The notes below the pieces were generated by a model. That model worked only from the letters and a program-made list of their open reading frames with translations. It had not been told where the DNA came from and made no database searches. Both the position numbers and the translations under genes were made by a program. Of a stretch of DNA of 37,074 nucleotides, positions 1-37,074 are shown one piece after another. Every line of letters begins with the position of its first letter. Position 1 is the stretch's first letter. The stretch covers positions 1-37,074 of the forward strand of contig JAPLUU010000001.1 of assembly GCA_026397515.1 (NCBI GenBank). The letters are read 5' to 3'. The stretch is from a candidate division SR1 bacterium. Lineage in GTDB: Bacteria; Patescibacteriota; Gracilibacteria; Absconditabacterales; Absconditicoccaceae.

Positions 1-2
1 CC

Positions 3-242
3 AGTGGAGCAAAATACAAGCATATGATGTATAACGTCTCTCGAGCAAGCCAAAAATCTGGCAAAAAGTTACAAAAAGCTATTGCACGATATGTTGATCT
101 TATGAAAAAAGAAGAGAAAGCAGGTTCAGAAACTAAATGGATCTACAAGACTAGATTAAAAGCAAATGCAAGACTCAAAAGATATGGTGTCACTCAAGCT
201 ATGCTTGATGCTGCTTTAGCTAAAAAAGGAATTACCAAATAA
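3..242 (+). CDS. Small basic protein, possibly truncated at the window edge
   Basis: The frame is open from the first bases and ends at TAA (240-242). Two ATG codons lie at 24 and 27, but in-frame codons upstream contain no stop, so the gene may begin outside the window. The visible 72-79 residues are rich in Lys, Arg and Ala (for example KTRLKANARLKRYG near the middle) and lack membrane segments. It lies just upstream of another small basic protein and the bL19, bL25 and bL28 genes, so a ribosome-associated role is plausible. I could not match it to bL20, bS18, bS20 or bS21. Identity unknown. Confidence 0.6.
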   Translation, partial: SGAKYKHMMYNVSRASQKSGKKLQKAIARYVDLMKKEEKAGSETKWIYKTRLKANARLKRYGVTQAMLDAALAKKGITK

Positions 243-249
243 ATTTGAA

Positions 250-323
250 TGCTGAGTGTTAAATGCTAAATGTTAAATAAAAAGAATTTCTTTTACTTAA
301 CACTTAAAACTTAGAACTTAGCA
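250..323. repeat. Long imperfect inverted repeat between two small genes
   Basis: Two arms of about 36 bases (starting TGCTGAGTG and ending CTTAGCA) are reverse complements at roughly three quarters of positions and surround a short A/T-rich loop. Within each arm a TTAA-containing 7-8 base unit is repeated. It fills the gap between the genes ending at 242 and starting at 353. It could be a terminator-like hairpin or a small palindromic repeat; there is no clean U-tract. Confidence 0.5.
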
Positions 324-352
324 CAACATTTTAATTATATTTGTTTAATAGT

Positions 353-496
353 ATGACTAGATTAAAAACCAACGCAAAAAGAAAGCTTAATAAGGCATTA
401 TTTAGAGTTGAAAAAGTTGTTATCATGGATGTAAGAAGAAACCTTGAACAACAAAAAAAATGGAAAGCTAAAGTTATGAACAAAAAAGCTAAATAA
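353..496 (+). CDS. Very small basic protein (47 aa)
   Basis: ATG at 353 to TAA at 494-496. The product is strongly basic (starts MTRLKTNAKRKLNKAL, ends in a Lys-rich tail) and has a helical amphipathic look. It sits 30 bases upstream of the bL19 gene and downstream of another basic protein, so it is probably co-transcribed with ribosomal genes. I do not recognise a family. The length and charge fit a small ribosomal or RNA-binding protein, but this is inferred from context only. Confidence 0.5.
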   Translation: MTRLKTNAKRKLNKALFRVEKVVIMDVRRNLEQQKKWKAKVMNKKAK

Positions 497-526
497 TTTT
501 TTTTAATTATTGAATAGTATTCAAAA

Positions 527-946
527 ATGAATTTTGACAGACTCAAAGACTTCTACGATAAAAATGGAAGCAAAATCCTTGATATCAAACCAGGGATGCA
601 TATTGAAATCCACGAAAAAGATGTAGAAACAAATAGAATTTGGAGATTTAAATGTCTCGTGATAAAGGTTAAAAAACCTAGTCATGCTGACGGAACATTC
701 ACTGTTAGAGGAATGGTTGCTGGTGTGGAAGTAGAAAAAATTTATCCACTTTCATTCAACAATTTTGATAAAATCGTTCTCTTAGATGAATATCAAATCA
801 GAAGAGCTAAACTTTACTACATCAGAGACAAAGTATGAAAGGATGCTAGATTCAAATCTAAAATCACTGCTGAAAAGAGAGATATTAATCTTCTCGACAA
901 AGAAGCAGGTAAAGTAAAAGAAAATAAAGGAAAAAAGAAAAAATAA
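527..946 (+). CDS. rplS: Ribosomal protein bL19
   Basis: The 139-residue product is the large-subunit protein bL19, which sits at the subunit interface. Family features are the KPGMHIEIHEK-type N-terminal strand region, the FxxxVIKVK segment, the VRGMVAGVEVEKIYPL segment and the hallmark RRAKLYYIRDKxGKDAR near the C-terminus. The glycine in that last motif is encoded by UGA at 836-838; read as a stop, the protein would lose its conserved end. The tail after residue 115 is Lys-rich. It is followed by bL25 after 51 bases. Confidence 0.95.
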
Positions 947-997
947 TAATTAGACCTATTTGTACTAATATATTTATCATCTATCATTATGTAAAAA

Positions 998-1663
998 ATG
1001 AAACTTACGGTAACATCTCGCCAAGATAAAAAAGCAAAAGATCTTAGAAAAGAAGGATTGATTCCTGGAATTGTCTATGGAAAACATCTTGCAACTCCGC
1101 TTACTGTGGCATGCAAAAAGAATGATCTTATTAAGAAATATAAAGAAGCTGGATACTCTACTCCACTTATGCTTAGTGGTGATGGTATAGACCAACTTGT
1201 CTTGATCCAAGATATTCAATTAGATCCTGTAACTGACATCCTTATTCATATCGACTTTTTAGCGGTTAATAAAGATGAAAAAGTTACTACAGAGATACCA
1301 GTTAAGATGATTGGTGAATCCGTAGTTGAAAAATTGGGAGAAGGAAAAATACAGCTTTTGAAAGACTTTATCGAAGTTGAAGCGTTTCCACAAGACTTAC
1401 CCCATGATATTACTATCGATATATCAGTAATCAAAAATATCAACGATGTTATCGTTGTTGGAGACTTGAAATTCTCTGATAAAGTAGAAGTACTTGATGA
1501 TCCAGAACAAGCAATCGTTACTGTTCTTATCATGAATGAAGAAGTAGAAGAAGCTCCTGTAGCTGCTGTTGAAGCAACTCCTGCTGCTGGTACTGCTGCT
1601 CCTGCTGCTGGTACAACACCTGCTGCACCTGCAAAAGATGACAAGAAAGAACAGAAAAAATAA
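998..1663 (+). CDS. rplY: Ribosomal protein bL25 (Ctc family)
   Basis: This 221-residue protein belongs to the long, two-domain Ctc form of bL25, which binds 5S rRNA. The N-terminal domain carries the family pattern RKEGLIPGIVYGKHL (about residues 18-32). The C-terminal domain contains the AFPQDLPHDITIDIS pattern typical of TL5/Ctc. After residue 185 there is an Ala/Pro/Thr low-complexity tail ending in Lys/Glu. No glycine codon here is UGA although about fifteen glycines are present, so absence of UGA in one short gene is not proof of foreign origin. It lies between bL19 and bL28 in the same direction. Confidence 0.93.
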   Translation: MKLTVTSRQDKKAKDLRKEGLIPGIVYGKHLATPLTVACKKNDLIKKYKEAGYSTPLMLSGDGIDQLVLIQDIQLDPVTDILIHIDFLAVNKDEKVTTEIPVKMIGESVVEKLGEGKIQLLKDFIEVEAFPQDLPHDITIDISVIKNINDVIVVGDLKFSDKVEVLDDPEQAIVTVLIMNEEVEEAPVAAVEATPAAGTAAPAAGTTPAAPAKDDKKEQKK

Positions 1664-1710
1664 TTACGCTATATCAATATTAAGCATTTTATATTTTACA
1701 CTCTATTACA

Positions 1711-1899
1711 ATGGCAAGAGTATGTGATTTTACTGGAAGATGAACATGATCTGGAAATATGAGATCTCATTCTATGAGAGCAACCAAAAGATCTTTTAAA
1801 GTTAATCTTATCAATAAAAAAGTTAAACTTGAAGATGGTTCTCAACTCAAATTAAAAGTTAGTTCAAAAATATACAAGAAACTTAAAGGTTTCATCTAA
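1711..1899 (+). CDS. rpmB: Ribosomal protein bL28
   Basis: The 62-residue product matches bL28: the N-terminal CDFTGRGTGSGNMRSHS region with the following RATKRSFKVNL corresponds to the family pattern C..TGK.P..GN..SHS...TKR. Two of its glycines (codons 11 and 13) are UGA, so the standard code would allow only ten residues before a stop. The gene starts at ATG 1711, 47 bases after bL25, and ends at TAA. Confidence 0.92.
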
Positions 1900-1954
1900 A
1901 ACCATGTACGACTTAGCACTATACGCTTAGTCGTTCCACATTTTGGTTACTTTT

Positions 1955-2005
1955 TGTTATGGGGTGGCCTTGCTAAAGCAAGGAGCTGCACAGCAGCTTA
2001 GCTCA
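1955..2005 (+). repeat. Broken copy of the tRNA-Lys 5' end with two inserted hairpins
   Basis: TGTTATGGGGTGG (1955-1967) exactly repeats the flank and first seven bases of the tRNA at 2057-2069. TAGCTCA (1999-2005) repeats the next part of the tRNA (2070-2076). Between them lie 31 bases made of two perfect hairpins: CCTTGC-TAAA-GCAAGG and AGCTGC-ACA-GCAGCT. The rest of the tRNA is absent, so this is not a functional gene. Confidence 0.6.
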
Positions 2006-2043
2006 TCTAATTCACAATTCAAGTTGATAGTATACAGTAAATA

Positions 2044-2049
2044 TATAAT
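2044..2049 (+). promoter_or_regulatory. Likely -10 box of the tRNA-Lys promoter
   Basis: A perfect TATAAT lies 14 bases before the first base of the tRNA. TTGATA at 2024-2029 is a possible -35, but the spacing (14) is shorter than usual. Confidence 0.5.
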
Positions 2050-2062
2050 GTGCTTATGTTAT

Positions 2063-2135
2063 GGGGTGGTAGCTCAGTCGGTAGAGCAATGGCCTTTTAA
2101 GCCAGTGGTCCAGGGTTCGATCCCCTGCCACCCTA
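2063..2135 (+). tRNA. tRNA-Lys (anticodon UUU)
   Basis: 73 bases fold as a cloverleaf. The acceptor stem is GGGGTGG/CCACCCT (with one G-U pair), the D arm is GCTC...GAGC, the anticodon loop is CTTTTAA with anticodon TTT, and the T arm is CAGGG-TTCGATC-CCCTG. The discriminator base is A. The CCA end is not encoded. The anticodon stem has one A-G mismatch at its outer pair. A terminator hairpin follows at 2169. Confidence 0.93.
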
Positions 2136-2168
2136 ACAAAAGCAACTCATAATAAAACAAATAGGAAA

Positions 2169-2193
2169 ATATCTAGCAATGGATGTTTTTTTT
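2169..2193 (+). terminator. Rho-independent terminator after tRNA-Lys
   Basis: The stem ATATCTA/TGGATGT closes a GCAA tetraloop and is followed by a run of eight T. It is preceded by TAATAAAACAAATAG, which recurs before the second terminator at 2533. Confidence 0.75.
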
Positions 2194-2210
2194 ATTTTAT
2201 TTTCACAATC

Positions 2211-2435
2211 ATGGAACAACGATGTGTATATATTTTACATGGAGATAGATATTATATCTGAAGTACAAATGATTTAGAAAGAAGATTAAAAGAACATAAA
2301 CAATGAAAAACGCCTACAACTAAAAGAATCTGAGATTGGAAATTAATAAAAATAATCATGTGTACTAGTAGAATAGAAGCAAGGCAACTGGAAATAAAGA
2401 TTAAAAAATCTTGTCATCCCGAAAGATATATTTAA
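2211..2435 (+). CDS. Small GIY-YIG domain protein (74 aa)
   Basis: The product is a minimal GIY-YIG nuclease fold of the UPF0213 size class. It shows VYILHGDRYYIGSTND, followed by LERRLKEHKQGKTPTTKR with the conserved Arg and His, and ends with EARQLEIKIKK, where the Glu is the expected metal ligand. Three glycines are UGA (YYI-G-ST, HKQ-G-KT, RI-G-DW), including the G of the second half of the signature. The gene starts 18 bases after the tRNA terminator and is followed by a copy of that terminator region. Members of this class are often of unknown role; some GIY-YIG enzymes are mobile-element nucleases. Confidence 0.88.
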
Positions 2436-2457
2436 TTTACTCAGACTGTAAAGCAAC

Positions 2458-2480
2458 CCTGCTAAAGCAGGGGTGGTCAG
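2458..2480 (+). repeat. Second TGCTAAAGCA hairpin with a GGGTGGT tail
   Basis: The hairpin CCCTGC-TAAA-GCAGGG is closely related to the one at 1968-1983, and the bases after it read GGTGGTCAG, resembling the tRNA start. The sequence just upstream (CAGACTGTAAAGC, 2441-2453) resembles an anticodon arm with GTA, but no cloverleaf forms. Confidence 0.45.
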
Positions 2481-2532
2481 TTTGATTGAAGCAGGTCTAC
2501 CAAAAAGTAATTAGTAATAAAACAAATAGAAA

Positions 2533-2558
2533 GTATCTGAGCAATCAGGTATTTTTTT
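2533..2558 (+). terminator. Rho-independent terminator, copy of the tRNA-Lys terminator
   Basis: The stem GTATCTGA/TCAGGTAT closes the same GCAA tetraloop and is followed by seven T. The 15 bases TAATAAAACAAATAG at 2515-2529 are identical to 2150-2164, so the terminator and its leader have been duplicated on either side of the GIY-YIG gene. Confidence 0.75.
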
Positions 2559-2560
2559 GT

Positions 2561-2593
2561 TAGCACCCGGGTGAACATTTCCACCCGGGTGCA
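2561..2593. repeat. Paired palindromic repeat, copy 1
   Basis: TAGCACCCGGGTG and CACCCGGGTGC flank eight bases. Each box contains the palindrome CACCCGGGTG, and the two boxes can also pair with each other. It lies 21 bases behind the stop of the minus-strand membrane protein gene (2615). Related copies are at 11987, 33210 and 35564. Confidence 0.8.
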
Positions 2594-2614
2594 TACGCAT
2601 GGACATACACGAGT

Positions 2615-3100
2615 TTATCCAATCAAACTATGGATTAACATACCTACGAAATAGGTAACTACGATAACGAAAATTGCCATTACGACATGATCTCTAATGA
2701 CTGGCCATGCTCCTCTCTTCTGAGATTTTGCTATAGTGAAGCTAAGATAGCCAAGCGCAAGTAAGCCCCGAATAGCATTTACTACTACTGCAGCAAATAA
2801 GTTATTGATAAGCAGCACTGGGATCATGAAGGTTAATGCAAAAAGAAATTTGGCGAGAAATGTAGCGATAGTAGATTCCCAAATTTGTCTTGGACTAGAA
2901 ATATCACTTCATTCTTGTGATACGCGGATACCGAGGGCGTCCGACAATGCGTCTGCAATCGCGATAGTGAGGATACCGCCGATGACAGCCAGTTTGGAAT
3001 GTGTTCCAGAAAGCAATCAGACCATTAGACCTAGCGTCGTGATAATGCCGGAGGTTATTCCGAAGTTTATTCAGACTTTGATAGATTTGTCGAGATGCAT
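2615..3100 (-). CDS. CCC1/VIT-like integral membrane protein
   Basis: The 161-residue protein is mostly hydrophobic with about four or five membrane segments. The N-terminal part reads INFGITSGIITTLGLMVGL, followed by GGILTIAIADALSDALGI, patterns seen in VIT1/CCC1-family proteins and their small bacterial relatives, which move Fe or Mn in eukaryotes. The acidic membrane residues (ADALSD) fit this family. Three in-frame UGA codons fall at Gly positions, including KVGINFG and MVGLLSG. The start is ATG at 3100; the stop is TAA. It lies behind pbpC in the same direction, separated by 233 bases. The function in bacteria is inferred from the family. Confidence 0.7.
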
Positions 3101-3333
3101 GTGACAAGATAATAAAGTAAATGCCAAGGTAATATAGGATTGGAGTAATTTTTCAAGTAAAAATCGCTCATCCACCCGGATGGAGTACAAAAAAAATCCG
3201 ATGACAAAACCATGCCATCTATTAGCATTATTACTTAATTATTGTTATTGTTTTACTACTCTTCCTGCTCCACAAGGAGTTGTGATTATATATACTCCCT
3301 TTGGGAACGTAGATATATCAACAGGTATTTTTT

Positions 3334-5403
3334 TTATTCTTGTACTTGGAATTGCATCTCGCGAGTTTCTATTGTTGAACTACCGGAAAATAAGGTAATG
3401 CTAGCGGTGTGCGTACCGACTTGTGGTATTCGGATAGGTGTAGAAAGTATTTTTTTATCTACTGTTCGTTGGTAGTGCGAATAAAGGATATTTGTGGAAA
3501 ATTCGAATTTGAGTCATTGTAAATCTGGAGAAAGTTTGGTATCAAGAGAAAAAATGGTCTGAGGTAATGGTTTGATAATATGGAGATAGGGTGCGACTTG
3601 TGCGTTTGCTTGTGGTGCGTACGATGGCGTCTCAGTATCTTTTTCTAGCATATAGACGATATTATTGAAGATATCACCAGCACCAGAGACGCCGCTTACT
3701 CACTTCATATTTGACCCATCTTTATTGCCTATTCGGATCGCTACGATATAATGATCAGTAAATCCTATGACTCGATTATCACTAAATTTTCTGGATGTTC
3801 AACTTTTGAGGAAGACATTTCTATCGGGAAAATCGAGATTGGAAAACAACGGAAATGATGGCATCTTATTATATCTGTTGGAAAGAATATCTACGACCAT
3901 AGTGGTATATTTTTGATCGATAATAGTTTTGCAGGTCACCTGTTGTCAGGAAAAAATAGCGATATCACACAGTTCTCCTTGGTGTGCAAATATACCGTAC
4001 GCTCTTGCCATCTCTCGTAAGCTTACTTCGCCGACTCATAAGGTAAGTGCGAGTCCATAATAGTCAGCTGATTGGGTTAATGATTCCAATCCTACCTTGT
4101 GATAAAAGTCTAAGAGTTTATCTACTCCTACTTGTTCGGCAATTTTGACTGCAGGGATATTGAGACTCTGAGCCAGCGCTTGCGCTATGGTTACGGGTCA
4201 TTGATAATTCATACTAAAGTTTTGCGGTGTATACGAAAATCACAGCAAGGACTGAAACTGTACTGGCTCATCGATAATCGTGTCTGAAGGAAGCAATCAT
4301 AAATCTTGAAATGCTAAAGCGTAGGTGAATGGTTTGACTGCTGATCACGGCTGGTTGATACTCAAGGTTGAATTTACTTGTCCAGCTTTGCCGTCATACG
4401 CCATACCTCCTAACATCACACGAAGTTCATTACTCTGTCTATCTATCACTAACACTCCATAATCAGACACATCTTTCCACAATAATTTGTAAATAGTCTG
4501 ATCGGCTATGTTTTTTATTTCACGAGACATATTGTCATCGATCGTTGTATATACATTTGCTGGTAATAGTTTCTTTTGTTTCTCTGCTTGCTGCTGAACA
4601 TAATCTCTCAGGTACGGCTGGGCAATACTGGTATCATTTTTTCGATGTAAGCTCTCAACATCTCCGGATAATGATTGCGCATCTTCCGAAGAAATATATT
4701 TTTCATGCTCCAAAGAAGAAATCAGATTCATATATCTTGTAGTGAAATTTCATGATTTTTTGAATGGATCATAACGTACGGGATTTTTCATAATAGTTAT
4801 TAGTGCCAGTTGTTGAGACTGAGAAAGCTGAAATACTGATCTGCCAAAATATCGCTGTGCGGCAGTTTCGAAGCCATAATTCATATATCCTAATGGTAAG
4901 GTATTGAGATAATAGCTGAGTAATTGTTGTTTGGAATATCTTGCATCGAGTATGTATGCATATGTAAATTCTATAATTTTTCTTCGTCGTGTTCTCGGTG
5001 CATTGAGTCGTAATTGGTTTCTTGCAATCTGCGAAGTGATCGTAGATGCTCACTGAACGACGGCTTCTGATTTGATATTTTCAACCATTGCTCTGGTCAG
5101 TGCGACTAGATCTATGCCGTTATGTTGTCGGAAACGTTGGTCTTCTATCGCGATAATTGTAGTGACCAAAAACTGAGGATACATCTCTAATGCCAGCACC
5201 TGATGCCTATGAATTGCGTCGGGCAAAATCTCACCGACTACAGTATTGTTTCTATCATAGACTATAGTAGAGACAGGAATTTCTTTGAGATGAATAGGAA
5301 GAAGGTAAGGAATAGTTATCGACAAAAGTGATATGCTTGCTAGAATATAGAGCACACTAAACCCCTTTCGTTTCTTCTTTTTATGTACAGATATTTTCGG
5401 CAT
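3334..5403 (-). CDS. pbpC: Penicillin-binding protein 1C-like peptidoglycan synthase
   Basis: A bifunctional transglycosylase/transpeptidase of 689 residues that polymerises lipid II and cross-links peptidoglycan outside the membrane. A signal anchor lies at about residues 15-36. The GT51 domain shows EDQRFRQHNGID (87-98, containing the catalytic Glu) and GASTITSQIARN (118-129). The transpeptidase domain shows SAVK (Ser354 nucleophile), SLN (AQSLNIPA) and KSGTS (533-537). The last about 80 residues form a short beta-rich C-terminal region as in PBP1C. Gly535 of KSGTS, Gly118 and Gly353 are encoded by UGA. It follows the alpha-2-macroglobulin gene by 154 bases in the same direction, the arrangement of E. 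coli yfhM-pbpC. The active-site residues are intact. Confidence 0.92.
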
Positions 5404-5456
5404 ATAATTTTTTATATATCTATAAATTAATTTTTTTCTATCGCCTCGCCGGCTGG

Positions 5457-5477
5457 GCCCCTGCAGGACTGCAGGGC
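5457..5477. repeat. GC-rich hairpin between the macroglobulin and pbpC genes
   Basis: CTGCAG-GA-CTGCAG extended by GCCC/GGGC (one bulged C) forms a strong stem in an otherwise AT-rich 154-base gap. There is no U-tract on the minus strand directly after it, so it may attenuate or stabilise rather than terminate. Confidence 0.5.
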
Positions 5478-5557
5478 AAAAAACTCCTCCCCGCAGTTTT
5501 ATTCAGAGCAAGCTTTCGATTACTCCTTCATTTTTATTAATTATTAATAGTCATCGA

Positions 5558-8500
5558 TTATTCAGAGACCGTAAATTGTTGACCGAATGTTCTTCCAAAA
5601 TTTTCTGGATGATAGAATTCAAAAATCATAGTTGGTCTGACAGCAAATATTCCTGCATGTGTAACTCTTACCAAAGACATAAGCGTATAGCTTCCTGGAT
5701 TGAGATGCTCTACATAACAGAAATGTTTTTCAGTTCTAAATTCTTCTTTGTCACACGTGAATGTCTGGATAGTCAGTGGTGCTGACTGTTGTGTTGTCTC
5801 ACCATTTGGATACCCATATCCAAATCCATACGGTTGTTGGTTTGCTTGTGATTGTATTTGGTTGGTATACGTACTCTCGGTAGAAAGATTTGGATTGATA
5901 AGTTCTGTACCTGCAGGAATGTAGGTGTCGATAGCTACCTGCTCTCTTGGTTCGCTGGTTACAAAAGTAATATTTGCAACTAAGACTTCACCAACCTTTG
6001 GAGCTTTTTCTTCTTTGAGATATTCAGTAATATCTTTTGGATATTTCAATGCGGTATAGCTAATCTTATTTTGTAGGTACTGTAATCGCTCAGCTGATTT
6101 TGCACGGAAAATATTCATATATGCTTCATAACTATAATATTTTTTTTGGATAACAAATCATTCATCTCTGGATGCAACATCTTGCGCAGGGAGGAAATAA
6201 TTCATCGTAATATCATAATATGCAAGATCTTTGGAATCAGATTTTAGCGTTATTTTTGATTTGTGTGAAATCTTTGCTATATCAGTTTCTATACTCTTGA
6301 TGACGAATGGATCATCTTTTGATAAGGTAATATCTGCAAACTTAGTAGATCAGATTGAAGTAGTGATCTTCATCGTTTTTGCTGATACTGGATGTACCGA
6401 AATGAAACGCGTCAGTGATTTGATGACGTCTATAGTTTCTTGTGTGGATCATCGTGATCCATTTTGTTTTTGTTCCGCTATCCATCTTTGGAGTGCATCG
6501 AAGATGACGGAATTCTTTGCCATGAATTCTGGTACGTAAGTACTTGCTTCTAAGAAGTAAGCCGTATTGAGAATAGTATCATAGCTTGAATATTTACCAA
6601 TGTGCGCCGTCTTTGGTTCCATGACTAATTGATTTTTCAAGACAGCATTCAGTATCTCTGTCGCTTGTTTTGTCTGTCATAACTTTCCTAAAAGAACAGC
6701 TTTTTTAGTAAGTAGTATGACTGATGTTGTGTCTTTTATATACGGTGTAATAAGTTCCCGCATCTTCGAAGCGGAATTATCTGCTGGAGTAAAATCTATG
6801 ATTGCAGAGATAGTTTCCATCCCTTGTTGTGCTCGTCATACACACATTGATTTTTCTTGGACACAGTGTTTTTGATTTGCGTAAAATTGTTGTTTGAGGT
6901 ATGCAATAGCTTTGCTCGTAATCTTGTCTGAGACCGTGAATCCTATATCACGAAGTGCAGACAATGAAGTGATAATATAGTTGGTAAGCCATACTGAAGA
7001 TTGTTGTGGAATCGTAGTATCATATCGGAACATGAATCCTCCGTCAGTATTTTGATATTTTTCTAGACTCGCAAGTTGTGATTTTATATATGCAGGTACC
7101 GCTATTTTTTTGTATCCATCAAATTGATCTACTCGCTGTGAAAAGAATATTTTATCGAGATTATATGCATCACCTTTTTTGGCAGAGACAAATAACTTCT
7201 TGATATATACGTGTGACATGAATGACGAAAACCTTTGTTCTAGGCAAGCGTACGCAGATTCTGATGTTCATGACAATCATTGTAATAATGAACCGAACAA
7301 TGATTTGCTGTAGGTCAGTGACAAATATCCTTGGAGATTTTTGGGGATATCTAATTGTTCAACTGCTTGAGCACCACTGATATTTCCTACGGTGGTCACG
7401 GTTTCTTTGGTAGTATTTTGAATCACAGGAATATAAAGCTGAATCTCATCACGGACATCTGCGTCTGATGTCGTAGCGAGTAATTGTATTCTGCTCGCTC
7501 ATTGTTGTGTATAAAGCAATGTACTTCACGTAACTATAGCCGTAATATTTATGCCCATTTCTCATTGTGCGGGGATAGTTATTTTTTGTGTAGGGTTGGA
7601 AATGTTTAGATATGTCCCTGACATGGTGAACGTAACACTTTGTTCTTTGTCGGTCTTATTGAAGATCACCGGATGGAAAATTATTTTGTCATTAATAGAA
7701 AGTAGGCTTGGTAAATTTGGATTGATCATCAATGGTAATGCCGTCTGGATAGTGTCTGTAGCGATACCTAGTTTGGTATCTTTGGTATTTACCAATCATT
7801 CGATTACTCGTGTCGTCAAATTATCTGGCAACGCATCAGCAGTTATAATTGCTTGTCATTGTGCATCTGTCGTAATGTCTGCATTTCGATATGCGGTATC
7901 TTTGAATATTCATCTTTTTTTTCTGCTGTTTCCTCATTTCAATGAACCACCATCTCATCATTTTGATCCATCAGTCGCATCTTTGATTTCTAGCTTATCG
8001 ACTAAGGTATTGAGTGATAACCATGTATTCGTTCAGAGATATCTTTTCATATCATAGAAATATGCGAACGGATTTTTGACGGGATTTCCCTTGAGCGCCA
8101 AGAGACTTTGATCGACGATACTGAGACTAAGATCCGCTCCTACCACAGGAGCTTTGTTTGTATCCGTAACTTTGACCGTGATTTTTGGTGCGTCTCCGGG
8201 AAGATATAATTCTTTGTTGGTAGTTATCTCTACCTGTAATTTTTGTGGTAAAGTATTTACTTTGCTGATAGCCAATCATCTCTTGTAAACCGGCAATGGA
8301 TTGTTTGCTTGCTGTCCGATAAGGAATACTCTCAGATAGATATTTGGATAATATTCTTTTTCTATCTTGAGTGAAAACTTGGTAGCATAGTCTTGTAGTG
8401 GTAGAGTAAGATATTTCAAGATACCATCATCTTTTTCTATCGCGATGAAGATCGTTCCTGTATTTATAGGAGATTGGATAGTATAGTTTGCCGTGTCTCC

Positions 8501-11500
8501 GATATTTACCATAGTTTTTTCTGCTATCACTTTGGTCACAGAATTATTTTCTGTCCTCCATAATAAAGGATCTTTTCCTGAGACATACACGGTCTGGCTA
8601 GATACAAAGGGAACGGTTCACTTTCCTTGATAGGATACGCTCACGAGATATTCTCCATCAGATTTTGGTTGTAATGTTTTTTCAATTAGTCATTTGGCAT
8701 CGCTTGTTGCTTTCTCTGTGGATTCTGTCACTTGGTCGAGTGAATAGTCGTAATAAAATACGCCATCTATTCCTTGCTTTTTTATCGCTTTCCAATCTTG
8801 TTTGATCAGTTGTATAGTAACTTCTGTGTTTGCTTTTGGCTGAGCATCCCAGTCGAGCGTCACGGCGTTGAGAAGAATTCATTGATCTTTGCTGTTTCGA
8901 TATGGTAGTTGAATACCCACATATCCATCAGTTGCATGAATAACTTTGGTCACGGTGGTGCTGACAGGTTTCTTGGTTGTAGGATCCTCTACTTGAAAAA
9001 TAAATGAATATAATTTTTCTGCTGCATCTTTGTCGGTAGGATATTTGAGTGTATAATTTCCTGTAGGATTTATGATGAATGTTGAGTCTTGTGCGAACAT
9101 TGGGGTATCCATATAGTTACATTCATTTCGATACATACAGTTTACATAATCATTTCCTTCACCAAATTGGAAGTCGCTATAGTCTTTGGCGTTGAAAAAA
9201 TATTTTTGTGCGAGGAGCTGATAATTACCTTGTGCATTGGTTACTTTACCTCAGAAATAATATACCGGGTTGAGTGATATAGTCGCTGAGTCTCCTGCCA
9301 TGATATCATTTATTCCTGAATCGATACTGATTTTGAATACTGGTTTTTTATATTCTTCTACAAAAAACATCGCATTGGTAAATATATCTTCTTGATTGTT
9401 TGTCTGGAATCTCATCGTATATCATCCGAGAAACATATCTTTGGGAATACTAAATGATCAGGTGAAATTACTATTTTTGTCGAGCTTAACTCCGAGCTTC
9501 ATAATATCTTCGCCTATTTCGTTGCTGATGATAACGGTTCCTGCGGTTCTTTTGCTTGCTTTGAATCCATCGAAATTGAATGTCCTCAAGATACCTTTGT
9601 AATATACGGTGTCTCCTGGTTTGTAGATAGGTCTCTCGGTATACAAGTATAAGAAATCTTTTTCTGCGCTACCTTGTCCTGCGATATATCCAAAGTCATA
9701 ATTTTGTGTAATATCTGTTTCACTTTCTATCATACCTCGATAGGTACTATTTGATGCAATAATGACATCAGCAGTATCGCTCAATTCGTAGGTTCATTTT
9801 TTACTGTCGTATTTCGCTGATAATGCTACGGGTGTGTATCCAGCATTGTCAAAACGATATCATTTGAATGACAATCCATTGACGGGTGTACCGTTGAATG
9901 TCGTAGCAAGAACGACATTTTTATTGGTACCTTGTTCGAGCATAAGGGAAAGATTTGCTCTTATGAAAATAGTCGAAAATCATCTCTTCTTCGCGATAGG
10001 ATCATCAGTCTTTAAAGAACCAACCACACGGATGATAGGAGCTGTGATTGTTTTTCCTCCAAGATCTTTTTCTATATCTATACGCGTATTGGTGAGCAAC
10101 CAGTTGTTGTTTTTTATCGTAATATCTTTGTCAAATGATTGTGTACAGCTAACTACTGATGCCACTTGATTACCACTTGCATCGTAGGTATTGGTAGTGC
10201 GTTTGCTCTGTAAATACTGCTCGACATCCATAGCACAGACAGAAATATTTGCGGTAGGTGTATTGATACTCTGAATATTTACGATAAGAGGGACGGTGCT
10301 TGGTATGGTGTTTTTGTCGGGATATCCCATGTAGAGAAATTTATCTTTGTCGTGCATCTTGCCGGTGACAAAAGTTTTGGTGATAGGAGCTAACGTAGTA
10401 CCATAGATATCTTTTACGGTGAATTGTAAGGTATAGCTCGTAGAAGGATTGAGTCTTGTATTTACTGCATAAAGTACTTCATCTGCTTTTGGTTGAGGAC
10501 AGAATCCATTGTCTGCAAGAAATTTGCTGACGTTATTTTTTGTCAGTTTAGAAAATTCATTCCAGAGTTCATCCGGCATAAATTGTTCTTGGCCTATAGA
10601 TTGGATACGAGATTTTGGTGTGGTCGTAAGTAATGATTGATCGGTATTTCCATCGAGTACTGCGTTGTCGAGTTGGTTGTTGGTATACACACAGACTTTG
10701 GAATATGACAACATTTCTATTCTTGAAATTTTTAATGGTGCAGCTGTTTTGTACGAGCGAGATGCTACGACCGTTGTCCCATCTGGCGTATATTGTAATT
10801 CATAGGTTGCGTTATCAGCAAGTTTACCGGTAACTACTAGTCTGACCTTTTTTTTGGTAGTTTGCTCTTTTTCCACTCTTGTCTGTTCGTTATAGATCAT
10901 CTCTGGTACGTAGGAAAGCGTCGCTGGAACGGCTACCCCGTCTTTTACCAGACGAATAGTTTTGGAAGAAAGGTCAGTAATAGTTTCTTGAAACATCATA
11001 TCGAATGCTATATTTTTGAGAGGAAGCAATGCGGCAGAACTTGCCTGAGTGAAATAAATGTCGCTCAAATTTTGATATCCATATCCTTGGGTCTGCCCAT
11101 AATTTTGGCCTCATTCGTTGTATCGATAATTTTCAAATCATGGTTTTCCGTCATTGGTCACTACTTTCATAAGCATGACATCGCCTAGCGCATCTAGCGT
11201 CGTATAGGTAAGTCCGCTTAAGGTAGTTGGGAGATTTCCCTCTTGTGTGTCTAGCGGTGAACTTAACGTAAAGGTATATTTAGTAAGATATTTTCGTACT
11301 CCTCCTTGTGGTTGGATGATATATGCACCTGACATCGCATCTTGCGTTACTTTTACAGGAACCTTTTGAGATGTCTGCGTATCGGTAACGATAAGATATT
11401 TTTGGAGCTGACCGTCTTGTACAGGAAAATTAAATATCAGCTGGATTCATTCACGTAATGATTCCTTTTGTGAAATTCCTCGTTGCAATAATGGGGTAGA

Positions 11501-11914
11501 AAATGTTCACGTATATATTTTTTTGTCTCATTGTACGGTAGCGGTATATTGGGTTGCTGGTTTCCATTGGGTAGGAGTAAATTCAATCGTCTGCGTAGAT
11601 ATCCATCTACAGGTACCCTGTGCTGCTGGAGCGATGGTGATAGGGCATGCTACTTGTTGATCTAGGTTGGTCAATGCCACCATAGGTTTGGCAAAAGATA
11701 CCAACACGGTTTGATCAAGATTATCTATTGCACCCGATGGGAAAAACAGTGTAACGGCTTTATTGCCGGAAAGCGAGGTATCGAATGTCCCGAGTGAGAC
11801 ATCTGATCCTGGTGATCATAGTAATCATGGGTTGAGGACAAAAAATGCTCAAATACCGAGTCATACAAAAATAACAAGAGAAAATAGCATAATCAGTTTC
11901 TTTTTGTGTCCCAT
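5558..11914 (-). CDS. yfhM: Bacterial alpha-2-macroglobulin (thioester protease trap)
   Basis: A 2118-residue protein, longer than E. coli YfhM (about 1650). An N-terminal hydrophobic segment (about residues 7-28) has no lipobox Cys, so it is probably a membrane anchor rather than a lipoprotein signal. Conserved elements in order are TERPIYKPGDTV (759-770, MG2 domain), KDTAYRNADITTD followed by LPDNLTT (about 1345-1368, before the thioester domain), and CLEQ (Cys1557-Gln1560, thioester bond), then a helical repeat domain with GGFMFRYD. All pieces lie in one frame when the many UGA codons are read as Gly; four occur in the first 35 residues. In Proteobacteria the family traps foreign proteases and is paired with PBP1C, which repairs the wall; that function is inferred here from motifs and the pbpC neighbour. 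Confidence 0.92.
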
Positions 11915-11986
11915 TGCCTGCAGGTAATAGATAAAATATACTCTTCTAGTATCTATTCTTATGGAGGAAAAAAACAATGATATTTG

Positions 11987-12000
11987 TGCACCCGGGTGCA
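11987..12000. repeat. Single GCACCCGGGTGC palindrome, copy 2
   Basis: A perfect 14-base palindrome TGCACCCGGGTGCA lies in the 181-base gap between the divergently transcribed macroglobulin and topA genes. Unlike the other copies it has only one box and lies in a promoter region. It could be an operator or a residual half element. Confidence 0.65.
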
Positions 12001-12095
12001 AACTTTGTTTTTTGGTTGAAATACGGTCTGAATACAGTACATAAGAGTATTGAAAAACCAGTATTTTTTTTGTATTTACTTACTCTTATATATAC

Positions 12096-14510
12096 ATGAA
12101 ACAACTAGTAATTGTAGAGTCTCCAGCCAAATCTGCGACTATCAAGAAATTCCTTGGAGAAGGATTTGAAGTAAAGGCATCATTTGGACATGTAGTAGAT
12201 CTTCCACAAAAAGAACTTGGGGTGGATGTTAAGAATAATTTCGAACCAAAATACCAAATTTCTCCCGACAAGACCAAGGTCGTAAGTGAGCTGAAAGCAT
12301 TAGCTAAAAAGGCTGACAAAGTCTGGATCGCTACCGATGAAGACCGCGAGGGGGAAGCTATTGGACGACATGTAGCGAATGCGCTATGATTGGATATCAA
12401 AAAAACTGCAAGGATCGTATTTCATGAAATCACCAAAGAAGCGATTGATCACGCCGTAAAGAATCCAAGAACGATAGATATGAATTTGGTAGATGCTCAA
12501 CAAGCAAGAAGAGTCCTCGATAGATTGGTAGGATTTGAGTTGTCACCAGTCCTTTGGAAAAAAATAAAAATGGGATTGAGTGCAGGAAGAGTACAATCCG
12601 TCGCCGTAAGGTTGATCGTCGAAAGAGAAAGAGAAATCCAGAAATTTGAATCAGCGAGTTTTTTTAAGGTGATAGGAAATTTTGTCTGAGATGCTAAGAA
12701 AGAATTTAAAGCTGAATTAAATAAAGATCTTATCAATGTCGATGAAGCGAAGAAATTCCTCGAATCATGCAAAGATGCAAAATATACGATAGAAAACGTA
12801 GAAGTAAAACCAGGAAAAAAATCTCCTTCTGCGCCGTTTACGACGTCTACCCTTCAACAAGAAGCGAGTAGAAAATTGTGATTCTCCGTAGCGAGAACGA
12901 TGCAGGTAGCCCAGAAATTATATGAATGAGGATTCATAACCTACATGAGAACTGATTCCGTAAATATGTCCGACTTCGCACTCAAAGCCGCTCAAGATGA
13001 GATCACCAAAAGATATGGAAAAGACTATGCTAACCCGACGAAATATGTTACTAAGTCTAAAGGTTCGCAAGAAGCACATGAATGTATCAGACCAGCACAT
13101 ATGGAAAACAATATGGCCGGAGGTGATGCTAGTGAAAAAAAGTTGTATGAATTGATCTGGAAGAGAACTATCGCTTCCCAGATGGCACCTGCTGAAGTAG
13201 AAAAAACAAAAGCTACTATAAGTATATCTACGAATAACAAGTTCAATTTCATCGCGAGTGGTGAAGTCGTAAAGTTTGATTGATTTTTGAAAGTCTACTT
13301 TGAATCTAAGGATGAAGAAGAAAGCGACGAAGATCAGGAAGGAATGTTGCCGAAGTTAAGCAAAGGAGAAATATTGACGATGCAACAAATATTGGCGGGA
13401 GAAAGATTCAAAAATCACCCACCAAGATACACAGAAGCATCATTGGTTAAGAAGCTTGAAGAGCTTGGAATCGGACGTCCATCAACCTACGCACCGACAA
13501 TTTCTACCGTACAAAAAAGATGATATGTCGTCAAAGAAGATAGAAATGGTAACGAAAGAAGTTATCAAGAAATGGTATTAAGACTAGGAGTAATTACGTC
13601 TGAAATCAAAAAGCAAAATACCGGAGCTGAAAAACAAAAGCTCTTCCCGACAGATATCTGAATGGTCGTAAATGATTTCTTAGTAGCGAATTTCAAAGAT
13701 ATTTTGGATTATAATTTCACAGCAAGCGTAGAAGAAGAGTTTGATGAAGTCGCTGAAGGAAAAATCAAATGGCCAGATATGATGAAGAAATTCTACATAC
13801 CGTTTCATGCAGAAGTCGCTAAGACGATCGAGTTTGCTGAAAAACAGTCATGAGAAAAAGAGCTCGGAATCGATCCTAATACCGGGAAAAAAGTCGTTGC
13901 AAGAATCGGAAGATTCGGTCCTATGGTACAAGTAGGAACTGCTCAAGATACGGATAGTAAACCTAAATTTGCTTCGCTCAGACCAGGACAAAATATTGAA
14001 TCGCTTACCTTGGAAGATGCCTTGGCATTATTCGCATTACCGAGAATCATCGGACACTACGAAGGTGAATGAGTAACGGCTGCCGTAGGAAAATTTGGTC
14101 CCTATCTGAAATATAAAACGTTCTTCGTGTCTATTCCGAAAACACTTGATCCATATACTATTACTATGGAAGATGCGACACCATTGATTGAGAAAAAAAT
14201 CGACACAGAAAAAAATAAATACATCAATACGTTCGATAATAAAGGAGTAAAGATAGAAGTTTTGAATTGATTATATGGTGCATACATCAAGTCTGATGGA
14301 AACAATTACAAGATCCCAAAAGGAGGTAAAGACGCAAGTGATCTTACTATGAAAGATTGTCTAGATATTATGGCAAGCGGTCCAAAGCCTAAATTTGGAG
14401 CTAAAAAAGAAGCGCCAGCTAAGGCGGAAGCTAAAAAACCAGCTAAAAAAGCACCAGCTAAAAAACCAGCTGCAAAAAAAGTAGCTGCAAAAAAGGCAGC
14501 TAAGAAATAG
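12096..14510 (+). CDS. topA: DNA topoisomerase I (type IA)
   Basis: The 804-residue enzyme relaxes negative supercoils by single-strand passage. The Toprim domain starts at [18 protein letters not shown] and holds DEDREGEAI. The catalytic Tyr is Tyr283 in [21 protein letters not shown] and [13 protein letters not shown] are also present. Downstream are GRFGPMVQ and GKFGPYLK, C-terminal repeats of the zinc-finger-free type. The last about 35 residues are Lys/Ala/Pro repeats like histone H1. About ten glycines are UGA, including the Gly of RKLGFS. No Cys4 zinc ribbons are visible. ATG at 12096, TAG at 14508. Confidence 0.96.
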
Positions 14511-14533
14511 TTTTATATGCCTAATCACCATAT

Positions 14534-15154
14534 ATGGAACTTTCTGTCATTACCGGTATTGTAGGTTCAATCGTCTTGCTTATCTGAGCTGCGTGGCCTA
14601 TAGAGAAAATCAAAGAACCAACGAAATCAATCAAAAACTGGTTGTTTGGAATCGGGTCATTTATCATGCTCATCTATGCAATACTCGGGTATTTGGCTGG
14701 AGGACCAGTGTTCTATATCGTATTGGAACTTGTTGTCATGTTGGCAGTAGCGCTTATGTTCTTGGGAACTAAAGATCGTATGAATACCGCACTCATTAGC
14801 GTAGCAGGAATATTATTAATTTTACGATCATGGATAGTGTTTCAAGGTCCTAGTATGATCTTGTTTATTGTAGCATTTGTAGTCTTGTCACTTGGATACG
14901 CATACAAAATGAATACCATCCGCAGATTTCTTTTTCTCGCTATCGGAGGCGCATTAATAGCACTTTCTAGTTACCTCGGAGCAAGTTGGATCTTCTTCCG
15001 ATTGAATGTTTTCTTCTCATTATTTTCACTTATCTACGCTATCAAAATTTCTTTCAATACTAAAAAACTTGCAGCTAAAATTACACAAGTTGCACCAGCA
15101 AAAAAAGTTATCAAGAAAAAACCAGTAGCAACAAAAACTACAAAGAAAAAATAA
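14534..15154 (+). CDS. Multi-pass membrane protein with Lys-rich tail
   Basis: 206 residues with about six predicted membrane segments and a cytoplasmic-looking tail ending KKKPVATKTTKKK. The ATG at 14534 is preferred over later ones because UGA at codon 18 (LLI-G-AAW) joins an N-terminal membrane segment to the rest. It begins 23 bases after topA and shares with it a basic C-terminal tail, so it is probably in the same operon. I recognise no family. Confidence 0.75.
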
Positions 15155-15177
15155 ATTTATCTTTTTAGCTTATTGCT

Positions 15178-15321
15178 ATGCGTGATTATTATGGTGAATC
15201 AGTACCAGAAAGAGAATTGTCTGACCCTGAAACGAGAGAAGATCTGGATTCATTATATGATGAAATTTCCACGACACCACCATTGGAAGACGATGGAACT
15301 ACAGAGAATGAAAATAGTTAA
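15178..15321 (+). CDS. Small acidic protein (47 aa)
   Basis: ATG at 15178 to TAA at 15319-15321. The product is rich in Asp and Glu (EDLDSLYDEI, PLEDDGTTENENS) and lacks hydrophobic segments. It follows the membrane protein by 23 bases, suggesting co-transcription. There is no recognised family, and the short length keeps confidence low. Confidence 0.45.
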   Translation: MRDYYGESVPERELSDPETREDLDSLYDEISTTPPLEDDGTTENENS

Positions 15322-15353
15322 CTAGCAAATCCCCCTCCCCACAATTTAGTAAT

Positions 15354-15444
15354 TTACCCCACCCCAACCCTCCCCATTGCATGGAGAGGGGGCAGTAAAA
15401 AAATCCCTCTCTACGTAGTGGAGAGGGGAAGGGGGGTGAGGTAA
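15354..15444. repeat. Composite palindromic element with two inner hairpins
   Basis: An outer 12-base stem (TTACCCCACCCC with GGGGTGAGGTAA, one mismatch) encloses two hairpins: CCCTCCCCAT-TGC-ATGGAGAGGG (15368-15390) and CCCTCTC-TACGTAGTG-GAGAGGG (15405-15427). It is much more GC-rich than its surroundings and lies between two genes. The fold resembles REP/BIME-type or MITE-like elements. Confidence 0.7.
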
Positions 15445-15472
15445 CTAAATACATATTTTATCTCGTTACTCC

Positions 15473-16516
15473 GTGATTTTGTTGTATATCCGATACGAAC
15501 ATCTCTCTGATTCGCACCCAAGTTTTCGTGTCTATAAGATTCGCCCAAGCGAACAAATTTTGCAATATGTACTCCATGAAAATCTCGTTAAGATAAGTGA
15601 TGAATCCAGAGAATATCCCAAATATACGCATTACTTTATGTTGGATGAAAGCAGATTTTCGTTTTTTAGATTTGATGTATTTCAGAAGTTCGAAAAAAAA
15701 TTCACCTACCAAGATCTCAAAGATATCATAGAAGAAAAGTGCCAAGCGACCAAGAAACATCATGATGTAGATGGAGAAAGGATTATGGTCTACGTCGATA
15801 ATATCCATGCCGATGGTGAAGAAAAAAAACATGTCATCGGGGAAAGCGGCGAAATATTTTTCAGATTATATATTGTATATTTGAATAAGAAAACGATGAA
15901 TATCATGAATTCTACGTATGGAAATATTTTTAGTATAAAAAATATCAACATCCTTCCCCAGTCATTTCACACCCTCCTCTTCTTGAGAAATAATTTGAAA
16001 AAAGATAATTTTGTCCTGCTCTATATCACGGAAAATTCGTGTAAAGCGATCAAGATCCAAAACGGATTTTATCATAGCGTAGAGACATTGAATTTATGAA
16101 TGAGTGCACTGAAACAGATGTACAAAGATAACGGTATCGTTCAATATCGATACAAGACCTATGATTTCATCGAGTCGAATCCCCTAGCGAGAGGTCTAGT
16201 AAAAGAGACTTTGCAATTTTATTCTGAACTCTTTTGTAAACGATTTAAAGAAAAAAATCTTATCTGAACGGACGTCATCGTCATTTCTCCTATCACGAAA
16301 AACGTACACTTCATCGAGACATTCAACGAAGAATATAAAAAAATGACGAACAATTATGTCGTCCCATTCCATCATTCTGAGATGTTGAATACCTTTGGAA
16401 AAATTCGAGAACCGGATGATATGGATGCAATTATCTTGATGAACCGTGATGAAAAAATAAGAAACACTCTCCTGCCTGATAGCGAGAAGAGTGCTTCTAA
16501 TGAAGTAGAGATGTAG
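15473..16516 (+). CDS. Uncharacterised 347-residue protein, possibly actin-fold related
   Basis: The frame is open from just after TAA at 15446. The first usable start is GTG at 15473 (then ILLYIRYEHLSD); no ATG precedes it. UGA encodes Gly in TLNLGMSAL and NLIGTDVIV. There is no signal peptide or membrane segment. The middle stretch FVLLYITENSCKAIKI, then GFYHSVETLNLGMSALKQM, has the layout of the second phosphate-binding region of FtsA/PilM-like actin folds, but the usual acidic residue is absent. That is a tentative reading. It ends at TAG, 17 bases from the convergent kinase gene. Confidence 0.7.
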
Positions 16517-16533
16517 TACTCTGTCATATTAAT

Positions 16534-17055
16534 TTAGTTGCTTTGTTTGAGTATCTCAGCGACTACTTTTTCAAGATTATTATTTGCATCTATGATTATT
16601 GCACCTTTTTTACACATATCATTTTCTCGTTCTTCTTTCCAACTAAACACCCATTTCTGAACTTCGGGAGTACGTCCGAAATCATTTGATGTACGGGTAG
16701 TCAATCTTTCACTAAGTATTTTTTCGTTGGCTTTCAATAGAAACACTTTATCAAACAAAGGAAGTAATTCATCGATATTTGATGCAATTCAACAGTAAAA
16801 CGCAATTTTTTGTGGGTTATCGTCAATAAGTTTCTGTAACTTATTTTTATCACATATCCAACGATGCTGTTTGACCCATTCTTGATTGTCGTTATCAAAA
16901 GTATCAGATATTTTTCATGTTTCTTTGTGAACCATAGCAAATAAACCATATCATTCTTCAATGCCATGTGAACTATATCCAAGTCTTTTGAGTTCATCGC
17001 TTACAGCCGATTTACCAGATCCGGCGACTCATGTTATACATATTGAGGTTTTCAT
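16534..17055 (-). CDS. P-loop nucleotide kinase-like protein
   Basis: 173 residues starting MKTSICITGVAGSGKSAVSD. The Walker A loop GVAGSGKS spans residues 9-16, and its first Gly is a UGA codon. FDKVFLLKA, then ERLTTRTSNDFGRT and GAIIIDA, follow the layout of small-molecule or nucleotide kinases (AAA_18/AAA_33 type), with Arg residues in the lid. The substrate cannot be told from sequence. It is the last gene of a compact minus-strand run, starting 25 bases behind an ABC-2 permease. Confidence 0.8.
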
Positions 17056-17080
17056 ATTTTATTACGATTAGTATATAAAG

Positions 17081-17863
17081 TTATAGATTTATATTCATCA
17101 TATTTCCACTTTCGTATTTACGTAATCATCTGTAAAACACGAACGTTCATAATCATCCGAAGAAGATCGTTGCTCAGAGTAAGAGCAATATTTTTCGTAA
17201 AGTAAACTCAGAGGAAACGATATCATACGGCAAATACGCTACGAAAAATACTGGTATGATCGTCATAAACATGACTTTGAAAATCATGCCTTTGAATATC
17301 CCTGACGGATAGTGACTTGGTCAGAGAATCGCCTCAAAAATTCCTCTACTGAGTTCTCTCGAACTTCCTATCCAAAAAGCTAATGATTCGAAAGCTACCA
17401 TGAATCAGGCGAAAACGATTCCTGCACAGATCGAGACAAATATAACCTTTAGCACAAATATCACGGTCAGATTTTTGATGAGGAATAATAATCATATTCC
17501 ATACAGTAAATCACCTATCGCTGTAATACTCAATCCTCATACCAATATTCTGAGCAAAATATTTTTAGGCAGAAGGAGATGTGCGTCTAACGAACCATTC
17601 ATTACCATCTCTCCGATTTTGCGTGACCCATATAAACAAATATGCATAAAACTAAATCATCAGAGAATGACCACGAGAAGTCTTATATATCATTGGAAAT
17701 CCATACCACCTATGGTCCCGAATTTACTGAAAAAGAAATAGAACAATACCAACATGATAGCATCATTTATGATCATGGATACTACCTGAATCAAAAAAGA
17801 TACTCTATAGGCCAAAGCAGAAAGAATATTGAGTTTTCGGATATGAAATAATAGTTTGAACAT
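17081..17863 (-). CDS. ABC-2 type permease subunit (second)
   Basis: 260 residues with about six membrane segments. The sequence EAILGPSHYPSGIFKG before the last helices is typical of the COG3694/COG4587 permease pairs that work with a COG4586 ATPase. About eleven of its glycines are UGA, including two adjacent ones (VILGGFSF), so the standard code reads it as small fragments. It starts 65 bases after the first permease. The transported substrate is unknown for the family. Confidence 0.85.
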
Positions 17864-17928
17864 AACGCTATGATAGTGATATAAACAATAATAATTTTGA
17901 ATTTTAAAATATTAATTCTGAATTCTAT

Positions 17929-18729
17929 CTATCCTCCGTTTATAGTAAGTTTTCTTTTTGCTTGAGCGTAAATAAAATGACAGACACCTATGAGTATAAT
18001 TATCCGAAATGCTTGCATCACAGCATAGTACAAAAAAGTATGCATACTAAATTTAGTAAATATTAATCACGCAGTATATCATGCATATGCAAACGGTGAA
18101 GCGAATGCTATCGTCTGCAAAAACATCGGCATGAATGGAATAGGAAGAATATTTCCTCACAAAACCATATCCATTTTTGCATAGAGCAATCTAAATGAAT
18201 CTGCATCTTCTGTATAAAACGCAAGTAACCCTATCATAAAATATCAGAAAAAGTTGACGATCATACCTCCAAATAAAAGCAATGATCAGCCCAGAACACC
18301 TCATAGAGAAAACGGGATAGATCATAAAATAAGGTATCATAGTCCCAATCATATACCCAAAGAGATAATGAGATTATAGATTGATTTGGAAAATGATTCG
18401 AAAAATTTGTACCAGATATAGTTGATAGGATTGAGTAAATAAATTGCTATCTTTCCTGTCTTGATATCTAGATTAACTTCTTCTGTTATTCTATTTTTGG
18501 CTACAACGACCGCTTGTACAAATATCAGTGCTCGTGTCACTTGTGCTAATGTATACCCATTAATATTCGCTCCTGGATTGATAGTATAAATCGCCTTGTA
18601 AAAAAATATTATTACTATCAGCCTCAAGATATAAATGATATTGATACCTACGAGATCATGGATATATACGGTATAATTTTTGTACGCGATAGACAGCACA
18701 CCTCGATATTGTCTGAGTGTTTTGTTCAT
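17929..18729 (-). CDS. ABC-2 type permease subunit (first)
   Basis: 266 residues with about six membrane segments. It begins MNKTLRQYRGVLSIAYKNY; the stretch TEEVNLDIKTGKIAIYLLNP, before a long hydrophobic C-terminal half, matches the other partner of COG4587/COG3694 permease pairs. Many glycines in the C-terminal half are UGA. It starts 11 bases after the ATPase gene stop and is clearly co-transcribed with it. Confidence 0.85.
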
Positions 18730-18740
18730 TGGTAATACTA

Positions 18741-19712
18741 CTAATAAAACTCTTTGATAATTTCTTCGATAGTGGGATCTTTGATTTCGATATCGTCTAC
18801 ATCGTAATTTCCTGTTATCGTTTCGAATGTCTTCTGAAGGTTTTCTTTGGTATTGGGGATTTCAAATTCTATATAGTCGAGTTCTTTTTTTATAATGTTC
18901 ATAAAATCCAATGCTTTAAACTCTGAACTATTTGCAATTTTTACCTTGATGATTTTTTTCTTGATATATTGTTTTCTCAGATCGACGATACTTCCATCGT
19001 AGCAAATCTTTCCATGATTGATGATAATAACTCTATCACAGACTTGCTCGATATCTCATAAATCATGCGAGGTCAAAAATATTGTTGTTCACTCGAGATC
19101 ATGGATCTCATTTATTGTTTCCCTGAGTTTCTGTTTAGCAATCATATCTAATCCTATGGTTGGTTCATCGAGGAAAATAATCTCTGGCGAGTGAATCAAT
19201 GATGAAACTATTTCACATCTCATCCTCTGTCCAAGAGAAAGTTTTCTCACTGGATTATTTATCATATGTCTAATTTCAAATTTATCTACCAGATAATCTA
19301 ATCTTTTTTCCAATTGTTTATTTGGGATATCAAAAAGCTTCCCCATCAATTTAAACGTATCTATAGCCGTCAAATGATATCGTAATCTTGATGTCTGACC
19401 AAATACTGCACCGATCTTATAGACCAGTTTATTTCTTTGTGTTGCAGGATCGAGTCCAAGTACATTGATATGTCCGGATGTCGGATGTAAGATACCTGTG
19501 AGCATCTTGATAGTAGTAGATTTCCCTGCACCATTAGGTCACAGAAAAGCAATCTTTTCGCCCTTCTTTACGGAAAAATTTATGGAAGCTACCGCTTCAG
19601 ATTCTTTGAATTCAGGACGAAATATCGCTTTGATTCTATTTCGAAATCACTGCTTTTTTATTTCAAGTTTGAATATTTTCCTAAGGTCTTTGACCTCGAT
19701 ACTATTATGCAT
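18741..19712 (-). CDS. ABC transporter ATP-binding protein
   Basis: 323-residue ATPase of the ABC-2 trio. Walker A is GPNGAGKSTT with the first Gly encoded by UGA. The Q-loop region is GAVFGQTSRL, the signature LSLGQRMRCEI, Walker B IIFLDEPTIGLD, and the H-loop LTSHD. The C-terminal about 85 residues form the extra domain seen in COG4586. It powers the two permeases encoded immediately downstream. The signature has LSLGQ instead of LSGGQ, a common variant in this subgroup. Confidence 0.93.
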
Positions 19713-19734
19713 GGGTAATAGTTAGTAAGTAAAT

Positions 19735-20181
19735 TTATTTAGCTAATTTCATGATGATAAAATCTATTCCATTTTCTATCGCTCGTTTGATCGTATAGAT
19801 AAGTTTTTGAGGAATATCTTTTATGATGATTTCAAATCAGAGTTGTTTGTAATAATGTTCCAATGGTTTTCTTGTTGCAAGAAAAATATCATTATTTCAT
19901 CTCTTGTCGGCGATGAGTTCTTGAGCCAAAATAAGTCAAAGTTTTTGTCCTCTATGAGATTCATCTACCCACAGAGATCATAATTCTCGTTCTTGAAATC
20001 CTATCTTGAATAGTCTTCAAAATGCGATAATTTTTTTCCCCTCTCTTATTCGATAAAAATCTTTCTGTTTGATTTTGTAGCGTCCTACATCATGCTTTTC
20101 CATAAACAGTTTCATCTTCTTGTATTCGAGTAATGAAATCTTTTTATCGATATGGAGTCATTGGGGTAATGATAGCTGCAT
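19735..20181 (-). CDS. GNAT family N-acetyltransferase
   Basis: 148 residues. The acetyl-CoA binding pattern is RGQKLGLILAQELI after the strand LGSLWVDESH, followed by FLATRKPLEHYYKQLGFEI, the usual end of the GNAT fold. Five or more glycines are UGA, including the Gly in KLG of the motif region (codon after TCA TAG-free LWVDESHRGQKL). It starts 22 bases behind the YbaK-like gene and ends 22 bases before the ATPase start. The acetyl acceptor is unknown. Confidence 0.82.
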
Positions 20182-20203
20182 GTGATAGATAATTGATAAA
20201 TAC

Positions 20204-20671
20204 TTATTTTTTGATAGATACAATTTCACCATTATTAGCTTTCTGTAATGCTTTTGTGGAAATTTTTACCAGTGAATTTTCAGAACCCCCACCTGAGTAT
20301 ATATATTCCTTTTCCATTACCCTTGGATCAATCAAAAATTTTGCATCATATCCAAAGGATGGTGTTCAACCACAAGGATAGCCTGTCTTTTGTAAAATTT
20401 CGTCAGGACTTGCAAATCTCGGTCTTTCACTATTCAATGCTTTTCAGACTTTTGTCGTACTGACTTTGTCTTCGCCTTTTATGATAGCGACAATAAGATT
20501 ATCATTTACATCAAACATACAAATATTTTTTACAAAATCATCTATTTGCTCGTTGGTAGCTTGCATAGCTTCTTCAACCGAATGACATGATTGAACAAAA
20601 CTGATATGTTGGGCTTGAATATTGTTGGCCTGTAAAAACTTTTTTAATTTTTCTTCGTATATGACTTCCAT
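20204..20671 (-). CDS. YbaK/ProX-type aminoacyl-tRNA deacylase domain protein
   Basis: 155 residues. The features are VQSCHSVEEAMQAT, the VAIIKGEDKVSTTKV strand with its conserved Lys, TGYPCGGTPSFGYD (family GYxxGGxxPFG) and a C-terminal YIYSGGGSENSLVKIS. Proteins of this family hydrolyse mischarged tRNA such as Cys-tRNA-Pro or Ala-tRNA-Pro. UGA encodes two glycines, one in the CGGTP motif. It lies between two acetyltransferase genes with short gaps, in one operon. The specificity is not determinable here. Confidence 0.88.
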
Positions 20672-20692
20672 GATAATAAATAAAATGTAAAA

Positions 20693-21247
20693 TTATTTTT
20701 TGTAGATTCTATATTCTACGGATTCAAAACTTGATGATTTATCAAATTTTCGTTCAGTGAATATCTTTGCATTTCATTGTTCATCGAGCTGTAATTCTCC
20801 ACCTAAAGATTTAGCGATTTTATTAGTAGCGACATTTTCTACATGCGCCCTATAAATAATATACTCAAATTTTTTGTGTGCTTCTAATCGTTTGATTAAA
20901 CCAGCAATCATTTCTTTTCCATATCCCTTTCCTCGTGCTGACTCTTTGAGTCGTAATCCAATTTCTGGTGTAGAAGTATTGAGGTCCATCAATCAGCAAG
21001 TTCAGATAAAATCTCCTGCATCATCCGTCACGATAAAATTTATATTTTCTCATTTTTTGTAGGTCTCTTTACTCTTTTTAATCCATTCCTCTTCTTGTTC
21101 AATATTTTTTGGTGTAGGAACTCTAAGATATTTGGTTACTTCATCAGTCAATTCCTTGAAAATTTCTTGGATATATTTTCTACTCAATAATTCTCGTTGT
21201 AATTTCTCAGTAGTCAAATGTATGTTTTCTTGTGTTCTATTTTTCAT
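20693..21247 (-). CDS. GNAT family N-acetyltransferase (RimJ-like)
   Basis: 184 residues starting at ATG 21247; an in-frame TTG twelve codons upstream is less likely. It shows the RimJ/RimL layout: TKYLRVPTPKNIEQEEEWI, then NINFIVTDDAGDFIGTCGLMDLN, then GLRLKESARGKGYGKEMI with the acetyl-CoA loop RGKGYG, and NVATNKIAKSLGGEL at the end. At least two glycines are UGA. It is the first gene of the seven-gene minus-strand run (21 bases before the YbaK-like gene). Confidence 0.87.
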
Positions 21248-21491
21248 GGTACTATAATTACTGATAAAATGATTGGCGTCCAAACGAAGGGACGCGTCAT
21301 TTTATCGTCCTTTCGTTTATTCGCTTTCGGTCATATATTCTCCTTCAAAAATTTTTTCTATTTTCATCTTTTTCTTCAAAAAATAATATTTATTTATTGA
21401 TTGAATTATATGTAGTTGCCAAAATGAATAAACATTCAATTGGCAAACTATGATTGAAGAATATATAGATTCCCGATCCAATACTTCCTCA

Positions 21492-23309
21492 TTATTTATC
21501 GGAATTATTTGGTTGGGAATCTATAAAGCCTCAAGACTGAATGTCTCGAAGTTTTTTATATGTTCCGTTTTCTTTAGCCAAAAGTTCTTTATGGCTTCAT
21601 TTTTCTATGATCTGTCATTTGTCCATGACAACTATTTTATCCATTTTCATGATGGTCGAAAGTCTATGGGCAATGACGATAGTTGTTTTATTTTTCATAA
21701 CTTCATCCATCGCTTCTTGGATAAGTTGTTCTGACTGTGAATCTAATGAAGAGGTTGCTTCATCGAGTACGAGGATTCTTTTATTTTCAAGGATCGCTCT
21801 TGCGATAGCTACTCTCTGTCTTTCTCATCCAGATAGTTTTATTCATCTTTCTCCTACAAGGGTTTCATATCCATGTTTCATTTTGGTGATGAACTCGTGA
21901 CATCTTGCCATCTTTGCAGCAGCGATGATTTCTTCTTCCGTCGCATCAGGGTCACCGTAGGCGATATTTTCTTTGATAGTTCTATGGAATAATACTGTAT
22001 CTTGAGGTACCATAGAAAGATTTCCTCTCAATGAATCTTGTGTCACTTGTCAGATATCTTGTCCATCGACGAAGATATTTCCTCATTGAATATCGAAGAA
22101 TCTGAAGAGTAATTTTACGAGTGTTGTCTTTCCTGATCATGATTGACCAACGATTGCAACTTTTTCTCCTGGTTTGATGTCAAGGTTGAGACCATTGAAG
22201 ATTGGTTTACCATCAACATAGCCAAATTGGACATTGGTAAATTCTACTCTCCCTGCATCGACATGTAATTGTGCAATAGTATGGTCGACTATCTCATGTG
22301 GAGCATCAAGGATTTCTAGCATCTCTGCTGATTCACCGATAGCTTTATTCATCTGTTTGAATATTTGTCTGACATTGAAAAGTTGTTCAAATACTTTGAA
22401 GATATATACTTGGATCAAAATAATCACTCATGCAGATATTGTTCCATTACCTCGCGCTTTGATAGCTAGATAGATAGCGCCTATTTCAAAGACGAAAATA
22501 AGGACTGTGCTTCCAAAAAACATCCATTCTGCTCTCATCCATTTTACGCTTAAGAGATGTTCTCGTTCTTTTATGACCTTATCAAATCTACTAATTTCTC
22601 TCGGTACGGAAGCAAAAGTAAGTATATTAAAATTATTAGTAATCGTATCAGCAAGTTCTCCTGTGGTCTTAGAATCTTGGATATTTGATCTGATCTCGTA
22701 CGATGTATTTCGTCTGAAAAATAAATATTGGAATACTCCGAATATGAGTATAAATAGCATAAATACGAGTCCTATTGTTATATCTTTTTGCCCAACCACG
22801 ATAACAATAAATGGAAGGAATATAATCAACCTGACGATATTGAAGACAAAATTGTCTACAACGTTTTCATATGATCATGCTAACTTATTTATTTTCTTTA
22901 CGAGTGCACCAGAAAAGTTGTTGGTGAAAAATTTGTAAGAATGTCTGTTGATATATGCAAAACATTGCTGGAATATTCTTCTCATTACTTTAGGTTCTAA
23001 ACTCACCATACCAAATCATACCATTCTCCATCATCCGATAGAAACAATTTCTATAATCGCCATGATCCACAATATTCAGAGTAAGACTGGTACTAATTCT
23101 GTTCTACTCGCGGTGCTTGTCTGGACGATATCAATGATTTTTGTATAATAGATCGGTAAAATTAAGCTCGCTAATGAAGCGATAATCATTCATAAGATCG
23201 CACTAATAAATGGCCATTTTCTGCCCATTGTCTGTTTCCAAAAATACGAAATCACTCTTCGTGTACCTACTGTCTGTGGTTTCTTTTTCTGCTGGTGTTC
23301 GTTTCACAT
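21492..23309 (-). CDS. ABC exporter half-transporter (permease fused to ATPase)
   Basis: 605 residues. The N-terminal half (about 30-330) contains six membrane segments of the exporter type. The C-terminal ATPase has [18 protein letters not shown] (Walker A, one Gly UGA), a Q-loop in [17 protein letters not shown] (signature), [13 protein letters not shown] (Walker B) and IAHRLST (H-loop). It would act as a homo- or heterodimer; no partner gene is adjacent. It ends at TAA 21492, 244 bases before the acetyltransferase gene; nothing else is visible in that gap. The substrate may be lipid, peptide or drug. Confidence 0.93.
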
Positions 23310-23355
23310 GGTAATGTGTAAATATATAAAATGATTTTTATTAATAAATAATAAA

Positions 23356-23387
23356 AAGCTACGGATTGTTTTCATTTTCCGTAGCTT
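23356..23387 (-). terminator. Terminator downstream of gpmI
   Basis: A perfect 10-base stem (AAGCTACGGA/TCCGTAGCTT) with a 12-base loop; on the minus strand it is followed by TTTTTATTATT. It lies in the 290-base gap between gpmI and the ABC exporter. Confidence 0.75.
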
Positions 23388-23599
23388 GATATCTCATCTA
23401 TATTTACTGTGTCATCGTAAAATATGTCTCCGATAGGTATCAAGCCGCGGCGTCTGGTCCAAAAATAGTCATCACGTATAAACAAAGAGTACTCATCGTT
23501 TTCGGAGAAAAATTAAAGCTTACACTCTTCTATACGAACAAGTAGACATTTTGTGACAAATAAACTTATCTTAAAAAATAGAAAATAGAAATTTTAAAA
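23388..23599. other. Gap behind gpmI with no convincing gene
   Basis: One minus-strand frame (about 23380-23525) reads FFSENDEYSLFIRDDYFWTR and continues with protein-like composition, but it has no start codon, and a TAA lies directly before it. A 30-codon ATG frame overlaps it. It may be the remnant of a gene or chance. Confidence 0.3.
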
Positions 23600-25126
23600 T
23601 TATATTAGTGGTTTACCGGTCATCTCTTTGGGTATGCTAATGCCCATAAGTTTCAATACGGTCGGAGCGATATCATACAATCATCATTGAGCTTTGGTAG
23701 GTATAACCTGGCCATTTTTGATATATCGGAAAGGAACGAAATTGAGTGAGTGCGCAGTATTTGGATGTTCTGTCGTTCACATCTCTTCACAGTTTCCGTG
23801 ATCCGCAGTGATGAGTAAATCATACTCGTTCTTCTTACAAAAGTCTATAATACTTTGAACTATAGTTCCGAGTTTTTTCATGGCTTTGATTGTTGCAGGA
23901 ATAATTCCTGTATGTCCAACGATATCACCATTTGCAAAATTGATAACAGAAAAATCAAAATCTTTGGCATTATTTATAAATGCACTATAAATTTCATCTG
24001 CAGACATTTCAGGGTCAAGATCAAAGGTTGCGACTTTGTGTGAAGGAACGAGAATATCTTTTTCTCTATCATAGACGATCTGTTGATCTCCGTTGAAAAA
24101 TTTGGTTACATGTGCATATTTTTCTGTCTCTGCGATATGGAGCTGTCTGAGTTCGTGTTCTGCAAGCACCTCACCTAGTGTATTTTTGATATCCATAGGT
24201 TTGATAAAAAGATGTCCATCGTATTCATTATAATATTTTGTCATCGTAACGAGATAAATATCTGTAAGTTTTTTGGTCATAAAATGTTTGTCTCGCATCG
24301 AATATTGTTCAGCAGTTTTTCTATTCATAGAGACCATGATAGCTTGAGTCAACTCTCTTCCTCTATCTGATCTGAAATTGAGATGAAATATTGCATCTCC
24401 GTTTTCTATCTGATCACCTCGAGTAAAACTCACGGGTTTGATAAATTCGTCGGTGATTCATTGTTCGTATTGTTTTGCAATATATTCGCTTGGTGTATCG
24501 CTCGTCTGCAATTGACCAAACACAATTTCATCATATGATTTCTGGATTCTTTCTCGGTTATTATCTCTATCCATACCGAAATATCTTCACGCTAAGCTTG
24601 AAATCTTCACGTTAGGAAATTTTTTGAGGAAGACGATAAAGTCATTCATCAATACCAATCATGATTGAGGATCCAAGTCTCTTCCATCAGTAAATAAGTG
24701 TAAAGAGACGGTGATATCTTTGGGGATAAGTGGTAATATATTTTTGAGATGCGTATCTATCGCATGTACACCTCCTGGTCCAAAGAGTTGAATGATATGT
24801 AATATAGAATCATTCTTTCTGCAATGCGCTATAGCAGCTTTCAATTCGGGTAATTTTGCAAAACTTCCGTTGGTAAACATAGTATCGATCTCTACAAGAA
24901 ATTGTTGTATAACCCTTCCTGTACCTATCGTCATGTGTCCCACTTCAGAACTTCCTATTTGTCCTGCAGGAAGTCCCACAGATTTTCCTGAGGCATCGAG
25001 TTTGGTTGTCAGTTTTTTGAATAAGGAATCAAAGGTCGGAGATTTTGCCAACGTGATAGCATTTTCTTTTGCGGTTTTCTGATTTATTCAAAATCCGTCG
25101 AGGATAATCAGGGCGAGTTTTTTCAT
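23600..25126 (-). CDS. gpmI: 2,3-bisphosphoglycerate-independent phosphoglycerate mutase
   Basis: The 508-residue Mn-dependent glycolytic enzyme interconverts 3- and 2-phosphoglycerate. It matches the usual length of about 510. MKKLALIILDGFGIN holds the first metal-binding Asp, SSEVGHMTIGTGRV the catalytic Ser60, and DGRDLDPQSG, GRYFGMDRD and NFRSDRGREL the substrate-binding region. INFANGDIVGHTG and ITADHGNCEEM are the second metal-binding motifs. UGA encodes Gly13 of DGFG, and others join three otherwise separate fragments. It is divergent from the gene at 25300. Confidence 0.95.
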
Positions 25127-25244
25127 GGCAAAAAGGAACCAGATAAATAGTCAATAAGAAAGTATAGTCTTTATCTATGTTTTTTCAATATCAAATATTT
25201 TTTATCCCGTCATTATTTTTGTTCTTTTTTTCTTTTAAAAGATA

Positions 25245-25272
25245 TTGCTTTTTACTCTAAAATATGTATAGT
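25245..25272 (+). promoter_or_regulatory. Possible sigma-70-like promoter for the gene at 25300
   Basis: TTGCTT, then 16 bases, then TATAGT, ending 27 bases before the ATG. A 12-base palindrome TCTTTTAAAAGA precedes it. Confidence 0.45.
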
Positions 25273-25299
25273 ATGTCTAAATAAAAACAAAAACAAGAC

Positions 25300-26097
25300 A
25301 TGAACTTTAAAAAAAATGTAACCGGGCTCCAGATGTTATTTGGGCTTGGCATAGGGAAGGAATACTTACAATCAGGAAAAATTAGCTTTAGTGAAAACAT
25401 AGGGATCCAGGATATCATACAGGAGAACCAACAAATCGGAGGTAATCTTTATGTCCTCATCGCTAGGATTATCGAAAAAGCTATTGCATCCAAAGAAGGT
25501 AAAATGGCTATTGCCATAACCGCAGAAGATCTTTTCACTTTACAATCTTTGGCTAGTGTCCCCCCTGAACGTATGATATCGTTTGATGTTGTTCCTAATG
25601 GAAATATTGTCGCCGACATTGCATTTCGCAATAAAGAAATCACATGCGATATTGCCATTACCTCGAGCAACGAAGAACTATTTCCCAGTATGGATGCCTC
25701 ATTTGGCTTCAAACTTGGAAGTACGAGCTGGATTGATATGATCAAATATCAGATCTACAAACCCAAGCTCAAAAAAATCATCACCAAATACCGTATCAAA
25801 CAGGTGATGGACAAATGGCTTCCTCAGGAAGATCTCTCAAATTTTAATGCACTCCTTCCTACGGAGCAAGATGCTATACGCCAAAGAATCGAAAATGCGT
25901 ATATACTTGCTTACAAAGAAACGGAAGCTAAAATGAACGAACTTGATATCGACGAAGTCGTAAACAAATTCAAGTCAACCCTGGAAGATGTATTGAAATC
26001 TGCAAACACGGAAGAACAGTTTATCATCACCCTTGTTATATCTATTGACAATGGTGTTCTCCAGCTTACTGCTGAGTACAAAAAAATAGAAGAATAA
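25300..26097 (+). CDS. Uncharacterised soluble protein (265 aa)
   Basis: ATG at 25300 to TAA at 26095. There is no signal peptide or membrane segment; the C-terminal third is rich in charged helix-forming residues. Its roughly thirteen glycines use GGG, GGC, GGA and GGT with no UGA, and GGG/GGC are more frequent here than in neighbours such as topA. It is the first gene of the UGA-free block, transcribed away from gpmI, and ends in a strong terminator. No family recognised. Confidence 0.8.
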   Translation: MNFKKNVTGLQMLFGLGIGKEYLQSGKISFSENIGIQDIIQENQQIGGNLYVLIARIIEKAIASKEGKMAIAITAEDLFTLQSLASVPPERMISFDVVPNGNIVADIAFRNKEITCDIAITSSNEELFPSMDASFGFKLGSTSWIDMIKYQIYKPKLKKIITKYRIKQVMDKWLPQEDLSNFNALLPTEQDAIRQRIENAYILAYKETEAKMNELDIDEVVNKFKSTLEDVLKSANTEEQFIITLVISIDNGVLQLTAEYKKIEE

Positions 26098-26120
26098 CGC
26101 ACCACTCTTCTACAATATAA

Positions 26121-26149
26121 TGTTCCTGATATTTCAGGAACATTTTTTT
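26121..26149 (+). terminator. Rho-independent terminator of the gene at 25300
   Basis: A perfect 9-base stem TGTTCCTGA/TCAGGAACA with a TATT loop and seven T directly after it. Confidence 0.9.
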
Positions 26150-26152
26150 ATT

Positions 26153-26177
26153 TAAAAAAAATCCGGGAAATATCCCG
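26153..26177 (-). terminator. Rho-independent terminator of the gene at 26187
   Basis: On the minus strand the stem CGGGA-TATT-TCCCG is followed by an A-T pair and seven T. It starts ten bases after the UGA that ends the upstream gene, the usual position of a terminator after a stop codon. Confidence 0.85.
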
Positions 26178-26186
26178 AATTTCTAT

Positions 26187-27083
26187 TCAATTATTCTTTT
26201 TCTTGTGTAATGATTCTTCCATGATTTTTTGTACATGTTCATGTAAGAATTTTATTCCCAATGGTGTTTTCTTTTCTATCCTGGAAAGCATATCCTTAGG
26301 AGAATAATTTCTCTTGCCAAACATGATTATTTTCTCACCAAAAAGTACTTTATCTTTTTCGTAGAAGCGAGAAATATCTGTCTTAATGTCGTTTAGAAAT
26401 AATTCTATTTCATGCTGACTTTCTAATGACAATGCTCCCAATGATCTTGTTTGACTGATAGGAATATGTTTCCAAGAACGAGATACTGCACAGGTTAAAA
26501 CTGGATTCTTCGTGCGATGCAGTATAAAGTATTTAGGAAACACCTCAGGTGAGTCTACATTCCATCCTAACTTTTTCCAATATTTTTTTCTGTATTGAGT
26601 TGGAGTATGACTCCACATATAGGTCCATACAAAAACAAAAGGAAAAGCAAAGGTAGAAAGTTTTTTGGCAGTAACATATCTCATTATAACCATCCAAACA
26701 GTAATCTTTTTTTCGGATTTTTTTACTCGTATATGCTTCGTTGTATTTGCCAAGACAACGTAATAGAGATATACGATTACTCCTGGAATACTGCAGAAAA
26801 ATAACGAGATAATGTTTTTTTCTAAGCCCAAATCATAATAATGTACGATAAGATATCCTACCACTACCGATAGGGCCAGAAAAATAATAAATGTCAGATG
26901 GAAAATCTTTTTGCCGAAAAATGGTAGAATTAATATGCCTCCAGCAAAGACATTGAATGTGAATATCCATCCAAGAATATATCCAAATTCTTTGGGTTCT
27001 GTAAGAGATACATACTCATAACCTTGCCCAAAAACTGAGAATACACTCATCATTATAGCTATTAACACTAGTGTTTTTTTCAT
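26187..27083 (-). CDS. Multi-pass membrane protein ending at UGA (298 aa)
   Basis: The N-terminus MKKTLVLIAIMMSVFSVFGQ looks like a signal peptide or first helix; about four more membrane segments lie within residues 30-170. The C-terminal about 130 residues are soluble and basic. About seventeen glycines, none UGA. The frame first meets UGA at 26187-26189, ten bases before a terminator. If UGA is read as Gly, the protein gains thirteen residues and ends at TAA 26148-26150, after passing through its own terminator. The UGA therefore looks like an original stop codon. The signal-like end VFGQ is reminiscent of Bacteroidetes exports, but that is only an impression. Function unknown. Confidence 0.8.
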   Translation of the reverse strand: MKKTLVLIAIMMSVFSVFGQGYEYVSLTEPKEFGYILGWIFTFNVFAGGILILPFFGKKIFHLTFIIFLALSVVVGYLIVHYYDLGLEKNIISLFFCSIPGVIVYLYYVVLANTTKHIRVKKSEKKITVWMVIMRYVTAKKLSTFAFPFVFVWTYMWSHTPTQYRKKYWKKLGWNVDSPEVFPKYFILHRTKNPVLTCAVSRSWKHIPISQTRSLGALSLESQHEIELFLNDIKTDISRFYEKDKVLFGEKIIMFGKRNYSPKDMLSRIEKKTPLGIKFLHEHVQKIMEESLHKKKNN

Positions 27084-27119
27084 ATATGTGTGTTTTATTT
27101 TTTATTTTTTTATAAATAA

Positions 27120-27147
27120 TTTATATATATTTTATATATAAAGTCAA
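27120..27147 (-). promoter_or_regulatory. Promoter of the gene at 26187-27083
   Basis: TTGACT, 16 bases, TATAAA on the minus strand, ending 36 bases before the ATG. The same arrangement precedes the NfeD-like gene. Confidence 0.65.
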
Positions 27148-27153
27148 TAGAAA

Positions 27154-27183
27154 TAAAAAAAGCCCTGACACATACGTCAGGGA
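27154..27183 (-). terminator. Rho-independent terminator of the 866-residue protein gene
   Basis: The stem TCCCTGAC/GTCAGGGC with loop GTATGT is followed on the minus strand by seven T. The plus-strand loop ACATAC is the same as in the terminator at 35865-35894. Confidence 0.88.
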
Positions 27184-27207
27184 CTTTACTCATGTATTGA
27201 GAATGAT

Positions 27208-29808
27208 TTAAGCAAGCTGAGCAACAAGGTTTTTCACCTTCTGTTCAAATTCTGCATTGTTACCCATTCTGTCTGAAAATTCATTTTCGATATCGTCGAA
27301 ATCAAACGAACAGTCATCAATTTCTATCAAAGATAATTTGATTTTGATCAACTTTTCATCGGATAAATCTTCTACCGAACCTTCTTTTTCATTATTGGTT
27401 AAATTCTTTACTGAGATGCCTTTGGCCATTTTCTTTATCTTGTCGATAAATTTCTGGTCATCGATCCGGCTATTGAATTCATCCTTGATAGTGTCGTTAC
27501 CATCGTCCAAAAGATACTGGCCGATGATATAGTTGTCCGGCATATCAGTGATGATTGACTCAACATCGTCTCTTTCCAATAATGCAGTCATTTCTTTGCT
27601 TTTTCCTCTTTCCACGATACTTGCTACTTCTGATTCTGTGATATTTTCCCAGCGAGCAATAGCTTCACTCATATCATCGGATTCACACATTTTTGCAAAT
27701 GCTAAGGTCCTCAATGTATCGTTATCACTCATTTCATCTTCAATGAATTTGATCATATCATAATCAGCATCATTGGAAAACGATTCGGAATCGTTAGGAT
27801 TAACTCTGAAACCAAGCAATTCTTTGGCTGACAAATCAGCAATGATTTTTTTGAAAGCATTTTCGTCATCGAACTGATAACTTTCTTTAACCCCATCAGA
27901 GGCATCAGGATAAATCAGTTCTAAACGAATTTTAATAGCTACTTCTTCCGGGAGATTTGTAATAACATCTTCTGAATCTTCTCTTCCCAGCAATGCATTG
28001 ATTTCTGCATCAATTCCTCTGTCCATAATTTTTGCTACCTCTGATTCTGCGACATTTTCCCAGCGAGCGATAGCTTCACTCATGTTATCAGATTGACACA
28101 TCTTTGCGAATGCTAAATCCCTCAATGTATCATTGTCACCCATATCATCTTCGATGAATTTGATCATATCATAATCAGCATCATTGGAAAACGATTCGGA
28201 ATCGTTAGGATTAACTCTGAAACCAAGCAATTCTTTGGCTGACAAATCAGCAATGATTTTTTTGAAAGCATTTTCGTCATCGAACTGATAATTATCTTTT
28301 ACCGTTTCACAGGCATCAGGATAGATCAATTCTAAACGGATCTTGATAGCTACTTCTTCCGGGAGATTTGTAATAATATCTTCCGAATCTTCTCTGCCAA
28401 ATAATGCATTGATTTGTAATTCATCCTTATTGTCCATAATGATTTTCACTTCATCTTCTGAAACATCTTCCCAGCGGGCGATAGCATCACAAAAATGTTT
28501 GGATGTACGCATCTTATCAAATGCTGTCTTACGAAGTGGCTCATCATTTACAGAATGATCTTCAAACAGTTTAATGATATCATGATTACCATCTCCACGG
28601 TCATCGTATCCGAGCAATTCTTCGGCTGATAATTCAGCTATGATCTGCTGGTACGTTGTCACAGGTATGTTTTCAAAATCATAATTTTCATTAACCTGAT
28701 CTTCATAATCACATTCCACAAGCTGCAGAGCAACTTTGACTGCATAAAGAGGAGGGAAAATAGCTACAACATCACTAGCTTCCAATTTTTCGAACAACGC
28801 AGAAATCTCTTCTTTGTAATTACGTTCAAATATCTGTCGAATTTCATCTTCACTAAGATCATCTACACCAGTAATCATACTGATCACGTTGGCGCTGCCA
28901 GCAAGTATTTTGGTAAATGCTTTTTGACGCAGAGCTGTTTCGTTAGGATGATGTTCTTCCAAATAATGTATGATATTGGTATCTGTCGAATCGTAATAGG
29001 AAATCTTCACTTCGTTTTCTGGTGTAGATTTTTTAAAGTCCACGAATGAACTTTCAAAATTTTCTCCTGAGTCGAGTGGTTTCATACGATAACCAAGCAA
29101 TTCATAAGCAGGTACCCGATCAATAGTCGTTGAGACTGTTTCCTTACGGATGTTGCCAAAACCGAAAATCATCAGTGGATTTTTGTTAATCAAGCGCTCA
29201 AGGAGCGAAGATGACATAGTCCATGAGGTGCTATTGGTGTAAGTTTCCATAAAAAATTCCTGTAAACTCTCACTACCATCATCAAGGATTTTGAACATTT
29301 CATTGTCTGCGAGTCTTTGTTCAGTAATCTTTTGATGAAGTTCCCAGACCGTAACAGCAAAGAAAGGTGTTGGAAGTTGTTGTGCGATATATTGCACTTC
29401 AGCACTATCCAAACGAATACTAGCATTTCTCCTGACATCCTCAATACCCCACACTTCGTTTTGTATGATTGTTTTGAGTGTATCAGCTTCTGCATCTAAT
29501 TCTTTTCTTCTTTGTTCTTTTCGTTCTGCGTCACGAGGAGATTCTCTTTTTGGTGGCCCAGCGATATTCTGTTGTACAGACTGTTGTACAGGAGTTGGTG
29601 TGTAAGAAAACTGTTGTTGTTCAGGGACTTGATGCTGATGAGGAACAAAAGATTTGAAGAGCCCCAAAAGAGCTGCTACAATTATTAATATTCCTATCAC
29701 AATCATACCTACCCCCAAATACAACGCAGTAGGTTCGTTACTGAAGAAAAATAGTCCTCCAGCGAGCATGCATAATATCCCAATTAATGAGATTGTACCT
29801 TTTTTCAT
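27208..29808 (-). CDS. Large membrane-anchored repeat protein (866 aa)
   Basis: Two membrane segments (about residues 4-22 and 29-52) are followed by a Gln/Pro-rich linker and a charged helical region. From about residue 230 onward come some five related units of about 110-137 residues; units at 473-609 and 610-746 are nearly identical. Each unit contains IADLSAKELLGFR, then DMIKFIEDDM, AFAKM and EAIARWENV, which suggests helical solenoid repeats. The protein is very acidic outside the linker. About 33 glycines, none UGA. It is downstream of flotillin in the same direction but separated from it by a terminator. I recognise no family; a scaffold or binding role near flotillin domains is an inference. 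Confidence 0.82.
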   Translation of the reverse strand: MKKGTISLIGILCMLAGGLFFFSNEPTALYLGVGMIVIGILIIVAALLGLFKSFVPHQHQVPEQQQFSYTPTPVQQSVQQNIAGPPKRESPRDAERKEQRRKELDAEADTLKTIIQNEVWGIEDVRRNASIRLDSAEVQYIAQQLPTPFFAVTVWELHQKITEQRLADNEMFKILDDGSESLQEFFMETYTNSTSWTMSSSLLERLINKNPLMIFGFGNIRKETVSTTIDRVPAYELLGYRMKPLDSGENFESSFVDFKKSTPENEVKISYYDSTDTNIIHYLEEHHPNETALRQKAFTKILAGSANVISMITGVDDLSEDEIRQIFERNYKEEISALFEKLEASDVVAIFPPLYAVKVALQLVECDYEDQVNENYDFENIPVTTYQQIIAELSAEELLGYDDRGDGNHDIIKLFEDHSVNDEPLRKTAFDKMRTSKHFCDAIARWEDVSEDEVKIIMDNKDELQINALFGREDSEDIITNLPEEVAIKIRLELIYPDACETVKDNYQFDDENAFKKIIADLSAKELLGFRVNPNDSESFSNDADYDMIKFIEDDMGDNDTLRDLAFAKMCQSDNMSEAIARWENVAESEVAKIMDRGIDAEINALLGREDSEDVITNLPEEVAIKIRLELIYPDASDGVKESYQFDDENAFKKIIADLSAKELLGFRVNPNDSESFSNDADYDMIKFIEDEMSDNDTLRTLAFAKMCESDDMSEAIARWENITESEVASIVERGKSKEMTALLERDDVESIITDMPDNYIIGQYLLDDGNDTIKDEFNSRIDDQKFIDKIKKMAKGISVKNLTNNEKEGSVEDLSDEKLIKIKLSLIEIDDCSFDFDDIENEFSDRMGNNAEFEQKVKNLVAQLA
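27571..28392 (-). repeat. Two tandem 411-bp repeats inside the 866-residue protein gene
   Basis: Units 28392-27982 and 27981-27571 are offset by 411 bases (137 codons). Within them long stretches are identical at DNA level, for example around 27745-27870 and 28156-28280, showing a recent duplication or homogenisation. Confidence 0.85.
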
Positions 29809-29843
29809 TTTATTTGTTTTTAATTATTACTATTTTTTGGTGT

Positions 29844-29879
29844 AAAAAAAGGGCCCTCGATCAATATGAAAGAGGGCCC
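29844..29879 (-). terminator. Rho-independent terminator of the flotillin gene
   Basis: A perfect 8-base stem GGGCCCTC/GAGGGCCC with seven T after it on the minus strand. Confidence 0.9.
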
Positions 29880-29921
29880 AAATTGGGATGTTCGATTGAG
29901 TGTTCCTCTTCGAACTACCGA

Positions 29922-31517
29922 TTATTTCTTCTCGGTATCAGAATCACTGGTCATGATTTTTTTCGTGTCAATCCCCAACTTGTTGAAGAGACCGTTTACA
30001 TCAAGACCAGATGCCTGCATGGCAGTGAAGAACTGCATTACCATCTGCGGTGCAGTCTGACCAAACTTGGTCAGCGCAGTACCACCATTGGCTCCACCTC
30101 CACCGAAATCAACGATAGAAATCTTGTCAATGCTTTCAAACGGTTTAGCAGCAGCTTCCATAACACCGGCGAATTTTTCGATAGCAGAAGGAAGAACTCT
30201 TTCAACAACATCCAGGATCTGGAGCAGTTTACCGGCATCATCCAATTGCTTGTAAGCTTCAGCCTTTTTGAGCAAACCTTCGGCTTCGGCAAGGAGGATA
30301 GCTTTTTTACCATTGGCTTCAGCAAGTAATTTTGCTTCCATAACTGCGGCTTCAGCAAGACCTTTGGCCTTGTTACCTTCAGCTTCAGCAAGCAATTTTG
30401 CTTTGTTAGCAGCAGCAGCTCCTTCTCCTTCTTTTGTTACTTTCTGTTTTTCACCCTCGGCGATCATGGTTGCAGCTTTCTGCTTACCTTCAGCATCAAT
30501 AATTGCTGACTGTTGAATTCCTTCAGCATTGATAATTGAAGCTTTCTTTTGGGCTTCGGCCGGTTTGATTTTGGATGAAATCAGTTCTTTTTCTGTTCTC
30601 AACGCGATTGATTCAGCAACTTCTGCTGCTTTATCAGCTTCTACTTTGAGAACTTCCTGTTCAGCAACAACAACTCCTTGACGGGCAGTAGCAGTAGCAA
30701 GTGGACCTGCCTGGTCGGCTGCTGCTTCCTGTTTGGAAACTTCAGCTCTGAAATTAGCCTTTTGAACATCACGATCTTTGTCGGATTGAAAGGTAATTAC
30801 AGAATTTTCATTTGCTTTAACGGCAGCTTCCTGTTGTGCGGTGGTTGTCTGGATTTTACTTTCTTTGTCTGCAGTAGCTTTACCAATTTCGGCATCACGA
30901 ACAACTTCCGCTGTACGTTTTTTACCTAATTGTTCAATATACCCTTTGTCGTCGGATACTTTGGTGATAGTCAGTAAGTCGATACCAAATCCCATTTTTT
31001 TGAGATCGGCTGCTGCTTCAGACAAAATTGACTGATTAAGCTTACTTCTGTCTCCCACTAAATCTTCGACGGTCATGGTACCTGCAATGGCACGTAAGTG
31101 ACCTTCCAAATTCTTGTAAGCCACATCCTGAATAGCACGTTGATCCATACCCAAAAACCTTTCAGCAGCAGCCATAAGCGAGGCTTCATCTGACATGATT
31201 TTTACGTTGGCAACTCCCTGAAGGTTTACCGGAACACCGTCTTTATTAGGCGCCCCCTGAACATCCAGATTGATACTGTACACATTAAGGTCGAGCCAGG
31301 TAATGCTTTCCAAAATTGGAATTTTGAATTTGGCACCGCCGGTTACAACTTTAAAGCCAGTTTCAGAACCATCTGCTTTTTTACTTTTACGGCCGTAGAA
31401 TATGGCCACTTTGTTGGGTGGAACCTTAATGTAGTTCCGTGCAATAAAACTGATTAAACCGATCACTACGATCGCGATCACGAGGACAACGCCCCCAATT
31501 AAAAATACTGAATTCAT
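29922..31517 (-). CDS. floT: Flotillin-like SPFH protein
   Basis: 531 residues from ATG at 31517 (MNSVFLIGGVVLVIAIVV), with one N-terminal membrane hairpin. An SPFH/band 7 domain covers about 30-230. A long Ala/Glu/Lys coiled coil follows (about 230-440, many AEA and AEG repeats). A Gly-rich segment (FGGGGANGG) and a C-terminal oligomerisation region complete the flotillin layout. Flotillins scaffold membrane microdomains and are paired with NfeD/YuaF proteins, as here. About 43 glycines, none UGA; A-rich leader without a clear Shine-Dalgarno. The in-frame upstream extension to 31589 lacks flotillin features and was not used. Confidence 0.93.
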   Translation of the reverse strand: MNSVFLIGGVVLVIAIVVIGLISFIARNYIKVPPNKVAIFYGRKSKKADGSETGFKVVTGGAKFKIPILESITWLDLNVYSINLDVQGAPNKDGVPVNLQGVANVKIMSDEASLMAAAERFLGMDQRAIQDVAYKNLEGHLRAIAGTMTVEDLVGDRSKLNQSILSEAAADLKKMGFGIDLLTITKVSDDKGYIEQLGKKRTAEVVRDAEIGKATADKESKIQTTTAQQEAAVKANENSVITFQSDKDRDVQKANFRAEVSKQEAAADQAGPLATATARQGVVVAEQEVLKVEADKAAEVAESIALRTEKELISSKIKPAEAQKKASIINAEGIQQSAIIDAEGKQKAATMIAEGEKQKVTKEGEGAAAANKAKLLAEAEGNKAKGLAEAAVMEAKLLAEANGKKAILLAEAEGLLKKAEAYKQLDDAGKLLQILDVVERVLPSAIEKFAGVMEAAAKPFESIDKISIVDFGGGGANGGTALTKFGQTAPQMVMQFFTAMQASGLDVNGLFNKLGIDTKKIMTSDSDTEKK

Positions 31518-31608
31518 GTTGTTTTTTTTAAAAATTATTATTACTATTTTGTTTGTAGTGTTGATTCGAATTTTCGGTTCAACAATCAAGACCGAGGTGA
31601 GAGTTGAT

Positions 31609-32148
31609 TTATGGTTTCAGTTCAACAATCAAGACTGATGTTGTTACTTCCTTGACAACGACCTGGGTACCTAATGGCACAGCAGTGTTGTCTACGGTTT
31701 TGGCAGCAAAGTACTTACGTTGTGATTTCACCTCCAGGGATACTTCACCAGGATTACCGCCAGCAGGAATTGCTGTAGTAACCATAGCTGATTTTCCTAT
31801 GAGATCTTCATCGACAATGTGTGAACTTGCCTGCTGTTTGAATGTCTGTTTCATGAGCCACCATGCTAATAATCCAGCAATAAGACCAGCAATGAAGCCG
31901 ATACCACTACTAATAATCATAGATAATTCATAATTCCGACACAACGCACCAATAGCACCGAAGACGGTCATAAATGTCACAAGGACTCTGAAGCTGAAGA
32001 AACTAGGACCATCATCGTGGTCTGAGTCTCCGCCATGATCGGCACCAGCATCATGGTCAAAGTGAAAGTCATGATCACCAAATCCGCCAAAGATGGAGAA
32101 CAACAAGAGTATTACTCCCACCAACATACAGATTAAAAAGAATGTCAT
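31609..32148 (-). CDS. NfeD-like membrane protein (YuaF type)
   Basis: 179 residues. The first membrane segment (1-23) is followed by a His/Asp-rich loop (24-47, DHDFHFDHD), two more membrane segments (about 52-70 and 77-100) and a C-terminal OB-fold domain starting near DLIGKSAMVTTAI and ending VLIVELKP. NfeD proteins are partners of flotillin and stabilise it in membrane microdomains; the flotillin gene starts 91 bases downstream. About 19 glycines, none UGA. The acidic/His loop could bind metal, which is an inference. Confidence 0.88.
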   Translation of the reverse strand: MTFFLICMLVGVILLLFSIFGGFGDHDFHFDHDAGADHGGDSDHDDGPSFFSFRVLVTFMTVFGAIGALCRNYELSMIISSGIGFIAGLIAGLLAWWLMKQTFKQQASSHIVDEDLIGKSAMVTTAIPAGGNPGEVSLEVKSQRKYFAAKTVDNTAVPLGTQVVVKEVTTSVLIVELKP

Positions 32149-32341
32149 GTGCTTGTTTTTTTGGAATTTAACATTTACTCAGATCAGGTTGTCAAGGCTG
32201 AAACGGGAAAAACTTTTCTATTTATTGGTAAGTTTTTCAATCCACCGCATATGAATTTTGTGATGATGCATCAAACATAGTACTTGTTAATTTTGTTAAG
32301 GATCTCTGTTTTTCATAGTTTTTTTTTGTTTATTTTAATGC

Positions 32342-32369
32342 CTTATAATTATTATACATAAAAAGTCAA
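32342..32369 (-). promoter_or_regulatory. Promoter of the NfeD-flotillin genes
   Basis: TTGACT, 16 bases, TATAAG on the minus strand. A second overlapping TTGACT lies five bases upstream. Confidence 0.6.
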
Positions 32370-32428
32370 GTCAATTTCATTACAATATATATAATAGAAT
32401 TTATTATATATTTTAAATATTTTATGTG

Positions 32429-32456
32429 TTGACTTTTTTATTCTATTATATATGTT
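32429..32456 (+). promoter_or_regulatory. Promoter of the 90-residue membrane protein gene
   Basis: TTGACT, 16 bases, TATGTT, ending about 50 bases before the ATG at 32507. Confidence 0.5.
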
Positions 32457-32506
32457 ATTATGTAATAAACAAAATATTTATTACAACAATCAAAAAAAAT
32501 CCGATT

Positions 32507-32779
32507 ATGTTTGAAAAAATTTTTGAAAAGGTTACAGAATTATCCCAGCTTCCTGCATTTTCAGGAGGTAGAACAGAGCATGCACTCTTTGTTATCTTGC
32601 TTGTCGTGATCATACTTGCATGTATGACCATCATCATCTTTGCATTCAAGACCATCCAAAATCTTTGGTCAAGACTATGGAATGTATATGATTCCATACT
32701 CAAAGCAAGAACTGAAAAAGAACAGGAATATACTAAACAACTCCAAGCGAGTGGTAAAACAAGTAAGAGCCAGTTTTAA
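32507..32779 (+). CDS. Small single-pass membrane protein (90 aa)
   Basis: The start at 32507 (MFEKIFEKVTELSQLPAFSGG) is preferred to an open extension to 32426, which overlaps the promoter. One membrane segment (about 27-48, FVILLVVIILACMTIIIF) is followed by a charged tail (KARTEKEQEYTKQLQ). No UGA. It is divergent from the NfeD-like gene and ends in a strong terminator, so it belongs to the UGA-free block. No family recognised. Confidence 0.7.
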   Translation: MFEKIFEKVTELSQLPAFSGGRTEHALFVILLVVIILACMTIIIFAFKTIQNLWSRLWNVYDSILKARTEKEQEYTKQLQASGKTSKSQF

Positions 32780-32804
32780 TACACTTAAGAAAAAACTATT
32801 GAAA

Positions 32805-32831
32805 GCACCGTGTATAACGGTGTCTTTTTTT
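32805..32831 (+). terminator. Rho-independent terminator of the 90-residue protein gene
   Basis: The stem CACCG/CGGTG with loop TGTATAA is followed by TC and seven T. It marks the right edge of the UGA-free block. Confidence 0.85.
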
Positions 32832-32833
32832 CA

Positions 32834-32951
32834 TTTGAGACACAACCCCGAATAGTCGGGGTGATGTCGAAATTGTATTTTCGTTTTAGAAAATATATTT
32901 GAGACAAAATTAAAATTCGAAGTATATAAGAATTTTTATGATGTCGAAATT
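32834..32951. repeat. Two-copy direct repeat pair at the right edge of the block
   Basis: TTTGAGAC occurs at 32834-32841 and 32898-32905, and GATGTCGAAATT at 32863-32874 and 32940-32951, in the same order, giving two imperfect units of about 40-54 bases. The first unit contains the hairpin CCCCG-AATAGT-CGGGG. Confidence 0.55.
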
Positions 32952-32972
32952 ATATATTTAGATTTAATTTTT

Positions 32973-33137
32973 TTATTCTTCTACTACCATCAGATGAGAT
33001 TTGTCACTATGACAGATAGGACATCTTCGATCATCAGGTAAATCTTCCGGTCTAGTGTTTGGTGGAATTCCATGAGCTTGATCTCATTCAGAAAGTTTGT
33101 AGGTGAATTTGTGGCAGACATTGCAGAGATACTTCAT
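32973..33137 (-). CDS. Rubredoxin-like protein (54 aa)
   Basis: A one-iron electron carrier. It has CNVC (Cys5, Cys8) and CPIC (Cys39, Cys42), spaced as in rubredoxin, with the family segments EGDQAHGIPPNTRPEDLPDD between them. Gly18 is UGA. All four iron ligands are present. Possible partners (oxygen or peroxide reductases) are not in the window. It uses the recoded UGA, unlike the genes just to its left. Confidence 0.9.
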
Positions 33138-33209
33138 GACTAATAGTAATGAAATAAATAGTGTACATATAATAATATATGTAATGAAAATTTCAATAGC
33201 TGTTTAGTA

Positions 33210-33242
33210 GCACCCGGGTGATATTTTCCACTCGGGTGCAAA
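33210..33242. repeat. Paired palindromic repeat, copy 3
   Basis: GCACCCGGGTG and CACTCGGGTGC, nine bases apart (the second box has one change), lie just behind the ComM-like gene stop (33251). The upstream flank (TTCAATAGC...TTTAGTAGCACCC) is shared with the copy at 35564, so the repeated unit is about 60 bases. Confidence 0.75.
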
Positions 33243-33250
33243 CTACGTAC

Positions 33251-34795
33251 TTACTCACTTTCTACAAACATAGTTTTTGAACGGTACTGCAGCGCTTCAG
33301 CTAAATGGTTGATGGTAACGAAATCTTGTCACTGGATGTCGGCGATAGTTCTGGCTAATTTTATCGTGCGATGTACTACCCTCGTCGATAAGGTTAATTT
33401 CCTCGATGCTTCGGAAAGAAAATTTTTGCACGCATCGTCGAGAGGAATCAATTCGTCGATATGTTTTGATGTGATCTGGGAGTTGGACGTGATAGAAAGT
33501 CAGAGGAATCTTTGTTGTTGAATCTTTCGTGCGTTGATGACTTTGTCCCTGATGGTGAGTGAACTTTCTTCGCCGATGTTGTTGAGAATCTTGTCGATGT
33601 CCTCGCGCGGAATTTCCAAAATCATATCTATACGGTCCAAGAGTGGTCACGATATTTTGCTCTGGTAACGCTTGATATCCATGAGCGAACATGAACAGGA
33701 TTTTTCTGAGTCTTTGTAATATCCACATTTACACGGATTCATCGCCCCGACAAACATAAAATTTGCTGGGTACTGGATAGTGCCTGCGACGCGCGAAATC
33801 ACGACATATCTATCTTCGAGTGGCTGACGCAAAACCTCTAACACTTCGCGCGGAAACTCGGTGACTTCATCGAAAAACAAAATTCATTTGTGGGCTAATG
33901 AAACTTCGCCGGGCGTCAATTGTGATCACCCGCCGACAATAGAAATCTTAGAAGCGGTATGGTGAACCTGGCGAAACGGGCGTTTGGTGACGAGTGGAAT
34001 ATCTTTGGATAGTTTACCGACGAGCGAATAGACTTGTGAGACTTCGAGAATTTCTTCGAATCCTAGTGGTGGTAAAATGCTTTGCATCGCTTTGCTGAGC
34101 AATGTTTTTCCGCTCCCGGGTGCTCACACCATCAGCACATTATGCAGTCCTGCAGCCGCGATTGCGAGTGCTCTCTTCGCGATGAGCTGTCCTTTGATAT
34201 GGGCAAAATCTACATCGAAAATTTCGCTCTGTTGATATAATGTTTCAATATTTTTGGGTTGATCGATACAGAAAAACTCTTTTCCTTCCAAAAAATATTC
34301 TATCATCTGATCAAATTTTCCGATCGGATACATCACTATCCCCGGCACATATTCCAATTCATAGACATTCTCCTCCGGCACAAAAAAATGTTTGTAGCCA
34401 TGATGCATAGCACTGATTACTGATGGCAGTAGTCCGTTTACACGTTTTACATTTCCATCTAATCACAGCTCACCGAAGTAGAGAAATTCCTGCTGTGGTA
34501 ATTTTATTTTGTCTTCAAAAATCAGAAACAATATCGCTACTGCCATCGGCAGATCGAAACTCGTCCCGACTTTTTTGATATCTGATGGCGATAAATTCAA
34601 GACTATTTTTCTGTTGGGGAGCTGGATCCCGGCGTTGCGGAAGGTACCTCTCAAGCGCTCTTTCGACTCTTTGATTGCGGCATCCGGTAGTCCTACAATT
34701 TCTATCGTCGGCAATGATTTACTCGAATCCGCTTCGATAATAATCTCGTGTCACTCGAGTCAGACATTAGCGTAAGTTTTTACTTTTTGGATCAT
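33251..34795 (-). CDS. comM: ComM/YifB family Mg-chelatase-like AAA+ ATPase
   Basis: 514 residues. The N-terminal ChlI-like domain includes PTIEIVGLPDAAIKESKERL, NLSPSDIKKVGTSFDLP and YFGELGLDGNVK. Walker A is GAPGSGKTLLSKAM (224-231, with Gly224 encoded by UGA). GILFFDEVTEFPREVLEVLR is Walker B, NPCKCGYY the Cys motif, and ISGPLLDRIDM the sensor region. ComM is a hexameric helicase for branch migration during natural transformation; function here is assigned by family. The gene overlaps nothing and ends just before the palindromic repeat. Confidence 0.93.
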
Positions 34796-34818
34796 TAATT
34801 AAATTTATGATTTAAAAT

Positions 34819-35391
34819 TTAGAAGGTAGAATTTAGAAGAAATATTTCTCGTCTCTCTTTAATGATCTGTTGTAATTCACTCATCACTCACGAGAGATTT
34901 TTTTCAATATCTTCATTTTGGAATCTGATAACGAGTATTCATTTTTTTGATATTTCTGCATCTCTGTATCTATCGTAATCGATTCTATCATTGTGGTATC
35001 AGCCATCGAGTTCTATTCAGAGAAGCAGTTCTGAGCAATAAAAATCTAGGATAAAAGAGGAAATTATTTTTTGTCTTCTGAATCTGAATCAGAAAAACTT
35101 TTTCTTTTTTAAAACTAGATGCCAAAAAATTCCTTCAACTCTAGTTGCAAAGATTCTATTTTCTCTCGCATATTCAGTTAATCCAGAATTATAGGTTACA
35201 TAAACAACCCCTTTCCCGCCCTGGCGGGCTTTCCCCCTATTAGGGGAACATTTAGTTTCCCCATCTATCGGCTGAGCCCCTGATGTCCCTCCCTGACAGG
35301 GGAGGTATGCGCCGACAGGCGCTAGGTGGGGTTGTTTATGATCACTAAGAAACGAAGGTGAGGTTGACTCACAAACCAAATCTACCATCAT
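34819..35391 (-). CDS. DUF559 endonuclease-like protein with repeat-encoded N-terminus
   Basis: 190 residues from ATG at 35391 (a GTG at 35406 is also open). The DUF559 domain (VSR-like fold) starts near LTEYARENR and shows FRFRRQKIISSFILDFYCSE, IELDGGYHNDRIDYDRYRD, GILVIRFQNEDI and a C-terminal LNSTF. Five or more glycines are UGA. The about 45 residues before the domain are encoded by a palindromic element (35199-35340) that keeps the frame open. DUF559 proteins are putative restriction-like nucleases. The gene starts where the ComM-like gene is not far downstream (23 bases). Confidence 0.85.
35199..35340. mobile_element. Palindromic MITE/REP-like element inside the DUF559 frame
   Basis: Perfect 13-base terminal inverted repeats CATAAACAACCCC/GGGGTTGTTTATG bound 142 bases. 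Inside are several hairpins: CCCGCC-CT-GGCGGG, TTCCCC-CTATTA-GGGGAA, and GCGCC-GACA-GGCGC. It is GC-rich against an AT-rich background. No transposase is encoded. Confidence 0.75.
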
Positions 35392-35431
35392 ACAAAAAAA
35401 AGACACTAAAATATTAGTATCTCATTCCCGA

Positions 35432-35476
35432 TCCGCCTAGGCGGACACTTCTCACATCCAATCCGACTTCATCGGA
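35432..35476. repeat. Two short palindromes upstream of the DUF559 gene
   Basis: TCCGCCTAGGCGGA (35432-35445) is a perfect 14-base palindrome, and TCCGA-CTTCA-TCGGA (35462-35476) is a hairpin. The region 35407-35562 otherwise holds no gene. Confidence 0.6.
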
Positions 35477-35562
35477 GTTGGCGATTGAACGTGTGTATGC
35501 GTAGTACTTTGGCAACTAAGTGAATTATAAAAATATCGGTAAAAAATTCAATAGCACTTGAG

Positions 35563-35778
35563 TTAGCACCCGGGTGCTATATTTTTTTTGCACCCGGGTG
35601 CAAACAATGATGGATTATAATGCTTGGTATACGCCCTATTAAAATCTTTTACATTGATTTTGAGACCTTTGCTCCTGAAGGTATCCACCTTATGTTTTTT
35701 GATGATTTTGTTTGCAGTCGACACGGTGATAGAAAATATATCTAGGATTTCGTCGAAGGAGCGATATGCTTTGATCAT
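35563..35778 (-). CDS. Small helix-turn-helix-like protein (71 aa)
   Basis: The sequence RSFDEILDIFSITVSTANKI, then IKKHKVDTFRSKGLKINVKDF, resembles excisionase/MerR-type HTH_17 DNA-binding proteins: helix, turn, recognition helix, then a short wing. The last about 13 residues (FAPGCKKNIAPGC) are encoded by the palindromic repeat at 35564-35604, and the TAA stop sits at the edge of that repeat. A plus-strand open frame overlaps it, but its composition is poor. No UGA. Role unknown; a link between this protein and the repeat is speculative. Confidence 0.55.
   Translation of the reverse strand: MIKAYRSFDEILDIFSITVSTANKIIKKHKVDTFRSKGLKINVKDFNRAYTKHYNPSLFAPGCKKNIAPGC
35564..35604. repeat. Paired palindromic repeat, copy 4 (best preserved)
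   Basis: A perfect 16-base palindrome TAGCACCCGGGTGCTA and a perfect 18-base palindrome TTTGCACCCGGGTGCAAA, seven bases apart. It forms the 3' end of the small HTH gene. Confidence 0.85.
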
Positions 35779-35864
35779 GTCAGAAAAAGAAATAAATCAG
35801 ATATACTGTAGAGAAAATGAGAGAATTTTCAATGATATATTTGATCTTTTCTCACGTCTCAATT

Positions 35865-35894
35865 AAAAAAAATCCTCTGAACATACTCAGAGGA
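35865..35894 (-). terminator. Rho-independent terminator of the paralogue operon
   Basis: An 8-base stem TCCTCTGA/TCAGAGGA with plus-strand loop ACATAC; on the minus strand eight T follow. It ends the run of genes from 37074 to 35914. Confidence 0.88.
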
Positions 35895-35913
35895 AAAAAT
35901 GATTTGTTATTAC

Positions 35914-36306
35914 TTAGTTGAAATACTGTTCAATGTCTGGTGACAACATTTTCAATAACGATTTATTCTCTTCTGTTTCTACCGATATGATATTCAATTT
36001 ATCGGTATCGAAATTGAAATACACTTGAACGTCCATAACGAATCCTTCGGTCGATACTCCTATTTTGGAGAATGTGAATCCGTTTTCGTCTACCGGGCAA
36101 GCGATAAGATAGTGTGCGTCAGACTGCCAAGTCAAAAGTGTTTTTCCTGAAACGTCGTTCAGTATCTTCAGATTTCTCCCCGTATGAAGATTGTAGGCAT
36201 TGATCTTGGCGCCTAGCCTTATTTCCTCTTCACTCAATGTGTTTTGAAGAATATCTGAATGGTTGATCTTCATCATCAATAAAACAATTTTTTGGACTGT
36301 ATTCAT
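35914..36306 (-). CDS. Uncharacterised protein, paralogue A (130 aa)
   Basis: 130 residues starting MNTVQKIVLLMMKINHSDIL. No signal peptide or membrane segment. It shares length, an N-terminal helix (QKI..L..KM), a LTWQS/FTWVSS strand, a CPVDENGF/CYANENGF motif and an acidic tail ending in YFN/YFK with the gene just upstream (36324-36719), so the two are tandem paralogues. Six glycines, none UGA. No family recognised. Confidence 0.75.
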   Translation of the reverse strand: MNTVQKIVLLMMKINHSDILQNTLSEEEIRLGAKINAYNLHTGRNLKILNDVSGKTLLTWQSDAHYLIACPVDENGFTFSKIGVSTEGFVMDVQVYFNFDTDKLNIISVETEENKSLLKMLSPDIEQYFN

Positions 36307-36323
36307 GATATTGGGTTTAGTGT

Positions 36324-36719
36324 TTACTTGAAGTAGATTTCGATGTCTTTGGGATTTTCGGAATAGATTCTGAAAGCCTTTTTTAATTCTTCGATTTCTT
36401 TCTGTACGATTTCCATCTTTTCCGGAGATAATTTTTCATCCTCTCTGTCTTTCATTCTTTTGGTAGAGGTTTTGTACGCCACTACTTCCGAGAAATAAAA
36501 GCCGTTTTCGTTGGCATAACATGCCACGGATTCGCCCATCGAGGACACCCAGGTAAAGATAGTACTTTTATCGTGTAAACTGGATAATCGGAAATGTTTT
36601 AAACTGGACATACTGATTCTTTTGACAAAATCACGATCGTCAAAGTCAAAACTACTTTTGAACTGATCATAATACATCATTTTCAAAATCAGGTTCAAGA
36701 TTTTTTGTGCTTCATTCAT
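36324..36719 (-). CDS. Uncharacterised protein, paralogue B (131 aa)
   Basis: 131 residues starting MNEAQKILNLILKMMYYDQF. It is related to the downstream gene (17 bases away) in N-terminal helix, the central TFTW/IFTWVSS strand, ANENGFYFSEV and the final YF. An insertion rich in Lys/Glu (TKRMKDREDEKLSPEK) distinguishes it. AGAAGGT before the ATG is a good Shine-Dalgarno. No UGA. No family recognised. Confidence 0.75.
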   Translation of the reverse strand: MNEAQKILNLILKMMYYDQFKSSFDFDDRDFVKRISMSSLKHFRLSSLHDKSTIFTWVSSMGESVACYANENGFYFSEVVAYKTSTKRMKDREDEKLSPEKMEIVQKEIEELKKAFRIYSENPKDIEIYFK

Positions 36720-36768
36720 ACCTTCTGTTTTTTTTAAATTTGTTTTTTACTTTTTTTACATTTGTTTT

Positions 36769-37074
36769 TTACTTGTACTCTTCCAACAGTTGATACAGAT
36801 AATGATCTTTCTGAAAGATTTCTTTAGGTAATGCTCCACAATCTCGTTGAATCTCCTCAATGATACTATTAATCGGTACATCAACTGCGGCCGATAAGGC
36901 AATAATTGCTGCTACCGTATCTTCAGCTCCACCTTTGAGACCAGAGACCGAAGCATGTACTTCTTCATCACCGATGAAAATGCTTACACAGCCAGCAAAC
37001 TTCAATTTGGGAATATCTTCGCTGTCCTGTGAAGTTTTGTGTGCGTGGGTTTCCGTTCTCACTGATTTTTCTGC
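36769..37074 (-). CDS. Protein truncated by the window end, possibly TSCPD-like
   Basis: The frame is open to the window edge, so the N-terminus is missing; a GTG at 37062 is available as a start but upstream codons are open too. The visible about 101 residues include SVSGLKGGAEDTVAAIIALS and VPINSIIEEIQRDCGALP, which loosely resemble the TSCPD domain found at the C-terminus of some ribonucleotide reductases. This is a weak impression. No UGA among about six glycines. It is 49 bases upstream of the paralogue pair in the same direction. Confidence 0.6.
   Translation of the reverse strand, partial: AEKSVRTETHAHKTSQDSEDIPKLKFAGCVSIFIGDEEVHASVSGLKGGAEDTVAAIIALSAAVDVPINSIIEEIQRDCGALPKEIFQKDHYLYQLLEEYK

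What the first reader, a model, noticed from the sequence alone, without database searches (positions are those of the whole stretch)
25300..32779. A 7.5-kb block with no UGA glycine inside a recoded genome
Six consecutive genes carry roughly 125-130 glycine codons (hand count) and none is UGA, whereas flanking genes use UGA for perhaps 20-45 percent of glycines. The block also differs in GGG/GGC use, in strong terminators behind most genes and in its promoter style. It looks like recently acquired DNA from a standard-code donor that the host can still translate. Genes of this size passing between codes would be an informative case of transfer across a code barrier.
Basis: partly seen in the sequence, partly recalled or inferred. 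Interest (0 to 1): 0.85.

Follow-up and report, generated by a model that had tools for sequence, protein, structure and literature searches.

The report
Standard-code DNA imported into a recoded bacterium
A bacterium that reads the stop codon UGA as glycine carries a block of membrane-protein genes in which UGA never means glycine and in one gene still marks the end, which shows that it recently took in DNA written in the ordinary genetic code, at a spot where some of its relatives carry similar inserts.

Summary
Six genes (25300-32779) hold 126 glycine codons and no UGA; in 694 genes from 761 kb of the same genome plus the window flanks, UGA is 31.3% of 14,614 glycines. These are not native genes that merely avoid UGA. 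(1) Gene 26187-27083 ends at UGA, five bases before an intrinsic terminator. (2) Terminators follow 21 of 33 block or other UGA-free genes but 25 of 403 UGA-using genes. (3) Three congeners lack any such cassette between phosphoglycerate mutase and ChlI; two others carry different UGA-free SPFH cassettes there. (4) Block proteins are absent from the lineage or only 24-28% like its proteins; the flotillin groups with standard-code bacteria. The host shows no RF2 and has a 74-nt tRNA(UCA), tmRNA and SmpB. Best reading: recent, repeated uptake of standard-code flotillin/SPFH cassettes at a hot spot. Viral contigs carry the SPFH protein of two congeners at 75%, as alike as those two are to each other, so a phage vehicle is plausible but unproven. 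The genome holds more such inserts, and five genes still end in UGA plus a terminator. Such transfer is a known kind; the UGA-stop evidence and the hot spot are new.

The parts
23600..25126 (-). Native left flank: phosphoglycerate mutase (iPGM), 7 UGA glycines
   Evidence: Pfam match; orthologues next to ChlI in congeners
25157..25199 (.). End of alignable native left flank; left junction at about 25200
   Evidence: 41 bp at 97.6% identity to G492, diverging after it; other congeners align to about here
25300..26097 (+). g1, 265 aa, no known family; terminator at 26119-26144
   Evidence: 0 UGA of 13 Gly; no Pfam match above cut-off; terminator
26187..27083 (-). g2, 298 aa, signal-peptide-like start; ends at TGA 26189-26187, hairpin 26181-26160 plus T run; table-25 stop TAA at 26150-26148 lies beyond the T run
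27208..29808 (-). g3, 866 aa, two N-terminal hydrophobic helices then helical repeats; terminator 27182-27163
   Evidence: 0 UGA of 33 Gly; homologue only in G492; model pLDDT 69.5; terminator
29922..31517 (-). g4, flotillin, 531 aa; strong terminator-like hairpin at about 29852-29880
   Evidence: Band_7 and Flot domains; 0 UGA of 43 Gly; hairpin read directly from the sequence, just outside the arms and loop limits of the scans
31609..32148 (-). g5, NfeD-like partner, 179 aa
   Evidence: weak NfeD match E 0.0017; 37-40% homologues beside the flotillin in Harrisonbacteria and Bipolaricaulota loci
32149..32345 (-). Leader of the NfeD-flotillin operon, homologous to the leaders of the SPFH genes of G492 and G112
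32507..32779 (+). g6, 90-aa membrane protein; terminator 32805-32823
   Evidence: 38% homologue at the same end of the G492 insert; terminator
32973..33137 (-). Native right flank: rubredoxin-like gene with one UGA glycine
   Evidence: frame read from the sequence; matching DNA in G490 between iPGM and ChlI
33251..34795 (-). Native right flank: ChlI (Mg chelatase family), 9 UGA glycines

Best explanation
The block is standard-code bacterial or phage DNA that entered this UGA=glycine Patescibacterium recently and landed between the phosphoglycerate mutase gene and the rubredoxin/ChlI genes, a site where congeners received other SPFH cassettes on their own. Shown: no UGA glycine, one UGA stop with its own terminator, foreign-style terminators, empty and differently filled sites, foreign closest relatives. 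Inferred: frames without UGA read the same in both codes, so flotillin, NfeD-like, g1, g3 and g6 proteins can be made at once; g2 cannot stop at its UGA because no RF2 was found and a tRNA(UCA) is present, so ribosomes should read on as glycine to the end of a terminated mRNA and need tmRNA rescue. After arrival, GGA-to-UGA mutations should slowly fill the genes, so UGA content is a clock since entry. The flotillin and its NfeD-like partner probably scaffold a membrane microdomain (established for the families, not tested here).
For: 0 of 126 against 31.3% UGA. UGA stop plus terminator in g2 and in four further genes of the genome, against 0 of 1,273 control positions (Fisher p = 0.0003). Terminators behind 21 of 33 block or UGA-free genes against 25 of 403 (p = 4e-15). 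Codon usage outside glycine is closer to the other UGA-free genes (r 0.954) than to native genes (r 0.891), and tetranucleotides are more deviant than 97% of 223 windows. No cassette in G490, G058, G493; other UGA-free SPFH inserts in G492 and G112. Closest flotillins are standard-code bacteria. RF1 only, tRNA(UCA), tmRNA, SmpB.
Against: Donor not identified; no integrase or target-site duplication found. The SPFH copies of G492 and G112 differ about as much as ChlI does (75% and 80% identity; same codon at identical residues 0.49 and 0.46), which by itself would also fit vertical descent. Draft genome, no reads.
Confidence: 0.86

Rival explanations
1. The genes are long-resident natives in which UGA is kept out by selection, for example because they are strongly expressed and the tRNA(UCA) is slow.
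For: UGA fraction falls as GGT use rises (r = -0.34); flotillin and SPFH genes are GGT-rich; SPFH of G492 and G112 are as diverged as vertical genes.
Against: DnaK, RpoC and RecA keep 9-18% UGA; g2 and g3 are not GGT-biased in the same way; the UGA stop of g2 and the terminators are unexplained; third-position GC of the SPFH genes runs against that of their hosts; g3 and g6 are 38-39% alike where ChlI is 91% alike.
Confidence: 0.07
2. The DNA belongs to mobile elements, such as large phages, that have been selected to read alike in both codes, so the lack of UGA is an adaptation and not a sign of recency.
For: SPFH relatives at 75-82% on viral contigs and flotillin relatives on two more, all without internal UGA; code-11-compatible phages of Gracilibacteria are reported (PMC10746230).
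Against: A code-neutral element should also avoid UGA stops, yet g2 and the G497 SPFH gene end in UGA. g1, g2 and g3 have no viral relative found.
Confidence: 0.05
3. The contig is a chimera that joins foreign DNA to the recoded genome.
For: Draft genome with 4% estimated contamination; no reads available.
Against: The block lies between two native genes that are neighbours in congeners, so two misjoins at one locus would be needed; like inserts sit at the same place in two other assemblies, with a shared left flank and homologous leader.
Confidence: 0.02

Closest known systems
Horizontal gene acquisition in Absconditabacteria (126 genes in Vampirococcus lugosii, PMC8080830)
   Same: Recoded (UGA=Gly) Patescibacteria gain genes from other organisms.
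   Different: There inferred from gene trees; here the donor's code is still visible as UGA-free frames, UGA stops and terminators, at one hot spot.
Code-11-compatible phages of Gracilibacteria and Absconditabacteria (PMC10746230)
   Same: Standard-code-compatible DNA meets a UGA=Gly host.
   Different: That is phage genomes; here it is chromosomal DNA, for which a phage origin is possible but unproven.
Lateral transfer of SPFH-NfeD gene pairs (PMC2636767)
   Same: An SPFH gene and its NfeD-like partner move together.
   Different: Here across a genetic-code difference, with g3 and g6 and a shared leader.
Recoded E. coli with unassigned UAG (PMC6207430)
   Same: Incoming genes end in a codon that the host cannot use as a stop; rescue by tmRNA is the expected fate.
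   Different: There UAG is unassigned and engineered; here UGA is an efficient glycine codon in nature, and rescue is inferred.

Membership tests
Recent transfer from a standard-code source into a UGA=Gly host | Host reads UGA as glycine | tested here: met
   UGA opposite glycine in orthologues (310 of 315 in ChlI), RF1 only, tRNA(UCA)
Recent transfer from a standard-code source into a UGA=Gly host | No UGA glycine in the block | tested here: met
   0 of 126
Recent transfer from a standard-code source into a UGA=Gly host | UGA used as a stop in the block | tested here: met
   g2, TGA 26189-26187 with terminator
Recent transfer from a standard-code source into a UGA=Gly host | Site empty in close relatives | tested here: met
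   G490, G058, G493
Recent transfer from a standard-code source into a UGA=Gly host | Named donor with near-identical DNA | tested here: not met
   best protein match 60%, partial; metagenome scan not available
Flotillin (FloT/YuaG-type SPFH protein) | Band_7 and Flot domains in one protein | tested here: met
   E 1.4e-28 and 1.6e-10
Flotillin (FloT/YuaG-type SPFH protein) | NCBIfam FloT equivalog cut-off | tested here: not met
   250.9 bits against 700; a flotillin-family protein, not FloT itself
NfeD family | NfeD C-terminal domain above Pfam cut-off | tested here: inconclusive
   19 bits against 29.1, but beside a flotillin as in relatives
Prophage or phage-derived element | Phage structural or integration genes in the block | tested here: not met
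   no PHROG match of note to the six proteins
Known anti-phage defence system | Match to PADLOC models | tested here: not met
   only a marginal ZorA hit for g6, E 0.014

The most novel reading that the evidence does not exclude
A preferred landing site in this recoded genus repeatedly receives SPFH or flotillin cassettes that circulate on large standard-code phages; the cassettes share a leader RNA, and imported genes that still end in UGA become non-stop messages in the new host, so the recoding acts as a leaky, measurable filter on incoming DNA and UGA content dates each arrival.
Probability: 0.35. Interest if true: 0.82.

Novelty: new variant of a known kind. Interest (0 to 1): 0.64.

Why it matters
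Whether a changed genetic code isolates a lineage from gene transfer has been argued both ways for these bacteria. Here the donor's code is still visible in the acquired DNA, with a built-in clock (UGA gain) and an internal test of the barrier (UGA stops followed by terminators), in a genome whose own genes mostly lack intrinsic terminators. That makes the barrier measurable: how much DNA enters, how old it is, and what happens to genes that end in the reassigned codon.

Tried and rejected
Promoter style as a donor mark: not significant. Rfam for the leader and block: nothing convincing. Leader model elsewhere in 909 kb of held sequence and in the viral loci: no convincing further copy. Structure of g1: too poor to use. 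Structure of g3: helical repeats, no PDB match at E below 1e-3. g3 in plasmids, phages and viral contigs: none; g1 and g2 in viral contigs: none. Viral relative of another UGA-free gene, the vWA gene on C14: none by this scan. Strong expression as the cause: rejected on DnaK, RpoC, RecA and on terminators. A UGA clock from ChlI and mutase columns: about 6-10 UGA expected in 126 glycines since the split from near congeners, but from only 1-2 observed gains, so indicative only.

Full report
What was checked. The window is one whole contig (C22) of a 1.21-Mb draft genome in 23 contigs. Read with UGA as glycine, long genes with several UGA each flank 25.3-32.8 kb; inside it six genes are open in the standard code. 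They hold 126 glycines and no UGA. I sampled 761 kb of the same genome as background: 694 predicted genes (window flanks included), 14,614 glycines, 31.3% UGA, and no other run of neighbouring genes with more than 46 UGA-free glycines. The finding is real and far beyond chance. Gene prediction was a simple longest-frame method, so single percentages carry some error.

Host code. The only release factor found with the RF2 model is an RF1-type protein (PAT motif, 241 bits against a cut-off of 370) that itself contains 7 UGA codons. A 74-nt tRNA with anticodon UCA is on C5; ARAGORN labels it selenocysteine, but its length and the codon use fit a glycine tRNA (inference). tmRNA and SmpB are present. 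In ChlI, residues opposite UGA codons in congeners are GGN or UGA glycines in 310 of 315 comparisons. UGA is glycine here.

Is it just avoidance of UGA? DnaK, RpoC and RecA use 16, 18 and 9% UGA, so expression may lower UGA but does not remove it. Two features unrelated to glycine separate the block from native genes. First, gene 26187-27083 ends at UGA, and an intrinsic terminator starts five bases later; the next stop usable in this host (TAA 26150-26148) lies beyond the T run. Second, intrinsic terminators: 4 of 6 block genes and 17 of 27 other UGA-free genes have one, against 25 of 403 UGA-using genes (p = 4e-15). Five genes in the sampled genome and window end in UGA followed by a terminator, against 0 of 1,273 control positions inside native genes (p = 0.0003). 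In relative G497 the SPFH gene ends UGA-UGA, and a hairpin with a T run follows before the next TAA.

The site in relatives. In congeners G490, G058 and G493 the phosphoglycerate mutase and ChlI genes are 96-783 bp apart, with at most a rubredoxin-like and a four-helix-type gene between them; none has such a cassette. G492 has a 5.6-kb insert there: a 777-aa SPFH protein, a 39% homologue of g3 and a 38% homologue of g6, all without UGA glycine. G112 has a 774-aa SPFH gene, also without UGA, beside a native-looking gene with five UGA. ChlI of G492 is 91% identical to the window's, so g3 and g6 cannot be ordinary vertical orthologues unless they evolve extremely fast. The two SPFH proteins are about 75% identical to each other, but their third-position GC runs against their hosts (G112: 0.25 against 0.58 and 0.48; G492: 0.43 against 0.37 and 0.27), and a viral-contig SPFH is 75% identical to both. 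Separate arrivals fit best. A promoter and leader of about 190 nt is homologous in all three cassettes although the genes behind it differ; three sequences give modest covariation support for a structured RNA.

Where it came from. In 145 genomes of the class, flotillin relatives of the lineage are only 24-28% alike in its own family. The best relatives are a standard-code Harrisonbacteria contig (60%, partial) and Bipolaricaulota (about 54%); a tree puts the block's flotillin with the former (94/91) inside a clade with Bipolaricaulota and some Acidobacteriota (100/99), with a long-branch warning. The NfeD-like neighbour is shared with these loci. g3 was found only in G000 and G492. The SPFH protein of G492 and G112 has 75% relatives on three IMG/VR contigs of 40-178 kb, whose SPFH sequences are identical, and an 82% piece on a fourth; flotillin relatives occur on two viral contigs, one of 195 kb (39% and 44%). 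A phage vehicle is therefore plausible, but no phage hallmark gene lies in the block, some viral contigs may be misassigned, and g1, g2 and g3 have no viral relative found.

How it works, step by step. Shown: the DNA is standard-code DNA at a site that is variable in the genus. Inferred from families: flotillin and NfeD build membrane scaffolds; g3 (two N-terminal hydrophobic helices plus a helical repeat body in a medium-confidence model) and g6 may be membrane-anchored partners. Inferred from the host's machinery: UGA-free genes are translated unchanged, while g2 is read through its stop into the terminator and should need tmRNA rescue, as shown for UAG-ended genes in recoded E. coli (PMC6207430).

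Comparison with the literature. Gene gain by transfer in this group is reported (PMC8080830), code-11-compatible phages are reported (PMC10746230), and lateral transfer of SPFH-NfeD pairs is reported (PMC2636767). In the searches made I found no report that uses UGA-free frames, UGA stops and terminators together to read such transfers from the DNA, nor of this hot spot; the library holds open-access papers only.

Limits. Draft genome without reads; no donor identified; stretches of the genome, not all of it, were examined; the flotillin relatives come from a pattern-based scan that keeps 80 loci; the UGA clock rests on few sites.

Noticed in passing
L172 (G000:C14:20001-40000) 10521-17888: A second stretch of UGA-free genes (radical SAM, PP2C-like, kinase-like, vWA, nicotinamidase-like by eye); the PP2C-like gene ends at TGA overlapping the next start.
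   Followed up: partly
L127 13818-14972, L138 18114-18521, L168 17999-18571, L170 13935-14537: Four further genes of the same genome end in UGA followed within 70 nt by an intrinsic terminator.
   Followed up: partly
L136 7204-8193, L140 747-1796, L125 14280-18323, L126 85-2322: Single or paired UGA-free genes, some with lipoprotein or signal-peptide starts of the kind common in Bacteroidota.
   Followed up: partly
window 32149-32345; L118 1390-1592; L117 3190-3357: Shared leader with a short upstream frame ending in Pro-stop (MKNRDP, MKNRRMMNNGP, MDP by eye) and a covarying fold; no Rfam family.
   Followed up: partly
L149 (G497:C38:1-12000): In this relative native genes use UGA for 80-100% of glycines in several genes while interspersed genes use none, and its SPFH gene ends UGA-UGA.
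   Followed up: partly
L177-L179: Viral contigs with the SPFH gene also carry an RNA-binding (phrog_850) protein, a phrog_2971 protein and an adenylosuccinate-synthetase-like gene.
   Followed up: no
window 27603-28313: Two 300-bp copies, 90% identical, within g3: a recent internal duplication of the helical repeats.
   Followed up: no
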